Source: Zunongwangia mangrovi
Lineage (GTDB): Bacteria; Bacteroidota; Bacteroidia; Flavobacteriales; Flavobacteriaceae
Assembly: GCF_900112105.1 (NCBI RefSeq)
Contig: NZ_FOKV01000008.1
Span: 1 to 64,000 of the forward strand
DNA: 64,000 bases
Direction: 5' to 3'
Shown here: piece by piece, positions 1-64,000 of the stretch
Layout: the number at the start of each line of letters is the position of its first letter
Numbering within the stretch: position 1 is the first letter of the stretch
The notes under the pieces: generated by a model
What the model was told of the DNA's origin: nothing
The model's database searches: none
What the model saw: the letters and a program-made list of their open reading frames with translations, nothing else
Made by a program: the position numbers and the translations under genes

Positions 1-1
1 G

Positions 2-2518
2 CTTAATAATTATGTGCTTTCCAGTCTAACACGTAAACGACAGTATATTGGGAAAGCCTGGTATCAAAAGCAAATTGAAATTCCTAAGAAATGGGAAGGG
101 AAATCCTTGATGCTTAATCTGGAAAGAGTTTTATGGAAATCTACCGTTTTTGTGAACGGAGAAGAAGTAGGCTCTAGAGAAAGTTTGATCGGGAATCACC
201 AATATGAGCTTTCAAATTTAAAAGCTGGCGAGAATACGATTAGTATTTTAATTGATAATTCAGATTTCTATCCAGATATTAATGTGATTGGCGATCGTTA
301 CCCGGTAAAAGTTAATCAGGAAATGGCGCATGCCTATACCAATCATACGCAGATTAAATGGAACGGTATTTTAGGAGATATTTCGATTAGACCTGTTAGC
401 CAAAAGATCTTTAAAAGTGTTGAGGTTTATCCTGATACTAAAACTGGTATTTTGAATATTGAAGTTGCTACAGATAGTAGTACGTCTAAGCCAATTTCAG
501 TAGAAGTTTTAGATAGCGAGGGAGCTTCAGTTTTTTCAGAATCTATTTCAGAATATTCCGAAGAAGAAAATAAAATTCAATTTCAGTTTTCCGTAGAAGG
601 AGCTTTAGAAGAGTGGGACGAATTTAATCCGCAGCTTTATACGGTTCAGGTAGGTACTGAAGAAAAAAAGATCACCAAGACTTTTGGATATCGTAGCTTG
701 AGCCATGATGGCGGAGAACTTACGCTAAATGATCACCGAATCTTTTTACGTGGGAATTTAGAATGCGTGATCTTTCCATTAACCGGCCGTCCGCCAATGC
801 AAAAAGAGGAATGGTTAGATCTTTATCAAAAAGCTAAGGCCTATGGCTTAAACCATTTTAGATTTCATTCCTGGTGTCCTCCTGAAGCTGCTTTTGCTGC
901 AGCCGATGAGATTGGAATGTACCTTCAGGTAGAATTGCCGCATTGGAGTTTAAAAGTTGGGGAAGACGAAAAAACATGGCAGTTTTTAGAAAGTGAAGCC
1001 GATAAGATCATTGCAGATTATGGGCATCATCCTTCGTTTCTATTTATGTCTATGGGGAACGAGTTAGAAGGAAACTTCGATTTATTAAATAATCTGGTTT
1101 CAGAATTAAAAGAGAAAGACACAAGACATTTATATGCGACTACAAGTTTTTCTTTTCAGCAACCGGTAGGAACTCGTCCAGAACCAGAAGATGAATTTTT
1201 TGTAACGCAGTGGACAGATAAAGGATGGATTCGCGGGCAAGGTGTTTTTAATGAATACAGCCCAAATTTTGAAACTGATTATACCGCAAATAGTCGTAAT
1301 ATAGAAGTGCCATTAATTTCTCACGAAATTGGACAATATTCAGTATATCCAGATATTAACGAGATCGAAGATTATACCGGTGTACTAAAGCCATCAAACT
1401 TTATAGCCGTAAAGGAAGATCTGGAAAAGAAAAATTTATTATCGCTTGCTCCAGACTTCACAAAAGCTTCTGGTAAACTTGCAGCGATGTTGTACAAAGA
1501 AGAGATAGAAAGAGCCCTTAAAACACCTTCGTTTGACGGATTTCAATTGTTGCAATTGCAGGATTTTCCGGGTCAGGGGACAGCATTGGTTGGACTTTTA
1601 AATGCATTTTGGGAATCCAAAGGAGCTATTAGTGCAGAAGAATTCAGCAAATTTAATAGCCCTTTGGTTCCCCTGGCTCGATTTGAAAAAGCCATCTATA
1701 AAAGTGGAGAACAATTTAAGGCTGAACTGGAAGTAGCTAATTTTTATAAGGAGCTGAAGGATCAAAAACTTGTAGCTAGCCTTACCAATAATAAAGGAGA
1801 GGTTATTACTGAAGAGGTAATTGAAAACCTTGATTTAAGTATTGGTAACAATACAGCTTTAGGTACGCTGGAATTTCCTGTAGAGGTAGAAAATGCTGAA
1901 GAATGGCAACTTAAAATAAGCCTTGAAGGAACCGAATTTGAAAATAGCTGGCCGGTTTGGGTTTATCCTGAAGAGATTGTAAAACCAGAAAGCGATGTTT
2001 ATGTAACAGCTTCTTTTACTGAAGCAGATCAACTTCTAAAGCAAGGAAAGAAAGTATTGCTAAATCCTGCTTTAGACGATTTAAACGGAGTAGAAGGTAG
2101 GTTTGTGCCGGTATTTTGGAGTCCGGTTCATTTTCCAGATCAGCCTGGTACCATGGGACTTTTAATTGATACTGAACATAAAGCACTAGAAAATTTTCCA
2201 ACCCAAGAATATACCCAATGGCAATGGTGGGATTTATGTAAACAGTCTAAATCGATAATTCTAGATGATATTTCAGTGAAACCAATTGTGCGAGTGATCG
2301 ATAATTTTGTGACCAATCACAGCATGGGGAATTTATTTGAAGTAAAAGTAGGAGAGGGGAAACTACTGTTTTCTTCGATAGATATTCTAAGCAATTTGCA
2401 AAACAGACCGGCTGCGCAACAATTGCATAATAGTTTAATACAGTATATGAATTCAGATCAATTTACCCCGCAGCAAGAAGTAAACTTCGAAGATTTACAA
2501 AAAGCTACTAAAAATTAA
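2..2518 (+). CDS. Glycoside hydrolase family 2 enzyme, 5' end cut off by window edge
   Basis: The frame is open to the window edge, so the N-terminus and any signal peptide are missing; the apparent GTG at base 14 is not a credible start. What remains is a jelly-roll sugar-binding domain (about residues 1-130, counted from base 14), an Ig-like domain (to about 230) and a TIM barrel. The barrel carries MGNELEGN with the likely acid/base Glu350 and SHEIGQYSVYP with the likely nucleophile Glu438, both typical GH2 positions. A further C-terminal beta-rich region follows. GH2 covers beta-galactosidase, beta-glucuronidase, beta-mannosidase and related exo-activities, and I cannot choose between them. 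It precedes the pectin locus on the same strand but is separated from it by a terminator and other genes, so a role in pectin side-chain trimming is only possible. Confidence 0.85.
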   Translation, partial: LNNYVLSSLTRKRQYIGKAWYQKQIEIPKKWEGKSLMLNLERVLWKSTVFVNGEEVGSRESLIGNHQYELSNLKAGENTISILIDNSDFYPDINVIGDRYPVKVNQEMAHAYTNHTQIKWNGILGDISIRPVSQKIFKSVEVYPDTKTGILNIEVATDSSTSKPISVEVLDSEGASVFSESISEYSEEENKIQFQFSVEGALEEWDEFNPQLYTVQVGTEEKKITKTFGYRSLSHDGGELTLNDHRIFLRGNLECVIFPLTGRPPMQKEEWLDLYQKAKAYGLNHFRFHSWCPPEAAFAAADEIGMYLQVELPHWSLKVGEDEKTWQFLESEADKIIADYGHHPSFLFMSMGNELEGNFDLLNNLVSELKEKDTRHLYATTSFSFQQPVGTRPEPEDEFFVTQWTDKGWIRGQGVFNEYSPNFETDYTANSRNIEVPLISHEIGQYSVYPDINEIEDYTGVLKPSNFIAVKEDLEKKNLLSLAPDFTKASGKLAAMLYKEEIERALKTPSFDGFQLLQLQDFPGQGTALVGLLNAFWESKGAISAEEFSKFNSPLVPLARFEKAIYKSGEQFKAELEVANFYKELKDQKLVASLTNNKGEVITEEVIENLDLSIGNNTALGTLEFPVEVENAEEWQLKISLEGTEFENSWPVWVYPEEIVKPESDVYVTASFTEADQLLKQGKKVLLNPALDDLNGVEGRFVPVFWSPVHFPDQPGTMGLLIDTEHKALENFPTQEYTQWQWWDLCKQSKSIILDDISVKPIVRVIDNFVTNHSMGNLFEVKVGEGKLLFSSIDILSNLQNRPAAQQLHNSLIQYMNSDQFTPQQEVNFEDLQKATKN

Positions 2519-2551
2519 GCAGATGGTTAGTTGCTTAAATTGTTGAATTTT

Positions 2552-2585
2552 AAGGCCTGTTTTAAAAAAAAACAGGCCTTTTTTT
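2552..2585 (+). terminator. Intrinsic terminator after the GH2 gene
   Basis: The inverted repeat AAGGCCTGTTT / AAACAGGCCTT (2552-2562 and 2570-2580) closes over an A-rich loop and runs into a T tract. It lies 33 bases after the GH2 stop. The A-rich left flank means it could also terminate the small gene arriving from the other side. Confidence 0.85.
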
Positions 2586-2593
2586 GTCGTAAA

Positions 2594-2785
2594 CTAATCT
2601 AAAAGATCAACCACTACGATAAGCACATAATTATCGCGTCTATTTAGTGAAAGGTCTACAGATTGAATATGATATTTGCCGTCTAAATGACTTAGCATAC
2701 GTTCTTTGATAAGACTTTCGATTACAAATGGATTTTCGAAGTCTATAGGCTCAAGGATTTCAATATTAAAGATCTTATTATTCAT
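2594..2785 (-). CDS. Small hypothetical protein, 63 residues
   Basis: I do not recognise this protein. It is a soluble-looking 63-residue chain beginning MNNKIFNIEILEPIDF, with an even mix of acidic and hydrophobic residues, no signal peptide and no cysteine. The ATG start is plausible and the gene converges on the GH2 gene across a shared terminator, which suits a real transcription unit. No other reading of this stretch is better. It could still be a chance open frame, as it is short and I can point to no conserved motif. Confidence 0.45.
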   Translation of the reverse strand: MNNKIFNIEILEPIDFENPFVIESLIKERMLSHLDGKYHIQSVDLSLNRRDNYVLIVVVDLLD

Positions 2786-3275
2786 TTTTCAACTTTTTTA
2801 AGTGTAAAACTTTAAGCTTAATGCAGGTTTAGACACTTTATTGTAAAAGGAACATTAAATTTTTAAAAATTCTTAGAAAGCTATTTTAAACCCGATCTGC
2901 TAATGTTTTTAGATGAAATTCTAAGCGATTAGAGCTCAGGTTTTTTTTGGCTTTCCCAGCTTCAGTTATTCCTAATATAAAATTAACACTTAGTAACTTT
3001 CTTATAACTTTTAAAGTATTCCTCTGGTCTATTTTTGCTTTGACGAAAGACTTTTTTCTTCATATTTAACAGTTTAGTGCATTTAGAAAAGTGGGAAGAA
3101 TTTATTTCTTCCCGCTTTCTTAAAAAATGAAGAAAGGAAAAAAATACCGTTGAAGAAATGACCAATATCATAATCCGGTTCAACCTTAAATATTAAATTT
3201 TCATTGCAAAACCTGTCTTTAGTAATTGATAGGAATTGCTAAAAAAGACAACTAAAGTGGTGACTTTATTGAATT
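2786..3275. other. 490-base intergenic stretch without a convincing gene
   Basis: Very AT-rich sequence between the small minus-strand gene and the phosphodiesterase gene. A 66-codon minus-strand frame (2983-3183) would encode a short hydrophobic N-terminus (FFSFLHFL) followed by a Lys-rich tail. I see no family resemblance and would not call it a gene. The phosphodiesterase promoter must lie near the right end, but I cannot place a clear TAnnTTTG box. Confidence 0.4.
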
Positions 3276-4145
3276 ATGAAACACAAGATTTTAATAGTCC
3301 TCTTCCTGGTTCTGGAGTGCTGTAAGGCGCAATCAATTAGTTCTTTCCAATACTCGAGAGCAAATCTATTAGATCCTTCACCTGCAGTAATTCTGGTAGC
3401 TGCGCATCGCGGAATGCATCAGGATTATCCAGAAAATTCTATTCCGGCAATTCAGGAGGCGATCGATCATCACCTTGATATTGTAGAAATTGATGTGCAA
3501 ATTACCAAAGACGGCATTCCCATTTTAATGCACGATGATGAAGTAGATCGCACCACCACAGGAAAAGGAGAAGTACACAAGCTTACCTATGCTGAAATTT
3601 GTGAATTTAAGCTAAAAGATAAAGCAGGGAAAGAAACTGCTTTTACCGTGCCCAGTCTTGCTGAAGTTTTAGAATTGAGTAAAGACAAAATTATACTTGA
3701 TCTAGATCTAAAATTAAAAAAAAGACACTTAAGAAAAGTAACCCGACTCATTGAAGAGTTGAAGGCCGAAAATTCGGTATTCTTTTATGAAAGTCGGCAT
3801 GCCGTGATCAAAAAAATACAACGACAATTGCCAGGAGCTTTGCGCATGACGAAAATAAGTTTAAACCGCCGAGCCGTTAAGAGGGCGATGCTAAAAGCAA
3901 ATCCTGAAATTGTGCATCTAGGAAATTCTGAAAGAGATCGCGATCCTGTTTTTATAAAATATCTTCAGAATTACTACAAAAAACCCGTTTTTGCCAATGC
4001 TTTAGGTGCCTTAGATCTGGAAGTAGAAAAAAATCCAGATACGCTAAATTACTTTATTACTAAAGGGATAAACGTAATTCAAACCGATAAGCCAGAGCTT
4101 GTTTTAAACTATTTGGTAGCTAGAGGGAAGCATGATCAGTTTTAG
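3276..4145 (+). CDS. Glycerophosphodiester phosphodiesterase family protein, exported
   Basis: This enzyme hydrolyses glycerophosphodiesters to glycerol-3-phosphate and an alcohol, allowing phospholipid head-group scavenging in the periplasm. The GDPD TIM-barrel signature is clear: AAHRGMHQDYPENS with catalytic His44 and Arg45, EIDVQ with the metal-binding acids, and LMHDDEVDRTT with the second catalytic His. The C-terminal GINVIQTDKPELV strand is also typical. The N-terminus (KILIVLFLVLECCKAQS) is a signal peptide; the paired cysteines are not a good lipobox. The length of 289 residues is normal. It is monocistronic and converges on the hemG-like gene across a hairpin. Substrate preference cannot be read from the sequence. 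Confidence 0.9.
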   Translation: MKHKILIVLFLVLECCKAQSISSFQYSRANLLDPSPAVILVAAHRGMHQDYPENSIPAIQEAIDHHLDIVEIDVQITKDGIPILMHDDEVDRTTTGKGEVHKLTYAEICEFKLKDKAGKETAFTVPSLAEVLELSKDKIILDLDLKLKKRHLRKVTRLIEELKAENSVFFYESRHAVIKKIQRQLPGALRMTKISLNRRAVKRAMLKANPEIVHLGNSERDRDPVFIKYLQNYYKKPVFANALGALDLEVEKNPDTLNYFITKGINVIQTDKPELVLNYLVARGKHDQF

Positions 4146-4180
4146 TAGACTCCTATCTTTACAAAAAAGATTACCGAAAA

Positions 4181-4221
4181 TTATCGAGTAAAATATCAAT
4201 ATTCGATATTTTACTCAATAA
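4181..4221. terminator. Long AT-rich hairpin between convergent genes
   Basis: GAGTAAAATATC (starting near 4186) pairs with GATATTTTACTC (4205-4216) over a 7-base loop, and TTAT/ATAA extends the stem past one mismatch. It stands 36 bases after the phosphodiesterase stop. There is no strong T tract, so termination is inferred from position and stem length. Confidence 0.5.
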
Positions 4222-4231
4222 TTGTTGTTAG

Positions 4232-4306
4232 GTACTCCGAGGTTTTTCCGAAATAATGGTGATTTTAAATCAAATGTCTCAAGAGCATGTTCTGAGGTAG
4301 TTTACT
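4232..4306 (+). repeat. Copy D of the dispersed intergenic hairpin repeat
   Basis: Starts GTACTCCGAGG, has an AT-rich middle, and ends CTGAGGTAGTTTACTGC. The same beginning (TACTGCGAGG...CGAAAT) and end (CCGAGGTAGTTTACT) occur in copy A at 56741-56840. The stem CTCA...TGAG before GTAGTTTACT replaces CCTTG...CGAGG of copy A, so pairing is kept although bases differ. The copy ends eight bases before the stop codon of the minus-strand flavodoxin gene. The first hairpin (TTGGC/GCCAA) of the full unit is missing or decayed here. Confidence 0.7.
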
Positions 4307-4314
4307 GCAGAGTT

Positions 4315-4842
4315 CTAAGTCTGAATAATTTTTTCTGAAAAAGCTTCTACCTGTCTCCAATCGGTATATTCTATAGGTTTTTCTGTTTTTGTAGGGCCAT
4401 GCGTCATTTTCATGATCATTTTAATTAGAAGCCGATCAATAAATGAATAAGATGCATAATCTAAACGCCCGGCGAAGACTTCGATCATTTTGGGCTGCCA
4501 ATCGATATTTTTAAAGAATTTAATCACGTATGGATTGGTATTAAAGCTATTTTTTTCTGCTTTACGTGCGACCAGGTTTACTGAAAAAAATGCCGAGTTT
4601 GTCGATTCCAGTTCCCTTTGATGCTTTTCGATAAATTCGGTTACTTTTTTATTATGCTTCCCGTATCGAATGCTGGCACCAATTATAAAATTCGAATATT
4701 TAGAAATCGGATTTTCGAAATCGGTAATGCTAAATATCTCGGCACTAAAACCTGCATTTTCAATATGGCGTGCAATCCTTTTGCAGATCTTAAGCGTCTG
4801 TCCATCTACTGTAGAATATAAAATTGCCACTCTTTTTTCCAT
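4315..4842 (-). CDS. hemG: Flavodoxin-type protoporphyrinogen IX dehydrogenase (HemG-like)
   Basis: HemG uses FMN to oxidise protoporphyrinogen IX to protoporphyrin IX in haem synthesis, passing electrons to menaquinone at the inner membrane. The 175-residue chain follows E. coli HemG closely from memory: ILYSTVDGQTLKICKRIARH (FMN phosphate loop), IIGASIRYGKHNKKV, FFSVNLVARKAEK, and the HemG-specific insert region ending LLIKMIMKMTHGPT followed by EYTDWRQVEAF. General flavodoxins lack these last blocks. It is a single gene convergent with the phosphodiesterase. The remote possibility is another long-chain flavodoxin. Confidence 0.88.
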   Translation of the reverse strand: MEKRVAILYSTVDGQTLKICKRIARHIENAGFSAEIFSITDFENPISKYSNFIIGASIRYGKHNKKVTEFIEKHQRELESTNSAFFSVNLVARKAEKNSFNTNPYVIKFFKNIDWQPKMIEVFAGRLDYASYSFIDRLLIKMIMKMTHGPTKTEKPIEYTDWRQVEAFSEKIIQT

Positions 4843-5126
4843 TTTCAGGCTTATTTAGAGTAAACTTCTGTTATGTTGAATTCATCTCGAGTGGTGGGAT
4901 AAATTCAAACCTTAATTTACTCAATTTTTAACGAATTTCATTCAATTATAATTTATGATTTTATTGATTTCTGCAATTTTTTCTGTTTAAATTAAATGTG
5001 GCGTATAAGTACATTTTAGGCTTAATTGTTAGCTTTTATGGTACTTTGCTGTGAAAATCAAATTAATGTTAATCTGTTAAAATTTCATATTAAATTAAAT
5101 GATTTGACAATTAATTGTTCTTTTAT

Positions 5127-5157
5127 TTGATAATACGATATTAATAAATTATACTTG
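5127..5157 (+). promoter_or_regulatory. Predicted promoter P1 of the pectin enzyme operon
   Basis: TTG at 5127-5129 and TATACTTG at 5150-5157 are 20 bases apart, close to the Bacteroidota pattern TTG-N19-TAnnTTTG. The block TTTGATAAT, 18 bases, ACTTGTAGTC recurs at exactly the same spacing before the susC gene (15471-15506), which argues that both are real and co-regulated. Confidence 0.65.
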
Positions 5158-5307
5158 TAGTCTAAGAAACTATTAGAGTATATGTGATATTTAAATTTTC
5201 ATCACTAAAATGAATATTTACGAAATCGTTATCGTTCTGGGTTTTAATCAAAATTTCAAAAGATATAATATTTTGAAAGGGATTGAACTTATGTATTTAT
5301 CTAAAAA

Positions 5308-5321
5308 TGTAATCGATTGCA
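5308..5321. promoter_or_regulatory. Predicted operator 1 of the pectin locus
   Basis: TGTAATCGATTGCA is palindromic except for one base pair (12 of 14 positions symmetric, centre ATCGAT). An identical 14-mer lies at 15590-15603 before susC. Size and symmetry suit a LacI-family regulator, but no such regulator gene is in the window. It is 28 bases before the GH105 start and well downstream of P1. Confidence 0.6.
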
Positions 5322-5349
5322 TTATTTAAAAAGTAAGTAAGATTTAAAA

Positions 5350-6594
5350 ATGAATACTATCGAATTTCAAAAATACAGAAGCTTCCTGTTCATTATTATC
5401 CTGGCTGTTGTTTCAGTTGGTTGTAAAAACAAGGAAGAAAAGGAAACAGTTACTGTTTCAACGGAGTCTGAAATGAAAATTTCAGATTCCCTGAAATGGT
5501 CTGAACGTATGTTACTTTCAGAAATAGCACGTTTTCCAGATCCTACACTTTTAGACTTTAGGGAAAAACCAAAATGGAATTATACCAATGGTTTGATTCT
5601 TACCGCTACACAGCGAGTTCATGAAGAGATAAATAAGCAGGCGTATTTCAATTATATCTACGAGTTTGGAGATAAAATGGTAAATGAAAATGGAGAAATA
5701 AAAACCTACACGCAGCAAGATTATAAATTAGATGTTCTTAAACCAGGCGATGCTTTACTTTATCTCTATTCAAAAACTAAAGAGAAACGATTTTTAAAAG
5801 CGTTACAAACTTTAAGAACTCAGATTACCGACCAACCCAGAACTTCAGATGGTGGCTTTTGGCATAAAAAAGTTTATGAACATCAAATGTGGTTAGACGG
5901 TCTTTATATGGCACAGCCTTTCTATGCTCATTATACAAAAATGTTTGGTGAAGGAGAAGAGACTGAAGCTTATAACGAGATTGTAAAACAATTCGCGCTT
6001 ATTCAAAAGCACACATTAGATGAAAAGACAGGTTTGCTTTATCATGGTTGGGACGAGAAAAAGCAACAGGATTGGGCAGATACCAATACCGGGACTTCTG
6101 CCAATTTCTGGTCTAGAGCGATGGGATGGTACGGGATGGCATTGGTAGATGTGCTTGATTATTTACCTGAAGACCATCCCGGCAGAAAGGACATGATTAC
6201 TTACTTAAATCAATTTGTAAAAGCTGTAGCTAAAGTTCAGGATAAAGATACAGGTTTGTGGTATCAGGTTTTGGATAAAGGAGATTTAGAAGGAAATTAC
6301 CTTGAAGCAACTGGCTCAGCTATGTTTGTTTATGTGATGGCCAAAGGTGTAAATCAGGGTTATCTACCTAAAGAGTATAGAACAATTGCTGAAAAAGGTT
6401 TTCAGGGACTTTTAGATCATCTAGTTGAAGTTGAACCAAACGGAATGGTAAATCTTAAAAAATGCTGTGCTGTTGCCGGTTTGGGAGGTGATCGTGATGG
6501 TTCTTTTGAATATTATATTAACGAAGAAGTTAGGGCCAACGATCCTAAAGGAACAGGTCCATTTATAATGGCAAGTTTAGAATTAAATAAATAA
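5350..6594 (+). CDS. GH105 unsaturated rhamnogalacturonyl/galacturonyl hydrolase, lipoprotein
   Basis: GH105 enzymes hydrate the 4,5-unsaturated uronic acid left at the non-reducing end by pectate or rhamnogalacturonan lyases and so release it. The (alpha/alpha)6-barrel family is recognised from QMWLDGLYMAQPF (likely catalytic Asp183), the NTGTSANFWSRAMGWYGMAL block and the C-terminal GTGPFIMASLEL. The N-terminus ends in a lipobox (AVVSVGC), so the protein is membrane-anchored, probably periplasmic. At 414 residues it has the usual length. It is the first gene of a tight operon (the GH43 gene follows after 4 bases), preceded by promoter P1 and the shared operator. Its products would come from the two PL1 lyases of the second block. 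Confidence 0.92.
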   Translation: MNTIEFQKYRSFLFIIILAVVSVGCKNKEEKETVTVSTESEMKISDSLKWSERMLLSEIARFPDPTLLDFREKPKWNYTNGLILTATQRVHEEINKQAYFNYIYEFGDKMVNENGEIKTYTQQDYKLDVLKPGDALLYLYSKTKEKRFLKALQTLRTQITDQPRTSDGGFWHKKVYEHQMWLDGLYMAQPFYAHYTKMFGEGEETEAYNEIVKQFALIQKHTLDEKTGLLYHGWDEKKQQDWADTNTGTSANFWSRAMGWYGMALVDVLDYLPEDHPGRKDMITYLNQFVKAVAKVQDKDTGLWYQVLDKGDLEGNYLEATGSAMFVYVMAKGVNQGYLPKEYRTIAEKGFQGLLDHLVEVEPNGMVNLKKCCAVAGLGGDRDGSFEYYINEEVRANDPKGTGPFIMASLELNK

Positions 6595-6598
6595 AGCA

Positions 6599-8227
6599 AT
6601 GCGAAAAATTACATTTATAGCTTTACTACTATTAACTGGTTTTGCAAAAGCACAGGATTCAGAAAATTATAAATCTGAAGTTTGGGTAGCAGATCAGGGA
6701 GACGGAACCTATAAAAATCCAATAATACATTCAGATTATTCAGATCCAGATGTTACCAGGGCTGGTGATGATTATTATATGACTTCCTCTAGCTTTAATG
6801 CCGCACCAGGTTTGCCAATTTTAAATTCAAAAGATATGGTGAACTGGGAGCTTATCAATTATGCACTCCCAAAGCAGGTTCCAGTAGAACATTTTAATAC
6901 TCCACAGCACGGAAATGGCGTATGGGCACCGGCTTTTCGCTATCACAATAACGAATTCTACATCTATTGGGGTGATCCAGATTTTGGAATTTATATGGTG
7001 AAAACAGACGATCCTGCCGGAGAATGGTCAGATCCTGTTTTAGTAATGGAAGCAAAAGGCGCTATAGATCCTTGTCCGTTATGGGACGAAGATGGGAAAG
7101 CTTATCTAGTCCACGCCTGGGCAGGAAGCCGTGCTGGTGTAAAAAGTCTTCTTACCGTACACAAAATGAGTCCAGATGGGACAAAAGTTTTGGACGACGG
7201 AAGACATGTTTTTGATGGACACGACGATCATCCAACAGTAGAAGGATCCAAATTCTATAAAAGAAACGGCTATTATTACATTTTTGCTCCTGCCGGTGGT
7301 GTTTCAACAGGATGGCAGCTTATTCTACGTTCTAAAAATGTTTATGGGCCTTATGAAGAAAAGATTGTTTTAGAACAGGGAAGCACTTCAGTAAATGGTC
7401 CTCATCAGGGCGCTTGGGTAGAAACTCCAAAAGGTCAGGATTGGTTTTATCATTTTCAGGATGTCGATGCGTATGGAAGAATTGTTCATTTACAGCCAAT
7501 GGATTGGAAAAACGACTGGCCGGTAATGGGAGAAGATCATGATGGTAACGGCATAGGAGAACCGGTACTGACTCATAAAAAACCAGATGTAGGCCAAAGT
7601 TATCCCGTGGTAACACCAAAAGAAACAGATGAGTTTACCAGTGATAGCCTGGGAATCCAATGGCAGTGGAATGCCAATCCAAATGTGCTATGGCATGCTA
7701 AATTACCGGGTAATGATTACCTAAGGTTGTTTAGTATATCACAACCTGAAGAAGCTAAAAATCTTTGGGATGTGCCTAATTTATTATTGCAGAAATTTCC
7801 GGCGCCTTCTTTTACAGCAAGTTCAAAAATCACTTTAATTCCTGAAGATGCCGATAAACCAAGAAAAGCCGGGTTTATCGTAATGGGAAGAGATTATGCT
7901 ACGCTTACAATCGTTGAAAAAGATGGAGAATTTTATCTGCAACGAACTGAAGCTATTAATGCCGACCAGGGAAAAGAGGAAAAAGTTATAGAGGAAGTAA
8001 AACTGAAATCGAATACGGTGTATGTAAAAGTAGAAGTTTCGGCTCCGGATGCGATGTGCCAATTTAGTTTTAGTGAAAACGGAAGGCGTTTTAAAGAGAT
8101 AGGCGAGCCTTTTAAAGCAAGGGTAGGAAAATGGATTGGAGCAAAGCTTGGCTTATTTAGTGTTAGTCCGGCCGATGCGAAACGAGGAGGTTATGCAGAT
8201 GTCGAATATTTCAGGATCACAAAATAG
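6599..8227 (+). CDS. GH43 beta-xylosidase / alpha-L-arabinofuranosidase-type enzyme, exported
   Basis: A five-bladed propeller glycosidase acting on xylose or arabinofuranose decorations. The signal peptide ends at FAKAQ. The first blade carries HSDYSDPDVTRAGDDYYM (general base Asp49), followed by VWAPAFRYHNNEFYIYWGD, GAIDPCPLWDEDGKAYLVHAW and PTVEGSKFYKRNGYYY with the likely proton donor Glu215. After about residue 340 a concanavalin-like C-terminal domain (W-x-W-x-x-NPN to the end) matches the usual GH43 C-terminal domain. Within a pectin locus, xylogalacturonan xylose or rhamnogalacturonan-I arabinan are the natural targets. Substrate cannot be settled by eye. It is 4 bases after GH105 and 6 before CE12. 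Confidence 0.9.
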   Translation: MRKITFIALLLLTGFAKAQDSENYKSEVWVADQGDGTYKNPIIHSDYSDPDVTRAGDDYYMTSSSFNAAPGLPILNSKDMVNWELINYALPKQVPVEHFNTPQHGNGVWAPAFRYHNNEFYIYWGDPDFGIYMVKTDDPAGEWSDPVLVMEAKGAIDPCPLWDEDGKAYLVHAWAGSRAGVKSLLTVHKMSPDGTKVLDDGRHVFDGHDDHPTVEGSKFYKRNGYYYIFAPAGGVSTGWQLILRSKNVYGPYEEKIVLEQGSTSVNGPHQGAWVETPKGQDWFYHFQDVDAYGRIVHLQPMDWKNDWPVMGEDHDGNGIGEPVLTHKKPDVGQSYPVVTPKETDEFTSDSLGIQWQWNANPNVLWHAKLPGNDYLRLFSISQPEEAKNLWDVPNLLLQKFPAPSFTASSKITLIPEDADKPRKAGFIVMGRDYATLTIVEKDGEFYLQRTEAINADQGKEEKVIEEVKLKSNTVYVKVEVSAPDAMCQFSFSENGRRFKEIGEPFKARVGKWIGAKLGLFSVSPADAKRGGYADVEYFRITK

Positions 8228-8233
8228 ATTGCA

Positions 8234-9082
8234 ATGATGAAATTCGATAAAATCATACTTGTTTTTTTATGGAGTCTTTGTCTTGTATCCTGTGGTTCAA
8301 AAGAAGAAAAAACTAATAAGCAGGAACAATCTGAACCTGAATCACCCATAACGATTTATTTGATAGGAGATTCTACAATGGCCGATTATAGTGGAGATTA
8401 CGATGATAAAGATTATATGAAAACAAGATATCCTGTTATGGGCTGGGGACAGGTTTTTCAGCAATTCTTTATTAAGGATAGTTTACCTAAGCTAAGCGGA
8501 ATTATTAAAACAAATTCTGTAATCGTAGATGATCGCGCCAGAGGAGGTCGTTCTACCCGAACCTTTTTTCAGGAAGGAAGATGGCGAGCAGTTTATAAAG
8601 ATCTAAAAGAAAATGATATCGTTATTATGCAATTTGGGCATAATGATGGTTCTGAAAGTCATCCAGATCGTTATGTGAATATAGAAGGTTACAAAGAATT
8701 TTTAAGATTGTTTGTTAGCCAAACGTTTCAAAAAAATGCGCAGCCAATCATTTTAACTCCGGTTGCGAGAAATTATCCCTGGAAAGATGGTCATCTGGAA
8801 AATGTTCATGGAGAATATGACCAGGCTCCAAAAGATATAGCCCAGGAAATGGACGTTCCATTAATAGATCTGAATAAAATGTCTATGGACTTTTTTTCAG
8901 AAAAAGGAGAAGAATATGTTTCTGAAAATTACTTTATGAATTTACCGGCTGGTAAATATGAAGCCTATCCCGAGGGGCAAAATGATAATACACACTTTCA
9001 GCCGGAAGGAGCTAAAGCTGTCGCACAATTGGTTTTTAAGGGTTTAAAAGATTTATCCGATAGGTCAACTTCAGAAAAATAG
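8234..9082 (+). CDS. CE12 rhamnogalacturonan acetylesterase-type SGNH hydrolase, lipoprotein
   Basis: This family removes O-acetyl groups from pectin so that lyases and hydrolases can act. The SGNH blocks are all present: IGDSTMADY (nucleophile Ser47), RARGGRSTRTF (oxyanion Gly), QFGHNDGS (Asn) and NDNTHFQPEGA (Asp251 and His254). These arrangements match CE12 rather than general GDSL lipases. The N-terminus is a lipoprotein signal (SLCLVSCGS) followed by a charged linker. The 282-residue length is normal. The start ATGATG at 8234 leaves two adjacent starts; either gives the same mature protein. It sits 6 bases after GH43 in the operon. Confidence 0.88.
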   Translation: MMKFDKIILVFLWSLCLVSCGSKEEKTNKQEQSEPESPITIYLIGDSTMADYSGDYDDKDYMKTRYPVMGWGQVFQQFFIKDSLPKLSGIIKTNSVIVDDRARGGRSTRTFFQEGRWRAVYKDLKENDIVIMQFGHNDGSESHPDRYVNIEGYKEFLRLFVSQTFQKNAQPIILTPVARNYPWKDGHLENVHGEYDQAPKDIAQEMDVPLIDLNKMSMDFFSEKGEEYVSENYFMNLPAGKYEAYPEGQNDNTHFQPEGAKAVAQLVFKGLKDLSDRSTSEK

Positions 9083-9087
9083 CTTCA

Positions 9088-10983
9088 ATGAAAAATTATG
9101 TACTGACTTTTATTTTCTTTTTAATAGGGTTTACTTCAGTAAAAGCCCAAAAGGAAAAGCTGAATTTAAAGCCTTATTCGATTGAAACTACCTACGATCA
9201 TTTAAAAAAATATCATCCGTTTGTAACGCCTATTCAGGAGTTGTCTTCAGAAGATATTGAGTCTAAAAGGGAAGTTGTTTACAAAGAGACTTCAACTTCA
9301 GCATTAAAATTAGACGTTTTTTATCCAAAAAACTCTACCGGTGAAAAATACCCGGGAGTTTTGCTTATTCATGGTGGAGGATGGTTTTCAGGAATAAAAG
9401 AAAATCAGGCTGTAATGGCACAACATCTGGCAGAAGCGGGATATGTTGCGGTTGCGGCATCTTATCGATTGGGAGAGGAGGCTAAATATCCCGCAGCAAT
9501 TCTAGATTTAAAAGATGCCATTCGATGGATGAGAGAACACGCAGCCGAATTTAACCTGGATACTGAAAGACTAGCGACTTTGGGTGCATCTGCCGGAGCT
9601 CATTTGGCAATGCAGTTAGGAGTAACACCAGATTCAGAAGTTTATAATGAAGAAAATGAAGATTTTTCAACTAAAGTTCAGGCGATCGTAAATATAGACG
9701 GAGTTGCCTCTTTAGCACATCCCGAAGCTGAAAAAGGAGCTTTATTAGATGCCTGGTTGGGAGAAACTTTTAAGGATGATCCCGCACTTTGGAGAGAAGC
9801 TTCACCCTTGGAATATGTAGATACTACAAGTCCGCCAACTATTTTTATTAATAGTGCGCAACCAAGATTTCATGCCGGGCGAGATAGTTTTGTAGCACTT
9901 TTGGATACATATGGAATTTATAATGAGATTCATACAATCCCAAATTCTCCCCATTCATTTTGGTTGTTGCATCCCTGGTTTGAAGAAACTCTTAAGTACA
10001 CCTTAGATTTTTTAGATAAAAATCTGAAAGATAAGTATGCAGAACCTTACCGAAAAATAACAGTCGCTCAGGATGGAACTGGTGATTTTAAAAGCATTCA
10101 GGAAGCGGTAAATTCAGTTCGAGTTTTTGGTCCAGGCGAAGTACTTATCAAAATAAGCAACGGAGTTTATAAGGAGAAATTGGTGATTCCGGCGCATATA
10201 TCTAAACTCACTTTTGAAGGAGAAAGCAGGGAAAAAACGATGATACTTAATGATGATTATGCCAGTAAAATGAATCCCAAAACAGGCGAAGAATTCGGAA
10301 CATTTTCATCGTATACCGTATTGGTGAGAGGAGCCGATGTTCATTTTAAAAATCTAAGTATTAAAAACTCTTCCTGTAACCAGGGGCAGGCGGTTGCTTT
10401 GCATGTTGAAGGTGATCGTTTTGTAGCTCAAAATTGTAATATTTTGGGTTGCCAGGATACTTTGTATACAGCAACAGAGGGAGCGAGAGAATATTTTCAG
10501 GATTGTTATATCGAAGGTACGACCGACTTTATTTTTGGACAGGCCACGGTAGTTTTCAATTCATGTGAGATTAAAAGCCTGGCAGATTCGTACATCACGG
10601 CAGCTGCTACACCCAGAAACCAGGATTTTGGATATGTTTTTTACGATTGCAAACTAACTGCCAGTGATGATGTAAAGAAAGTTTTTCTGGGACGTCCCTG
10701 GCGTTCTTACGCGAAAACAGTTTTTATAGATACCCAAATGCAAGATCATATTACTGAAGAAGGATGGCATGCCTGGCCGGGAGATGATATGTTTCCGCAT
10801 AAAGAAAAAACCACTTTTTATGCTGAATTTAATAGTAGCGGCCCAGGAGCTTCGAAGGAAACTCGCGTGGATTGGTCGCATCAATTAGCTAAAAGGCAGG
10901 TTGAAAAGTATACGTATAAAAACATTTTTAGAGGTTGGATTCCATTGATGGGAAAACAGCTTAAAAAACTTTATAAAGAATAA
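9088..10983 (+). CDS. Bifunctional alpha/beta-hydrolase esterase and CE8 pectin methylesterase
   Basis: Two catalytic domains in one exported chain of 631 residues, with a signal peptide ending SVKAQ. Residues about 60-310 form an alpha/beta-hydrolase esterase with the oxyanion motif LLIHGGGWFSG, nucleophile elbow LGASAGAH (Ser168) and HSFWLLHPW near the catalytic His. Residues about 325-631 are a CE8 beta-helix pectinesterase: DGTGDFKSIQEAV, GQAVALHVEGDR, GCQDTLY (Asp457), EGTTDFIFGQ (Asp480) and LGRPWRSY. CE8 hydrolyses the methyl ester of homogalacturonan, releasing methanol; the esterase half is probably an acetyl esterase. Fusing both would strip acetyl and methyl groups together. The GH28 gene starts one base after the stop. 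Confidence 0.9.
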   Translation: MKNYVLTFIFFLIGFTSVKAQKEKLNLKPYSIETTYDHLKKYHPFVTPIQELSSEDIESKREVVYKETSTSALKLDVFYPKNSTGEKYPGVLLIHGGGWFSGIKENQAVMAQHLAEAGYVAVAASYRLGEEAKYPAAILDLKDAIRWMREHAAEFNLDTERLATLGASAGAHLAMQLGVTPDSEVYNEENEDFSTKVQAIVNIDGVASLAHPEAEKGALLDAWLGETFKDDPALWREASPLEYVDTTSPPTIFINSAQPRFHAGRDSFVALLDTYGIYNEIHTIPNSPHSFWLLHPWFEETLKYTLDFLDKNLKDKYAEPYRKITVAQDGTGDFKSIQEAVNSVRVFGPGEVLIKISNGVYKEKLVIPAHISKLTFEGESREKTMILNDDYASKMNPKTGEEFGTFSSYTVLVRGADVHFKNLSIKNSSCNQGQAVALHVEGDRFVAQNCNILGCQDTLYTATEGAREYFQDCYIEGTTDFIFGQATVVFNSCEIKSLADSYITAAATPRNQDFGYVFYDCKLTASDDVKKVFLGRPWRSYAKTVFIDTQMQDHITEEGWHAWPGDDMFPHKEKTTFYAEFNSSGPGASKETRVDWSHQLAKRQVEKYTYKNIFRGWIPLMGKQLKKLYKE

Positions 10984-10984
10984 T

Positions 10985-12643
10985 ATGAGAAATAAAGTCT
11001 TAGGTATTATTTCTATTTTTTTACTGAATTTATCTTTTGCATTCGCCCAGATCGATAACCAGGTTGAAGAAGAAATTTATGAAGGAGTTAATTTTCCCAT
11101 GAAGCATTGGGACACTCCTAACATTAAAAATCAGGATTTTCTAATAACCGATTTTGGAGGTTTAGGAGACGGAATTTTTAAAAACACTGTAGCATTTAAA
11201 CAAGCCATTTCCCAAGCTACAGAAGTTGGAGGTGGTAAAATCATTGTGCCAAGAGGAATTTGGTTAACAGGCCCAATTGAGTTAAAAAGCGGAATAAATC
11301 TTCATCTTGAAGCTGGAGCCGTTTTGTTATTCAGTAGAGATTTTGACGATTATCCTTTAATCGAAACCAGTTACGAAGGTTTAAATTCAGCACGATCTAC
11401 ATCGCCAATATTTGCTAATAATGCTGAAAATATAGCCATTACCGGTAGTGGTGTGATCGACGGAAATGGCCAGGCCTGGCGACCGGTTAAAAAATCTAAA
11501 ATGACCGATCATCAATGGCGAGATTTGATAAAATCAGGCGGAGTTTTATCTGAAAATAAATCGGTTTGGTATCCTTCAAAATCAGCTTTAAAAGGAAGCG
11601 AGTCAGATTTAAGCAGCTTTTCTTTAGAGGAACTTAAAGAAGTAAAAGCCTTTTTACGCCCCGTAATGGTAAGTCTTGTAAACTGTAAGAATATTTTGCT
11701 GGACGGCCCTACATTTCAAAATTCACCGGCATGGAATATTCATCCTTTAATGAGCGAAAATATTATTATTAGAAACCTTAATATTAGGAATCCATGGTAT
11801 GCGCAAAATGGCGATGGTCTAGATATCGAATCCTGTAAAAATGTGCTGGTTTATAATAATACCTTTGATGTTGGTGACGATGCGATTTGTGTAAAATCTG
11901 GGAAAGATAAAGATGGTCGTGATCGCGGTATCCCTACACAAAATGTGATTATAAAAAATAATACGGTTTATCATGGGCATGGCGGATTTGTGATTGGTAG
12001 TGAAATGTCTGGTGGTGTTAAAAATGTACATATTTCAGATTGTAATTTTATAGGAACCGATACCGGTTTGCGTTTTAAAAGTACTCGTGGCCGTGGTGGC
12101 GTGGTCGAGGATATTTATATTTCTAATATCAATATGACGGGAATTGCCACAGATGCCATACGTTTTAATTTATATTATGGCGGAAAGGCTCCAGATCTCT
12201 CAGATCTTACCAATATTAAGGAGGACGAGGATGATTATCCTGAAGTTTCTATAGAAACACCAGCTTTTAAGAATATTTATATGGATAATATTCAGGTTAT
12301 CGAAGCTGAATCTGCCGGATATTTTATGGGACTTCCTGAAATGAACCTGGAAAATATAAAGCTTGAAAATTCTAAAATTCAGGCTAAAAAAGGAATGCGA
12401 ATTATTAATGCAGACGGGATAACTTTTAACTCGGCTAAACTGATTACTGAAGAAATTCCAATTAAAATACATAATGTTAAAAATGTTGATTTTAGCGAGT
12501 TGTTTTTTGAATCTGATTTTGAAAAACCTATTCAAATTTCAGGATCAAAAACAGCTAAAATTGAGCTCAATTTTAATGAAGCTGGCAAAAGCTTCGACTT
12601 ACAGGAAGGCCTTCAGGAATCTCAGATCATAAAAATAAATTAA
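10985..12643 (+). CDS. GH28 polygalacturonase family enzyme, exported
   Basis: GH28 beta-helix enzymes hydrolyse alpha-1,4-galacturonan or rhamnogalacturonan with inversion. The four family motifs are present: QNGDGLDIES (NTD-like, catalytic Asp), VGDDAICVKSG (paired Asp), VYHGHGGFVIGSE (the His motif) and GLRFKSTRGRGG (the RIK-like substrate-binding motif). The signal peptide ends FAFAQ. The GSGVIDGNGQAWRP entry strand and long loops near residues 170-220 are typical of bacterial exo-acting members, and I would guess an exo-polygalacturonase. At 552 residues the length is within range. The next gene begins two bases after its stop, so the pair is certainly co-transcribed. Confidence 0.92.
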   Translation: MRNKVLGIISIFLLNLSFAFAQIDNQVEEEIYEGVNFPMKHWDTPNIKNQDFLITDFGGLGDGIFKNTVAFKQAISQATEVGGGKIIVPRGIWLTGPIELKSGINLHLEAGAVLLFSRDFDDYPLIETSYEGLNSARSTSPIFANNAENIAITGSGVIDGNGQAWRPVKKSKMTDHQWRDLIKSGGVLSENKSVWYPSKSALKGSESDLSSFSLEELKEVKAFLRPVMVSLVNCKNILLDGPTFQNSPAWNIHPLMSENIIIRNLNIRNPWYAQNGDGLDIESCKNVLVYNNTFDVGDDAICVKSGKDKDGRDRGIPTQNVIIKNNTVYHGHGGFVIGSEMSGGVKNVHISDCNFIGTDTGLRFKSTRGRGGVVEDIYISNINMTGIATDAIRFNLYYGGKAPDLSDLTNIKEDEDDYPEVSIETPAFKNIYMDNIQVIEAESAGYFMGLPEMNLENIKLENSKIQAKKGMRIINADGITFNSAKLITEEIPIKIHNVKNVDFSELFFESDFEKPIQISGSKTAKIELNFNEAGKSFDLQEGLQESQIIKIN

Positions 12644-12644
12644 G

Positions 12645-15251
12645 ATGCTTAAAAAAGTAACCTACATTTTGCTGTTTGTACCATCGCTGATTTTTGCACA
12701 GTACCCTTTTCAGGATTCAAATTTATCTACTGAAGATAGAGTGGAAGATTTAATAGGACGATTAAGTACAGACGAAAAGATCGATCAATTAATGAACGAT
12801 GCTCCTGCAATAGAACGATTGGGAATCCCTAAGTACAACTGGTGGAATGAAAGTTTACACGGAGTGGCACGCGCTGGATACGCCACGGTTTTCCCGCAAT
12901 CGATAAGTATTGCTGCCTCCTGGAATAGAGATTTGGTTTATGATGTAGCCACTGCTATCTCTGATGAAGCAAGGGCAAAATACCACGAATATCAGCGAAG
13001 AGATCAGCATGATATTTATCAGGGATTAACCATGTGGTCTCCAAACATTAATATTTTTAGAGATCCAAGATGGGGAAGAGGTCACGAAACTTATGGCGAA
13101 GATCCTTTTCTTACTGGCCAGTTGGGGATGAATTATGTAAAAGGTCTACAAGGAGATAATGACAAATATTTCAAAGTAGTGGCCACAGCAAAACATTATG
13201 CCGTGCATAGCGGTCCTGAAGTTTCCAGGCATGTGTTTGATGCAAATCCTAGTCAGCGAGATTTATGGGAAACCTATTTGCCGGCATTTAGAACTTTGGT
13301 GAAAGAAGGCAATGTTCAATCGGTAATGACAGCCTATAACCGAATTTGGGGAGAACCGGCCAGTTCTAATACCTATCTATTTAAAGTTTTACGGGATTAT
13401 TGGGGGTTTGATGGTTACGTAGTTTCAGATTGTGGGGCAATAAATGATATTTGGGAAGATCATAAAGCCAGTAAAAATGCAACTACAGCTTCAGCATTAG
13501 CATTAGAAAAAGGAACCGATCTAAATTGTGGCGATACCTATAAAGCTTTAAAGCAGGCCGTAAAAGAAGAGGAAATTTCCGAAGAAAAAATCGATATCGC
13601 ATTAAGAAGGTTATTCACTGCACGTTTCAAATTAGGAATGTTTGATAATAATACCGAAGTGCCTTACGCACAGATTCCTTATGCTCAGGTAAATAATTCA
13701 ACTCACCAGGCACTCGCCAGAAAAGCGGCAAGAGAAAGTGTGGTTTTATTAAAAAATGAGAATCAAATATTACCAATTTCAAAAGATATTAATAGGGTGG
13801 CTGTTATTGGACCAAACGCCGATAATGTTCAGTCGCTGTGGGGAAATTATAACGGAACGCCTAAAAATGCGGTGACCATTTTACAAGGGATCAAAAATAA
13901 ATTATCTCCTGAAGTTGAGATTCTTTACGAAGAAGGCACACCAATTGCCAGTGAAATCCCCAGTATGTCTACGATCCCTTCCATTTACTTTGAAAATAGT
14001 GAAGGGAAGCAGGGTTTAGATGCCTTTTATTACGATAATAAAGATTGGGAAGGAGAAGCATTGTTTTCAAGAATCGATGATAATATCGATTTTATTTGGG
14101 ATATCAATCCGCCCGATCCTCGTTTAGCATTGCAAAATTATAGCGTGAAATGGGAAGGTTTTATAAAAGTTCCTGACAGCGGAACTTATTACTTTAGCGA
14201 TTGGGGAAAACCTTATTTAGATTTTAAAATAGGCGACACGATTGGAGGCGGAAAACATAAACATCATCCATCCTTGAACCCAAAAGAAATAAAACTTCAA
14301 GCTGGAAAAAAGTATCCTATCACAGTAAGATATAGCAATTTATATGGAAATGCTGAAGCAAGTATGAAATGGAGCAGACCAAACAGCAGTTCTAAAGCCA
14401 ATGCCATTAAAATAGCTGAGCAATCTGATATTGTAGTATTAGCTTTAGGTTTAAATGAACGTCTTGAAGGTGAAGAAATGAGCGTTGAGGTTGAAGGTTT
14501 TTCCCGCGGAGATCGTACAAGCTTAGATTTGCCAAAAAATCAGGTGGATTTAATGAAAGCTATTGTGGCAACAGGTAAACCCGTAGTTCTGGTGTTAATT
14601 AACGGTAGTGCTTTATCTATTAATTATGCTAAAGAAAATATAGGCGGAATCCTAACTGCAGGATATCCCGGGGAGCAAGGAGGTAACGCTGTTGCCGATG
14701 TTTTATTTGGTGATTATAATCCGGCTGGCAGATTACCAGTAACCTATTATAAATCTACCGATCAATTACCAGATTTTGAAGATTATGATATGGAGGGCAG
14801 AACTTACAGATATTTTGAAGATGAACCTTTATACAATTTCGGACATGGTTTAAGCTATACTCGCTTTAAATATTCAGATCTTAAAATAACCAATATTGAT
14901 ATACAGAAGGAACTAACTTTTTCAGTAAAGGTTACGAACACGGGAGATTATAATGGTGACGAGGTGCTTCAGTTATATTTTAAAGATGAAAAAGCAAGTA
15001 CGCCAAGACCAATAGTTCAGTTGGCAGCTTTTAAACGTATTCATCTTAAAAAAGGAGAAAGTAAAGAGGTGAATCTAAGTGTGAACCCAAGACAATTGGC
15101 GATGATCAATGCTAACGATGAATTGGTAATAGAACCAGGCTGGTTTAGTATCTACGTTGGAGGAAAATTACCCGAAATTGGAAAAAATTTAGATGAATTT
15201 TTAAAGGATCGATTTAGGATTAAAGGAAAGGAGGTTAACTTTGATTATTGA
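12645..15251 (+). CDS. GH3 beta-glycosidase with inserted PA14 domain, exported
   Basis: An exo-acting retaining beta-glycosidase, probably beta-xylosidase or beta-glucosidase. Order of domains: signal peptide ending LIFAQ; GH3 barrel with NWWNESLHGVAR and nucleophile Asp262 in YVVSDCGAINDI; first part of the alpha/beta sandwich; a PA14 domain at about residues 455-575 (GLDAFYYDN, WEGFIKVPDSGTYYF); remainder of the sandwich with LGLNERLEGEEM, probably carrying the acid/base Glu; and a C-terminal fibronectin-like domain. PA14 insertions at this place are known in GH3 and narrow the active site. Xylose on xylogalacturonan would fit with the GH43 in this operon. It is the last gene before a 366-base gap. 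Confidence 0.9.
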   Translation: MLKKVTYILLFVPSLIFAQYPFQDSNLSTEDRVEDLIGRLSTDEKIDQLMNDAPAIERLGIPKYNWWNESLHGVARAGYATVFPQSISIAASWNRDLVYDVATAISDEARAKYHEYQRRDQHDIYQGLTMWSPNINIFRDPRWGRGHETYGEDPFLTGQLGMNYVKGLQGDNDKYFKVVATAKHYAVHSGPEVSRHVFDANPSQRDLWETYLPAFRTLVKEGNVQSVMTAYNRIWGEPASSNTYLFKVLRDYWGFDGYVVSDCGAINDIWEDHKASKNATTASALALEKGTDLNCGDTYKALKQAVKEEEISEEKIDIALRRLFTARFKLGMFDNNTEVPYAQIPYAQVNNSTHQALARKAARESVVLLKNENQILPISKDINRVAVIGPNADNVQSLWGNYNGTPKNAVTILQGIKNKLSPEVEILYEEGTPIASEIPSMSTIPSIYFENSEGKQGLDAFYYDNKDWEGEALFSRIDDNIDFIWDINPPDPRLALQNYSVKWEGFIKVPDSGTYYFSDWGKPYLDFKIGDTIGGGKHKHHPSLNPKEIKLQAGKKYPITVRYSNLYGNAEASMKWSRPNSSSKANAIKIAEQSDIVVLALGLNERLEGEEMSVEVEGFSRGDRTSLDLPKNQVDLMKAIVATGKPVVLVLINGSALSINYAKENIGGILTAGYPGEQGGNAVADVLFGDYNPAGRLPVTYYKSTDQLPDFEDYDMEGRTYRYFEDEPLYNFGHGLSYTRFKYSDLKITNIDIQKELTFSVKVTNTGDYNGDEVLQLYFKDEKASTPRPIVQLAAFKRIHLKKGESKEVNLSVNPRQLAMINANDELVIEPGWFSIYVGGKLPEIGKNLDEFLKDRFRIKGKEVNFDY

Positions 15252-15471
15252 TCAATAATTCATCTTGATTTTTCTTGAACATAGTTATTAAATGGGATAC
15301 AGAGGAAGATGAAATTTACCCCATAAGGTGAGAATACTCTAAATTTTAAATAATTAGGAACAAGGTTGATATCCAGACCTTAATTTGTAGCTAAAACGTA
15401 TATCTATATTTATTAAATTATTAGTGTGTAATCTACATTTAAATTAATTTGATAAAATTTAAGCTTATTAT

Positions 15472-15502
15472 TTGATAATTAACTATCTATTGTGTAAACT
15501 TG
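15472..15502 (+). promoter_or_regulatory. Predicted promoter P2 driving susCD of the pectin locus
   Basis: TTG (15472-15474), 20 bases, TAAACTTG (15495-15502). Flanking bases TATTTGATAAT and CTTGTAGTC are identical to those of P1, with the same spacing. The expected transcript start is just after 15506, giving a leader of about 110 bases. Confidence 0.65.
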
Positions 15503-15589
15503 TAGTCGAATTAACTATCCTATAACAATTTAAGCGAAAACGATATAGTTTGAACTATAAAAGGAATCAGAAAAAATTTTAAACTAATG

Positions 15590-15603
15590 TGTAATCGATT
15601 GCA
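15590..15603. promoter_or_regulatory. Predicted operator 2 of the pectin locus
   Basis: TGTAATCGATTGCA, identical over all 14 bases to the site at 5308-5321. It ends 14 bases before the susC ATG and lies about 85 bases downstream of the P2 -7 box. The position suggests a roadblock-type or post-initiation control, or a second promoter that I do not recognise. Confidence 0.6.
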
Positions 15604-15617
15604 AAAAGAATTTACTT

Positions 15618-18600
15618 ATGAAATACAACTACCATAAGATGAAAAATTCCTATCTGAAATTTGCAAAATTGAGACCTGAAAAAAAGGGTGTTTTAAGTTT
15701 TGTAATTTTTATTTTATTTGCTTTTACTGGCTATTCTCAGGAAATTACGGGAACAGTAAAAGATGTTAAGACCGGCGAGCCTTTAATGGGTGTTAGTGTT
15801 TTAGAAAAGGGCACTCAAAATGGTGCGGTAACAGATTTTGATGGTAACTATAGTATTACTGTTTCCAGTACAGATGCGATATTGGTATTTTCTTATATAG
15901 GTTTTAAAACACTAGAGCGCTCTTTAGATGGAGCAACTACTTTAGATGTTTCTATGGAAGAAGATTTAAACCAACTCGGGGAAGTGGTTATTGTAGATTA
16001 CGGTTATGGAAACGTAAAGAAAGAAGATATGACGGGTTCTGTAGCAACAATGTCTAGCGAGGAGTTTGCTAAAATTCCCGTTTCTAGCGCCGCAGAGGCG
16101 TTGGCAGGTAGACTTCCCGGGGTAAACGTGCAAACTGCAGATGGTGAGCCCGGCGCTGCAATTAATATTAGAGTTCGTGGTGGTGGATCTATTACCCAGG
16201 ATAACTCTCCATTATACGTGGTAGATGGATTTATCGTTGGTGGAATAAACGATATACCACCTAACGATATCGAAACGATAAACGTATTAAAGGATGCCGC
16301 AGCAACTGCTATTTATGGGGCACAGGCTGCCAATGGAGTAGTTGTGGTTACTACAAAAAGTCCTGTAGTGGGAAGGGTTTCTATAGATTATAATAACTTC
16401 TTTCAATTTAATTATCTGCCTAAAGATAGAAAGTATGAAGTTTTATCTCCTTACGAATACGTTTTCGCTAATTACGAATATGCCAAATTAAGGTCTGAAG
16501 CAGATGTGAGAAATTACGAAAGATATTTTGGTGTTTACGATGATATAGATCTTTATCGCTCGATGAATGGGACCGACTGGCAGGACGAATTATTTGGTGA
16601 TGCGAAGGTTTCCCAATTTCATAATTTAACAGTAAGTGGAGGTACTCAGGAGACAAAAGTACGTCTAAGCGTTAGTAATAATAATGATGAAGGATTACTT
16701 TTAGGATCAGGATACGAAAGGACTGCGATTAACTTTAAATTAAATCAGCAATTAGTTGAAGATAAATTAGACCTGGATGTATCAGCACGTATCACTGATA
16801 CCGAAACTGATGGTGCCGGAACCTCTAGAAATGCACAAATAGGAATTAAAGAAGCGGTACAAACACGTCCTGTAAATGGATTAGCAGACGAGTTGGATAT
16901 CGATCTTAATCAGCTAGGATCTGATAATGATTTTCAACAGTTTTTACTAAGTCTTATAAGTCCGGTTGAATTATCAGAACAGGATTGGAGAAAAAGAACA
17001 GAAAACGATTATGTTTTAAACGCTGCGTTAAATTGGAATATTCTTGATAATCTTAGCTTTAAAACTACTTATACAAGATCTAAGGATTACAGAGAAGAAT
17101 TACGCTTCTACGGTCCTTTAACTGGAGAGTCTTTTAATAACGGAGGTAGCTTGCCTTTGGGATATAAAGATAATCGAGAAAGTTATTCATACAGATGGTT
17201 AAATACATTGAATTTTAAATACAATGAATTAGAAAACCATAGTTTCGATTTACTTTTAGGTCACGAGGTTTATTCTAGTGGAGGAGACCAGTCATTCATT
17301 AGAGCTGAAGATTTTAGACTTTCCATCACTCCAGAAGAACTTTTTGCTAATATGGCCTTTGGTAGAGTAGATAATCAATATACAAGAGAGTTTACAGAGA
17401 GTAACAGGCTTTCTTTCTTTGGTAGGTTAGATTATCAGTTTATGGGTAAATATTTAGCGACTGTTACGGTAAGAGCAGATGAATCCAGTAAATTTTCAAA
17501 AGAAAATCGCGTAGGAGTATTTCCTGCAGTAGCGTTGGCCTGGAAGATCGATAAAGAAGAATGGTTACAGGATTCTGAAGCGATTAATTCATTAAAATTG
17601 AGACTTAGTTACGGGCAAACCGGTAATGACAGAATTGATAATACAGCTACTCAGTTTTTATTTAGTGCGACAACCAATCGAGGTCCTGGTTTTGGAAATA
17701 TGGATAATGTATATTACACTCCAAGTAGCGATGTATTATATAATCCAGATCTGGTTTGGGAAACTACTATAAATAGAAACTTAGGTTTAGATTTCGGACT
17801 TTTTGGAAACAGGGTAAATGGTAGTTTAGATGTGTATTATAATACTACTAAAGATCTGTTACTTAGATCTGCAATCCCTAACAATACAGGATTCTCAGAG
17901 CAATGGAATAATATAGGTAGCACATCTAATCGCGGGGTAGAATTAGGCTTTAATGCCTATATCGTGGAGAATGAAAACTTCAACTTTTCAACAACATTCA
18001 ACTTTGGGTTAAACAGAGCTAAGATTGAAGAGTTAGATGGTACAGATGAACGCTTTTTTAGATCGAATTGGGCAAGTACAGATCTAAATAATATTAACGA
18101 TTATTATCTAAAATTGGGTGGAACTATTGGAGATATCTACGGTTATGTTACTGACGGTTATTATACTGTAGATGATTTTGAAAGCTACGACGAGGTTGCC
18201 GAGGAATACATCTTAAGAGAGGGAGTGCCGGCTTCTGGTGCTGTGGTAGGAAATTCAGATATCCGCCCTGGTTTCCTTAAACTGAAAGATATAAATGGTG
18301 ATGGAGTAATCAATGCAGATGATCGTCAAGTGATAGGAAACACATTACCCAAGTTTCAGGGAGGTTTAGGATTCAACGCGAGTTGGAAAGGCTTTGATGC
18401 TTCGATCTTCTTTAACTTTCAGTATGGAAACGATGTTTACAACACAGGGAAAATTCAATTTAACCAGTTTCGTCGTGTAACTTATGGTAACTTATTGCAA
18501 ACTATGAGTACAGATAATCGTTACACCTATATAGATGCAAGTGGAGATATAACCGGTACACCGGGTGAAATCGTTACAGATTTAGATCAATTGGCAGCGA

Positions 18601-18923
18601 TGAACGAAGATAAAAATATCTGGTCTCATGCAAGTCATGGTATTGCAGGTGCAGTAGTGCACTCCTGGGCGATAGAAGATGGATCTTTTGTAAGATTAAA
18701 CAACTTAACTTTTGGTTACAGCCTTCCAAAGGATTTGATCTCTAAAGTAGGGATGGATCAGTTTAGAATATATGCGAGTGGAAGAAACCTGCATATTTGG
18801 ACCAATTACTCAGGTTACGATCCTGAAGTTAGTACATCTGGAAACAATTTAACTCCTGGGGTAGATTACTCTTCTTTTCCAAGAAGCAGGTCATACACAC
18901 TAGGACTTAATTTAACTTTCTAA
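15618..18923 (+). CDS. SusC/RagA-type TonB-dependent outer-membrane transporter (pectin locus)
   Basis: Imports oligosaccharides captured by the partner SusD, powered by TonB. The 1101-residue chain has an N-terminal signal (FVIFILFAFTGYSQ), a carboxypeptidase-regulatory-like beta-sandwich (about 42-115: GTVKDVKTGEPLMGVSV, VTDFDGNYSI), a plug (about 120-230: AGRLPGVNVQTADGEPGA, IYGAQAANGVVVVTTKS) and a beta barrel ending in NLTF. It has no STN domain, so it does not signal to a FecR, in contrast to the SusC at 38051. A second ATG eight codons downstream (MKNSYLKF) is an equally good start. susD follows 10 bases later. Operator 2 and P2 sit directly upstream. Confidence 0.95.
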   Translation: MKYNYHKMKNSYLKFAKLRPEKKGVLSFVIFILFAFTGYSQEITGTVKDVKTGEPLMGVSVLEKGTQNGAVTDFDGNYSITVSSTDAILVFSYIGFKTLERSLDGATTLDVSMEEDLNQLGEVVIVDYGYGNVKKEDMTGSVATMSSEEFAKIPVSSAAEALAGRLPGVNVQTADGEPGAAINIRVRGGGSITQDNSPLYVVDGFIVGGINDIPPNDIETINVLKDAAATAIYGAQAANGVVVVTTKSPVVGRVSIDYNNFFQFNYLPKDRKYEVLSPYEYVFANYEYAKLRSEADVRNYERYFGVYDDIDLYRSMNGTDWQDELFGDAKVSQFHNLTVSGGTQETKVRLSVSNNNDEGLLLGSGYERTAINFKLNQQLVEDKLDLDVSARITDTETDGAGTSRNAQIGIKEAVQTRPVNGLADELDIDLNQLGSDNDFQQFLLSLISPVELSEQDWRKRTENDYVLNAALNWNILDNLSFKTTYTRSKDYREELRFYGPLTGESFNNGGSLPLGYKDNRESYSYRWLNTLNFKYNELENHSFDLLLGHEVYSSGGDQSFIRAEDFRLSITPEELFANMAFGRVDNQYTREFTESNRLSFFGRLDYQFMGKYLATVTVRADESSKFSKENRVGVFPAVALAWKIDKEEWLQDSEAINSLKLRLSYGQTGNDRIDNTATQFLFSATTNRGPGFGNMDNVYYTPSSDVLYNPDLVWETTINRNLGLDFGLFGNRVNGSLDVYYNTTKDLLLRSAIPNNTGFSEQWNNIGSTSNRGVELGFNAYIVENENFNFSTTFNFGLNRAKIEELDGTDERFFRSNWASTDLNNINDYYLKLGGTIGDIYGYVTDGYYTVDDFESYDEVAEEYILREGVPASGAVVGNSDIRPGFLKLKDINGDGVINADDRQVIGNTLPKFQGGLGFNASWKGFDASIFFNFQYGNDVYNTGKIQFNQFRRVTYGNLLQTMSTDNRYTYIDASGDITGTPGEIVTDLDQLAAMNEDKNIWSHASHGIAGAVVHSWAIEDGSFVRLNNLTFGYSLPKDLISKVGMDQFRIYASGRNLHIWTNYSGYDPEVSTSGNNLTPGVDYSSFPRSRSYTLGLNLTF

Positions 18924-18933
18924 AAACTTAACT

Positions 18934-20742
18934 ATGAAAAATAGAATTTTATATATCATATTTTTAGGGATCCTGGCGACTTCCTGTTCAGATGATTTTA
19001 TGGAGCCGGTGTCAAGATCTACCTTTGATAACCAATATATTTATTCGAATGTAGATGATGCCAGAAATGGTGTAAATGCTGTTTACTCTTATTTTAATCA
19101 GGATGCTTTTAGATCTCGATTATCGAATAATATGACGGGAAACACAGATATAGAACATGCCTCTGGTTGGACGAGTGAAGGTGATCGATATCAAATTTGG
19201 GATCTAGATGCTTTACCAAGTAACAGGGATCTGGATATCGTATGGACCTATGCGTATAGAGCAATTAGAGATGCTAATATTTCTATAGAAAGTATTCAGG
19301 CTAGTGGTTCTTTAGAATCACAAGATCCAAACGAGCAGGCCGATTTTTATCAATTATTAGGTGAAGCTTATACTTTAAGGGCGTATTGGTACAGCATGCT
19401 TATCTTTTATTTTGGAGATGTACCGTATGTAACATCTGCGCCTGTTGCTGGAGATGATTTTAACTTACCTAAAACAGATAGAAATGAAATCCTTTCAGGA
19501 GTGATTCAGGATCTAATTGATATCGAGCCTTATATGAAATGGGCAGACGAGCTGCCTTACGGAATCGAGCAGGTAAACCGCGAATATACCTTAGGAATGA
19601 TCGCAAGATTATCTTTGCAAAGAGGTGGTTATTTCTTAACACCAGATCTAAGCATGGATAGAGAAGGAGATTACCTGGATTACTATCAAATCGCAAAAGA
19701 TTATACTCAAAAGTTGATAGAGCTTAAGGATAGACCTTTACCAACAGATTTTAGACAGGTTTTTATGAATCAGGCAAAGTTTATCTCACCTGTAAATAGT
19801 GATATATTATTTGAAGTTCCATTTTCTTTAAATAGTGGTGATGTAGCCTGGAATATTGGGATGACGGTTATGGGAGGCCCAACAGCAGCTCACGATTATG
19901 GATCCGGGAATAACTATATGGCAATTCCTCCAACCTATTATTTTTCTTTCGATACGTTAGATATTAGAAGGGATGTAACCTGCGGTTTATATCAGATAAA
20001 TCAACAATTTGAGAAAGAATTTGTGAACTCGCCATCCAATATCTCTCAGGGTAAATGGAGCCGACACTTTTTGGATAATCCACCAGGAGCCTCTTCAGCA
20101 AAAGGTACAGGGATAAACTGGCCAATGCTTAGATATTCCGATGTTTTATTGATGTATGCCGAAGCCGAAAATGAATTAAATGGCCCAACAGCTTCAGCAC
20201 AGGAAGCATTAGCAAGAGTAAGACAACGTGCTTTTGAAGATACTTTCTGGCCAGAAAAGGTAGATCAATACATTAGTTCTATTTCTGGGTCTAAAGAAAG
20301 CTTTTTTGAAGCTATTGTAGATGAGAGAGCCTGGGAGTTTGGTGGTGAAATGATTAGAAAGTACGAATTAATTCGATGGGGCATTTATGCTGAAAAAACT
20401 CAGGAAACAGTAAATGAGTTAAAAGATCTGGCTGATGCTGCATTTGCAGGTACTACAAACCTACCAATTTATATGTACTGGAGAACAGATGAAAGTGGTG
20501 ATTTTGAGATCTTAAATCCTAACCGAAAAGTAGTTGCTCCGCCAGATGATACCTGGAATCAGGTTCCGTTTTTACTAAGTCTGCATAGTGACGAAACTCA
20601 ATATCAGGAATGGATTCTTTACGATTGGGAAAACTACTACAATGGGCCAAATCCAGGTGTGGCAAGATATATATTCCCAATACCAACAATTGCTATCGAG
20701 AACAGTCAGGGAACTTTAAAAAATGATGGTTATGGTTTTTAA
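18934..20742 (+). CDS. SusD/RagB-type surface glycan-binding lipoprotein (pectin locus)
   Basis: Forms the lid of the SusC transporter and binds glycan at the cell surface. The lipobox is ILATSCSDDF; the acidic residues right after the Cys suit the surface export signal of Bacteroidota lipoproteins. TPR-like helices with LLGEAYTLRAYWYSMLIFYF and the C-terminal MLRYSDVLLMYAEAENEL and RVRQRAF blocks are classical SusD. At 602 residues it is slightly long. The next gene begins inside its last codons (20 bases of overlap), which indicates coupled translation. Confidence 0.95.
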   Translation: MKNRILYIIFLGILATSCSDDFMEPVSRSTFDNQYIYSNVDDARNGVNAVYSYFNQDAFRSRLSNNMTGNTDIEHASGWTSEGDRYQIWDLDALPSNRDLDIVWTYAYRAIRDANISIESIQASGSLESQDPNEQADFYQLLGEAYTLRAYWYSMLIFYFGDVPYVTSAPVAGDDFNLPKTDRNEILSGVIQDLIDIEPYMKWADELPYGIEQVNREYTLGMIARLSLQRGGYFLTPDLSMDREGDYLDYYQIAKDYTQKLIELKDRPLPTDFRQVFMNQAKFISPVNSDILFEVPFSLNSGDVAWNIGMTVMGGPTAAHDYGSGNNYMAIPPTYYFSFDTLDIRRDVTCGLYQINQQFEKEFVNSPSNISQGKWSRHFLDNPPGASSAKGTGINWPMLRYSDVLLMYAEAENELNGPTASAQEALARVRQRAFEDTFWPEKVDQYISSISGSKESFFEAIVDERAWEFGGEMIRKYELIRWGIYAEKTQETVNELKDLADAAFAGTTNLPIYMYWRTDESGDFEILNPNRKVVAPPDDTWNQVPFLLSLHSDETQYQEWILYDWENYYNGPNPGVARYIFPIPTIAIENSQGTLKNDGYGF

Positions 20743-22414
20743 TATATTAAGAGGACTTAAAAATAAATATGCCCTAAACATTTTTGTTATTCTAGTTGGA
20801 GTGATCATGTTTAGTGCTTGTGAAAAAGATGAAGAGGTTTTTGATAGAACTCGTCTTTTTAGACCCGTTTTAAACGAAGATTTATATTCTGAAGGAAACG
20901 TGATTATCGTTAATCTTGGTAATATGCGAAGTGCCGAATACTATACGGTAGAAGTTAGTCGCGACACTTTCGCTACCATCGATTATACGATAGAAACAGA
21001 TACCAATTACGTAGAGATCAATGAAGATCTAATTGGAGAAGAACTTTACTGGAATACTTTATATCAAATTAGAGCCACAGCACACGCTGATGATCCAGAG
21101 TTTGACAGTAGAATTTCAGATCTGGGAAATGTAAGAACCCAAAGATTTCCATCAATACTTAATGTTCCAAGTCGCTTTGATGTGATCGATACGGCTGCCA
21201 GGGTAACCTGGACAGCGGCAGGAGCTCCGGTAACCGGAATTCAGGTATATGCCGCGGAAGATCTTTCTCTAAATACACCACTTTTCGAAGAACGATCGGT
21301 GAATCAGGAAGAAAGGGACTCAACTGAAGCTATCGTTACAGGTTTAGATCCAGATACCGAATATCAGATTGCGCTGTATAGTGAAGATCAATTAAGAGGT
21401 TGGGTAAATTATACTACTTTACCAATGGATATCGATCCTAATGATGCTAATGTGATAGATATAAGAGGCGCTACAGATTCACTGGCGGTTTCTAATGCGG
21501 TTGCATCTGCTCCAGATGGTGCAGTGGTTTTAATTTCAAGAGGAAGCGTTTATAAATTTCCAGAGCAAAACTTAAATAAATCTATTACCATTCGTGCAAC
21601 TTATGGTTTTGGTGAAAAACAAGCCATGCTATACACTACAGGCAACTGGGATATAGATGATAATTCTAATATCGATCATGTTCGATTTATAGATCTTGAA
21701 CTTCGAGGAGAGGATTATACAGGTGATTACGTATTTAATCCAAACCGAAGCAATGTAAATGTAGGTGAAGTATTATTCGAAAAATGTCATATTTCTAATT
21801 TTAGAGGAATAATGAGAATAAGAACAACAGTGCAGGTAGAAGAATTTACCATTAGTAATTCTATCGTAGACACTATTGGAGGTTACGGGATTTTCACAAC
21901 AGATACTAATCCTTCTTCAGATGCACCTACTGCTTCAGTACAGGAGATCAACTTATTGAACAGTTCATTTAATTATATCGATACCGGAATTCAGTCTAGA
22001 AACAATTCACAGTCTATTACCATAGATGGATGTTCTTTTGCGAACTTTATTGTAACCGGTGGCCGATTCTTTAGATATAGAGGAGGTGATGGTAATGATA
22101 ATGTAACTAACGGGATTACAATCAGTAATTCGATCTTTGGACATAGTTGGGACGCTAGTGATAGCGATAACTACGGAATCCAGGGAATTGGCCAGGGATT
22201 AGGAAATACCAATTTCAATATTGTAAATAACTATTCTACGGCGAATTTCTTCTTTAGTGGGGGAGAAATTCCAGGTTTCCCAATTGCGAATTATAATGGT
22301 ACCCAGGATGATCTTTGGATGAATGTAGCTACTGAGAATAATTTTAATTTTCAGGATAGAGGATTCTCAGGAAGATTTGATACTGGTGATCCACGATGGA
22401 GAATAGAATTATAG
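20723..22414 (+). CDS. DUF4957/DUF5123-type beta-helix surface lipoprotein, candidate pectin-binding protein
   Basis: A 563-residue lipoprotein (lipobox IMFSACEKD) with no catalytic motif that I can recognise. Residues about 35-230 look like two fibronectin-III-like domains (TARVTWTAAGAPVTGIQVY, GLDPDTEYQIALYSEDQ); the rest is a right-handed beta-helix resembling pectate lyases in fold, with rungs such as VQEINLLNSSFNYIDTGIQS and SITIDGCSFANFI. This matches the DUF4957/DUF5123 proteins that sit beside SusCD in pectin loci. I infer a surface glycan-binding role. The annotated ATG overlaps susD by 20 bases; ATGs at 20726 and 20732 are alternatives. A strong terminator follows, before the first lyase. 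Confidence 0.8.
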   Translation: MMVMVFNILRGLKNKYALNIFVILVGVIMFSACEKDEEVFDRTRLFRPVLNEDLYSEGNVIIVNLGNMRSAEYYTVEVSRDTFATIDYTIETDTNYVEINEDLIGEELYWNTLYQIRATAHADDPEFDSRISDLGNVRTQRFPSILNVPSRFDVIDTAARVTWTAAGAPVTGIQVYAAEDLSLNTPLFEERSVNQEERDSTEAIVTGLDPDTEYQIALYSEDQLRGWVNYTTLPMDIDPNDANVIDIRGATDSLAVSNAVASAPDGAVVLISRGSVYKFPEQNLNKSITIRATYGFGEKQAMLYTTGNWDIDDNSNIDHVRFIDLELRGEDYTGDYVFNPNRSNVNVGEVLFEKCHISNFRGIMRIRTTVQVEEFTISNSIVDTIGGYGIFTTDTNPSSDAPTASVQEINLLNSSFNYIDTGIQSRNNSQSITIDGCSFANFIVTGGRFFRYRGGDGNDNVTNGITISNSIFGHSWDASDSDNYGIQGIGQGLGNTNFNIVNNYSTANFFFSGGEIPGFPIANYNGTQDDLWMNVATENNFNFQDRGFSGRFDTGDPRWRIEL

Positions 22415-22426
22415 ACTAAATAACGA

Positions 22427-22459
22427 TCAAAGCTGGAATTTTCCAGCTTTGATTTTTTT
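22427..22459 (+). terminator. Intrinsic terminator inside the susCD-lyase block
   Basis: TCAAAGCTGGAA (22427-22438) pairs with TTCCAGCTTTGA (22441-22452), followed by seven T. The perfect 12-base arms make this one of the best terminators in the window. It lies between the surface lipoprotein and the PL1 gene, so the lyases either depend on read-through or have a promoter of their own. Confidence 0.85.
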
Positions 22460-22470
22460 AAATCAATATT

Positions 22471-23907
22471 GTGAAAATTATTCTATATTTTTTTACCGCA
22501 TTTATTTTTTCCTGCTCTGGCGATCATGATCAAAGTGAAGAAGAATCGCCTGTTGGCCACGAACCTGTTCAGGAAGAAGCTTTCGCATTTCCTACTGCTG
22601 AAGGTTTTGGCAAGCATGCGACTGGTGGTCGTGGGGGGAAAGTTATTTATGTTTCCAAATTATCAGATGATGGATCTAAAGGAACATTGCGATATGCCAT
22701 TAATCAGCCTGGAGCACGTTATATTGTATTTAGTACCGGCGGGACAATTTTTCTAAATTCAGAATTAAAAATAGAAAATCCCAATCTTACCATTGCCGGG
22801 CAATCTGCCCCGGGTGAAGGGATTAGTATAGCCGGGTATCCTGTGAGTATTGCAGCCGATAATATTATTATTAGGTTTTTAAGATTTCGAATGGGAGATC
22901 TAAATGATGTAGAAGGTGATGCGCTTGGATCCCGATTTAATAAAAATATCATAATCGATCATTGTTCTATGAGCTGGTCTACAGACGAATGTGTTTCAAT
23001 TTATAACAACGAGAATACTACATTACAATGGTGTCTTATTGCTGAAAGTTTAAGGAATTCGGCTCACGCAAAAGGAGCGCACGGCTATGGCGGAATTTGG
23101 GGAGGTAAAAATGCAAGTTTTCACCACAATTTATTAGCCCATCATGATAGCCGAAATCCGCGATTAGGAGAATATGCAGGATCTGCCTTTGCATTAACAG
23201 ATTTGGTAGACGTTAGAAACAACGTAATTTATAATTGGCAGGGTAATAGTATCTATGGCGGAGAAGCCATGAATGTTAATATTGTAAATAATTATTACAA
23301 ACCGGGACCTGCAACCTCAAAAAAAGAACGAATCGTAGCTATCGATAAAAACCTTAATGAGGATACTGAAGTTTATAATATTTGGGGCAAGTTTTTTATA
23401 GACGGAAATTTTGTTGAAGGAAGTACACGGGCAAGTGAGAATAATTGGGAATTTGGAGTATACAATCAAATTCATAGCAAATACGGTAGTTTAAACCAAG
23501 AAGATAAGAATGCCATGAAGATTGAATCTCAGCATCCTATCGATGATAATGTAGAAACTCAGAGTGCTCAGCAGGCTTATGAAGCTGTATTGGCTAAGGC
23601 CGGCAATACCATGTTTAGGGATAAAGTAGACGAACATGTAATTGCAGATGTGAAAAATAAAAGTTTTACCTATTCTGGATCTCGTGGAAGTACAAACGGA
23701 ATTATAGATACCCAAAGTGATGTTGGTGGCTATCCAGAATTAGATAAGGGAACCGCTTTAAAAGATTCAGATTTAGACGGAATGCCAGACGATTGGGAAA
23801 TCGAAAATAATTTGGATCCTGAGAAGTTTGATGCAAACGATAACGATCTTAGTACAGGTTACGATAATCTGGAAGTATATTTAAATAGCCTTACCCCAAA
23901 CAAATAA
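22471..23907 (+). CDS. PL1 pectate lyase family protein, lipoprotein
   Basis: Cleaves de-esterified homogalacturonan by beta-elimination, giving 4,5-unsaturated ends for the GH105. The parallel beta-helix is seen in GTLRYAINQPGARYIVF, LTIAGQSAPGEGISI, FLRFRMGDLNDVEGDAL (calcium-site region), IIDHCSMSWSTDE and GAHGYGGIWGG...ASFHHNLLAHHDSRNPRLG. The C-terminus has a DSDLDGMPDDWE calcium-binding element like thrombospondin type 3. The start is unusual: only a GTG (22471) fits, since an in-frame TAA lies 12 bases upstream and no ATG precedes the short lipoprotein signal (AFIFSCSG). It is 478 residues long and paralogous to the PL1 half of the next gene. Confidence 0.9.
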   Translation: MKIILYFFTAFIFSCSGDHDQSEEESPVGHEPVQEEAFAFPTAEGFGKHATGGRGGKVIYVSKLSDDGSKGTLRYAINQPGARYIVFSTGGTIFLNSELKIENPNLTIAGQSAPGEGISIAGYPVSIAADNIIIRFLRFRMGDLNDVEGDALGSRFNKNIIIDHCSMSWSTDECVSIYNNENTTLQWCLIAESLRNSAHAKGAHGYGGIWGGKNASFHHNLLAHHDSRNPRLGEYAGSAFALTDLVDVRNNVIYNWQGNSIYGGEAMNVNIVNNYYKPGPATSKKERIVAIDKNLNEDTEVYNIWGKFFIDGNFVEGSTRASENNWEFGVYNQIHSKYGSLNQEDKNAMKIESQHPIDDNVETQSAQQAYEAVLAKAGNTMFRDKVDEHVIADVKNKSFTYSGSRGSTNGIIDTQSDVGGYPELDKGTALKDSDLDGMPDDWEIENNLDPEKFDANDNDLSTGYDNLEVYLNSLTPNK

Positions 23908-23923
23908 CCCGAAAAAAACAACC

Positions 23924-26146
23924 ATGAAATACCGAAAATCGATAAAGTACCAGCCATTTTTTATACTGAATCTTCTTCTGTTATTTCTTCTTAGTGTAGA
24001 TTCTGCCTCAGCACAAAAACTGGCTTTTCCCGGCGCTGAGGGTTTTGGTAGATACACCAAAGGAGGAAGAGATGGCATCGTTTACAAAGTAACGAATCTT
24101 AATGATAGCGGGGAAGGAAGTCTTAGAAAAGGAATTCAAAAAAGAGACCCCAGAATTATCGTTTTTGAGGTTTCAGGAACGATTAATTTAGAATCCTCTC
24201 TGGATATAAACCGCGGAAATCTTACCATTGCAGGACAAACTGCACCAGAAGGCGGAATTACGCTTAAAGGTTATCCTGTTAAGATTAAGGCCGACAATGT
24301 GATCATCCAGTATTTACGATTTAGGATGGGTGATATTAACGATGTAGAAGACGATGCTTTTGGAGGTCGTGGTAATTCAGATATTATGATCGATCATTGT
24401 TCGATAAGTTGGGCAACAGACGAAAATTCTTCATTTTACTGGAACAAAAATTTCACCATGCAGTGGTGTATAATTTCAGAAGCATTAAATAGATCGGTAC
24501 ATCATAAGGGTGCACATGGTTATGGCGGAATCTGGGGAGGCGAAAATGCCAGTTTTCATCATAATTTAATTGCCAGCAATAGTAGTAGAAATCCGCGTTT
24601 TGGAGGATCATCTTCGGTTCCAAATAAAGAAGATGAACTGGTCGATTTCAGAAATAATGTCATTTTTAACTGGGGATTTAATAGTATTTATGGTGGCGAA
24701 AAAGGGCGGTACAATGTGGTAAATAATTACTTTAAACCGGGACCTGCTACAGAGGATGATGTGAAAGACCGAATTTTGAATCCTAGTAAACCTTATGGCC
24801 AATTTTTTGTTGAAGGAAATTATGTTGAGGGCTCGCAAACGGTAAGTAGAGATAACTGGAAAGGTGGCGTGCAATGTGATGATCCTGCTAAAACCAAAGC
24901 TTCAGAAATGTTCGATATTTTGAATAATATCACTACTGAAGAAGCTTATACTGCTTACAATAACGTCCTTAAAAAAGCCGGCGCCAGTCTTTACAGAGAT
25001 GAGGTGGATGAACGAATAATTACAGAAGTAAGATCTGGTAACACGACTTTTAAAAACGGAATAATAGATTCTCAGGAAGACGTTGGCGGATGGCCTAATC
25101 TAAAAAACGGACAAAGTAAAAAAGATAGCGATGGCGATGGCATGCCAGATGAATGGGAGAAAGCAAATAATCTAAATCCTAATAAAAACGACGCTACGCA
25201 ATATCAATTAAGTGAGCAGTATACAAATCTCGAAATTTATATCCAGGAATTAACAAAATCGGCTCAGTATGATTTTATCGTAGCAAGTGATGGGAGTGGC
25301 GATTTTAAGACACTAACAAAACTCATTAATCATTTGCCTGATTTTAGAAAAAATGAAACGCGAGTTTTTATAAAAAATGGTATCTATAAAGAGAAACTGG
25401 TTTTGCCAGCTTCTAAAACCAATATTCAGTTTATAGGTGAAAGTAAGGACAGTACGATCATAACTTACGACGATTACGCAAGCAAACTCAATCGCTTTGG
25501 GGAAGGTTTGGGAACAACAGGATCGACGTCTTTCTTTATTTTTGGAGACGATTTTTATGCAGAAAATATTACGTTCGAAAATAGTGCCGGTCGCGTGGGT
25601 CAAGCCGTAGCCGTTAGGGTAGACGGAAACAATGCTCATTTTAAGAATTGCAATTTCCTGGGCAATCAGGATACGCTTTATTTGCATGGTAAAAACAGTA
25701 AGCAATTTTATGAAAACTGCTATATCGAGGGAACGGTAGATTTTATTTTTGGATGGTCTTCGGCGTTTTTTTATCAATGTGAGATTAAAAGTAAACGAGA
25801 TGGCTATGTGACGGCAGCTTCTACCGAAGAAGGTGCGAAATACGGTATTGTTTTTATTGAATGTGATTTTACTGCGGAAGGAGTTGAAGCAAATTCGGTT
25901 TACCTGGGAAGACCGTGGAGAAATTATGCGCAAACCGTACTTGTTAATTGCCATCTTGGAGATCATATTAAAACAGAAGGCTGGCATAACTGGGGAAAAC
26001 CGGAAGCCGAAGAAACCACTTTTTATGCTGAATACAATTCTACCGGGCCTGGAGCTTCAGACGACCGAGTAAATTGGGCAAAATCTTTATCTGAAGAACA
26101 ACAGAAATATTATTTAAGCTTGCTAAATAAGAATAAGCAGAATTAG
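23924..26146 (+). CDS. Bifunctional PL1 pectate lyase and CE8 pectin methylesterase, exported
   Basis: A 740-residue fusion with signal peptide ending SASAQ. Residues about 25-415 form a PL1 lyase (FPGAEGFGRYTKGGRDG, FRMGDINDVEDDAFGG, IDHCSISWATDE, GAHGYGGIWGG, SRNPRFGG), with the same DSDGDGMPDEWE element as its neighbour at the end. Residues about 440-740 form a CE8 methylesterase: DGSGDFKTLTKLI, GQAVAVRVDGNN, GNQDTLYLHG, EGTVDFIFGWS and LGRPWRNYAQT. CE8 exposes free carboxylates that PL1 then cuts, so the fusion couples two successive steps. It starts 16 bases after the first PL1 gene and ends at a clear terminator, closing the locus. Confidence 0.93.
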   Translation: MKYRKSIKYQPFFILNLLLLFLLSVDSASAQKLAFPGAEGFGRYTKGGRDGIVYKVTNLNDSGEGSLRKGIQKRDPRIIVFEVSGTINLESSLDINRGNLTIAGQTAPEGGITLKGYPVKIKADNVIIQYLRFRMGDINDVEDDAFGGRGNSDIMIDHCSISWATDENSSFYWNKNFTMQWCIISEALNRSVHHKGAHGYGGIWGGENASFHHNLIASNSSRNPRFGGSSSVPNKEDELVDFRNNVIFNWGFNSIYGGEKGRYNVVNNYFKPGPATEDDVKDRILNPSKPYGQFFVEGNYVEGSQTVSRDNWKGGVQCDDPAKTKASEMFDILNNITTEEAYTAYNNVLKKAGASLYRDEVDERIITEVRSGNTTFKNGIIDSQEDVGGWPNLKNGQSKKDSDGDGMPDEWEKANNLNPNKNDATQYQLSEQYTNLEIYIQELTKSAQYDFIVASDGSGDFKTLTKLINHLPDFRKNETRVFIKNGIYKEKLVLPASKTNIQFIGESKDSTIITYDDYASKLNRFGEGLGTTGSTSFFIFGDDFYAENITFENSAGRVGQAVAVRVDGNNAHFKNCNFLGNQDTLYLHGKNSKQFYENCYIEGTVDFIFGWSSAFFYQCEIKSKRDGYVTAASTEEGAKYGIVFIECDFTAEGVEANSVYLGRPWRNYAQTVLVNCHLGDHIKTEGWHNWGKPEAEETTFYAEYNSTGPGASDDRVNWAKSLSEEQQKYYLSLLNKNKQN

Positions 26147-26178
26147 AAATATTTTCTAAAACCTTCAATTTCCAACCA

Positions 26179-26207
26179 GGGAGTAATTAAAAATTACTCC
26201 CTTTTTT
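26179..26207 (+). terminator. Intrinsic terminator closing the pectin locus
   Basis: GGGAGTAATT (26179-26188) and AATTACTCCC (26192-26201) with a 3-base A loop, then six T. It lies 33 bases after the PL1-CE8 stop. Confidence 0.9.
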
Positions 26208-26327
26208 AATAGTAGATTTCTAACTGTGATTTAAAAATAGGTGTCAAATTGTAAGGTTCTATTTTTAATGCTACTCACTATATAGCATAAAGTAAATTAG
26301 TGTAGTCGATTAATAAGGATTCAGATT

Positions 26328-26597
26328 TTGGAATTAAAACAGGTAGAAAAAATAGCAAAAGCTTTAAGTGACCACAATAGGCTTCTTATTTTAAAAGCGA
26401 TTCGAGCAAATAAAGGCAACTTAGATTGCTCGGCTATTGTAAATTCTATCGAACTTGCGCAGCCTTCGATTAGTCATCATATTAAAAAGCTGGTAGAGGC
26501 CGATATTATTTTGCCGCATAAAGAAGGCCGTTTTTATTCCTATTCTATAAACGAAGATTTATTAAGTCGTTATGTAACTACACTAAAAGAGCTTTAA
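26328..26597 (+). CDS. ArsR-family winged-helix transcriptional regulator
   Basis: An 89-residue DNA-binding protein with the ArsR layout: KALSDHNRLLILKAI as entry helix, AQPSISHHIKKLVEADII as recognition helix region and the wing KEGRFYSYSINEDLL. I see no cysteine pair of the metal-sensing type (a single Cys in NLDCSAI), so the ligand is unknown. The only start compatible with the fold is TTG at 26328: an in-frame TAG lies at 26298 and there is no ATG. It is 35 bases before the monooxygenase gene, with which it probably shares a transcript and perhaps regulates it. Confidence 0.85.
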   Translation: MELKQVEKIAKALSDHNRLLILKAIRANKGNLDCSAIVNSIELAQPSISHHIKKLVEADIILPHKEGRFYSYSINEDLLSRYVTTLKEL

Positions 26598-26632
26598 TTT
26601 TTAATGAATTATATATTGAAGTATTTAAATAT

Positions 26633-27673
26633 ATGAATAAGAAAAATGTACAATATTCGATTCTCGAGTTGGCACATGTGTCTAAGGGAAATTCTTATAA
26701 AGAAACACTTAATAACTCTTTAGATCTAGCCAGGTTGGCAGAAGATAAAGGGTATCACAGGTTTTGGTTCGCAGAACATCACAATATGGAACATATTGGG
26801 AGTAGCGCTACCTCACTTTTGATAGGTTATATTGCAGATAATACCGAGAAAATTAGAGTAGGATCTGGCGGAATCATGCTTCCAAATCATTCGCCATTAG
26901 TGATCGCCGAACAGTTTGGAACTTTAGCCAATTTATATCCCGGGCGTATCGATCTTGGCTTAGGAAGAGCACCGGGAACAGATCCTAAAACTGCAAGAGC
27001 CATAAGATCTGATTTTATGCAGGCAGCGCAGTCTTTTCCTTCTGAAATTGAAAAAATAGAGCGATATTTTTCTGATGAAAATAAAACTTCAGATGTTCGA
27101 GCTGCTATTGCAGAAGGCGCCGATGTGCCTTTGTATATTTTAGGTTCTAGTACAGATAGTGCGCATTTAGCCGCCAAAAAAGGTTTGCCTTATGCTTTTG
27201 CCAGCCATTTTGCGACCAATCATTTGCATAACGCATTGCGAATTTATAGAGAAGAATTTACACCTTCAGAAGTTTTAGAGAAACCTTATAATCTTGCTGG
27301 TGTAAACGTAATTATTGCTGAAACTGATGAAAAAGCAGATGAATTATTCACCACTTTAATTCGTATGTTCCTAGGGATTTTAACCGGCGAAAGAGATGGT
27401 TTAAAACCACCAACGGCAATGACTTCAGAATTGCAAGGTGTTTTACATCATCCGCAAGTGCAGCAAATGCTTAAATATTCTTTTGTGGGAAGTAAAGAAA
27501 GTGTGAAAGCCCAGGCCAAAGAGTTTTTAGAAGAGACTGATGTAGATGAATTGATCGCGGTTTCAGCCATTTATGATGCCGAAGACCGTCAAAGATCTGT
27601 TGCTACTTTTGCTGAAATTATGCAGGAAATCAACAAGGAAAATACAGCGCTAGAAAAGCAAAATACGTTATAA
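26633..27673 (+). CDS. Luciferase-like flavin-dependent monooxygenase (LLM class)
   Basis: A 346-residue TIM-barrel flavoprotein of the bacterial luciferase-like family, YhbW/alkanal-monooxygenase branch. Typical blocks are YHRFWFAEHHNMEHIGSSAT near residues 41-60, IRVGSGGIMLPNHSPLVIAE and PGRIDLGLGRAPGTDP. Such enzymes use FMNH2 from a separate reductase; the substrate is unknown here. It follows the ArsR gene and is closed by a terminator. A role in oxidising a small organic molecule is all that can be said. Confidence 0.88.
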   Translation: MNKKNVQYSILELAHVSKGNSYKETLNNSLDLARLAEDKGYHRFWFAEHHNMEHIGSSATSLLIGYIADNTEKIRVGSGGIMLPNHSPLVIAEQFGTLANLYPGRIDLGLGRAPGTDPKTARAIRSDFMQAAQSFPSEIEKIERYFSDENKTSDVRAAIAEGADVPLYILGSSTDSAHLAAKKGLPYAFASHFATNHLHNALRIYREEFTPSEVLEKPYNLAGVNVIIAETDEKADELFTTLIRMFLGILTGERDGLKPPTAMTSELQGVLHHPQVQQMLKYSFVGSKESVKAQAKEFLEETDVDELIAVSAIYDAEDRQRSVATFAEIMQEINKENTALEKQNTL

Positions 27674-27693
27674 ATTTACCCTGAAATTATATA

Positions 27694-27734
27694 AAACTGA
27701 CTAACTTTTTTATTGAAGCTTAGTCAGTTTTTTT
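27694..27734 (+). terminator. Intrinsic terminator after the LLM gene
   Basis: AAACTGACTAA (27694-27704) pairs with TTAGTCAGTTT (27720-27730) over a 15-base loop and continues into T. Convergent position before the response regulator gene allows use in both directions. Confidence 0.75.
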
Positions 27735-27778
27735 GTTTTAGAGCTCATAAAAATTTAGCTTCAAATCTTAAAATATCG

Positions 27779-28174
27779 CTATTTGTTAAAGATGTATTTT
27801 TTCAGAATTTTCTCGGTAGGCTCAAATAAGATAGGTTTGCTTAAAAAATCATCGATTCCAGATAGTTTCCCTATTCTTCGCATATCGTCCATACTGTTTG
27901 CGCTTAAAGCAACGATAGGTACAGGCTTATTTTGAGCAATTTTCTTGATCTTTTTGCTGGCTTCATAACCATTTATTCCGGGAAGCTGTATGTCCATTAA
28001 AATAAGATCGAATTTAGCCGATTTTCGAAATATTTCGATGCTTTCTTCACCATCTTCCGCAGTAATAATCTCGGCTTTTGGGCATAATTTAGAGATAATG
28101 GTACGTATTAAGAATAGATTGACCAGATTATCATCTACAGCTAAAATTCTAATTGGTTTCTGGGATTTCATCAT
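27779..28174 (-). CDS. Single-domain response regulator (CheY-like receiver)
   Basis: A 131-residue receiver domain with nothing attached. The acidic pocket is Asp15-Asp16 in AVDDN, the phospho-acceptor is Asp61 in LILMDIQLPGINGY, and Ser91 (ALSANS) and Lys113 (LSKPI) complete the switch. Receivers of this kind often come from hybrid kinases or relay phosphate between proteins. No kinase is adjacent, so the partner must be elsewhere. It is a single gene, divergent from the bestrophin gene. Confidence 0.9.
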   Translation of the reverse strand: MMKSQKPIRILAVDDNLVNLFLIRTIISKLCPKAEIITAEDGEESIEIFRKSAKFDLILMDIQLPGINGYEASKKIKKIAQNKPVPIVALSANSMDDMRRIGKLSGIDDFLSKPILFEPTEKILKKYIFNK

Positions 28175-28331
28175 TAATACATTACTTACTAAATATACCT
28201 AAAAAGATCAAATCTTAAATAATTATGATCAAAAATTAAGAAGTAGAAGATAATCCGCATCTTCTTAAAAGTATTTCTATATTAATTAGAATAGTATTTA
28301 ATATTCGCTATTTTAGAATAAAATTTTTTAG

Positions 28332-29243
28332 ATGCTAATTTCAAATAAAGTCAGTATTTCCAGTGTGATCGAGGGATCCTGGACTTATTTTCTTATCGAT
28401 TTTTTTACCTGTAGTATTACCTTTGCGCTGTCTGAATATTTTAATATTATCAATATTCCTATTCCTGCTTTGTTACCTACCATTTTGGGTACTGCGCTGG
28501 CATTTTTTATTGGTTTTAATAATAACCAGGCTTACGATAGATGGTGGGAAGCCAGAAAGATCTGGGGCGGATTAGTAAATGACAGTAGAACCTGGGCGCG
28601 ACAATTATTATTTCTGAAAATTGATAAAACCGAATTTAATACTGAAGATAGAAGCTTTATTGAAGTGTTAATACGCAGGCATATTGGTTTTGTATATGCT
28701 TTAAATCGAGGACTACGAAAATCTAAAGATGTCGATTATCTTAATTTTTTAAGCGACGACGATTACGAATATTTGCGACAGGAATCGAACAAAGCCAATG
28801 CGGTTTTAAATTTGCAAACCAGGGATTTAAATATCTGGTATAAGAATGGTAAGATCGACGGCTTTCAGTTTATGCAATTAAACCAAATGCTTATCAATTT
28901 TTGTGATCACATGGGAAAATCTGAACGTATCGCAAATACCGTTTTTCCAACCACATATAATTATTATACTCGAATTTTCGTTTGGATCTTTATTATTTGC
29001 GCTACGCTGGTTACTGCTGAAACCATAGGGATTTGGTCTGTAGTTTTTGGTACTTTAATTGGTTATGTGTTTTTAACCATTCACAAGATTGGTGTTTCTT
29101 TGCTGAATCCTTTTGAAATGTTACCAACCGGTGTACCTCTAAATCTAATTTCACGTACTATTGAAATTAACCTGCTAGAAATGCTTAGAGATAAAGATAT
29201 CCCTGAACAAGTTAAAAGCGTAAACGACGAATATGTGCTATAG
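28332..29243 (+). CDS. Bestrophin-family (UPF0187) membrane channel
   Basis: A 303-residue inner-membrane protein with four hydrophobic segments (near residues 20-40, 45-65, 205-230 and 232-255). The family signature is visible in ALAFFIGFNNNQAYDRWWEARKIWG and VNDSRTWARQ, and in the late LLNPFEMLPTGVPLN. Bacterial bestrophins form pentameric ion channels. No regulatory partner is adjacent. The length matches the family. Confidence 0.88.
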   Translation: MLISNKVSISSVIEGSWTYFLIDFFTCSITFALSEYFNIINIPIPALLPTILGTALAFFIGFNNNQAYDRWWEARKIWGGLVNDSRTWARQLLFLKIDKTEFNTEDRSFIEVLIRRHIGFVYALNRGLRKSKDVDYLNFLSDDDYEYLRQESNKANAVLNLQTRDLNIWYKNGKIDGFQFMQLNQMLINFCDHMGKSERIANTVFPTTYNYYTRIFVWIFIICATLVTAETIGIWSVVFGTLIGYVFLTIHKIGVSLLNPFEMLPTGVPLNLISRTIEINLLEMLRDKDIPEQVKSVNDEYVL

Positions 29244-29274
29244 CAAAGCGCTGCTGAATTACCGAATTTCAAAT

Positions 29275-29628
29275 TTAATCTGGAATAACAAAAGCCTGTA
29301 ACTCGGCTAATTTCTTATTTTCGAAACGCCAGATATCGCAATAAGAATATTGTGATGCTTTGCCATCTTTATCAGTTAGGGTGATCTTTCCTATTGCGGT
29401 AACATAATCAGCTTCAGCAATAAGATTTTTCACATCAAATTTTGGTGGTACTGCATATTCTACCTGCATCCATTTTCGAATTGTTTCTTTTCCTTCAAGT
29501 ACCTGATCACCAACAAATGTCCATTTCGAATCTTCTGTACAATAGTTTAAAAAACCTTCATGATCGCCATTACTAATGGCTTCATTTGCTTTTAATAAGA
29601 TTTCTTTGTTATCCTTCATCATTTTCAA
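29275..29628 (-). CDS. NTF2/SnoaL-like protein
   Basis: A 117-residue protein with the cone-shaped NTF2-like fold: an N-terminal helix (LLKANEAISNGDHEGFLNYC), TEDSKWTFVGD, KETIRKWM and a last strand pair with SYCDIWRFENKKLAEL. Members include ketosteroid-isomerase-like enzymes and ligand-binding proteins. Sequence alone gives no substrate. It converges on the bestrophin gene with a 31-base gap and no terminator that I can see. Confidence 0.75.
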   Translation of the reverse strand: MKMMKDNKEILLKANEAISNGDHEGFLNYCTEDSKWTFVGDQVLEGKETIRKWMQVEYAVPPKFDVKNLIAEADYVTAIGKITLTDKDGKASQYSYCDIWRFENKKLAELQAFVIPD

Positions 29629-29723
29629 TTCTATTGTGTGAATAATTTAGTCGGTTGCGATCTAAGAAGGTTACAAATTGATTTTTCAATAGTTAGGATA
29701 GAGAGATCACTTCAGAATAAAAC

Positions 29724-29751
29724 AAAAAAAGGCTGGTTAAAAAACCAGCCT
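29724..29751 (-). terminator. Intrinsic terminator of the phi-hps operon
   Basis: On the minus strand AGGCTGGTT (29751-29743) pairs with AACCAGCCT (29738-29730) over a 4-base loop and runs into seven T. It is about 40 bases after the synthase stop. Confidence 0.85.
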
Positions 29752-29790
29752 AACAACAAATCTAAATTTTGAATAATCTATATTAAAAGA

Positions 29791-30417
29791 TTAGCTTAAA
29801 GCTTCTTTTAATTCTTTTGCAGCAGCTGCTGGATCTTCAGCTCCGTAGATCGCTCCACCAGCTACAGCCACAACAGCTCCAGATTCTTTTACTTTTGCGA
29901 TGCTGTTTTTGTTTACACCACCAGCGATAGAAACAGGAACACCTGCTCTAGATGCTTCTTCGATCAATACGTCGATAGAGTATCCTGGTTTTGCCTGCTC
30001 ATCTAAACCTGCATGTAATTCTACAAATTCTACACCTAGTTTAGAAACTTCCTGAGCTCGCTTTACACGATCTTGTACACCAATAGTATCTACAACTACC
30101 GCTCTGTCATATTTTTTAGCAGCTTCTACAGCACCAATAATTGTTGCATCGTCGATAGATCCTAAGATTGTAATGTAATCTGCTCCTGCTTTAAAAGCCA
30201 TTTCTGCCTCTAATCCACCTGCATCTGCAGTTTTAAAGTCAGCAAAAACTTTTTTATCAGGAAAAGCTTCTTTCATTGCAGTGATCGCGCTAAGTCCTTC
30301 ACTTTTAATAAGCGGAGTTCCTAACTCAATAATATCGATATAAGGAGCTACTTTGGTAGCTAGAGCTATTGCGTCTTCTGTGTTTAGTAGGTCGATTGCT
30401 ACTTGTAATTTAGTCAT
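29791..30417 (-). CDS. hps: 3-hexulose-6-phosphate synthase
   Basis: Condenses formaldehyde with ribulose-5-phosphate to 3-hexulose-6-phosphate, the entry reaction of the ribulose monophosphate pathway; run backwards it makes ribulose-5-phosphate. The 208-residue TIM barrel has LQVAIDLLNTEDAI, IIELGTPLIKSEG, the orotidine-decarboxylase-superfamily motif DxKxxD (Asp60, Lys62, Asp65 in FADFKTADAGG), and VSIAGGVNKNSI with AVAGGAIYGAEDP for phosphate binding. Family length is exact. The adjacent isomerase removes doubt between this and the related ulosonate decarboxylases. It is the second gene of a two-gene minus-strand operon with a clean terminator. Confidence 0.92.
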   Translation of the reverse strand: MTKLQVAIDLLNTEDAIALATKVAPYIDIIELGTPLIKSEGLSAITAMKEAFPDKKVFADFKTADAGGLEAEMAFKAGADYITILGSIDDATIIGAVEAAKKYDRAVVVDTIGVQDRVKRAQEVSKLGVEFVELHAGLDEQAKPGYSIDVLIEEASRAGVPVSIAGGVNKNSIAKVKESGAVVAVAGGAIYGAEDPAAAAKELKEALS

Positions 30418-30458
30418 AATCCTCTATGTTTAATTTATATTCTTCTGTTTATTAATTT

Positions 30459-31043
30459 TTACTCCATGTTAGCATGCATTTCCCATAATTGCTCGGAGCT
30501 ATTATCAGATTGCTTCCATAGATACTGGATAAGCGCATCGAATAGAAATAAGAATCCCTGTTCGAAAAGACTCCCGGCATATTGCTGGGAAATAGAATTT
30601 CCATGTTCTTGTTTTCCTGCAGCAGGAATTATAATTGTATGATCAGCTAACTCTGCTAGTGGCGATGATGGGTTTGTTGTAAAGCCCACAATTTTCGCCT
30701 CATTTTTATGAGCTGTTTCTGCAGCGTTTACGATCGATTTTGTGGTGCCAGAACCAGAAACTGCAATTAATAAGTCATTTTTACCAATTGCCGGTGTGGT
30801 TGTTTCTCCTACCACATGCACCTGGTATCCCAAATGCATTAAACGCATAGTTGCTGCTTTTACCATAAAACCGGTTCTACCTGCACCGATCAAAAAGATC
30901 TGTTTAGCATTCTTTAAAGGTTCTTCGATATTTTTAATGTTTTCGAAGTCTAAAGAATGATATAGGTTTACATGCTCATTTATAATAATATCGTATGCTG
31001 TTTGAATGCTGATGTTCGAATTGTTTTCGCTTCCGTTATCCAT
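30459..31043 (-). CDS. phi: 6-phospho-3-hexuloisomerase
   Basis: Converts 3-hexulose-6-phosphate to fructose-6-phosphate. It is a single SIS domain of 194 residues: IFLIGAGRTGFMVKAATMRL at the phosphosugar site, then LLIAVSGSGTTKSIVNAA and KIVGFTTNPSSPLAELAD, with a C-terminal helical tail around QEHGNSISQQYAGSLFEQG that is typical of PHI. It lies 41 bases before the synthase gene and is transcribed with it from a predicted promoter (TAATTTTG, 31091-31084). An AraC-type regulator gene is divergent, 189 bases away. Confidence 0.92.
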   Translation of the reverse strand: MDNGSENNSNISIQTAYDIIINEHVNLYHSLDFENIKNIEEPLKNAKQIFLIGAGRTGFMVKAATMRLMHLGYQVHVVGETTTPAIGKNDLLIAVSGSGTTKSIVNAAETAHKNEAKIVGFTTNPSSPLAELADHTIIIPAAGKQEHGNSISQQYAGSLFEQGFLFLFDALIQYLWKQSDNSSEQLWEMHANME

Positions 31044-31083
31044 AGCTAATCGTCTTTTAATTATTCCCGTTTTCTAGGAGGGA

Positions 31084-31192
31084 CAAAATTAGCAGGCATT
31101 CCTGCGCAAATTTGTACACGATTTGGTAGATGTGTGGTACAATTTGCCTAAGGATGAAAAATGTTAGGTGAAATTAGCTAGTTTTGTGGTAC
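31084..31192. promoter_or_regulatory. Divergent control region of phi-hps and the AraC-type gene
   Basis: Minus strand: TAATTTTG (31091-31084) matches the TAnnTTTG box for phi-hps, about 40 bases before its ATG, with the palindrome GCAGG-CATT-CCTGC (31092-31105) just upstream of it. Plus strand: TAGTTTTG (31179-31186) suits the regulator gene. The 8-mer TGTGGTAC occurs at 31133-31140 and 31185-31192, 52 bases apart. The first copy also forms an inverted pair with TTTGTAC at 31111-31117. These are candidate AraC-protein sites. Confidence 0.5.
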
Positions 31193-31232
31193 TTTTTGGA
31201 AAGACCCATTTTTTCAGCAAAAAAAAGAGAGC

Positions 31233-32075
31233 ATGCTAAGTAATAAGGTTTTATATATTCGTGATTTGATCGATTGTCCTCCTTCTTATCTGGACGATCC
31301 TGGTAGGAGAGAGTTTTTTGAAATTGTATGGCTTAAAGATGAAAAGGCATTGCACGTGCCGCAGCATTCTTTCCAGACCTTGCAGGGAGACTGGATCTAT
31401 CTTATTCCGCCGTATCGAGTGCACCAATTAAATAAAGCCGGAAAGAAAGGTGTTTTACTTTCTTTTAAAAGAGAATTGTTAGAAGACGATCTTAAAGAAT
31501 TTTTACTGGATGTCTTCAGAATGTTTAATATCCAGGGAGAATTTTCTTGCTTGCAGGTAACCGAGCAAAGTTCTAAAGGTCTAAACTCGATCTACAATTT
31601 ACTTTCAGAAGAATATCAAAAAGAGGAGATGAATCTTTTAATGATCAAAGCGCTGCTGAAGGTTTTCCTACTGCAGCTTATTCAGTTAAAAGAACAACAT
31701 TTTACCCAGCATGATATTAACGAAAAGCGTATTTATGAATTTATGCTTTTGCTGGAAAGTCATTATCTGGAAGAACGTGATACTGGTTTTTATGCAGAGC
31801 AATTGGGCATTAGCGCAAAACGATTAAACCAAATCCTAAAGGAGAAATTGGATAAAACAGGACTTCAATTAATTCATGATCGATTGATTCTTGAAGCAAA
31901 ACGCCAGATCATTCATAGTGAAAATACGATCAAAGAGATCTCTTTCAATTTAAAATTTAAAGATCGTTCGTACTTCAGCAGATTTTTTAAGCAACATTCT
32001 GGGATGACGCCGCAGGAATTTCAGGAAAGCGTTAAGCGCCATGTTATTCAGCATGAAAATACTTTAATAAGTTAA
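31233..32075 (+). CDS. AraC-family transcriptional regulator
   Basis: A 280-residue activator type with an N-terminal cupin-like sensing domain (about 10-110: FFEIVWLKDE, QGDWIYLIPPYRVHQL) and a C-terminal pair of helix-turn-helix units (about 185-275: GFYAEQLGISAKRLNQILKE and IKEISFNLKFKDRSYFSRF, then FKQHSGMTPQEFQ). It is divergent from the phi-hps operon and is the obvious candidate to control it. The inducer is unknown; formaldehyde or a sugar phosphate would make sense. The length is normal. Confidence 0.88.
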   Translation: MLSNKVLYIRDLIDCPPSYLDDPGRREFFEIVWLKDEKALHVPQHSFQTLQGDWIYLIPPYRVHQLNKAGKKGVLLSFKRELLEDDLKEFLLDVFRMFNIQGEFSCLQVTEQSSKGLNSIYNLLSEEYQKEEMNLLMIKALLKVFLLQLIQLKEQHFTQHDINEKRIYEFMLLLESHYLEERDTGFYAEQLGISAKRLNQILKEKLDKTGLQLIHDRLILEAKRQIIHSENTIKEISFNLKFKDRSYFSRFFKQHSGMTPQEFQESVKRHVIQHENTLIS

Positions 32076-32209
32076 AAGTTTAATGCTTTAAACATGACAT
32101 CAGTTTATTAAAATATTGATGAAATGTAAATAAATTGTTTCTTTAATGCTATTTGAATGTTAAGAAGTTAGAATTCTTTATTTTTGAACCCATACTTTAA
32201 AAATTGCTT

Positions 32210-33433
32210 ATGAAGTGTGGTGTACCTTATTTATTAAGGCTTTTACTACTTAGTTTTGGTTTTTGTCTTTCGTTTAACGCAGTTTATTCTCAATCGACTG
32301 AAGAAAGTAGTGATTCCGCTTTTCAGGACTGGCGTTTTAAATACGGCAACAATGGATTTGAATTTAGATCTGGGGATAACAATTATCTACTGCAAATCCA
32401 GAGTAGACTTCAGTTTCGGTTTGCCACACCAAGCGATCGCGATCCCTACACATTCAATGATTTTAACGACAATAGCAAAAACGTTTTTAAAGTAAACAGG
32501 TCTCGTTTAAAAGTTGGTGGTCATGCATATAAACCCTGGTTAAAATATTATTGGGAATACGATCTTGGGCAGTCAAATCTTTTAGATTTTAGGATTATGA
32601 TCGAGCGCTGGGAATGGTTAAATTTAAAAGTAGGGCAGTGGAAGTTAGAATTCTCCAGGGAACGAAGAATTAGTAGCGGTGCGCAGCAAACGGTAGATCG
32701 CTCGATCTTAAATCGGTCTTTTACGGTAGACAGGCAACAGGGTATAGAACTATACGGGAGATTAAGAACCAGAGGAGCCTTAGATTTTAATTATTGGGTA
32801 GGCGTATTTACGGGGAACGGTCGTGGATCTAGAGAAAACGATGACGGTAATCTTATGTATTTTGGGCGTTTACAATGGAACATGTTTGGCGAAAATTTAG
32901 GATTTAAAAGTAGCGATCTTAGTATCCATCAAAAACCAGCAGCTATAATTGCGTTAGCCGGAGTAACAAATCGGAGTCCGTATACTCGATTTTCGTCTTC
33001 TGGAGGAGGTTTTTTAGAAACTTTTGAAGAATTAAATCCAGGGCAGTATCGTATAAATCAGGCCAATTTAGAAACTGCATTTGTTTACAAAGGTTTTAGT
33101 TGGCAATCTGAACTACACTTAAAAAACATCGATGATCGTGTAAATGCCCAGGAAACTACATTGAACGGTTTTTACTTTCAGGCAGGATATTTGGCACATC
33201 AATCTATCTCGTGGTGGCCAAAACCTTTAGAAATTGCAGCCCGATACGCCAATTATACGCCTAATACAAATCTTGATTCGAATTTAGATGAATTAACGCT
33301 CGCTTTTAACTGGTTCTTTAAAGGGCATCGAAACAAATTAACGATGGAAGTTTCTGAATTCGATCTTGAAACCGAAGATATGGGAATAAAAGATGAGTTT
33401 AGATTTAGAATTCAATGGGATATTTCGATTTAA
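32210..33433 (+). CDS. OprP/OprO-type outer-membrane porin
   Basis: A 407-residue exported barrel protein. I place the start at the ATG at 32210 (MKCGVPYLLRLLLL) rather than the TTG two codons upstream, because it heads a normal signal peptide ending AVYSQ. The mature chain opens FQDWRFKYGNNGFEFRSGD, then alternates short beta strands (LLQIQSRLQFRFAT, RLKVGGHAYKPWLKYYWEYD, IELYGRLRTRGALDF) and ends FRIQWDISI, as in the phosphate-selective porin O/P family. In Bacteroidota these proteins are not necessarily phosphate-specific. It stands alone after the AraC gene and has no terminator that I can see. Confidence 0.82.
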   Translation: MKCGVPYLLRLLLLSFGFCLSFNAVYSQSTEESSDSAFQDWRFKYGNNGFEFRSGDNNYLLQIQSRLQFRFATPSDRDPYTFNDFNDNSKNVFKVNRSRLKVGGHAYKPWLKYYWEYDLGQSNLLDFRIMIERWEWLNLKVGQWKLEFSRERRISSGAQQTVDRSILNRSFTVDRQQGIELYGRLRTRGALDFNYWVGVFTGNGRGSRENDDGNLMYFGRLQWNMFGENLGFKSSDLSIHQKPAAIIALAGVTNRSPYTRFSSSGGGFLETFEELNPGQYRINQANLETAFVYKGFSWQSELHLKNIDDRVNAQETTLNGFYFQAGYLAHQSISWWPKPLEIAARYANYTPNTNLDSNLDELTLAFNWFFKGHRNKLTMEVSEFDLETEDMGIKDEFRFRIQWDISI

Positions 33434-33562
33434 ATTTACCAAAATAGCTTCTGAATATGCTAAAATTGGGCATTTTGGACGGGAATTTTTTAAGAAATGT
33501 CTTTTTAAGTGGAATATTATTTTATTTTCGCCTGTCTAATTAATCTTTTAAATAAAAACAAT

Positions 33563-33739
33563 ATGAAAGAATTGGTAGAAAATATCAATGAGACATTTGA
33601 AGCTTTTAAAACTGATGCTGAAGCGCAGTTAGAATCTGGGAACAAAGCAGCTGGAACACGTGCAAGAAAATCTTCTCTAGCTTTAGAAAAGCTTTTGAAA
33701 GAATTCCGTAAAGAATCTATCGCAGCTTCTAAAAAATAA
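33563..33739 (+). CDS. Histone H1-like DNA-associated protein
   Basis: A 58-residue, helix-rich, lysine-rich protein (MKELVENINETFEAFKTDAE at the N-terminus, RARKSSLALEKLLKEFRKES at the C-terminus) of the Hc1-like histone H1 family that is widespread in Bacteroidota. The frame extends upstream to 33509, but the added residues (FIFACLINLLNKNN) do not belong to the family, and the ATG at 33563 follows an A-rich AATAAAAACAAT leader, so I take the short form. It probably binds DNA without sequence preference. A strong terminator follows directly, as expected for an abundant single-gene message. Confidence 0.85.
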   Translation: MKELVENINETFEAFKTDAEAQLESGNKAAGTRARKSSLALEKLLKEFRKESIAASKK

Positions 33740-33742
33740 AAC

Positions 33743-33772
33743 AAAAGCCTCTCGATTCGAGAGGCTTTTTTT
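33743..33772 (+). terminator. Intrinsic terminator of the histone-like gene
   Basis: AAAAGCCTCTC pairs with GAGAGGCTTTT over a GATTC loop and continues into T. It begins four bases after the stop codon. Confidence 0.9.
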
Positions 33773-33825
33773 CTTTACTTCTTTTGCTAAGATTATAAGT
33801 TTCTACGAACTTTTTTATAGATCAT

Positions 33826-34374
33826 CTACTGCAAACTTTTAATGATCTTAAGTTCCTTTCTTACCTGAAAACCAATAAGCGTCGCCAGAGCGATAAAAGT
33901 AAGTATAGCGCTAATTAAAATATAGGTGTAAAATCCGCTAGAAAGTTGCTCTTTAAAAATGGGAAGCAATAATACAAACCCAAAAATATAAGTAGCGAAC
34001 AATAAGGGTGTCCATAAATAATGGATAATTTTCCTAGCCTTGTAATAATGTACCAGTTGTTCGTTTAAGGCCAGCATACTTTGATGAAGCTTAAAGCTTT
34101 CCTTTTTTAAACCGCTTGCATACTCGATGATAATTCTAATACATAAACAACCAATCATTAGTCCTAAACCCCAAAAAGCTCGAGTATTTTTATAAGCTGA
34201 CACATAGACAAAAAAAGAAATTAAGATAAGCACTGTGATTCCTAAAACTACTTTTGTAATAGTTTGTTTGCGTTTTAAGCCCTGCGATTTTTCTATGATT
34301 TTATGGATATTGTGATTCGCAGCAGGCGTTTTATGCTGCTGCCATTGATTTTTTATATTCTGAAAATCATTCAT
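33826..34374 (-). CDS. Four-helix membrane protein of an ECF-sigma operon, possible sigma regulator
   Basis: I do not recognise a named family. The 182-residue protein has a soluble N-terminus of about 38 residues (FQNIKNQWQQHKTPAA), then four predicted membrane helices (near 40-58, 66-85, 118-138 and 148-168) and a short charged tail. Its start overlaps the end of the ECF sigma gene by 8 bases, so the two are translationally coupled. A short cytoplasmic segment before membrane helices is the usual plan of anti-sigma factors; I infer that role from position only. Confidence 0.65.
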   Translation of the reverse strand: MNDFQNIKNQWQQHKTPAANHNIHKIIEKSQGLKRKQTITKVVLGITVLILISFFVYVSAYKNTRAFWGLGLMIGCLCIRIIIEYASGLKKESFKLHQSMLALNEQLVHYYKARKIIHYLWTPLLFATYIFGFVLLLPIFKEQLSSGFYTYILISAILTFIALATLIGFQVRKELKIIKSLQ

Positions 34375-34846
34375 TTTTTACACATTTTGAAAGTTGGTCT
34401 TTAATTCTATGAATCCTGGTTCGTACTGCAGAATGATTGATTCCAATAACTTCAGCAATTTCCTTTTGGGGTAAACCTTCCAGTTCTAATAAGATGATCG
34501 ATTTATTTTCTACGGAAAGTTTATCGATACAACGATACATACTGGCAAATTGATTTTCGATTTCCGTATCTTCTGAAGTTTCATCGCTCGCAATTTCGAT
34601 CTTTAGCTTTTTGTTCTTTTTCTTACGTAGTTCCTGTAAACAGGTATTTACCGTAATTCGATAGATCCAGGTCGAAATATTGGATTCTCCCCTAAAATCT
34701 TCCAAATACTGCCAAACTTTAATAAAAACCTCTTGCGCCATATCCTGAGCCAAAGCCTCATTTCCGCTAAGATATCCAAGGCATAGCCGAATCACTTTTG
34801 GATAATTTTCATCATAAATTTTATGAAATTTCAGCTTCTTACTCAT
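34367..34846 (-). CDS. ECF-type RNA polymerase sigma factor
   Basis: A 159-residue sigma-70 family factor. Region 2 is LAQDMAQEVFIKVWQYL followed by NISTWIYRITVNTCL; region 4 is LEGLPQKEIAEVIGINHSAV with RTRIHRIKDQL. There is no extra domain. It lies between the hydrolase gene (overlap 8 bases) and the four-helix membrane protein (overlap 8 bases), so all three genes form one unit. Its target promoters are unknown. Confidence 0.92.
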   Translation of the reverse strand: MSKKLKFHKIYDENYPKVIRLCLGYLSGNEALAQDMAQEVFIKVWQYLEDFRGESNISTWIYRITVNTCLQELRKKKNKKLKIEIASDETSEDTEIENQFASMYRCIDKLSVENKSIILLELEGLPQKEIAEVIGINHSAVRTRIHRIKDQLSKCVKNE

Positions 34847-35684
34847 TGGTGTCTAAGGCGATTTTAATTTGATCGTTTAACCATTCTGGCTGATCGTATA
34901 TTATAAAATGCTTCGAATTTTCAGTAAAATTAAGTGTATAATCACTAAGATTTTGGTACTGTTCCTTATAATTTTTTTGAGCTGTTTCTTTTCCGTAGGG
35001 AAGATTAGCGGCAAGAATATAAACCGGAATATCAATATTCGATAATTTTTGGCGCAAATCTAATTTCAAGAGATCGGTATAGCCATAAACATAAGTTTTA
35101 CGATCGGCTTTTAGCATATCTGCAGCGATCTTTTTCTGGCCCAAAGGATCTAGACTCATATTTGTAGCCATTTGTTTGGCCATCGCTTCAAAAGATTTCT
35201 CGTCCATTTCTAATAATTGCTTGTTGTAAGGCGAATCATATTGTATAGCATCGCTATCATAATCTGGAAACATCAAAGCACCCATAGCAGGTAAGGCGTC
35301 TATCAAGATTAGTTTATTAATATTTTTATCTTCTGAAGCGAGCCACAAACCCAAAGTGCCACCCATACTATGACCTAATATTATAGAATTTTGAAGCTCA
35401 TTTTTTGAGATATAGTCTTCAACGTCTAATTTAATGGTTTTAAGCCAGGGCTTTTCAATTGGGGCAACATCTCCAAAACCGGCAAATGTGAACGCATGTA
35501 CCTGGTAATCTTGAGAAAGTGTAGAGATAACTTCAGTATAAACATTTGCTGTATTACTAAAGCCGGGAAATAATAAAATTGGTTGGCCTTCACCGTAAAC
35601 TTCTACTTTAAAACTGTTTTGTGCTGTAAGTTGAACGCCGGCTAAAAGTGCAAAAACGCAACATATTATTTTAAAATTTTTCAT
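34839..35684 (-). CDS. Exported alpha/beta-fold hydrolase
   Basis: A 281-residue hydrolase with a signal peptide (VFALLAGVQLTAQ). The fold is shown by PILLFPGFSNTANVY (oxyanion region), ILGHSMGGTLGLW with nucleophile Ser106, LILIDALPAMG and a late His in NSKHFIIYDQPEWL. Known relatives include esterases, lipases and C-C hydrolases, so the substrate is open. It is the first gene of the three-gene unit with the ECF sigma factor, an unusual partner that suggests the enzyme is part of, or a target of, the same stress response. Confidence 0.85.
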   Translation of the reverse strand: MKNFKIICCVFALLAGVQLTAQNSFKVEVYGEGQPILLFPGFSNTANVYTEVISTLSQDYQVHAFTFAGFGDVAPIEKPWLKTIKLDVEDYISKNELQNSIILGHSMGGTLGLWLASEDKNINKLILIDALPAMGALMFPDYDSDAIQYDSPYNKQLLEMDEKSFEAMAKQMATNMSLDPLGQKKIAADMLKADRKTYVYGYTDLLKLDLRQKLSNIDIPVYILAANLPYGKETAQKNYKEQYQNLSDYTLNFTENSKHFIIYDQPEWLNDQIKIALDTNE

Positions 35685-35955
35685 TAGAATTGTATTTAAA
35701 GTTTAGCTTTTAGATACATTTTTGGCCTTATGTTACATTCGATTTTGCTAAAATTGAAAAAAAATAAAATTTATGGCAGACCAACAACTACGCGATTTGC
35801 GAAGAAATAAAGTGTGAAAAACACAATTATTAATACGCTATTTTAAAGGTTAAATTTTGTTAAATTATTAATAAAACTATATATTTGAATGTAAGTTGTT
35901 AATATTTACTTATTTAACCCTAAGTAGTATTTATTTCTAGTTTAATATATTCCAG

Positions 35956-36564
35956 ATGTTTTTCAAAAAATCAAATAAGGTTGTGGTTAAGGATGACCAG
36001 CATGCTTGGGAGTGTCTTAAGGCTGGTGAAACTGAAGCTTTGGGCTATTTTTATGATAAGTATGTAGACAGTCTAATAGCTTATGGTTTTTATTTAAACT
36101 TAGATAAAGCAAAAACCAAAGATTGTATTCACGATATATTTCTGGATGTTTTTAAGTATCGCGAATCGATTTCAGGTGTTAACAACACCAAATCTTACCT
36201 TATTAGCTGCTTTAGACGAAAGGCTTTTAAAGACAAAAAGCATTTGCGAATAATCCATATTGGAGAAAATAATCCAGATATTATTCATTCGCAAATAGAA
36301 GCCGAGCAGCCGGTGGAGAATAAAATTATTCATTTGGAATCTGAATCTCAGCAATTCTCTCATTTTAATTCAGCTTTAAGTGCGTTAACAGATTACCAGA
36401 CACGAGTTCTGGAAATGAAATTTAAAGAAAACAAAAGCTACACTGAAATTGCCGAAGAATTAAACATCTCGGTAGAATCGGTTAGAACGCAGCTTTACCG
36501 TATTCTTAAAAAACTAAGAAAAACAGCCATCGTTTTAATTGCCTGCTTAGAATTTATCTTGTAA
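35956..36564 (+). CDS. FecI-like ECF sigma factor of the second SusCD locus
   Basis: A 202-residue sigma-70 family protein. Region 2 contains ALGYFYDKYVDSLIAYGFYL and KDCIHDIFLDVFKYRESI, and region 4 YQTRVLEMKFKENKSYTEIA with SVESVRTQLYRILKKLRK. FecI-type factors in Bacteroidota are released by a FecR anti-sigma factor when an STN-bearing SusC senses substrate; all those partners follow downstream. A C-terminal hydrophobic stretch (TAIVLIACLEFIL) is odd for a sigma factor but common in this branch. It is separated from fecR by 328 bases. Confidence 0.9.
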   Translation: MFFKKSNKVVVKDDQHAWECLKAGETEALGYFYDKYVDSLIAYGFYLNLDKAKTKDCIHDIFLDVFKYRESISGVNNTKSYLISCFRRKAFKDKKHLRIIHIGENNPDIIHSQIEAEQPVENKIIHLESESQQFSHFNSALSALTDYQTRVLEMKFKENKSYTEIAEELNISVESVRTQLYRILKKLRKTAIVLIACLEFIL

Positions 36565-36892
36565 TTCTATTTTAGGCTAACTTCTCTTTATATCATATTT
36601 CAAAAATTCATTGGCACCGCCAAAGGCTATGATCACCCGATGTATGTTACTGCTGAAATTATCAATTCTCACGCATTAAATTTATTTTGGATCTTTGCTG
36701 AAGTCGATATTTCATAAAAATTCCCTTGATTTTCTTCTAATTTCGACTGCTTTTTAAATCTTCCTTTTTTGTGATTTTGTTTTTATTAGATGCTTAAAAT
36801 GAAAATTTGATAAAAAAAGTAATTTTTTTTGTCTATGCTTTTAATATGTCGTGCTCTATATAATATAGTGCCTCCAATTCTAAATTAATTAA
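36565..36892. other. 328-base gap between the sigma gene and fecR
   Basis: No gene. The left part contains a degenerate copy of the dispersed hairpin repeat (36610-36653). The right part is AT-rich and must hold the fecR promoter. TATGCTTTTAATATG near 36834-36848 is the only element with any resemblance to a box, and I do not insist on it. Confidence 0.5.
36610..36653 (+). repeat. Copy C of the dispersed intergenic repeat (degenerate)
   Basis: Begins ATTGGCACCGCCAAAGG with perfect TTGGC/GCCAA pairing (36611-36615 and 36619-36623), then CACCCGA and a final GTTACTGC that corresponds to TTTACTGC of copy D. The middle hairpin is lost. It lies 46 bases after the sigma-factor stop, and unlike the other copies it points away from the gene before it. 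Confidence 0.65.
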
Positions 36893-37936
36893 ATGAAAAA
36901 GAATTCAAATTTTTTCTTTTCAGAAGAAGAAAAACAAGCTTTAAAGCAAGATATAATAGATTCGGCCGAATCTGTTAAATTTAAAGAGCGAAATACCAGG
37001 ATAAAAAGATTCTTGGGTTACGCTGCTGTAGCTTGTGTTATAGGAATAATAGCTACGGTTTTTTATTCCAGAATTCCAGATGCAAATGCTTCTGATATAG
37101 AAAGATTTGTACAGCAATCTAAAGAGGAAATAAATTTTAAGTCAGACCAGGTAACTATACTTTTAGAAGAAAATCAGATCAATTTAAGTGAAGATTCTAC
37201 CGAGGTTGCTTACTCTTCAAAAGGAGATCAATTAACGCTTGGAAACGGAAAGTCTATTCAGCAAAAAGTAAACTCTAAGAATAAGGCGGTATTTAATACC
37301 ATCATCGTTCCGTATGGAAAACGAGGAAAATTAACCTTATCTGATGGAACTAAAGTTTGGTTGAACTCTGGGTCACGCCTTGTCTATCCTTTAGTTTTTA
37401 GTAAAGATAAAAGAGAAGTTTATCTGCAGGGGGAAGCGATTTTTGACGTTGCACATAATAAAGAGAAAGCGTTTAAAGTACTTTCAGATAATCAGGAAAT
37501 ATCGGTTCTGGGAACTGTATTCAATGTTTCGGTTTATCCTGGTGATGATGCTCAGCAAACTGTACTTAAAGAAGGTAGTGTGCTGGTAACTTATAAGGAA
37601 GAAAAGAAGCAACTTAAAATGGCACCGGGAGATTTTTTTGAATATAATACGGCAAGTAAAAAAATAGCCACCAGAAAAGTTGATCCAGATGTATATTTTT
37701 CTTGGAGAGATGGCGAATTAACGCTTAATAGAACAGATTTAGGCAGTATAGTGAAAAAGCTTTCCAGATATTACAATGTCGAGATAGCCATTAAAAATGA
37801 AGACTTACAAAATGAAACATTTTCTGGGAAACTGGATTTAAAAGAAACCTTAGAAGATGTTTTACTTACCATCAGGAATACCAGCGAATTTCAATACGAA
37901 TATAAAAACAATGACACACTAGTGATTAATCGATAA
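36893..37936 (+). CDS. FecR-family anti-sigma factor
   Basis: A 347-residue single-pass inner-membrane protein. A cytoplasmic segment (1-40) is followed by a membrane helix (YAAVACVIGIIATVFY), the periplasmic FecR domain at about 140-240 (VPYGKRGKLTLSDGTKVWLN, YLQGEAIFDVAHNKEKAF, VLGTVFNVSVY) and a C-terminal DUF4974 domain at about 265-345 (WRDGELTLNRTDLGSIVKK, LDLKETLEDVLLTI). The protein would hold the upstream sigma factor and receive the signal from the STN domain of the SusC that follows. The gene order sigma, fecR, susC, susD is the standard transducer type. Confidence 0.93.
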   Translation: MKKNSNFFFSEEEKQALKQDIIDSAESVKFKERNTRIKRFLGYAAVACVIGIIATVFYSRIPDANASDIERFVQQSKEEINFKSDQVTILLEENQINLSEDSTEVAYSSKGDQLTLGNGKSIQQKVNSKNKAVFNTIIVPYGKRGKLTLSDGTKVWLNSGSRLVYPLVFSKDKREVYLQGEAIFDVAHNKEKAFKVLSDNQEISVLGTVFNVSVYPGDDAQQTVLKEGSVLVTYKEEKKQLKMAPGDFFEYNTASKKIATRKVDPDVYFSWRDGELTLNRTDLGSIVKKLSRYYNVEIAIKNEDLQNETFSGKLDLKETLEDVLLTIRNTSEFQYEYKNNDTLVINR

Positions 37937-37976
37937 AACTAAATCTATGATGTAAAACTTTACCAACAAAAAAAGA

Positions 37977-38025
37977 GGCCACCGGTGCGCCAACACCAAA
38001 TGGCCAAAAAAACTGCCTTACGGCA
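37977..38025 (+). promoter_or_regulatory. Structured leader ahead of the second susC
   Basis: Two hairpins lie in the 114-base gap between fecR and susC. The first is nested: GGCCA (37977-37981) with TGGCC (38001-38005), and inside it GGTG (37984-37987) with CACC (37994-37997). The second is TGCC-TTAC-GGCA (38014-38025). Neither is followed by a T tract, so a simple terminator is unlikely. RNA processing, stability or translation control are possible. Confidence 0.5.
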
Positions 38026-38050
38026 ATAGTATTAATCTAAATGCAAAAAT

Positions 38051-41000
38051 ATGAAATTTTTAACTGGAGGTAGGTTAGAGAAATCTAAACTTTCCATTCT
38101 AAGCATTAGCATGTTTATTATGAAATTAATTTTTACGCTAATTTTTGTAGGTCTAACTACACTGAATGCTAAAAACACTTATTCTCAAAATAAGATAGAT
38201 ATTGAAATATATCAGGGAACTTTACAGCAGGTTTTCCAAAAAATAGAAAAGAATACCGAATTTATTTTCTTCTATAAAGATGGAACTTTGCCAGAGAATG
38301 ATAAATTTACTATTAACAAAAAAGGAATTGAACTCAATCTTTTTCTAGACGACCTTTTAAAAGATTACTCGATAGGATATAAGGTAGACGATCGCCAGGT
38401 AACGGTTTATAAAAAACCAATTGAAAATCGAGTAAAAAAGGCTCTACAGTTTACGGTTACAGGAACTATTACCGATGAAACTGGCTTGCCATTGTCTGGA
38501 GCTACTGTGGTAGAAAAAGGTACTACAAACGGTACACAGGCAGATTTTGATGGTAATTTTTCAATCGATGTAGCTGGAGAAGATGCAACATTGGTAGTAT
38601 CTTTTGTGGGATATTCTACCCAGGAAGTTTTAGTTGGCAGTCAAAGCGAAATCGATATAGTTCTAAATGAAGATACCGCTGCCTTAGATGAAGTTGTAAT
38701 TGTTGGTTATGGTGTTCAAAAGAAAGAAACACTTACAGGAGCAGTTGCTGGAGTGGGAGGAGAAGAATTAGCCCAGGCACCAGTAACCAACATTAGTCAG
38801 GGTGTGGCTGGACGAATTCCAGGTGTTGTTGCTATTAGTAATGGTGGAGAACCAGGTTATGATGGGGCAACTTTGCGTATTAGGGGTCTAAGTACTTTTG
38901 GTAACGCAGCACCTTTAGTAGTTGTAGATGGTGTGCCAGGTAGATCTTTAGAACGTATCGATCCTAGTACAATTAAAAATGTATCGGTATTAAAAGATGC
39001 CTCTGCAGCAATTTATGGTGCCCAGGCAGCCAACGGAGTTATCCTTGTAACTACCAAAAGAGGAAAAGTAGGAGCGCCTAATATTAAATTTTCTTATAAC
39101 CACGGAATTTCAAGACCAACAGTAATTCCAGAAATGGCAAATGCTGCAGAATATGCTACTTTATTAAATGAAGTAGATGGTTATAACGATGCGCCTCTTC
39201 GATTTACCGAAGATGATATTCAAGCTTACCGCGATGGTTCTGATCCTTGGAGATATCCAGATACAGATTGGTATGAGGAAACTTTAAAACCATGGTCTGC
39301 TCAAACTTACGGAAATGTATCTATTAACGGAGGTACAGAAAAAATGAACTATTTTGTAAGTCTTTCTCACAGGTATCAGGACGGATTTTACGAAAACAGT
39401 GCAACCAATTACAATCAGTACGACCTAAGAACCAATCTAGATTTTAATATTAATGAATATCTGGATGTTTATATAAATACTACTGGACGTTTTGAAGATA
39501 GAAATTACCCTACTCGTTCTGCTGAGAATATTTTTAGAATGTTGATGCGTTCACGCCCTAATTCTCATGCATACTGGCCAAATGGAATGCCAGGTCCAGA
39601 TATCGAATATGGGGATAACCCGGTGGTGATCTCTACAGATGCTACAGGTTATAGCCGTGATAAGCGATATGTGTTTAATTCAGATTTCGGAGTAAATCTC
39701 AAAATTCCTGGTGTAGAGGGTTTAACTTTTAGAGGAAATGCCTCGATCGATAAGAACTTTAGATTTGATAAAGACTGGGTAACTCCTTGGTATTTATATA
39801 GCTGGCCTGAGCAACGAGTAGATGAAAATGGAGATCCTATTCTTGTAAGAGGAAAAAAAGGTTATGAAGATCCTCGATTAACTGAGACTATGGACGATTC
39901 TCAAAGAATCTTACTACGTGGTATTTTTGATTATACTAAAACTTTTGGAGAAGATCACGATATCAATTTGCTTGCCGGGGTAGAAAGAATTACTAATAAA
40001 GGAGATTCGTTTTGGGCGTATCGTAGATACTTTCTATCTGATGCCGTTGATCAACTTTTTGCTGGAGGAAGTGAAGACATGAATAATTCGGGATCTGGTT
40101 TCGAAGAAGCCCGTTTAAATTATTTTGGAAGAGTCAATTATGCATTTAGTGAAAAGTATTTGGCTGAATTTGTTTGGAGATATCAGGGATCGTACATTTT
40201 TGAAGAGTCTGGTAGATTTGGCTTTTTTCCTGGTGTTTCTTTGGGTTATGTGGTTTCAAAAGAAAAATTTTGGGAAAACACCGTTCCTTTTATCAGTTTT
40301 GCTAAAATTAGAGCTTCATGGGGTCAAACAGGAAATGATGCTATAGATCCGTATCAATATTTAGCTAATTACTCCGTTAATAATTTATCTTACATTAGTG
40401 ATAATGGTAATTCTAGGACCCAAACATTGTTCGAGGGCGTTATCCCAAATAGTAATGTAACCTGGGAAACTGCAACTCAAAAGAACATTGGCTTAGACCT
40501 GGACTTTCTACGAGGAGATCTATCTTTAACAGTAGATTATTTCCATTATTTGAGAGAAGATATTCTTTGGCCAAGAAATGCATCTGTGCCTAACACCGCA
40601 GGATTAACTTTACCAGCTGAAAATATAGGAAGGTCTAAAAACCAGGGATTCGACTTCAACTTAGATTACCGTACAAATATTTCAGATCTACGCATTAATA
40701 TTGGATTGAATGGGGTATATACGAAGAACGAGATCTTGTTCTGGGACGAACCACAGGGTAGACCGGAATATCAGCAATCTACAGGAAGACCAATTGGCGC
40801 TGGATTGTATTATAATGCTATTGGAATTTTCCAAACTCAGGAAGAGATCGATAATTACCCATCATGGCAAGGGGCTAGACCTGGAGATATCATTTTCGAA
40901 GATTATAATGATGACGGAGTTATCGATGGAAACGACAGGGTTAGATATGATGCAAGTCGAGTTCCTACATTTACAGGAGGTCTAAATATCTCTATGAATT

Positions 41001-41431
41001 ATAAGAATTTTGACCTGGCTGTATTGTTACAGGGAGCTTCAGGAGGATATTTTTATGAAACAACAGAATCTGGTGATTTTGGTAACTATTTACAAAGTTT
41101 TTACGAAGATCGCTGGACCGCTGAAAATCCAAGTACAGAAGATCCAAGAACTTATAATAGAAACGGAGAATACTGGGTAAGTGAGCAAAATACCTACTGG
41201 TTAAGAAAATCAGATTATGTTCGTCTTAAGAACATCGAATTAGGATATACCTTACCAGAGTCTGTTACTAGCTCGATCTTAGTGAAAAACTTTAGAGTTT
41301 ATTTAAGTGCCTTTAACTTATTAACGTATAGCCCGCATATCGACGATTACGATCCAGAGAGCACCAGTGGTTCGGGTTATAACTATCCGTTAAATAAAGT
41401 AGTGAATGTAGGTGCAAGCATAAATTTTTAA
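38051..41431 (+). CDS. SusC-type TonB-dependent transducer with STN domain
   Basis: An outer-membrane transporter of 1126 residues that also signals. After a signal peptide (LIFTLIFVGLTTLNAKNTYSQ) comes the STN domain (about 45-125: IEIYQGTLQQVFQKIEKNTE, FFYKDGTL, RQVTVYKK), then the carboxypeptidase-regulatory-like sandwich (about 138-215), plug (AGRIPGVVAISNGGEPGY, IYGAQAANGVILVTTKRG) and barrel ending ASINF. STN contacts the periplasmic domain of FecR, so substrate binding activates the upstream sigma factor. susD follows 10 bases later. The substrate is unknown; the single enzyme of the locus is a GH2. Confidence 0.95.
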   Translation: MKFLTGGRLEKSKLSILSISMFIMKLIFTLIFVGLTTLNAKNTYSQNKIDIEIYQGTLQQVFQKIEKNTEFIFFYKDGTLPENDKFTINKKGIELNLFLDDLLKDYSIGYKVDDRQVTVYKKPIENRVKKALQFTVTGTITDETGLPLSGATVVEKGTTNGTQADFDGNFSIDVAGEDATLVVSFVGYSTQEVLVGSQSEIDIVLNEDTAALDEVVIVGYGVQKKETLTGAVAGVGGEELAQAPVTNISQGVAGRIPGVVAISNGGEPGYDGATLRIRGLSTFGNAAPLVVVDGVPGRSLERIDPSTIKNVSVLKDASAAIYGAQAANGVILVTTKRGKVGAPNIKFSYNHGISRPTVIPEMANAAEYATLLNEVDGYNDAPLRFTEDDIQAYRDGSDPWRYPDTDWYEETLKPWSAQTYGNVSINGGTEKMNYFVSLSHRYQDGFYENSATNYNQYDLRTNLDFNINEYLDVYINTTGRFEDRNYPTRSAENIFRMLMRSRPNSHAYWPNGMPGPDIEYGDNPVVISTDATGYSRDKRYVFNSDFGVNLKIPGVEGLTFRGNASIDKNFRFDKDWVTPWYLYSWPEQRVDENGDPILVRGKKGYEDPRLTETMDDSQRILLRGIFDYTKTFGEDHDINLLAGVERITNKGDSFWAYRRYFLSDAVDQLFAGGSEDMNNSGSGFEEARLNYFGRVNYAFSEKYLAEFVWRYQGSYIFEESGRFGFFPGVSLGYVVSKEKFWENTVPFISFAKIRASWGQTGNDAIDPYQYLANYSVNNLSYISDNGNSRTQTLFEGVIPNSNVTWETATQKNIGLDLDFLRGDLSLTVDYFHYLREDILWPRNASVPNTAGLTLPAENIGRSKNQGFDFNLDYRTNISDLRINIGLNGVYTKNEILFWDEPQGRPEYQQSTGRPIGAGLYYNAIGIFQTQEEIDNYPSWQGARPGDIIFEDYNDDGVIDGNDRVRYDASRVPTFTGGLNISMNYKNFDLAVLLQGASGGYFYETTESGDFGNYLQSFYEDRWTAENPSTEDPRTYNRNGEYWVSEQNTYWLRKSDYVRLKNIELGYTLPESVTSSILVKNFRVYLSAFNLLTYSPHIDDYDPESTSGSGYNYPLNKVVNVGASINF

Positions 41432-41441
41432 ATAGAATATT

Positions 41442-43208
41442 ATGAAAAGAATAAAACTATTAATACTCTCATCATTTTTATTATTGATCTCTTGCGATAA
41501 AGATTTTTTAGAAGTTAAGCCCTTAGATCAATATTCAGATGCTGCAGTTTGGTCCGATGCTTCCTTAGTAAATGCATTTGTAAATGATATCTATTTAGGG
41601 CAGCAATATGGTTTTCAATTAGAAATGTTGGCTTCTCTTAGTGATATTTCAATGACTAAAAGAGCAGAGGTAAATCCTATTTTAAATAGTGAAATTAATG
41701 CTAGTTACGTAAGCGTTTTAGATCCCAATCACTGGCTTACCAGTTTTAGAAATATTACTTGGAACAGCCTTTATTTAAATATTAGATCCTGTAATGTATT
41801 TTTTGAAAGGGTTGAGGAATCGGGTCTTCAAGGAGAAGAGATTGAGCGTTTAACAGGAGAAGTTCATTACCTAAGAGCTAATTTTTACTACTGGCTAATG
41901 AGCTTTTATGGAGGTGTGCCTATCGTAGATCAGGCTTATCAAATAGAAGACGATTTTAACATTGCCAGAAGCACCTTTGAAGAAACCATAAATTTCATTG
42001 TTGCAGATCTAGATGCTGCAGCTGCGGCTTTACCACTTTCAGGAGATAAGGCTCGTGCAACCAGAGGGGCAGCATTAGCTTTAAAATCAAGAGTTCTTCT
42101 TTATGCAGCGAGTGATCTTTTTAACTCAAATGCTTCTTGGACAGATGGATATGCTAACCCAGAATTAGTGGGATATACCGGCGGTTCTCAAACACAACGT
42201 TGGCAGGCAGCTCAGGATGCTGCTAAAGCAGTTATCGATCTTGGCATTTATAATTTATATGGTGGTACAAGTCCTGCTTCGCCACAGGAAGCAAGAGAAA
42301 ATTATACTAACTTGTTCTTAAATAATGGAAATGAAGAAGATATTCTTATTAGTTTCTATGACGATATTAATGATAGCGATTGGCAGGCACCAAATCCTGG
42401 TAGATTTTATGGTCCTAACGGATATCATAATTGGGGTAATCATACACCAACACAACAGCTTGTGGATTCTTACGAAATGATCGACGGAACCGAGTTTAGT
42501 TGGAGTGGTCCAGAAGCAGAAAATCCTTACGAAAATCGTGATCCTCGATTTTATGCTAGTATTTTATACGACGGGGCAAATTGGAGACAGCGTCCAGACG
42601 ATGTGAGCGCTGCAGATCCAGAAGGTATTGTTCAAACCGGATTTTTTGAGAATGCTGATGGAACTTTTACCCCTGGTTTAGATACTAGACAAAGTTCTAT
42701 TGAGGATTGGAACGGTACTTATACAGGTTATTATTTAAGAAAGTTTATCGATCCTTCGATAGATCACCAATATGAAACTCAGCGTTTACCGTGGCGCCAG
42801 ATTCGTTATGCTGAAGTAATTTTAAACTATGTTGAAGCAAGTTTGGAACTAGGTCAGGAAGCTGAAGCAAAAACTTATTTAAACATGATTCGTAATCGTG
42901 CAGGTATGCCAGACGTCCCTGCAGATGAATCTGGAGAAGATTTAATGGATCGTTATCGCAACGAAAGAAAAGTAGAGCTAGCTTACGAACAACATCGTTA
43001 TTTTGATATCAGACGTTGGATGATCGCACCGCAGGTTATCGAAGATGTAGAGGGAATAAGAATAGAGCACCAGTTTGGTAGTGATGATGTCGAATATCAA
43101 ATAATGGAAGTACAAAATAGAAACTGGCAAAATAAATCCTATTTATTACCAATTTTATTAGATGAAATGAATAGAAATGATCTTTTAATCCAAAACCCCG
43201 GATATTAG
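41442..43208 (+). CDS. SusD/RagB-type surface glycan-binding lipoprotein (second locus)
   Basis: Partner of the preceding transducer. The lipobox is LLLISCDKDF with acidic residues after the Cys. SusD hallmarks: EVHYLRANFYYWLMSFYGGV, TRGAALALKSRVLLYAASDLF and the C-terminal IRYAEVILNYVEASLEL, TYLNMIRNRAGMP and RNERKVELAYEQHRYFDIRRW. At 588 residues it has a normal size. A long hairpin with a T tract follows before the GH2 gene. Confidence 0.95.
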   Translation: MKRIKLLILSSFLLLISCDKDFLEVKPLDQYSDAAVWSDASLVNAFVNDIYLGQQYGFQLEMLASLSDISMTKRAEVNPILNSEINASYVSVLDPNHWLTSFRNITWNSLYLNIRSCNVFFERVEESGLQGEEIERLTGEVHYLRANFYYWLMSFYGGVPIVDQAYQIEDDFNIARSTFEETINFIVADLDAAAAALPLSGDKARATRGAALALKSRVLLYAASDLFNSNASWTDGYANPELVGYTGGSQTQRWQAAQDAAKAVIDLGIYNLYGGTSPASPQEARENYTNLFLNNGNEEDILISFYDDINDSDWQAPNPGRFYGPNGYHNWGNHTPTQQLVDSYEMIDGTEFSWSGPEAENPYENRDPRFYASILYDGANWRQRPDDVSAADPEGIVQTGFFENADGTFTPGLDTRQSSIEDWNGTYTGYYLRKFIDPSIDHQYETQRLPWRQIRYAEVILNYVEASLELGQEAEAKTYLNMIRNRAGMPDVPADESGEDLMDRYRNERKVELAYEQHRYFDIRRWMIAPQVIEDVEGIRIEHQFGSDDVEYQIMEVQNRNWQNKSYLLPILLDEMNRNDLLIQNPGY

Positions 43209-43234
43209 TTTTAAGTTAGTTTAAGTGAATTTCT

Positions 43235-43294
43235 AGAATAGTTCCATTTTTTCTGAATCGCTTGATTTCAGTTAAATGGAATTATTCTTTTTTT
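43235..43294 (+). terminator. Large hairpin between susD and GH2, terminator or attenuator
   Basis: AGAATAGTTCCATTT (43235-43249) pairs with AAATGGAATTATTCT (43274-43288) with one mismatch; a smaller CTGAA/TTCAG pair lies inside the loop. A run of T follows. It would reduce expression of GH2 relative to susCD, as in other loci with intergenic attenuators. Confidence 0.7.
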
Positions 43295-43331
43295 GCAAAA
43301 ACCAAGTTTAATAAACCTATAAATTTAACCA

Positions 43332-46121
43332 ATGAATTTAAATAAAACTGCTGTTTTTCTGGCCTTAAGTATTTGTAGTTGTTTTCAACTATTCGCCCAG
43401 CAAACAGAAACGATATACCTCTCGGGTACCGATAAAGATCATCGAGTAGATTGGGATTTCAAGATTGATAAAGGCCGAAAAAGTGGTGAATGGTCTAAGA
43501 TTGCCGTTCCTTCAAACTGGGAGCTCGAAGGTTTTGGAATTTACACTTACGGTCACGATTGGCGAAGATTACGACCAGAATCTGCCGCTATTGGCCAATA
43601 TAAGCATCAATTTTCTGTACCAAAAGAATGGAAATCACAGACGATAGAGCTTGTTTTCGAAGGTGTGATGACAGATACCAAAGTTATGGTAAACGGTAAA
43701 TTGGTTGGGCCTGTTCACCAGGGCGGTTTTTATTGCTTTAAATATGATATTACCCGCTTTTTAAAGTTTGGAGAAGAAAATTTGCTCGAAGTCGAGGTTA
43801 AAAATGCTTCAGATAACGATACTGTAAATAGAGCTGAAAAAGATGCCGATTTTTGGGCATTCTCCGGAATTTACAGACCTGTTTACTTAGAAGTAAAACC
43901 AAAAGAATATATCGATCGTGTAGCAATCGATGCTAAAGCCGATGGTTCTTTTAAAATGGATGTTTTTACTGAAAATATTAAAAGAGGAAGAGCTATTGAA
44001 GCTAAGATTAGTGATTTAGAAGGACAATCTTTAGGAAGTGTTTTTTCTACTGAAGCCGATAGAAGATCAGATAAAGCTACATTAAACTATCAGGCTGAAA
44101 ATCCACAATTATGGTCTCCAGAATTTCCTAATCGCTACCAGGTTGAAGTAAGCCTTAAAGATGGTGATGAGGTTTTACATACAATCACTCAGAAATTCGG
44201 ATTTAGAACGGTAGAGTTAAAAGCCAAAGACGGTTTTTATGTAAATGGTGAGAAAGTGAAATTTAAAGGTGTAAACCGCCATAGTTTCTGGCCTTCTTCA
44301 GGTCGCTCAGCAAGTAGAGCGCTTAGTATTATGGATGTTGAGTTGATGAAGGATATGAATATGAATGCGGTTAGAATGTCTCATTATCCGCCAAGTCAGC
44401 ATTTTTTAGAAGTTACAGATTCCCTTGGACTCTTTGTGATCGATGAACTTACCGGCTGGCAAAATGAATACGATACGCAGGTTGGGAAAAAACTTGTAAA
44501 AGAATTAATTATTCGTGATGTAAATCACCCTTCGATCTTGATTTGGGCTAACGGAAACGAAGGCGGTAATAATTATAACTTGCTGGAAGAATATCCAAAA
44601 TATGATATTCAGGATAGAACCGTAATCCATCCGTGGAATACTTTAGGCGAAACCAATACGCTACATTATCCTTCTTACGATTATGTGTACAATGCACTTA
44701 CCAATGGCGATAAAGTGTATTTTCCAACTGAATTTTTACACGGATTGTATGACGGTGGTCACGGTGCCGGTTTAGAAGATTTTTGGAATATTATGCAAGA
44801 AAGTCCGTTATCTGCCGGTGGATTCCTTTGGGTTTTTGCAGATGAAGGTGTGGTGCGAACAGACAAAGATGGCTTTATTGATGTAAAAGATAAGGAAACC
44901 TGGGCGCCAGACGGTATTGTAGGACCTTATCGTGAAAAAGAAGGAAGTTTTTATACCATTAAAGAAATTTGGTCTCCGGTGTATATCGATAAAATGGATA
45001 TTACGCCTCAATTTGATGGAAAGCTGAAATTGGAAAATCGTTACCATTTCACCAATTTATCAGAATGTGAATTTGAGTGGCAACTTATTAATTTTCCAAA
45101 ACCAAATGCTTCAAAAACCGAAAATAAAATCCAAAAGTCAGGAAAAGCAAAATCACCAGATATTGCGCCAGATCTTTCAGGATATCTTCAGCTAGATCTT
45201 CCTGAAAATTGGGCGCAAAGCGATGCATTATACTTAACGGCAACAGATCCTCATGGGCGTAAAATTATGACCTGGTCCTGGCCGGTTAAATCTCCGGAGA
45301 AAACTGCAGAGAGTATTGTTTCGGGAACTTCAGAAACTGCGGCAAGCGCTTCAGAAAAAGATGGAGTCCTTACACTTTCAGCAAATGAAGTGGAAATTAA
45401 TTTTAATACTGAAAACGGATTGATCACTTCAGTAAAAAATGAAAAGACTCCGATATCATTCAATAATGGGCCAAAATTAACCGATGAGGATAGTAAATTC
45501 AAATCCCTGAAACATTACCAAAAAGGCGATGATCAGGTAGTAGAAATGGAATACGAAGGCCCTATTCGAAAAATGGTGTATACGATGCAGGCCAATGGCT
45601 GGTTAAAATTAGATTACTCGTATTTCTTAAGAGGTCGAAAAGATTTTATGGGAATCAATTTTGATTATCCTGAAGAAAAAGTGAAAGGCGTAAAATGGTT
45701 AGGAAAAGGACCATACCGAGTTTGGAAAAACCGAATGAAAGGACAGAATTTTGCCGTGTACCAAAAAGATTATAACAATACCGTAACAGGATCTGATTGG
45801 GGGTATCCAGAATTTAAAGGCTATCACGATCGCATGTACTGGGCGGTTATCGATACTGAAGAATCACCCATTACCATAGTTTCCGCCACAGATGATGTTT
45901 TTCTTCGATTGTTTACGCCAAAAGATTCGAATAACGAAAATACGAATCCTGCGTTCCCTGAAGGAAATATCTCTTTTATGGATGCGATAAGCCCAATTGG
46001 AACAAAATTTAAAAAGCCTGCCGAGCTAGGGCCACAGAGTCAGCAAACCGAATTTCATCACCGTGATGATCACCAAAGATTATGGGGAGCTACACTATAT
46101 TTTAATTTTGGAACTAAATAA
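43332..46121 (+). CDS. GH2 beta-galactosidase-type enzyme, exported
   Basis: A 929-residue glycoside hydrolase with a signal peptide ending LFAQQ. Sugar-binding domain (PSNWELEGFGIYTYGHDW, GVMTDTKVMVNGKLVGP), Ig-like domain, and a TIM barrel with GVNRHSFWPSSGRS, MNAVRMSHYPPSQHFLEV, WANGNEGGNNYNL (acid/base Glu410) and PTEFLHGLYDGGHGAG (likely nucleophile Glu467). The C-terminal part has a galactosidase small-chain-like domain (LGKGPYRVWKNRMKGQ). Many family members are beta-galactosidases, but the PTEF nucleophile context is unlike LacZ, and beta-galacturonidase or arabinopyranosidase activities are possible. It is the only enzyme of the second locus, so the natural glycan may be short or partly degraded elsewhere. 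Confidence 0.88.
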   Translation: MNLNKTAVFLALSICSCFQLFAQQTETIYLSGTDKDHRVDWDFKIDKGRKSGEWSKIAVPSNWELEGFGIYTYGHDWRRLRPESAAIGQYKHQFSVPKEWKSQTIELVFEGVMTDTKVMVNGKLVGPVHQGGFYCFKYDITRFLKFGEENLLEVEVKNASDNDTVNRAEKDADFWAFSGIYRPVYLEVKPKEYIDRVAIDAKADGSFKMDVFTENIKRGRAIEAKISDLEGQSLGSVFSTEADRRSDKATLNYQAENPQLWSPEFPNRYQVEVSLKDGDEVLHTITQKFGFRTVELKAKDGFYVNGEKVKFKGVNRHSFWPSSGRSASRALSIMDVELMKDMNMNAVRMSHYPPSQHFLEVTDSLGLFVIDELTGWQNEYDTQVGKKLVKELIIRDVNHPSILIWANGNEGGNNYNLLEEYPKYDIQDRTVIHPWNTLGETNTLHYPSYDYVYNALTNGDKVYFPTEFLHGLYDGGHGAGLEDFWNIMQESPLSAGGFLWVFADEGVVRTDKDGFIDVKDKETWAPDGIVGPYREKEGSFYTIKEIWSPVYIDKMDITPQFDGKLKLENRYHFTNLSECEFEWQLINFPKPNASKTENKIQKSGKAKSPDIAPDLSGYLQLDLPENWAQSDALYLTATDPHGRKIMTWSWPVKSPEKTAESIVSGTSETAASASEKDGVLTLSANEVEINFNTENGLITSVKNEKTPISFNNGPKLTDEDSKFKSLKHYQKGDDQVVEMEYEGPIRKMVYTMQANGWLKLDYSYFLRGRKDFMGINFDYPEEKVKGVKWLGKGPYRVWKNRMKGQNFAVYQKDYNNTVTGSDWGYPEFKGYHDRMYWAVIDTEESPITIVSATDDVFLRLFTPKDSNNENTNPAFPEGNISFMDAISPIGTKFKKPAELGPQSQQTEFHHRDDHQRLWGATLYFNFGTK

Positions 46122-46150
46122 GTATTCATGAAATAATGATAGAAAATCGA

Positions 46151-46180
46151 AAAAGGGAGGCCAAAGCCTCCCTTTTTTTT
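46151..46180. terminator. Bidirectional intrinsic terminator
   Basis: GGGAGGC-CAAA-GCCTCCC (46155-46172) with T on the right and A on the left, so it can end both the GH2 message and the convergent ArnT-like message. It lies 33 bases after the GH2 stop. Confidence 0.9.
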
Positions 46181-46208
46181 ATTGCTTAAAATATTGAATT
46201 TCAGATTT

Positions 46209-46261
46209 ATTGGCACTGCCAAAGGGAATAACACCCCGAGGCTTGTCCCAAGATACTTTAC
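46209..46261 (+). repeat. Copy B of the dispersed intergenic repeat
   Basis: Begins ATTGGCACTGCCAAAGGG with perfect TTGGC/GCCAA pairing, continues AATAACACCCCGAGGCTTG and ends ACTTTACT. Compared with copy A it lacks the AT-rich middle, as if the unit had been shortened by about 50 bases. The right end contains the TAA stop codon of the minus-strand ArnT-like gene (46260-46258). Confidence 0.75.
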
Positions 46262-47883
46262 TTTTTCTTTTTAAGCATATAAAAATCTCGCATCAATCGG
46301 TTTTTATAACCAGATTTTTCAGGATGTACCTGGTTTAGATCGTATTGATCTATTTTTTGAATAGAATAGCCTGAAAATTCTTCCGTAGAGATCGTATCTG
46401 TTACGTTTAGTAGCAATCCAAACTCCTTTTCTTTCGGTAAAAAAAGACTGTCGTTTTTAACCAATATCGGAATTGGTTTTCCGAAGTCCCAAATAATTTC
46501 GGGGCCAAAACCATTATATTCATACACCTGAATTTGGTTATTTACAGCCTGCTTTTTTAATTCAGCAAAAGACTTGTAATTTGGGTTGTCGATCAAGGTA
46601 TCGATCAGTGGAAATCCAAAAACGATCACTGTACAAATAAAACCTACCGTGAGATAAAATATGTTAGAAAACCTGTTTTTTCTGAAGTAATAAAATATGC
46701 TTACGCCAATACTAAAAAGCGCAATAGAGGTAAGGGCGTACCATAAATAATAAATTCCGTCTAGATCTAAAATGAAAAATGCAGCAAAAGGAAAAGCAAT
46801 TCCTATGATGGCAATAAGACCAAAATTGAAATAAACCACCCATTTTTCCTTCATTTTTAAGCCTGAAAAATTACTGAACAGGTATTCGATATAAAACGAC
46901 GTATTTAGCGCCATTGGGATAAGAACCGGCAAAAGATAACGTGATTTTTTTTCAGGAATAATCGATAACAGAATTACTGAAAGTATCGTCCAAAGAATCG
47001 CAAATTTGTAAGCTTTTTTGTTACTTGCCCTGTTTTTTAAATACGGGTAAAGTAGCGCCACGAAAGACGGAATCGTCCAAATACCACTTTGTGTAAAAAA
47101 ACTCCAATAGTAATAAAACGGGCGAATGTTATAACTTCCCCAGTTGGCTGCTTCGTCTTTGGTGATTTCTAAAAAGGCTACAGGATCGGCTAATCTTACG
47201 TAAACAAACCACCATAACCCAACTCCTAAACCAAGAACTAGAAAAACGATTAAAGCGCCCCATTTTTTTCTAAAATCCTGAAATTTATAAACAATAGCAT
47301 AAGCGATTACAAAAGGTAAAAGCAATGCGTAAAGCGAAACAGGACCTTTACTAAGTATCGAAAACCCAAAGAAAATTCCGGCTAAAATAACGTTACGCCA
47401 TAACTTTCTTTCGTCTCTAAAAAACTGAAAAAGGAAATAAATAGTCACCATCATAAAGGCATGCGTAAAAATATCCCATTGACCGTTTCTACCAGAAAAG
47501 ATGATGTAAAAAGAACTTACGGCAATAAGTGAAGCCATAAATGCCTGTTTTCGGGTAATATTTATTAATGCTGAAAATTTATATAGCGAAACGGCGAGTA
47601 ATGTTGCTGCGCAGGCGGCAGGCAATCGTAAAGCCCATAAATTCTCTATTCCAAATATTTTTGCTGAAACTGCCGTTAGCCAGGTTGGCAATGGCGGTTT
47701 TTCATAACGCGGAATATCGTTTAACGTGGTTAAGAGCCAATGATTTAGATTCAGCATTTCTCTGGCCGAGCCAAAGTTTCTGGCTTCCATAATATTTACA
47801 TAAATGGCATCCAGATTAAAAAAAAATATAAGAATACAAATACCAACAAGGGCAAGCAGATATCTATGAAATTTAGGTTTCAT
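46258..47883 (-). CDS. ArnT/PMT-like membrane glycosyltransferase (GT39/GT83 type)
   Basis: A 541-residue inner-membrane protein with about a dozen hydrophobic helices. The N-terminal loop carries NIMEARNFGSAREML, PRYEKPPLPTWLTA and IFGIENLWALRLPAA, the acidic catalytic loop of polyisoprenyl-phosphate-sugar transferases, followed by GRNGQWDIFTHAFMM. The C-terminal 150 residues are partly outside the membrane. ArnT moves aminoarabinose from undecaprenyl phosphate to lipid A. The partner genes suggest the same logic here, but the sugar is unknown. The stop codon lies in a copy of the dispersed repeat. It overlaps the next gene by 11 bases. Confidence 0.88.
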   Translation of the reverse strand: MKPKFHRYLLALVGICILIFFFNLDAIYVNIMEARNFGSAREMLNLNHWLLTTLNDIPRYEKPPLPTWLTAVSAKIFGIENLWALRLPAACAATLLAVSLYKFSALINITRKQAFMASLIAVSSFYIIFSGRNGQWDIFTHAFMMVTIYFLFQFFRDERKLWRNVILAGIFFGFSILSKGPVSLYALLLPFVIAYAIVYKFQDFRKKWGALIVFLVLGLGVGLWWFVYVRLADPVAFLEITKDEAANWGSYNIRPFYYYWSFFTQSGIWTIPSFVALLYPYLKNRASNKKAYKFAILWTILSVILLSIIPEKKSRYLLPVLIPMALNTSFYIEYLFSNFSGLKMKEKWVVYFNFGLIAIIGIAFPFAAFFILDLDGIYYLWYALTSIALFSIGVSIFYYFRKNRFSNIFYLTVGFICTVIVFGFPLIDTLIDNPNYKSFAELKKQAVNNQIQVYEYNGFGPEIIWDFGKPIPILVKNDSLFLPKEKEFGLLLNVTDTISTEEFSGYSIQKIDQYDLNQVHPEKSGYKNRLMRDFYMLKKKK

Positions 47884-48511
47884 TTAGTTGTCGTTTAGAC
47901 TTTTGGCTTAAGATAATATTTCTTACGTAAACTACACTTCCAAAAATATGTCCTGTAAATAAAACAGGATCTTTTCTTATAATGGCGTAAATTAAAATAA
48001 GACTGGCGCCAATCAGACTTAAAATCCAAAACCCTAGTGGAAGTATGCTTTCTTTTTTTCTTTCAGAATAAATCCATTGATATAAAAACCGAAGATTAAA
48101 AATGATTTGAGCAACTGTACCCAGTAAAACTAACCAGATAGGAATGTTTTCATTACCAAAGAAACGCTGCAAATCTAAGGTGCCGTTATTGTAATTGTAA
48201 AGCACTACGAATGCTGGGAAAATATAAATGAAAAGCTGAAAAATACGCTTCATTTTATCCCATTCTCCCTGTAACTGTAAATTCCGAATATAAATGTAAT
48301 AGGTGATCGCCTGCCCAAACATAATCGAAAAATCATCTTGTAGATCCCCGTAAACAAAAAGTAAAAAAGAGGCGATTAGGCTAAACTTCCAAAACAGGCT
48401 GGGCGTTAAAACCTTTTTATGTTTTTCAGAAAGGATCCATTGTAAAAGCAGCCTGCCAGAAAAAAGGATCTGGGCAATAAAACCTACGGTATAGACGTAC
48501 CATGGGCTCAT
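47873..48511 (-). CDS. Tandem LAB_N-domain membrane protein
   Basis: A 212-residue membrane protein made of two copies of the lipid-A-biosynthesis N-terminal (LAB_N) domain. Copy one: GFIAQILFSGRLLLQWILSE, FSLIASFLLFVYGDLQDDF, FGQAITYYIYIRNLQL. Copy two: GTVAQIIFNLRFLYQWIYSE, LSLIGASLILIYAIIRKDP, FGSVVYVRNIILSQ. Each has three helices, so six in all. LAB_N proteins are found with ArnC/ArnT-like transferases and are thought to help lipid-linked sugar handling. It overlaps both neighbours (11 and 4 bases), so the three genes are one coupled unit. Confidence 0.88.
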   Translation of the reverse strand: MSPWYVYTVGFIAQILFSGRLLLQWILSEKHKKVLTPSLFWKFSLIASFLLFVYGDLQDDFSIMFGQAITYYIYIRNLQLQGEWDKMKRIFQLFIYIFPAFVVLYNYNNGTLDLQRFFGNENIPIWLVLLGTVAQIIFNLRFLYQWIYSERKKESILPLGFWILSLIGASLILIYAIIRKDPVLFTGHIFGSVVYVRNIILSQKSKRQLNET

Positions 48512-49221
48512 CCTTTTTTAGCAACGTTATAATTGATATATTTTTTCTTCATCCACAGGTAAGCAAAACAATCGACTAATGGACCTAAAAGTCTGTTCCA
48601 TAAATGAAATTTTGCTTTCCCGGCAATTCTTGGGTAGTGTCTTACGGGAACTTGTTTTACTGTTCCGTTTTGTAACATAATCATGGCCGGCAAAAATCGA
48701 TGTAGGCCTTTAAACATTGGGATTCGTTTTGCATAATCTGCTTTAATGATCTTTAAAGGACATCCGGTATCGTTCATTCCATCATGCGTAAAACTTTTAC
48801 GAATACCGTTGGCGATAAGCGAGGACATATTTTTCACAAAAGAATCTCTACGATCTGCACGCCAACCCGTCACGAGATCGTATTCGCCAATATCCTGCAT
48901 TAAAAGATTAAAATCTTCAGGATCTGTTTGTAGATCTGAATCGATATAACCTATAAGCGGAGTATCAGCATAATCGAATCCAGCTTTGATCGCAGCACTT
49001 AGTCCGCAGTTCTTTTCAAAAGAAATAAAAAAGAAAGCTTTATTGCCCTCGCAAATTTTTTCGATCATCGATAAACTATTATCTGAAGAACCATCGTTAA
49101 CAAGTAAAATACAGGTAGGTTTGGCAGCAATAGTAAGATAAGTAGAAAATTGTTGCTCTAAACGTTCCAGGTTTTCTTCCTCGTTGTAGATGGGAACAAC
49201 GATCGTAAACTGATATTCCAT
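48508..49221 (-). CDS. GT2 polyisoprenyl-phosphate glycosyltransferase (ArnC/DPM-like)
   Basis: A 237-residue GT-A fold enzyme expected to link a sugar from a nucleotide donor to a polyisoprenyl phosphate. Motifs: VVPIYNEEENLERLEQQF, LLVNDGSSDNS, NCGLSAAIKAGFDYA and YIDSDLQTDPEDF (metal-binding DSD). The end has a short hydrophobic segment (LVDCFAYLWM) but not the two C-terminal helices of many DPM-like enzymes; the tandem LAB_N protein may supply the membrane part. It is the first gene of the three-gene envelope operon, divergent from the epimerase gene. Confidence 0.9.
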   Translation of the reverse strand: MEYQFTIVVPIYNEEENLERLEQQFSTYLTIAAKPTCILLVNDGSSDNSLSMIEKICEGNKAFFFISFEKNCGLSAAIKAGFDYADTPLIGYIDSDLQTDPEDFNLLMQDIGEYDLVTGWRADRRDSFVKNMSSLIANGIRKSFTHDGMNDTGCPLKIIKADYAKRIPMFKGLHRFLPAMIMLQNGTVKQVPVRHYPRIAGKAKFHLWNRLLGPLVDCFAYLWMKKKYINYNVAKKG

Positions 49222-49292
49222 AGTTTATAAATTGATTGCAAATGTATCTTTTAAAAGAAAAAATAAGAAGGTAATAACAAGAAATATCGTTT

Positions 49293-49311
49293 TTTAATGA
49301 TAATCATTGTA
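49293..49311. promoter_or_regulatory. Fur-box-like sequence between GT2 and epimerase genes
   Basis: TTTAATGATAATCATTGTA matches the classical 19-base Fur consensus at 15 positions, with a perfect core palindrome AATGATAATCATT. It is placed about 50 bases before the epimerase ATG. AT-richness raises the chance of coincidence. Confidence 0.35.
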
Positions 49312-49360
49312 CTTTGCCGCCGCAAATTTTCAGATTTTTGATAATTTAAGACTTTATATT

Positions 49361-50302
49361 ATGAAAGTTTTGGTTACCGGTGCTGCCGGTTTTATAGGTT
49401 CTCATGCTGCTGAAGCATTAAATAAAGAAGGTTACGAAGTCGTTGGAGTTGATAATTTTTCAGACTACTACGATGTTAAACTGAAAGAATTAAATGTTGA
49501 AAGTCTTTGTAAAAATAACATCGAGGTTATAAAAGTAGATCTTCGCAATACTAAAGATTTCCAGAAGCTAACCAGCGATTTTGATTTTATAATTCATTTT
49601 GCGGCACAACCGGGAATCTCAGCAACCAGCACTTTCGATCAATACCTGCAGAACAATTTTATTGCTACACAAAATTTAATTGAATTTGCTCACCAAAATA
49701 AAAAGCTAAAGCATTTCTTCAATATTTCAACCTCTTCGGTTTACGGTTTAGAAGCAACCTTTCCTGAAGAAGCTGCGGCACAACCTGCTTCATTTTATGG
49801 TGTGACCAAGCTAGCTGCAGAACAATTGGTTTTAGCCGAATCCAGAGCCAAGCGATTGAACAGTAGTTCACTTCGATTATATTCAGTTTATGGGCCTAGA
49901 GAACGTCCTGAAAAATTATATACCAAATTAATCGCCTGTGCATTTAATAATGAAAAATTTCCATTGTTTAGTGGAAGCGAAAAGCATTTAAGGAGCTTTA
50001 CATATGTTGGTGATATTTTAGAAGGCATACTTACGGCAGTGAAAAAGCACCACGAGTTAAACGGAGAAATTATCAATCTTGGTACAGAGGCCGAATATAC
50101 CACGCAGGAGGGAATCGATTATGTAGAGGAGCTTTTGGGTAAAAAGATCGAACTGGAGATTAAGCCTAGACGAAAAGGTGACCAATGGCATACGCGCGCC
50201 AATATTAATAAAGCTAAGAAAATTTTAGACTACCATCCAACCACTACTTTAAAGGATGGTTTACAACGACAGATAAACTGGTATAAAGCCAATTTTCTAT
50301 AA
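49361..50302 (+). CDS. NAD-dependent nucleotide-sugar epimerase/dehydratase
   Basis: A 313-residue short-chain dehydrogenase-type enzyme. The start at 49361 puts the Rossmann motif at the N-terminus (MKVLVTGAAGFIGSHAAEAL); the longer TTG-started frame adds residues that overlap the likely promoter and are not family-like. Further blocks are HFAAQPGISATSTF, NISTSSVYGLEATFPEE, SFYGVTKLAAEQLVL (catalytic Tyr and Lys) and LRLYSVYGPRERPEK. It is closest to UDP-glucuronate/UDP-glucose 4-epimerases. It may supply a sugar for the divergent transferase operon. Its stop overlaps the convergent meaB stop by 6 bases. Confidence 0.9.
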   Translation: MKVLVTGAAGFIGSHAAEALNKEGYEVVGVDNFSDYYDVKLKELNVESLCKNNIEVIKVDLRNTKDFQKLTSDFDFIIHFAAQPGISATSTFDQYLQNNFIATQNLIEFAHQNKKLKHFFNISTSSVYGLEATFPEEAAAQPASFYGVTKLAAEQLVLAESRAKRLNSSSLRLYSVYGPRERPEKLYTKLIACAFNNEKFPLFSGSEKHLRSFTYVGDILEGILTAVKKHHELNGEIINLGTEAEYTTQEGIDYVEELLGKKIELEIKPRRKGDQWHTRANINKAKKILDYHPTTTLKDGLQRQINWYKANFL

Positions 50303-51382
50303 TTTAGAATACTTTTCTAAAAGTTGCTTTGCAGCAATAAAAGGAGAGGTTTTTTTATCGAATATTGCCTGTAATTGCTCGTTTAAAGCGGTTTTTATCT
50401 CGGGATTCTGGTAAAAAGACTGTTTTAGCTGTTCGTTTATACTCTGTAACAGCCAAAACTTACTTTGTTGCTTTCTATTTTCTTCAAAATAGCCATTTTC
50501 TCGGATCTTTTTTTCGAAAGATCGTATGAGATTCCAAATTTCAGGGATACCTTCATTATATAAAGCACTGCTAAGCAAAACTTCTGGCGTCCAACTGCTT
50601 TCTTTTGGTGGGTATAAATGCAAAGCACGTTTAAAATCTAATTTTGCAGTATTTGCGGCCTTAATATTATCACCATCTGCTTTGTTGATCACAATGGCAT
50701 CTGCCATTTCCATAATTCCGCGTTTTATGCCCTGCAATTCGTCGCCTGCACCGGCTAATTTCAGTAACAAAAAGAAATCGCACATGCTGTGCACGGTAGT
50801 TTCACTTTGCCCAACACCAACAGTTTCAATTAAAATCACATCAAATCCTGCGGCTTCACATAGTAAAATACTTTCTCTTGTTTTACGCGCAACACCGCCA
50901 AGAGAATAGCCAGATGGGCTAGGGCGTATAAATGCCATTTCTTCTTTCACCAGATTTTCCATTCGGGTTTTATCGCCCAGAATACTGCCTTTAGAAATGC
51001 TGCTACTGGGATCTACCGCAAGAACTGCTACTTTTTTGCCTAATTTGAGCAAATGACTACCAAAACTTTCAATAAATGTACTTTTTCCCACGCCCGGAAC
51101 TCCGGTTATTCCGATTCTTATCGATTTTCCTGCGGAAGCAATGGCGCCTTCAATAATAGCTGAAGCCTGTTCCTGGTGAGTTGGATTATTACTTTCAACC
51201 AAAGTGATCGCTTGTCCTAAGGCTGTTTGACTCCCCTGAAGCAGCCGATCTAAAATTTCGCTATGATCCTGTTTTTTCTTCCGAAGTAATTTAATTTTTT
51301 CTGCAGCGCTATTACTAACATTCACTGGAGAAGGAATGCTATTGCTTTGGGAAAGTGCAGATTTTTTGGAAGGCTGTTTCAA
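50297..51382 (-). CDS. meaB: MeaB/ArgK-type GTPase, methylmalonyl-CoA mutase chaperone
   Basis: A 361-residue G3E-family GTPase that guards and reloads the adenosylcobalamin of methylmalonyl-CoA mutase. Walker A is ITGVPGVGKSTFIESFG (about residues 92-108), followed by LAVDPSSSISKGSILGDKTR, FIRPSPSGYSLGGVAR, LIETVGVGQSE and the NKAD specificity motif. The mutase is not in the window, but an adenosyltransferase that makes the cofactor is, at 60680. An upstream TAAATTTG (51408-51401, minus strand) is a good -7 box. Confidence 0.93.
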   Translation of the reverse strand: MKQPSKKSALSQSNSIPSPVNVSNSAAEKIKLLRKKKQDHSEILDRLLQGSQTALGQAITLVESNNPTHQEQASAIIEGAIASAGKSIRIGITGVPGVGKSTFIESFGSHLLKLGKKVAVLAVDPSSSISKGSILGDKTRMENLVKEEMAFIRPSPSGYSLGGVARKTRESILLCEAAGFDVILIETVGVGQSETTVHSMCDFFLLLKLAGAGDELQGIKRGIMEMADAIVINKADGDNIKAANTAKLDFKRALHLYPPKESSWTPEVLLSSALYNEGIPEIWNLIRSFEKKIRENGYFEENRKQQSKFWLLQSINEQLKQSFYQNPEIKTALNEQLQAIFDKKTSPFIAAKQLLEKYSKL

Positions 51383-51479
51383 GTTGCAGTTTATTTATGA
51401 CAAATTTATGAATACATTTTTTGAATGCGAATTTTGGGAATGGTATATTGATAAGGAATAATATAAAACATTCGAAAAA

Positions 51480-51908
51480 ATGAAAACTTTGTATTCAGCT
51501 AAGGTAACCACAGAAGGTGGAAGAAAAGGCAGAACAACCAGTGACGATGGGATATTAGATTTACAACTTTCAATGCCTAAAAGTCTTGGCGGTGAAGGTG
51601 GAGAACATACAAATCCAGAACAACTTTTTGCAGCAGGATATTCTGCATGCTTTGGTAGTGCTTTAGAAATGATCGCTAAAAATGCGAACGTAGACCTGGG
51701 AGATTACAGTGTAACGGTGAAAATAGATCTTGAGCAAAATGATGATAAAGAGATGGATCTTTCAGCAGTTATTGATGTTTATATTCCAGAAATAGAGGTC
51801 GAAAAGGGTGAGGATCTTATTAACGAAGCTCACGAGGTTTGTCCTTATTCTAGAGCGACAAGAGATAATATCGATGTGACTTTAAATCTTTTGATCGACG
51901 AAGATTAA
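51480..51908 (+). CDS. ohr: Organic hydroperoxide resistance protein (Ohr, OsmC family)
   Basis: Reduces organic hydroperoxides with a cysteine pair. The 142 residues contain the peroxidatic Cys57 in AAGYSACFGSALE and the resolving Cys121 in HEVCPYSRATR, with Arg18 in the GGRKGRTTS loop that activates the thiol and Glu in NPEQLF. Start, length and motifs are standard. No OhrR regulator is adjacent. It converges on the DUF2911 gene with an 18-base gap. Confidence 0.93.
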   Translation: MKTLYSAKVTTEGGRKGRTTSDDGILDLQLSMPKSLGGEGGEHTNPEQLFAAGYSACFGSALEMIAKNANVDLGDYSVTVKIDLEQNDDKEMDLSAVIDVYIPEIEVEKGEDLINEAHEVCPYSRATRDNIDVTLNLLIDED

Positions 51909-51926
51909 TATTCGATAAAAATCGAC

Positions 51927-52517
51927 TTAATTATTTGAAGAGGCTTCTATCGTAGGAGTCTCTTTTATTTTTATAGGAACAGAAACGCTTGTGCGATCCC
52001 AGGCTAAAGCCATAAAAACAAAATCATTGGCTTGCTCAAAATAAATAGTGAATTGTTCTACCGTTTCCTGTAGATTATTAGAAGGAACTTCAACGATTAG
52101 AGCATCAAATTCGGGGTCGCGGTAGACTTTTCCGTCAAGATCGATTCCCCAGGGATACATTTTATTATTAAAGATAATTTCCCAGCTTTCTTTTTTAGGA
52201 ACCGTCCACAACGTGTATTCTCCTTTAGCCAATAAACTACCATCTACCATAATATCCTTGTTTGTTTTAAAAATAGTAGCTTCGTTAGCGCCGGTACGCC
52301 AAACAGAATCGTAAGCTACCAGATTCCCAAAGATCTCTCTGCCCTTTTTATAAGGTCTATTATAATAAACTTCTAAAGTAAGATCATTTTTAGTGTAGGA
52401 TACAGAATCCTCTGGACTGTATGCTTTAGTATTATAGCGAACAACAAAAAATATTACGGCGATCACCAAAAGACTGATTCCTAAAATTTTAAGTAGTAAC
52501 TTCAGGCTATTATTCAT
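51927..52517 (-). CDS. DUF2911 protein with N-terminal membrane anchor
   Basis: A 196-residue protein of the DUF2911 family, common in Bacteroidota, function unknown. One hydrophobic helix (LLKILGISLLVIAVIFFVV) leads to an extracytoplasmic domain with LTLEVYYNRPYKKGREIFG, VWRTGANEATIFKTNKDIMV, GEYTLWTVPKKESWEIIFN and a final strand region with FTIYFEQAND. The lack of a cleavage site suggests it remains anchored. There is no operon partner. Confidence 0.85.
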   Translation of the reverse strand: MNNSLKLLLKILGISLLVIAVIFFVVRYNTKAYSPEDSVSYTKNDLTLEVYYNRPYKKGREIFGNLVAYDSVWRTGANEATIFKTNKDIMVDGSLLAKGEYTLWTVPKKESWEIIFNNKMYPWGIDLDGKVYRDPEFDALIVEVPSNNLQETVEQFTIYFEQANDFVFMALAWDRTSVSVPIKIKETPTIEASSNN

Positions 52518-52683
52518 AAAATTATATTTGACCTATATTCGGCAAAAAGCACGTAGATTTTAGAGTATTAAAATAAGGATATAATTAGAGTTCTACATTT
52601 TTATTCAGAAAAAATATACTTTTTGCAACATAGCGAATTTTGATTCGTCTTTAAAGTGAACAACAACCAATCAAAAAACCATT

Positions 52684-53250
52684 TTGTTACAACATCAGTT
52701 AATAGAAGATTGTAAGAACAACAGCCGCAAAGCGCAGCTTAAGCTTTACAATAAATACTGTGAAGGTATGTATTACGTGGCATTACGGTTTATGAACGAT
52801 ACCCAGGAGGCTGAGGATGCGATGCAGGAAGCTTTTATTAAGGCTTTTGCAAAACTGCATCAATTTACCGGAGAGGTCACCTTTGGCGCCTGGCTTAAAA
52901 GAATCGTTATAAACAAATGTCTGGACAAGCTTAAAGCTAAAAAGCTGGAACAGGTGGCGATGAACGAGCAGGTTCTTGGAATCGTCGACGAAGAGGAGAG
53001 CTGGAATGTTAACGACAGCATTACTGTTGAAGACATTAAGCAAGCGATTAGCGAGCTTCCAGAAAAGTATCGCTATCCTTTAATGCTATTTTTAGTTGAA
53101 GGATACGATCATGAAGAGATTTCAGAAATTCTGAATATTAGCCAGGTGGCTTCCAGGACGCTGGTACATCGTGGAAAGAAAAAATTGCAAGAGAAAATCA
53201 GGAATCTTGAAGAACAATCGGGAAGAATGAACAGACAAACAAAATTGTAG
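52684..53250 (+). CDS. ECF-type RNA polymerase sigma factor
   Basis: A 188-residue sigma-70 family protein: region 2 is YVALRFMNDTQEAEDAMQEA with FIKAFAKLHQFTG and FGAWLKRIVINKCLDKL; region 4 is LPEKYRYPLMLFLVEGYDHE with EISEILNISQVASRTLVHRG. The family needs the residues before the first ATG, so the start is the TTG at 52684 (QHQLIEDCKNNSRKAQLKLY). It heads a series with an anti-sigma-like protein, a hendecad-repeat protein and an M23 peptidase. Confidence 0.9.
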   Translation: MLQHQLIEDCKNNSRKAQLKLYNKYCEGMYYVALRFMNDTQEAEDAMQEAFIKAFAKLHQFTGEVTFGAWLKRIVINKCLDKLKAKKLEQVAMNEQVLGIVDEEESWNVNDSITVEDIKQAISELPEKYRYPLMLFLVEGYDHEEISEILNISQVASRTLVHRGKKKLQEKIRNLEEQSGRMNRQTKL

Positions 53251-53295
53251 GTAAGCTGTTTAGCTAACAGAAAACCACACATAAAAAATTGAGAT

Positions 53296-53922
53296 ATGGG
53301 ACAGGATATTAGAAAAATGCTGCAGGAGGATAAAGAAAGCCGAAAGTTTAAAATGCCAGAAGGACATCAATCGAGATTTGAAGATCGATTGAATAAAGCC
53401 TTTCCAGAAAAGAAAAAGTCAGCTGGGCGTAAATGGTTTTTACAGATCGCCGCGATATTTGTGGTAGCGCTTGCAGCAGGAGGATTTTTCTACTTTAATT
53501 CGGGTACTTCAGTATATCCTTATGGAACTCAGGTTGTAGAAACTTCAGAAGAAAATCCTTTAGAAGAGAAAGAAAAGAAAACAGAAAATTCAGCAAAACA
53601 ATTTCAGCTAAGTGATGTGTCGCCTCAGTATAAAAAGATCGAAGATTATTATATGGCGAGCCTTAATATGGAGTTGGCAAAGCTAGATGTGAATAACGAG
53701 AACAAGGAACTTATCGATTCTTTTATGAAACAACTGGCAGAGCTGGATAAAGAATACAAAAGATTAAATAACGAATTAAATGAGTTAGGGCCTAATGAAC
53801 AAACCATCGAGGCTATGGTCGCTAACTTACAGCTTAGATTAGAGTTGTTGTTCAAACTAAAACAAAAGCTAAAAGAAATTAAAGAATCAAAAGACAACAG
53901 TTATGAAAATGCACAAGCTTAA
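53296..53922 (+). CDS. Membrane protein with anti-sigma-like layout
   Basis: A 208-residue single-pass protein: a charged cytoplasmic N-terminus (1-46; MPEGHQSRFEDRLNKAF resembles the N-terminus of many flavobacterial anti-sigma proteins), a membrane helix (about 47-67), a Ser/Glu linker, then a long coiled coil (about 105-205) rich in Leu, Glu and Lys. It follows the ECF sigma gene by 45 bases and overlaps the next gene by 20. I infer that it binds the sigma factor through the first 40 residues. No HxxxCxxC zinc motif is present. Confidence 0.7.
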   Translation: MGQDIRKMLQEDKESRKFKMPEGHQSRFEDRLNKAFPEKKKSAGRKWFLQIAAIFVVALAAGGFFYFNSGTSVYPYGTQVVETSEENPLEEKEKKTENSAKQFQLSDVSPQYKKIEDYYMASLNMELAKLDVNNENKELIDSFMKQLAELDKEYKRLNNELNELGPNEQTIEAMVANLQLRLELLFKLKQKLKEIKESKDNSYENAQA

Positions 53923-55303
53923 TTATATTTTATTATTCCTTTTGGGATGCGCTATTAATGTTTCGGTCTCAGCACAGGATATGATGCAGCGAAACTACAA
54001 TGTGAATAGTGATGTTATTGTAGATGTAGATGCTAAGAACACCAATATTATCATCGAAAGCTGGGATAAGAACAGCGTAGCGATCGAGGCTTTTATAAAT
54101 GATGGTGTTCCGCAGAACGAGGCCACTAAAATGATGGATAGCTGGAAATTAACTACCAATGGGAATAAAAATAAGATTCAGATTAGATCAAAATCTGATA
54201 TGAATATTAATTGGGATGTTGATATCAGTGAAGATGAACTTAACGATGCCTTGGCGCAATTACCAGAGATTATGGGGCCAATAATGAATAATTTGGTAAA
54301 TCCAATATTACAGAATATTTCTGAAAATCCTTTGCCTCCAGATCTTTTCGAAAATATGGGAGCTATTAATTTTGACTATGAAGCTTATCAGGAAGAAGGG
54401 GATGCATATTTAGAGCGCTACGAGAAGCAGGTGGATAAAAAGTTTGGAAAAGACTTTGAAAAGAAAATGGAAAAATGGGCTGCAAATTTTGAAAAGAGCG
54501 TAGAAGGAGATAGCGAAGAATTCGAAAAAAGTATGGAAGAATGGGGGAATTCTTTTGGAGCCAGCATGGAGAAATGGGGAGAATCTTTCGGGAAAAAAAT
54601 GGAAGCCTGGGGAAAGAATTTTGAAGAAAAAATGGCCGCTAAAGAAGAAGCGGGTCAAAAAATGCCTAATATGATTGTAATAAATCGTAATAACGAAGGC
54701 ACTAAAGCTCAAAGGACAATTAAAATAAAAGCCCCTAAAAATGCGCAAATTCGTCTTAATGTGCGCTATGGTAAAGTAGAATTGGATAATGCAGATAATC
54801 TTATGGCAGAATTATCTCACGCTAATTTTAAAGCGAATAGAATCTCCGGGAAAAATACCCACATTAAGGTTTCGTATACTCCCGTTAAGATCTCAAATTG
54901 GGATTATGGAGTACTAAATGCTTCTTATTTACCAAGCTGTGATATTAATGCTGCCAGAAGTATAAAATTGATTTCAAATAGTAGTGATGTAAACATCAAT
55001 AGATTAAGTGAAGTTGGGATTCTATCTGGAACCTTTGGGAATTTAGCGATCAAAAATTTAGGCGGGAGTTTTAAGAATCTTGATATTACCTTAGAGAATA
55101 GTGATCTTAAATTGAAATTACCACAGTCTGCTTTCAGGTTTAATTATAACGGGAACCAGAGTGATGTAGAGTATCCAGGAACTTTAAAAGTAGATAAGAC
55201 TTCTTCTTACGATAACGAGATTCTAAAAGGTTATTATAAAAGTTCAAATTCAGATGCGCAAATCAGTATTTCAGCAAGATTTAGCGATGTGTTGCTAAAT
55301 TAG
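53903..55303 (+). CDS. Exported protein with hendecad repeats and a DUF4097-like beta domain
   Basis: I do not recognise a characterised family. The 466-residue chain has a signal peptide (LFLLGCAINVSVSAQ), a beta-rich segment (26-100, VDAKNTNIIIESWDKNSV), an acidic helical segment, then six consecutive 11-residue units at about 186-251 on the pattern E-K-x-M-E-x-W-x-x-x-F (EKKMEKWAANF, EKSMEEWGNSF, GASMEKWGESF, GKKMEAWGKNF). A C-terminal beta-helix-like domain (NAQIRLNVRYGKVELD, GKNTHIKVSYTPVKIS) resembles DUF4097 adhesin-like proteins. It overlaps the anti-sigma-like gene by 20 bases, so it may be a sensor or target of that sigma system. ATG codons at 53903 and 53909 are both possible starts. 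Confidence 0.7.
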   Translation: MKMHKLNYILLFLLGCAINVSVSAQDMMQRNYNVNSDVIVDVDAKNTNIIIESWDKNSVAIEAFINDGVPQNEATKMMDSWKLTTNGNKNKIQIRSKSDMNINWDVDISEDELNDALAQLPEIMGPIMNNLVNPILQNISENPLPPDLFENMGAINFDYEAYQEEGDAYLERYEKQVDKKFGKDFEKKMEKWAANFEKSVEGDSEEFEKSMEEWGNSFGASMEKWGESFGKKMEAWGKNFEEKMAAKEEAGQKMPNMIVINRNNEGTKAQRTIKIKAPKNAQIRLNVRYGKVELDNADNLMAELSHANFKANRISGKNTHIKVSYTPVKISNWDYGVLNASYLPSCDINAARSIKLISNSSDVNINRLSEVGILSGTFGNLAIKNLGGSFKNLDITLENSDLKLKLPQSAFRFNYNGNQSDVEYPGTLKVDKTSSYDNEILKGYYKSSNSDAQISISARFSDVLLN

Positions 55304-55328
55304 AACGCAAAGATTACTTTTGGCGAAA

Positions 55329-56027
55329 ATGCAATCTATGAAAGCTAATTTCGCTGAATATATTTCCGGGTTAACTGCAGATTTTACTCCGGTTGTTGGA
55401 GGAGATCTAAAACAGGAAGATTTTATTGCCATCGACTTGTCTGCAAATAACCCGGAACTTTTAAAATTAGAGCAACTTTCTTCTGAAGCCTTTTCGGTAT
55501 TTATAGATCATAATCTTAAAGTGGCTGGTAAAAAGGTAGCGTATGGTGGTTATAACGAAGTAAGAAAACTTTATCAGCGTAGCCAGCTTTTTAATAAAAA
55601 TGTAGATGAATTTTTAAACCGAAATATCCATATTGGTTTGGATATTTGGACTGCGGAAGGAACCGATGTGCTTGCGGTTTTAGATGGCGAAATTCACAGC
55701 TTTAAGGATAATGCTAATTTTGGTGATTATGGCCCAACAATTATTTTGAAGCATATGATTGAAGATGAGGTGTTCTATTCACTTTACGGTCATTTAAGCA
55801 GAAATTCATTGAAAAATCTGCAAGTAGGGCAGAAGTTTAAAGCACAGGAAAAAATAGCCGAACTTGGCGCTGCGGAAGAAAATGGTGATTATGCACCACA
55901 TTTACATTTTCAGATCATTAAAGATCTTCAGGAAAATAAAGGAGATTATCCCGGTGTAGCTTCTAAAAAAGACCTTGATTTCTATCTTGGAAATTGTCCC
56001 GATCCTAATTTGTTGCTGAAGATATAG
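55329..56027 (+). CDS. M23-family peptidase without signal peptide
   Basis: A 232-residue protein (from the ATG at 55329; TTG at 55320 and ATG at 55338 are alternatives). The LytM domain is clear: NIHIGLDIWTAEGTDVLAV with HxxxD zinc ligands, SLYGHLSRNSL and APHLHFQII with the HxH motif. It is catalytically complete on paper. Unlike most M23 endopeptidases it has no signal peptide or membrane helix, so it is probably cytoplasmic or has another substrate. It follows the repeat protein by about 25 bases and may belong to the same unit. Confidence 0.82.
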   Translation: MQSMKANFAEYISGLTADFTPVVGGDLKQEDFIAIDLSANNPELLKLEQLSSEAFSVFIDHNLKVAGKKVAYGGYNEVRKLYQRSQLFNKNVDEFLNRNIHIGLDIWTAEGTDVLAVLDGEIHSFKDNANFGDYGPTIILKHMIEDEVFYSLYGHLSRNSLKNLQVGQKFKAQEKIAELGAAEENGDYAPHLHFQIIKDLQENKGDYPGVASKKDLDFYLGNCPDPNLLLKI

Positions 56028-56049
56028 TTTATCTAGTTTTTTAGAAAAT

Positions 56050-56532
56050 TTACTTCTCTTTCTTTTTAGTGATTAAGGCTATGACTGCTGCGGTTACGAT
56101 TCCCATAGCCAGCGCATTAAAAATCTGCATAAAAATGTACATTTTCAGGCTATGCATCATTTCGGCATTTTCTGGAGTCATACCTTGTTTTTCAGAAAGA
56201 GCGATCATATTCTGAAGATATTCCGGACTAATAACCGTCACCGCAAAATATTGAATAAGCGGAGTAAGAATGGTTATCACACCCGTTAAAACCACACCGC
56301 TTATAAAACCCTGCTGCCATCCAAATTTTTCATTTTGGAAATATTTATCACGTTTTTCTTTTAAAGCTGCGTAGTAAATTAAAAAAGCGATCACCGCAAA
56401 AAATAAGGAATAAACTCCCTGTACATCGATATCTTCGTCATGCCAACCCATGAATTTTTCAAAAGTAATCCAGATAAGTTGAGCGATCACAAAAGTGACT
56501 CCCCATTTAACTTCAACCTTAAATTTTTTCAT
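56050..56532 (-). CDS. DUF4199 membrane protein
   Basis: A 160-residue integral membrane protein with four helices: near 10-25 (VTFVIAQLIWITF), 40-56 (YSLFFAVIAFLIYYAAL), 73-98 (GWQQGFISGVVLTGVITILT) and 130-155 (IFMQIFNALAMGIVTAAVIA). The layout and the WQQGFISG block match DUF4199, a Bacteroidota family of unknown function. It converges with the peptidase gene at 22 bases. The upstream 306 bases contain no gene. Confidence 0.82.
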   Translation of the reverse strand: MKKFKVEVKWGVTFVIAQLIWITFEKFMGWHDEDIDVQGVYSLFFAVIAFLIYYAALKEKRDKYFQNEKFGWQQGFISGVVLTGVITILTPLIQYFAVTVISPEYLQNMIALSEKQGMTPENAEMMHSLKMYIFMQIFNALAMGIVTAAVIALITKKKEK

Positions 56533-56838
56533 TACAGGTAAACCATTTTAGTGAAACAAAAATAAGAAAGCCATTGCTAAGATTGGATAGTTACAGATAG
56601 ATTTTTAGACTATTGAAGGATTGGTAGTTTAGTTTGTTTGGCTTTGTTATGCTCTTTGCTTGGGAGATAATCGAAATACATTTAAATAAAAAAGCTGCCT
56701 TTTGATAAAGACAGCTTTTCTTAGATTCGATCTATAATTTATTGGCACCGCTAAAGGGTATAATACTGCGAGGCTTGCCTCGAAATTAAAAAATTTTTTC
56801 TAGTGAATGCCTTGTGGGCTCACTCCCGAGGTAGTTTA
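56533..56838. other. 306-base gap holding a terminator and repeat copy A
   Basis: From left to right: the promoter side of the DUF4199 gene, about 110 bases with no feature, the secA terminator (56690-56719) and the dispersed repeat (56741-56840). No coding frame of interest. Confidence 0.6.
56684..56719 (-). terminator. Intrinsic terminator of secA
   Basis: On the minus strand AAAAGCTG (56719-56712) pairs with CAGCTTTT (56697-56690), extended inward by CTTT/AAAG past a mismatch, and is followed by a T tract. It lies about 120 bases after the secA stop, so the repeat between them is part of the secA message. Confidence 0.75.
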
Positions 56839-56840
56839 CT
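56741..56840 (+). repeat. Copy A of the dispersed intergenic repeat (longest)
   Basis: Three hairpins in about 100 bases: TTGGC-ACC-GCTAA (56742-56754), CGAGGC-TT-GCCTCG (56769-56782) and CCTTG...CGAGG (56810-56831, one internal mismatch), with an AT-rich spacer between the second and third and GTAGTTTACT at the end. The unit ends inside the secA stop codon (TAG read from 56841). Copies B, C and D share subsets of these blocks. Confidence 0.8.
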
Positions 56841-59800
56841 AAGCCTTTTTAACGACAACCCATTCGCCGCTTTGAATTAGCGGAAGGGCCTGCTTAAATT
56901 TTACCGTTTTGCTTTCACCCTTGGTAACGTGTTTAATTACTACTTTATCGTTACGACCAATTTTTGGTTGTTCGCGTTTAATAGTTTCGGTTACCTGTGG
57001 GCGCTGAGGTTGCTGAGCACCGCTGGCAGCTTGTCCTGCTGCACGACTTTGTGCTGCACGCTCATCAAGATTCTGAATTTCTTCTTTAGAAGCTTCTATT
57101 TTTTCCTGGCGACGCTTTCTGGCCTCGTGAATATTGGTCATGTTACCTTCAGGAATTTCTCCTTTAAATAGGAAACCAATTACATCACGATTTACATCTT
57201 CTAACATTGCTTTGAATAATTCGAAAGCTTCGAATTTATAAATTAACAAAGGATCTTTTTGCTCATGTACCGCTAACTGAACGCTTTGTTTTAATTCGTC
57301 CATCTTACGAAGATGCGTTTTCCAGGCATCATCGATGATCGCTAAAGTGATATTCTTCTCAAAATCTTTGATTAATTGTTCACCTTTGGTTTCGTAAGCT
57401 TTTTCAAGATTCGTAACTACCTGAAGCGTTTTTTGGCCATCTGAGAATGGAACCGAAATTCTTTCGAAATTATTGGTTTCATCTTCATAAACCTGCTCGA
57501 TCACAGGATATGCTCTGGCTGCACTATTCTTCGTTTTTTCCTGATAATGTGCGTAAGCCGCTTTATAAACTTCGCCAGCGATCTTTTGAGCATTCATTTT
57601 TCCGAAGTCATCTTCAGAAATTGGCGAACTCATAGAGAAATAACGAATCAATTCGAATTCGAAATTCTTGTAATCGTTAGCTTGTTTATTCGTTTCAGAA
57701 ATTAATTCAGAAATATCGAATATCATATTCGCAAGGTCTACACGTAAACGCTCACCAAATAAGGCATGGTAACGACGTTTGTAGATCACTTCACGCTGCG
57801 CATTCATCACATCGTCATATTCTAACAGACGTTTACGAATACCAAAGTTATTTTCTTCAACTTTTTTCTGCGCTCTTTCGATAGATTTAGAGATCATCCC
57901 ATGTTGAATCACTTCACCTTCTTCAAGACCCATACGGTCCATAAGCTTAGCAATTCTTTCAGATCCAAACAAACGCATTAAATTATCCTCTAAGGAAACA
58001 TAGAACTGAGAACTACCTGGATCTCCCTGTCTACCTGCACGACCTCTTAACTGGCGGTCTACACGACGAGAATCGTGACGCTCTGTACCAATGATTGCTA
58101 AACCACCGGCGTCTTTTACCTCTTTAGAAAGTTTAATATCGGTACCACGACCTGCCATGTTGGTTGCGATAGTTACGATACCGCCTTTACCAGCTTCAGC
58201 AACAATATCGGCCTCTTTTTTATGCAATTTCGCATTTAAGACATTGTGAGGTACATTTCTAAGTTTAAGCATTCTACTTAAAAGCTCAGAAATTTCTACA
58301 GAAGTTGTACCAATTAGTACCGGTCTTCCAGCTCTGGAAAGATCGGTTACGTGGTCGATCACCGCGTTATATTTTTCACGTTTTGTTTTGTAAACAAGAT
58401 CGTCTTTATCATTTCTGGCAATAGGTCGGTTGGTTGGAATTTCAACAACATCCAGTTTGTAGATTTCCCAGAATTCTCCAGCCTCAGTTACCGCAGTACC
58501 GGTCATACCCGAAAGTTTACGGTACATCCTGAAGTAATTTTGAAGTGTTACTGTAGCAAAAGTTTGCGTAGCATCTTCAATCTTTACATTTTCTTTTGCC
58601 TCGATCGCCTGGTGTAAACCATCGCTATAACGACGCCCGTCCATAATACGACCGGTTTGCTCGTCTACGATTTTAACTTTGTTATCCATTACCACATACT
58701 CGGTATCTTTTTCGAATAGGGTATAGGCTTTTAAAAGTTGGCGGAGCGTGTGAATACGCTCACTTTTTACGCTATAATCACGGAAAAGTTCTTCTTTTTT
58801 CTCAGCTTCTTCTTCTTTAGAAAGACCTTCTTTTTCGATCTTGGCGATTTCCATACCAATTTCTGGCATCACGAAGAAGTTAGGGTCATCCTGTCCAGAA
58901 AGATATTCGATACCTTTGTCGGTAAGATCAATCTGGTTATTTTTCTCTTCAATAGTAAAGTACAATTCGGCATCAACCTTAGGCATTTCGCGGTTGTTGT
59001 CCTGCATGTAATGATTTTCTGTCTTCTGAAGAATTTGTTTTACACCTTCCTGACTTAAGTACTTAATTAAAGCTTTACTTTTTGGAAGCGCTCTGTAAGC
59101 ACGTAGAAGTTGTAATCCGCCTTCTTTCTCATCACCTTCAGAAATCAGCTTTTTTGCAGCTTGAAGAAATTCTGTCGCTTTTTTACGCTGAATTTCATAA
59201 ATATTAGCTACAGCAGGTTTTAACTGATCAAATTCGTGAATATTTCCTTTAGGAATAGGTCCAGAAATAATAAGTGGCGTACGCGCATCATCAATTAAAA
59301 CAGAATCCACCTCATCGACGATCGCATAATTATGTGGGCGCTGTACCAGATCGTCTGGTGCATGTGACATATTATCTCTTAGATAATCGAAACCAAATTC
59401 GTTATTGGTACCGTAAGTAATATCTGCATTATAAGCTTTTCTACGTGAAGCCGAATTTGGGCGGTGATAATCAATACAATCTACACTTAAACCATGAAAT
59501 TCGAAAATAGGCGCCATCCAGGCACTATCACGTTTTGCAAGATAATCGTTAACAGTTACCAGGTGAACCCCATTGCCGGTAAGCGCATTAAGATAAACAG
59601 GAAGCGTAGCCACAAGTGTTTTACCTTCCCCGGTTTGCATCTCTGCAATTTTACCCTGGTGCATTGCTACACCACCAATTAGCTGTACGTCGTAATGTAT
59701 CATATCCCAGGTTACCGGTTTACCGGCAGCATCCCAGGAATTGTTCCATATAGCTTTTTCACCTTCAAGGTTTACGTAATCTTTATCTGCAGAGATCTCA

Positions 59801-60213
59801 CGATCGTATGCAGATGCTGTTACCTCTAAAGTGGGATTGTTAGCAAAACGTTTTGCTGTTTCTTTAACGGTGGCAAAAGCTTCAGGTAATATTTCATTTA
59901 AAACACCTTCTGAAATTTCGTAGGCCTTATCTTTAAGTCCGTCGATTTCAGCATAGATATCTTCTTTACGTGTAATATCATCAGATTCTTCAGCTTCTTT
60001 TTCAAGATCTTCGACCTGCTTATTTACTTCTTTTAAAGCCTCTGATATTTTTGATTTAAATTGCGTAGTCTTAGCGCGAAGCTCGTCCAAACTCAATGCC
60101 TCAAAATCTGCTTCGAGCGCCTTAATTTTATTTACTATTGGTTGTATTTCTTTGACATCCTTTTTGGATTTGTCGCCAACAAATACTTTTAATACAGATT
60201 CTAAAAAACTCAT
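56839..60213 (-). CDS. secA: Preprotein translocase ATPase SecA
   Basis: The motor of Sec-dependent protein export. I take the start at 60213 (MSFLESVLKVFVGDKSKKD), giving 1124 residues. The frame runs 11 codons further up, but a TACCTTTG promoter box lies inside that extension. Landmarks: HQGKIAEMQTGEGKTLVATL (Walker A), NDYLAKRDSAWM, VDEVDSVLIDDARTPLI (Walker B), TGTAVTEAGEFWEIY, ATNMAGRGTDIKLS and DRQLRGRAGRQGDPGSSQFY. A Bacteroidota-type insertion of about 120 residues follows the DEVD block. The C-terminus has GRND but not the cysteines of the zinc-binding tail. Its last codon lies in the repeat. Confidence 0.97.
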   Translation of the reverse strand: MSFLESVLKVFVGDKSKKDVKEIQPIVNKIKALEADFEALSLDELRAKTTQFKSKISEALKEVNKQVEDLEKEAEESDDITRKEDIYAEIDGLKDKAYEISEGVLNEILPEAFATVKETAKRFANNPTLEVTASAYDREISADKDYVNLEGEKAIWNNSWDAAGKPVTWDMIHYDVQLIGGVAMHQGKIAEMQTGEGKTLVATLPVYLNALTGNGVHLVTVNDYLAKRDSAWMAPIFEFHGLSVDCIDYHRPNSASRRKAYNADITYGTNNEFGFDYLRDNMSHAPDDLVQRPHNYAIVDEVDSVLIDDARTPLIISGPIPKGNIHEFDQLKPAVANIYEIQRKKATEFLQAAKKLISEGDEKEGGLQLLRAYRALPKSKALIKYLSQEGVKQILQKTENHYMQDNNREMPKVDAELYFTIEEKNNQIDLTDKGIEYLSGQDDPNFFVMPEIGMEIAKIEKEGLSKEEEAEKKEELFRDYSVKSERIHTLRQLLKAYTLFEKDTEYVVMDNKVKIVDEQTGRIMDGRRYSDGLHQAIEAKENVKIEDATQTFATVTLQNYFRMYRKLSGMTGTAVTEAGEFWEIYKLDVVEIPTNRPIARNDKDDLVYKTKREKYNAVIDHVTDLSRAGRPVLIGTTSVEISELLSRMLKLRNVPHNVLNAKLHKKEADIVAEAGKGGIVTIATNMAGRGTDIKLSKEVKDAGGLAIIGTERHDSRRVDRQLRGRAGRQGDPGSSQFYVSLEDNLMRLFGSERIAKLMDRMGLEEGEVIQHGMISKSIERAQKKVEENNFGIRKRLLEYDDVMNAQREVIYKRRYHALFGERLRVDLANMIFDISELISETNKQANDYKNFEFELIRYFSMSSPISEDDFGKMNAQKIAGEVYKAAYAHYQEKTKNSAARAYPVIEQVYEDETNNFERISVPFSDGQKTLQVVTNLEKAYETKGEQLIKDFEKNITLAIIDDAWKTHLRKMDELKQSVQLAVHEQKDPLLIYKFEAFELFKAMLEDVNRDVIGFLFKGEIPEGNMTNIHEARKRRQEKIEASKEEIQNLDERAAQSRAAGQAASGAQQPQRPQVTETIKREQPKIGRNDKVVIKHVTKGESKTVKFKQALPLIQSGEWVVVKKA

Positions 60214-60235
60214 AGTTTTCCTATTATTAGGGGTA

Positions 60236-60243
60236 CAAAGGTA
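60236..60243 (-). promoter_or_regulatory. Predicted -7 box of secA
   Basis: TACCTTTG on the minus strand is a perfect TAnnTTTG box. It stands 23 bases before the chosen secA ATG, immediately after the T tract of the DUF2795 terminator. No TTG lies at the usual distance upstream, so the promoter is only half recognised. Confidence 0.55.
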
Positions 60244-60246
60244 CAC

Positions 60247-60276
60247 AAAAAAAAAGCCTCATTAATAAATGAGACT
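60247..60276 (-). terminator. Terminator between the DUF2795 gene and secA
   Basis: On the minus strand AGTCTCATT pairs with AATGAGGCT (one mismatch) over a 4-base loop, followed by nine T. It separates the DUF2795 transcript from secA. Confidence 0.75.
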
Positions 60277-60302
60277 TTTAACTTTATACGTACAAATGTG
60301 GT

Positions 60303-60524
60303 TTAATATTCATCTTCATTCCACAGATAATCATCATCTGTTGGATAATCCGGCCATATTTCTTCGATAGAATCGTAAGAGTCACCTTCATCTTCAATGG
60401 CCTGTAGGTTTTCAACTACTTCTAATGGTGCTCCGGTTCTAATGGCGTAATCAATTAACTCATCTTTGGTGGCCGGCCATGGTGCATCACTTAAATAAGA
60501 TGCTAATTCTAAAGTCCAGTACAT
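60303..60524 (-). CDS. DUF2795 small acidic protein
   Basis: A 73-residue protein with the DUF2795 layout: MYWTLELASYLSDAPWPATKDELIDYAIRTGAP, then a helix (LEVVENLQAIED) and a strongly acidic, Trp/Tyr-rich tail (IWPDYPTDDDYLWNEDEY). Function is unknown. The position just upstream of secA is, from memory, common in Flavobacteriaceae, but the terminator between them argues against simple co-transcription. Confidence 0.85.
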   Translation of the reverse strand: MYWTLELASYLSDAPWPATKDELIDYAIRTGAPLEVVENLQAIEDEGDSYDSIEEIWPDYPTDDDYLWNEDEY

Positions 60525-60679
60525 TAGTTAATCGGGTTTTTAATTTCTGCAAAAATAATTTTTTTACTGAAATACCCAAGAAAAAAGTCTGTTTTTTAAT
60601 CAATATTGTTAAGAACATAAGCAAAAGCGCCAAAAGCTTAGTAAATACAGCATACTTTTGCTTGTATATTGCTAAATTT

Positions 60680-61252
60680 TTAGGATTTCTCTGGAATCCA
60701 CTTAATTTCTTCAGCTTGCAGTTGTTTAGTCAATAGTCGTGCCAGCACAAAGAGGTAGTCAGAGAGTCGGTTTAAGTATTTTAAAACTTCTTCATCAAAA
60801 GTTTCTTCATTATATAATGCTGTACTTAAGCGTTCTGCGCGTCTACAAACACATCTTGCTATGTGACAGAATGACACGCTTTGATGCCCACCAGGTAAAA
60901 CGAAATGAGTCATTTCTGGAAGTTCCTCGTTCATTCTATCCATTTCGGTTTCCAGTAAATGAATATCTTCTTCAGAAATTCGCGGAATATTAAGGCGAGA
61001 TTCGCCATTTTTTAGGGTCGCTTTTTCAGGATCTGTAGCAAGGATAGAACCAATGGTGAAAAGTTTATGCTGCACCTCCAGTAAAACTTCCGCGGTAATT
61101 TTATCAATTTTTTGATCTCGGATAAGACCAATATGAGCGTTAAGTTCGTCTACGGTACCGTAACTCTCGATGCGAATATGATGTTTAGGAACGCGGGTGC
61201 CGCCAAATAATGCCGTGGTACCTTTGTCTCCTGTTTTTGTGTAAATTTTCAT
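60680..61252 (-). CDS. PduO-type cob(I)alamin adenosyltransferase
   Basis: Transfers the adenosyl group of ATP to cob(I)alamin, producing the cofactor for enzymes such as methylmalonyl-CoA mutase. The 190-residue chain starts MKIYTKTGDKGTTALFGGTR, the ATP-binding N-terminus of the PduO family, and continues SYGTVDELNAHIGLIRD, FVLPGGHQSVSFCHIAR, CVCRRAERLSTAL and LNRLSDYLFVLAR. All key blocks are present. It fits with the MeaB gene at 50297, both serving one B12-dependent mutase. Confidence 0.93.
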   Translation of the reverse strand: MKIYTKTGDKGTTALFGGTRVPKHHIRIESYGTVDELNAHIGLIRDQKIDKITAEVLLEVQHKLFTIGSILATDPEKATLKNGESRLNIPRISEEDIHLLETEMDRMNEELPEMTHFVLPGGHQSVSFCHIARCVCRRAERLSTALYNEETFDEEVLKYLNRLSDYLFVLARLLTKQLQAEEIKWIPEKS

Positions 61253-61309
61253 TCAGTAATTTTTTCAGAAGAATGATAAGAAAGCGAAGTTACAATCTAA
61301 ATTGTGCAT

Positions 61310-61483
61310 TTATTTGGTTTCCTTCTCTTTTTCTTCTTCTTTTTTGCGTGCCTGATATCTACGTCGAAAATCTAAATTTTCACTACGTCTTTTTTTTCGC
61401 TGTTTGGCGCCCATAGAAAATACCAGCAATCCAACAGCAATAATAATAAGATAAATATAGGTTTCCTGATCTAGATCGAACAC
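61310..61483 (-). CDS. 57-residue single-pass membrane protein with basic tail
   Basis: A small gene read from GTG at 61483 to TAA at 61310. Residues 8-24 form a membrane helix (TYIYLIIIAVGLLVFSM), followed by a strongly charged tail (AKQRKKRRSENLDFRRRYQA, then a Lys/Glu run). Positive charges directly after the helix predict an N-out, C-in orientation. No in-frame ATG precedes it before a TAG at 61498, so GTG is the only usual start. It lies between the adenosyltransferase (57 bases after its stop) and the ABC ATPase gene. I do not recognise a family; codon use and layout suggest a real gene. Confidence 0.6.
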   Translation of the reverse strand: MFDLDQETYIYLIIIAVGLLVFSMGAKQRKKRRSENLDFRRRYQARKKEEEKEKETK

Positions 61484-61631
61484 AAGCTTAAGATTCTAAG
61501 TTATGCTTACAAAGTTAAGATTTTTATAGAAAGCCAATAGCCGTAAACTTTTAGGAGTTGATCTTTTTGAATTGGAAAAAGTTTTGATAAGAATTATAAA
61601 AAATAGCCTATGTATTAATGATAAAACAAAT

Positions 61632-62336
61632 TTACTCACTACTCACCATTTCTTTTCTGGTATCACTTTCGATAATTCCGTCACGAAGTCTTATCACTCT
61701 GTGCGCATGCTCTGCAATATCTTCTTCGTGAGTTACCAGGATAACGGTATTTCCGGCTGCGTGAATTTCATCAAAAAGATTCATGATTTCTACGGAAGTT
61801 TTAGAGTCCAGGTTTCCCGTAGGTTCATCGGCAAGAATTATCGAAGGTTTATTTACTAAAGCACGTCCCACCGCTACACGTTGTCGTTGCCCACCAGAAA
61901 GTTGGTTGGGTTTATGATCCATACGATCGCCAAGGCCAACATTATTTAAAACCTCTTCAGCTCTTTTTTTACGATCTGCTTTAGAATAACCAGCGTAGAT
62001 CATAGGTAATGCCACATTATCCAGCGCGGTAGTTCTTGGCAAAAGGTTGAACGTCTGGAAAACAAAACCAATTTCTTTATTACGAACTTCGGCAAGTTCG
62101 CTATCGGTCATTTTGCTTACATCTTTTCCGTTTAAAATATAAGAACCACCAGTTGGTGTATCTAAACAACCCAGTAAATTCATTAAAGTTGATTTTCCCG
62201 AACCTGAAGGTCCCATAAATGCTACGTATTCGCCGCGATTTATATCCAGATCGATGCCTTTAAGTACTTTCACAACTTCCTGTCCTAAAGGGAAATTTCG
62301 AATAATATTTCGAATTTCGATAACCTTATTGCTCAT
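61632..62336 (-). CDS. ABC transporter ATP-binding protein (LolD/MacB type)
   Basis: A 234-residue ATPase: Walker [10 protein letters not shown] (42-50), [19 protein letters not shown], the family-specific [19 protein letters not shown], signature [17 protein letters not shown] and Walker [18 protein letters not shown]. This pattern places it with LolD, MacB and FtsE-like ATPases that work with FtsX-type permeases on lipoproteins, drugs or cell-wall processes. The permease is not adjacent, so the partner is elsewhere. ATACCTTTATAA upstream resembles a -7 box. Confidence 0.92.
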
Positions 62337-62380
62337 AGAAAATCAATTTATAAAGGTATGACGCTAAGATTTTGTTTTTG

Positions 62381-63151
62381 TTACAATCTAATTTTAAAAT
62401 GTTCTTTTGCCTGTTCTTTTCTGAAGAAAACCAAACCTAAATAAAACGTATCTATCGTAACCTGAACTTTTGGATGTTGCTTGATCTCTTGCCAGGCATC
62501 TTCCATTTCTTCGGAAAGGTGAATGTCATCAAAAATAAAAACCGAATCATTATGCGCCGTTGGTAAAAGGGATTCGAAATACTGAAGCGTAGCCGATTTT
62601 TGATGATTGCCGTCAAAATAAATAAGATCGAATGATGCCCAATTTGACAGATCAAATAAATACTGCTGAAATTCGCCAATTTTGAGCTCAATATTTTTAA
62701 AACCGAATTTATCGAATTGCCGTTTGGCCATATTCGCGGTTTCCGGGCAACCTTCTATGGTAGTTAATTTTACATTTTCTGCGGAAGCAATAGCAGCCGA
62801 AGCAATTCCTAAACTAGTGCCAAGCTCCAAACAGTTATTTAGCTGAAGATATTGCGCGATTCTAAATAAAAATTTTGCTTTTTTCGAAGTGATTCCGGCA
62901 ACTTTAGCAATTTTAGAGATCTTTCTTTTGTTGCTTTTAAAGATTCGACTACCCGCACCAAAATCTGTAACCTTAATCTCATTTTGGTTATTTAAAAGCG
63001 CTGTTTTATAGTTTTTAATTTTGGAATATTCCGCATACTTTTTTTTGTCGTAAAAACAATTGGTTACCAGGTCATAAACAAAAGGCGAATGCAATCCGTG
63101 CTGATTTTGGGATGAAAACAGGAATTTTATGTAAGCTTTTAGTTGATGCAA
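62381..63151 (-). CDS. Class I SAM-dependent methyltransferase
   Basis: A 256-residue protein. The N-terminal 75 residues (FLFSSQNQHGLHSPFVYDLV) are a flavobacterial extension; the Rossmann core follows with NCLELGTSLGIASAAIA (SAM loop), KLTTIEGCPETANMAK, FDLIYFDGNHQKSATLQYF and SVFIFDDIHLSEEMEDAW. It resembles O-methyltransferases of the catechol type, but the substrate is unknown. It lies 44 bases upstream of the ABC ATPase gene on the same strand. Confidence 0.85.
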   Translation of the reverse strand: MHQLKAYIKFLFSSQNQHGLHSPFVYDLVTNCFYDKKKYAEYSKIKNYKTALLNNQNEIKVTDFGAGSRIFKSNKRKISKIAKVAGITSKKAKFLFRIAQYLQLNNCLELGTSLGIASAAIASAENVKLTTIEGCPETANMAKRQFDKFGFKNIELKIGEFQQYLFDLSNWASFDLIYFDGNHQKSATLQYFESLLPTAHNDSVFIFDDIHLSEEMEDAWQEIKQHPKVQVTIDTFYLGLVFFRKEQAKEHFKIRL

Positions 63152-63371
63152 GGTTTGGTTAGAAGTTTATGGTTCAATGATCAATAAACAATGATCATTA
63201 ATCAATTTTAATTTTTTAGCAGCTACAAAAATTCAGTCTAAAATTATATAATTTCGATTTTTAACAAACATCTATTCATTATGAAATCTTCAAATTAATT
63301 CAAAATTCAAAATTCAACATTCAGAATAATATGTTTATACTCTAACAACGAAGTGGTCTAATAGCTATTCT

Positions 63372-64000
63372 CTAGCCCTCCATTTTCTCCATTAACTCGA
63401 ACCATCTTTCGGTTTTTGCTTCGATCTGTTGTTCGATATCTTTAAGTTCTAATGAAGTTTTATCGATTTCTTCTCCGCTCATCTCTTCAAGGAATTTTTG
63501 CTGTACATCTCCTTTTTTCTTTTCGAGTTGAGCGATCTCTTTTTCTAATTTTTGATATTCCTTTTGCTCGTTATAGCTCAGTTTTGTTCCTGTGCTGCCG
63601 TCTTTCCAATCGTTTTTGGAGGTTTTATCGCTGGTTTCTTTTTGCTCTTCAGGAGCATCTAAGCTACCTTCATAAGCGCGGTAATCTGAATAATTTCCGG
63701 GGAAATCTTCAATTTTTTGATTTCCGGGGAAAACAAACAAATGATCTACGATCTTATCCATAAAATAACGGTCGTGAGAAACCACCAATAAGCATCCAGG
63801 AAAATCTAGTAGAAAACTTTCCAAGACATTTAAAGTTACAATGTCCAGATCGTTGGTAGGCTCATCCAGAATTAAAAAGTTTGGATTCTGAATCAAAACG
63901 GTACATAAATACAGACGTTTTTTTTCGCCACCACTTAATTTTTCTACAAAATCGTACTGCTTTTTACGGTCGAAAAGAAAACGCTCTAACAATTGCTGAG
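63372..64000 (-). CDS. ABC-F family ATPase (Uup type), C-terminal part
   Basis: The frame is open to the window end, so only about 210 C-terminal residues are seen. They hold the second nucleotide-binding domain's signature [20 protein letters not shown], Walker [21 protein letters not shown], switch His in [16 protein letters not shown], and then a linker and a C-terminal coiled coil ([40 protein letters not shown]) like that of Uup. ABC-F proteins act on the ribosome or on DNA/RNA rather than in transport. The 220 bases between this gene and the methyltransferase hold only AT-rich sequence with short repeats of TTCAAAATTCAA. Confidence 0.9.

Follow-up and report, generated by a model that had tools for sequence, protein, structure and literature searches.

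A putative LacI-type operator before both blocks of a pectin locus in Zunongwangia mangrovi and its candidate regulator at a distant hexuronate cluster

In Flavobacteriaceae it is difficult to assign polysaccharide loci that have no regulator of their own, and the pectin locus of Zunongwangia mangrovi raises the question of which regulator, if any is shared, governs its two blocks of genes. The locus lies in the 64,000-nucleotide stretch analysed here (the window, C9:1-64000; contig C9 starts at window base 1, and upstream DNA is outside view). We annotated ten of its proteins by profile scans (Pfam, NCBIfam), susC being left out and named by eye, and list them with two short sites that precede the blocks.

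5308-5321, forward strand: putative LacI-type operator 1, TGTAATCGATTGCA, 28 bp before the GH105/88 gene, at about +147 to +160 from the predicted start
5350-6594, forward strand: GH88/GH105-family hydrolase, first gene of block 1 (PF07470, 2.6e-119)
6599-8227, forward strand: GH43 with a beta-xylosidase C-terminal domain (PF04616, PF17851)
8234-9082, forward strand: GDSL esterase, which we take to be CE12-like (profile scan)
9088-10983, forward strand: esterase-pectinesterase fusion (PF20434, PF01095)
10985-12643, forward strand: GH28 polygalacturonase-like protein (profile scan)
12645-15251, forward strand: GH3, closing block 1 (NCBIfam best match: Xyl3A, a xylan 1,4-beta-xylosidase, at 979 bits, under the cut-off of 1250)
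15590-15603, forward strand: putative LacI-type operator 2, TGTAATCGATTGCA, 14 bp before susC, at about +84 to +97 from the predicted start
15618-18923, forward strand: SusC-like TonB-dependent transporter, first gene of block 2 (named by eye)
18934-20742, forward strand: SusD-like protein (PF07980)
20723-22414, forward strand: DUF4957/fn3 protein (profile scan)
22471-23907, forward strand: pectate-lyase-like protein (matches the PelZ model below its cut-off; Pfam gives nothing at 1e-6)
23924-26146, forward strand: pectate-lyase-like/pectinesterase fusion, last gene of block 2 (profile scan)

The GH43 and the Xyl3A-like GH3 of block 1 would fit a xylose-bearing pectin. That the locus contains no regulator, as the first-pass annotation had stated, held when the open reading frames of at least 120 aa in window positions 1-32000 were read by eye: none resembled a hybrid two-component system (HTCS) protein, and the nearest regulator gene is AraC-like and 5 kb downstream. 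An hxlA/hxlB-like pair (29791-31043, ribulose monophosphate pathway) and this divergent AraC-like gene, ending at 32075, lie 3-5 kb after the pectin locus (by eye).

The same annotation had described two identical 14-base near-palindromes, one before each block. A pattern search of the window places TGTAATCGATTGCA exactly at 5308-5321 and 15590-15603, 28 bases from the ATG of the GH105/88 gene and 14 bases from that of susC, and its other strand reads as itself with two mismatches around a central CG. No third exact copy exists in the window, in line with the first-pass reading by eye; at up to two mismatches there is one further place, 39400-39413, inside a susC-like ORF. The five strand-matches obtained at that level compare with a shuffle mean of 0.75 (largest 4), and 0/100 shuffles reached five.

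Distribution of the site and its link to a LacI-family protein

Rather than recurring at many unrelated or coding places, the exact 14-mer occurs four times in the genome searched (4.13 Mb, 32 contigs), each copy being intergenic and before pectin or hexuronate genes. Besides the window pair, one copy (C17:318898, L025:9899) separates a GH28 gene from a divergently oriented LacI-family gene (L025:10109-11131), and another (C22:1942) lies 116 bp before kduI. Beyond the LacI-family gene follow uxaA, uxaB, TRAP genes, kdgA, kdgK and uxaC, and genes for pectin enzymes lie on the opposite side. Names of genes beyond the window locus were read from translations by eye. The end of C17 and the start of C22 both fall inside uxaC, with overlapping sequences (by eye), and these two copies probably belong to one locus split by the assembly. 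With up to two mismatches allowed, 43 strand-matches at 35 places were obtained (places counted by hand), versus 22 for the reversed pattern. Among the 24 of these places that were fetched, 17 fell inside ORFs (the two one-mismatch copies, in rhaA-like and uxuA-like genes, and 15 two-mismatch ones), and three two-mismatch matches were intergenic. The clear signal resides in the exact copies: the reversed-pattern control for TGYAATCGATTRCA without mismatch gave 13 matches in 299 genomes of the family, about 0.04 per genome, so four exact copies in one genome are far above chance.

A further sequence of this kind, GGTAATCGATTACA, is found inside uxaB (L025:13072, C17:322071), and Z. atlantica, Z. 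pacifica and two Mesonia loci have a one-mismatch site at the corresponding position; either an operator within the gene or conservation of the coding sequence could account for it.

The LacI-family protein encoded on C17, termed P0001 here (PF00356 at C17:319123-319260, 49.2 bits, cut-off 27), is 99% identical to a LacI protein of Z. atlantica 22II14-10F7, and its nearest solved relative is CcpA (1rzr, 1.1e-51). Its gene thus sits beside the uxa/TRAP/kdg genes and a second set of pectin enzymes, on a contig other than the window's and with a copy of the motif in its divergent promoter region, which bears out the expectation of an external LacI-family regulator encoded near uronate catabolism genes. 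We drew 299 Flavobacteriaceae genomes and took as P0001 orthologues all proteins at E <= 1e-115 (at least 55% identity), a cut-off chosen after the list was seen. Exact TGYAATCGATTRCA was present in 37 of the 42 orthologue genomes (114 sites, 2.7 per genome; five genomes without an exact copy) compared to 12 of the 257 others (12 sites), an association with a Fisher p of about 2e-31, which is uncorrected for shared ancestry among genomes that are not independent. The 12 sites in genomes without a close orthologue correspond to background, the reversed control giving 13 sites in all 299. At a looser cut-off of 1e-80 the motif was found in 38/88 versus 11/211 genomes (counted by hand). At up to one mismatch, the site lay within 900 bp upstream of 51 of 59 distinct orthologues (36 exact; control 0/59), a set that includes the gene of P0001 itself and one gene with under 200 bp of upstream DNA, while only 4 of 20 genes below 45% identity to P0001 had a site within 900 bp, one of them exact. 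All 18 relatives hand-picked from 53 loci carried 2-8 exact copies per genome, versus a control of 0 in all 18. By co-occurrence, then, the site tracks P0001 across Flavobacteriaceae.

P0001 is one of six LacI proteins in the genome, and the LacI gene on C22 adjoins a uronate-type TRAP operon, which makes it conceivable that another family member, for example this one beside the second TRAP/kdgA-like cluster, binds the sites. We consider this very unlikely: TGYAATCGATTRCA at up to two mismatches is absent from the stretch around the C22 gene (L041) and from three others (L036, L102, L104), with a single two-mismatch match in a fourth (L103), whereas an exact copy lies in P0001's own promoter region and the site follows its orthologues. 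Moreover, the recognition helix [ST]AATVSRALN is identical in all orthologue rows of at least 55% identity and differs in the five paralogues. The second LacI gene lies with a second TRAP and kdgA-like set (L041:3278-7755, C22) on a contig with xylose genes, perhaps a glucuronate branch.

Homologous pectin loci, to which the first-pass annotation had looked for conservation, retain the site. SusC homologues at E <= 1e-200 numbered 28 genes in 25 of the 299 genomes, the window's included, and the 800 bp upstream held the site at up to one mismatch in 23 of them and exactly in 16. Running 300 shuffled half-sites on the same upstream regions gave a mean of 0.06 and 0 exact matches; one shuffle, TGCAATY, which is almost the motif itself, reached 13/28 at up to one mismatch. 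No site at up to one mismatch was found within 800 bp of the other five homologues (L107, L112, L111, L113 and L130). An HTCS-like gene lies directly upstream of the L107 susC and another near the L112 susC, and one locus (L173) has both an HTCS-like gene and a one-mismatch site. The presence of HTCS-like genes at these two operator-less loci suggests an exchange between LacI and HTCS regulators. One such pectin locus (L155, genome G245) lacks the operator and has an HTCS-like gene (6866-11239) directly before susC.

In Z. atlantica a 550 kb contig carries the two operators, at 309 and 324 kb, and the LacI gene is on another contig, which puts the gene at least about 225 kb away from them. An extra susC/susD pair stands there between the block 1 operator and GH105 (L151:5534-10229). 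A counterpart is absent from the corresponding window positions 5322-5349, the best matches in the window being about 30%, and the operator therefore directly precedes GH105 in the window. The GH105 gene starts with ATG in the window and apparently with TTG in Z. atlantica.

Promoter geometry and a second shared element

Flavobacterial promoters are described, in the excerpt of PMC9723704 used here, by TAnnTTTG at -12 to -5. The features upstream of the two blocks, with -7 boxes predicted by means of this consensus, are the following.

5126-5129, forward strand: predicted -33 box TTTG of the block 1 promoter, spacing 20, conserved in Z. atlantica
5150-5157, forward strand: predicted -7 box TATACTTG of block 1, 5/6 match to TAnnTTTG
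5158-5172, forward strand: core TAGT-N7-ACTA of a second element, directly after the -7 box of block 1 (longer element 5153-5172, common to xylB/xylE promoters)
15471-15474, forward strand: predicted -33 box TTTG of the block 2 promoter
15495-15502, forward strand: predicted -7 box TAAACTTG of block 2, 5/6 match to TAnnTTTG
15503-15517, forward strand: second-element core, immediately following the -7 box of block 2 (longer element 15498-15517)

We compared 87 distinct exact sites (97 before near-identical ones were merged) from loci fetched via regulator, susC, motif and neighbouring stretches; the few contexts fetched via the second element were each also obtained by another route. A -7 box (match of at least 5/6) abuts the operator in 65/87 contexts, including the GH28 and kduI copies of the same genome, which abut a 5/6 box. 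Counted by offset, 67 flanks had the box at 0, versus 3.5 on average and at most 6 at offsets 1-19, and among contexts with an abutting box TTTG lay 19 bp upstream in 25 and 20 bp upstream in 5. The usual operator should accordingly cover about -4 to +10, as for a repressor of initiation. An abutting box is absent in the other 22 contexts, among them both window sites and their two Z. atlantica counterparts, so one can be less sure of what the window sites do than of the effect of the sites in relatives. In all four Zunongwangia promoters, TATACTTG/TAAACTTG is the sole box that has a perfect TTTG 17-22 bp upstream of it; its end lies 87-88 bp (block 2), 150 bp (window block 1) or 249 bp (Z. 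atlantica block 1) from the operator. Weaker boxes occur at 5179-5186, with CTTG at 21 bp, and in Z. atlantica block 1, where TATGTTTA lies 10 bp before the operator with no -33 box. The promoter arrangement at the window sites is thus unusual, and TAGT-N7-ACTA occupies there the place where the LacI operator usually sits. The first-pass annotation had both transcripts under one external regulator; an external LacI-type regulator is supported, while the second shared, xylose/xylan-linked element and the atypical operator position had been missed, and other control probably exists besides P0001.

The longer form of the second element, ACTTGTAGTCNAANNAACTA, has six matches in the genome at up to two mismatches (control 0). 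Two are in the window promoters; the others lie upstream of a gene pair for xylulokinase and xylose isomerase, upstream of a sugar transporter gene termed xylE, between a GH43-like gene and an HTCS-like one, and upstream of an HTCS-like gene located after GH10-like genes (names by eye). Across 18 relatives, 13 matches at up to one mismatch, a level run with no control, precede xylE-like (6), xylB-like (3) and susC-like (3) genes and an HTCS-like gene after GH10 (1); two of the three susC-like matches are the Z. atlantica pectin blocks. Among the matches in relatives, these 13 alone stand in a clear gene context: at up to two mismatches the 18 relatives gave no overall excess (32 matches vs 38 for the control), and the two Zunongwangia gave 12 vs 5. 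All five exact matches of a shorter form, TWNACTTGTAGTC, fall in these promoters, and with one mismatch it stayed below its control (30 vs 82). The company the element keeps makes a second, pentose-linked input at the window promoters likely.

Bacteroides XylR is of NrtR type (excerpt of PMC3878776) and the genome contains four NrtR genes, so an NrtR-family XylR is a candidate for the second element. Its reading as an NrtR-type repressor site is nevertheless weak, because the palindrome ANTAGTN7ACTANNAG gave 8 matches vs 6 for the control (three of the 8 at places outside the examined set), TAGT-N7-ACTA alone is also present at unrelated places, and TAGT-N5-9-ACTA was absent from the scanned gaps beside the four NrtR genes, none of which was seen beside xylAB.

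Since the second element is found in both promoters at the predicted start, and the homologous loci of G245 and G127 have no operator and an HTCS-like gene close by, the 14-mer might be the leftover of a promoter duplication, with real control exerted by the second element alone through a pentose regulator or HTCS. This, too, seems highly improbable: in block 1 the operator is identical in Z. atlantica, in contrast to the diverged stretch that separates it from the second element, and the operator is kept before distant susC homologues that lack the second element at up to three mismatches. The nearest DNA-binding regulator gene, 5 kb downstream of the locus, encodes an AraC-like protein (31233-32075, family assigned by eye), which is most unlikely to be the regulator, its gene being divergent to the hxlA/hxlB-like genes (by eye), the window search giving no motif copies near it, and a palindrome with a central CG being a LacI-type rather than a typical AraC-type site.

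A third stretch shared by the two upstream regions and lying between the second element and the operator, CGAAAWCGWTATMGT (5221-5235, 15535-15549), was dropped with 57/72 matches on the two strands vs 130/113 for the control. On C11 (283386-283406, L242:1387), a palindrome resembling the second element, AATAGTACTTTTGACTATAAG, precedes a sugar transporter gene near galK/galT-like genes (by eye) and lies about 4.8 kb from the C11 NrtR-family gene.

Proposed mechanism and comparison with known systems

The sites, their distribution, the regulator link and the conserved promoter geometry are read directly from the DNA; from these we infer that P0001 binds the sites and represses, what kind of effector releases it, that a roadblock forms and what the second input may be. 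The two 14-mers are very probably operators of P0001, which would act as one LacI-family repressor of pectin and hexuronate catabolism. Without pectin breakdown products, a P0001 dimer would occupy the sites; a pectin product (galacturonate, KDG or a relative) would release it, and hexuronate catabolism, the second pectin cluster, kduI and both blocks of the window locus would be switched on jointly. In most relatives the operator at about -4 to +10 would block initiation. In the window the best-formed promoters are about 84 and 147 bases upstream of it, and there a bound repressor would most likely form an elongation roadblock, and the second, xylose-linked element would cover the start.

A more specific version is a two-key lock, in which a pentose-responsive repressor on the start site and a hexuronate-responsive LacI repressor blocking elongation 84-147 bases downstream would allow full expression of both blocks only upon joint release of galacturonate and xylose, for instance from xylogalacturonan. 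Block 1 encodes two putative beta-xylosidases. We regard this version as rather doubtful, the results on the second element having lowered its standing slightly. On pectin, Gramella flava raised its uxa/kdg genes and did not raise its pectin susC-susD (excerpt of PMC5306329), so the targets need not all respond alike.

LacI regulators of Bacteroides hexuronate use and LacI-type genes in Gramella pectin loci are already in print, at least in the excerpts considered. KdgR, UxaR and UxuR (BT0487, BT0824, BT1434) are LacI-family regulators of Bacteroides said to form one branch (excerpts of PMC4052901, PMC3878776), and P0001 resembles them in family, in hexuronate/KDG catabolism and in belonging to Bacteroidetes, a likeness of family and pathway. 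Sites before kdu, uxa or kdg genes, the mark of a hexuronate regulator, are present here before kduI (116 bp) and in the GH28-lacI gap beside uxaA-uxaC. The KdgR regulon is described as holding a limited number of periplasmic or extracellular proteins, and the rhamnogalacturonan (pectin) loci of B. thetaiotaomicron are assigned to HTCS (excerpt of PMC3878776), whereas here the putative operator of a hexuronate regulator precedes pectin susC. The pectin loci of Gramella echinicola and G. flava contain a LacI/'exuR' gene (excerpts of PMC4891872, PMC5306329), similar to the LacI-type gene in the pectin/hexuronate locus here, and G. echinicola DSM 19838 has both an orthologue (75%, L056) and the operator. 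The excerpted Gramella papers name the gene and describe no operator; in Z. mangrovi the regulator would, in addition, act in trans on a distant locus. A limited search of the literature on LacI regulators and operators of flavobacterial polysaccharide loci found no description of this site, and a full-text search (supplements outside its scope) for the operator sequence in four versions and the second element in one returned only a staphylococcal CcpA paper. For pectin use in Flavobacteriaceae the analysis offers candidates for the operator, its regulator and the list of targets, and suggests that a cytoplasmic sugar-acid sensor may govern unlinked pectin loci and that homologous loci may swap LacI and HTCS control.

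The CcpA-cre system of Firmicutes uses the same operator type: the cre consensus WTGNAANCGNWNNCWW agrees with the motif, and an S. aureus cre site contains TGTAATCGATTACA (excerpt of PMC9598941). Unlike CcpA, P0001 scores 188.1 bits against a ccpA model cut-off of 442.35, and the targets found belong to one pathway and are not global. The arabinan locus of B. thetaiotaomicron is under dual control by an arabinan-answering activator and the repressor AraR, which answers arabinose (excerpt of PMC5061871), and is similar in that a polysaccharide locus answers two signals, one via a monosaccharide repressor. It differs in that here one promoter seems to bear two sugar-type operators as its inputs, and the LacI site is placed far beyond the predicted start on the downstream side. 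The Z. mangrovi locus offers a case, open to experimental test, in which two sugar signals would converge on a single promoter.
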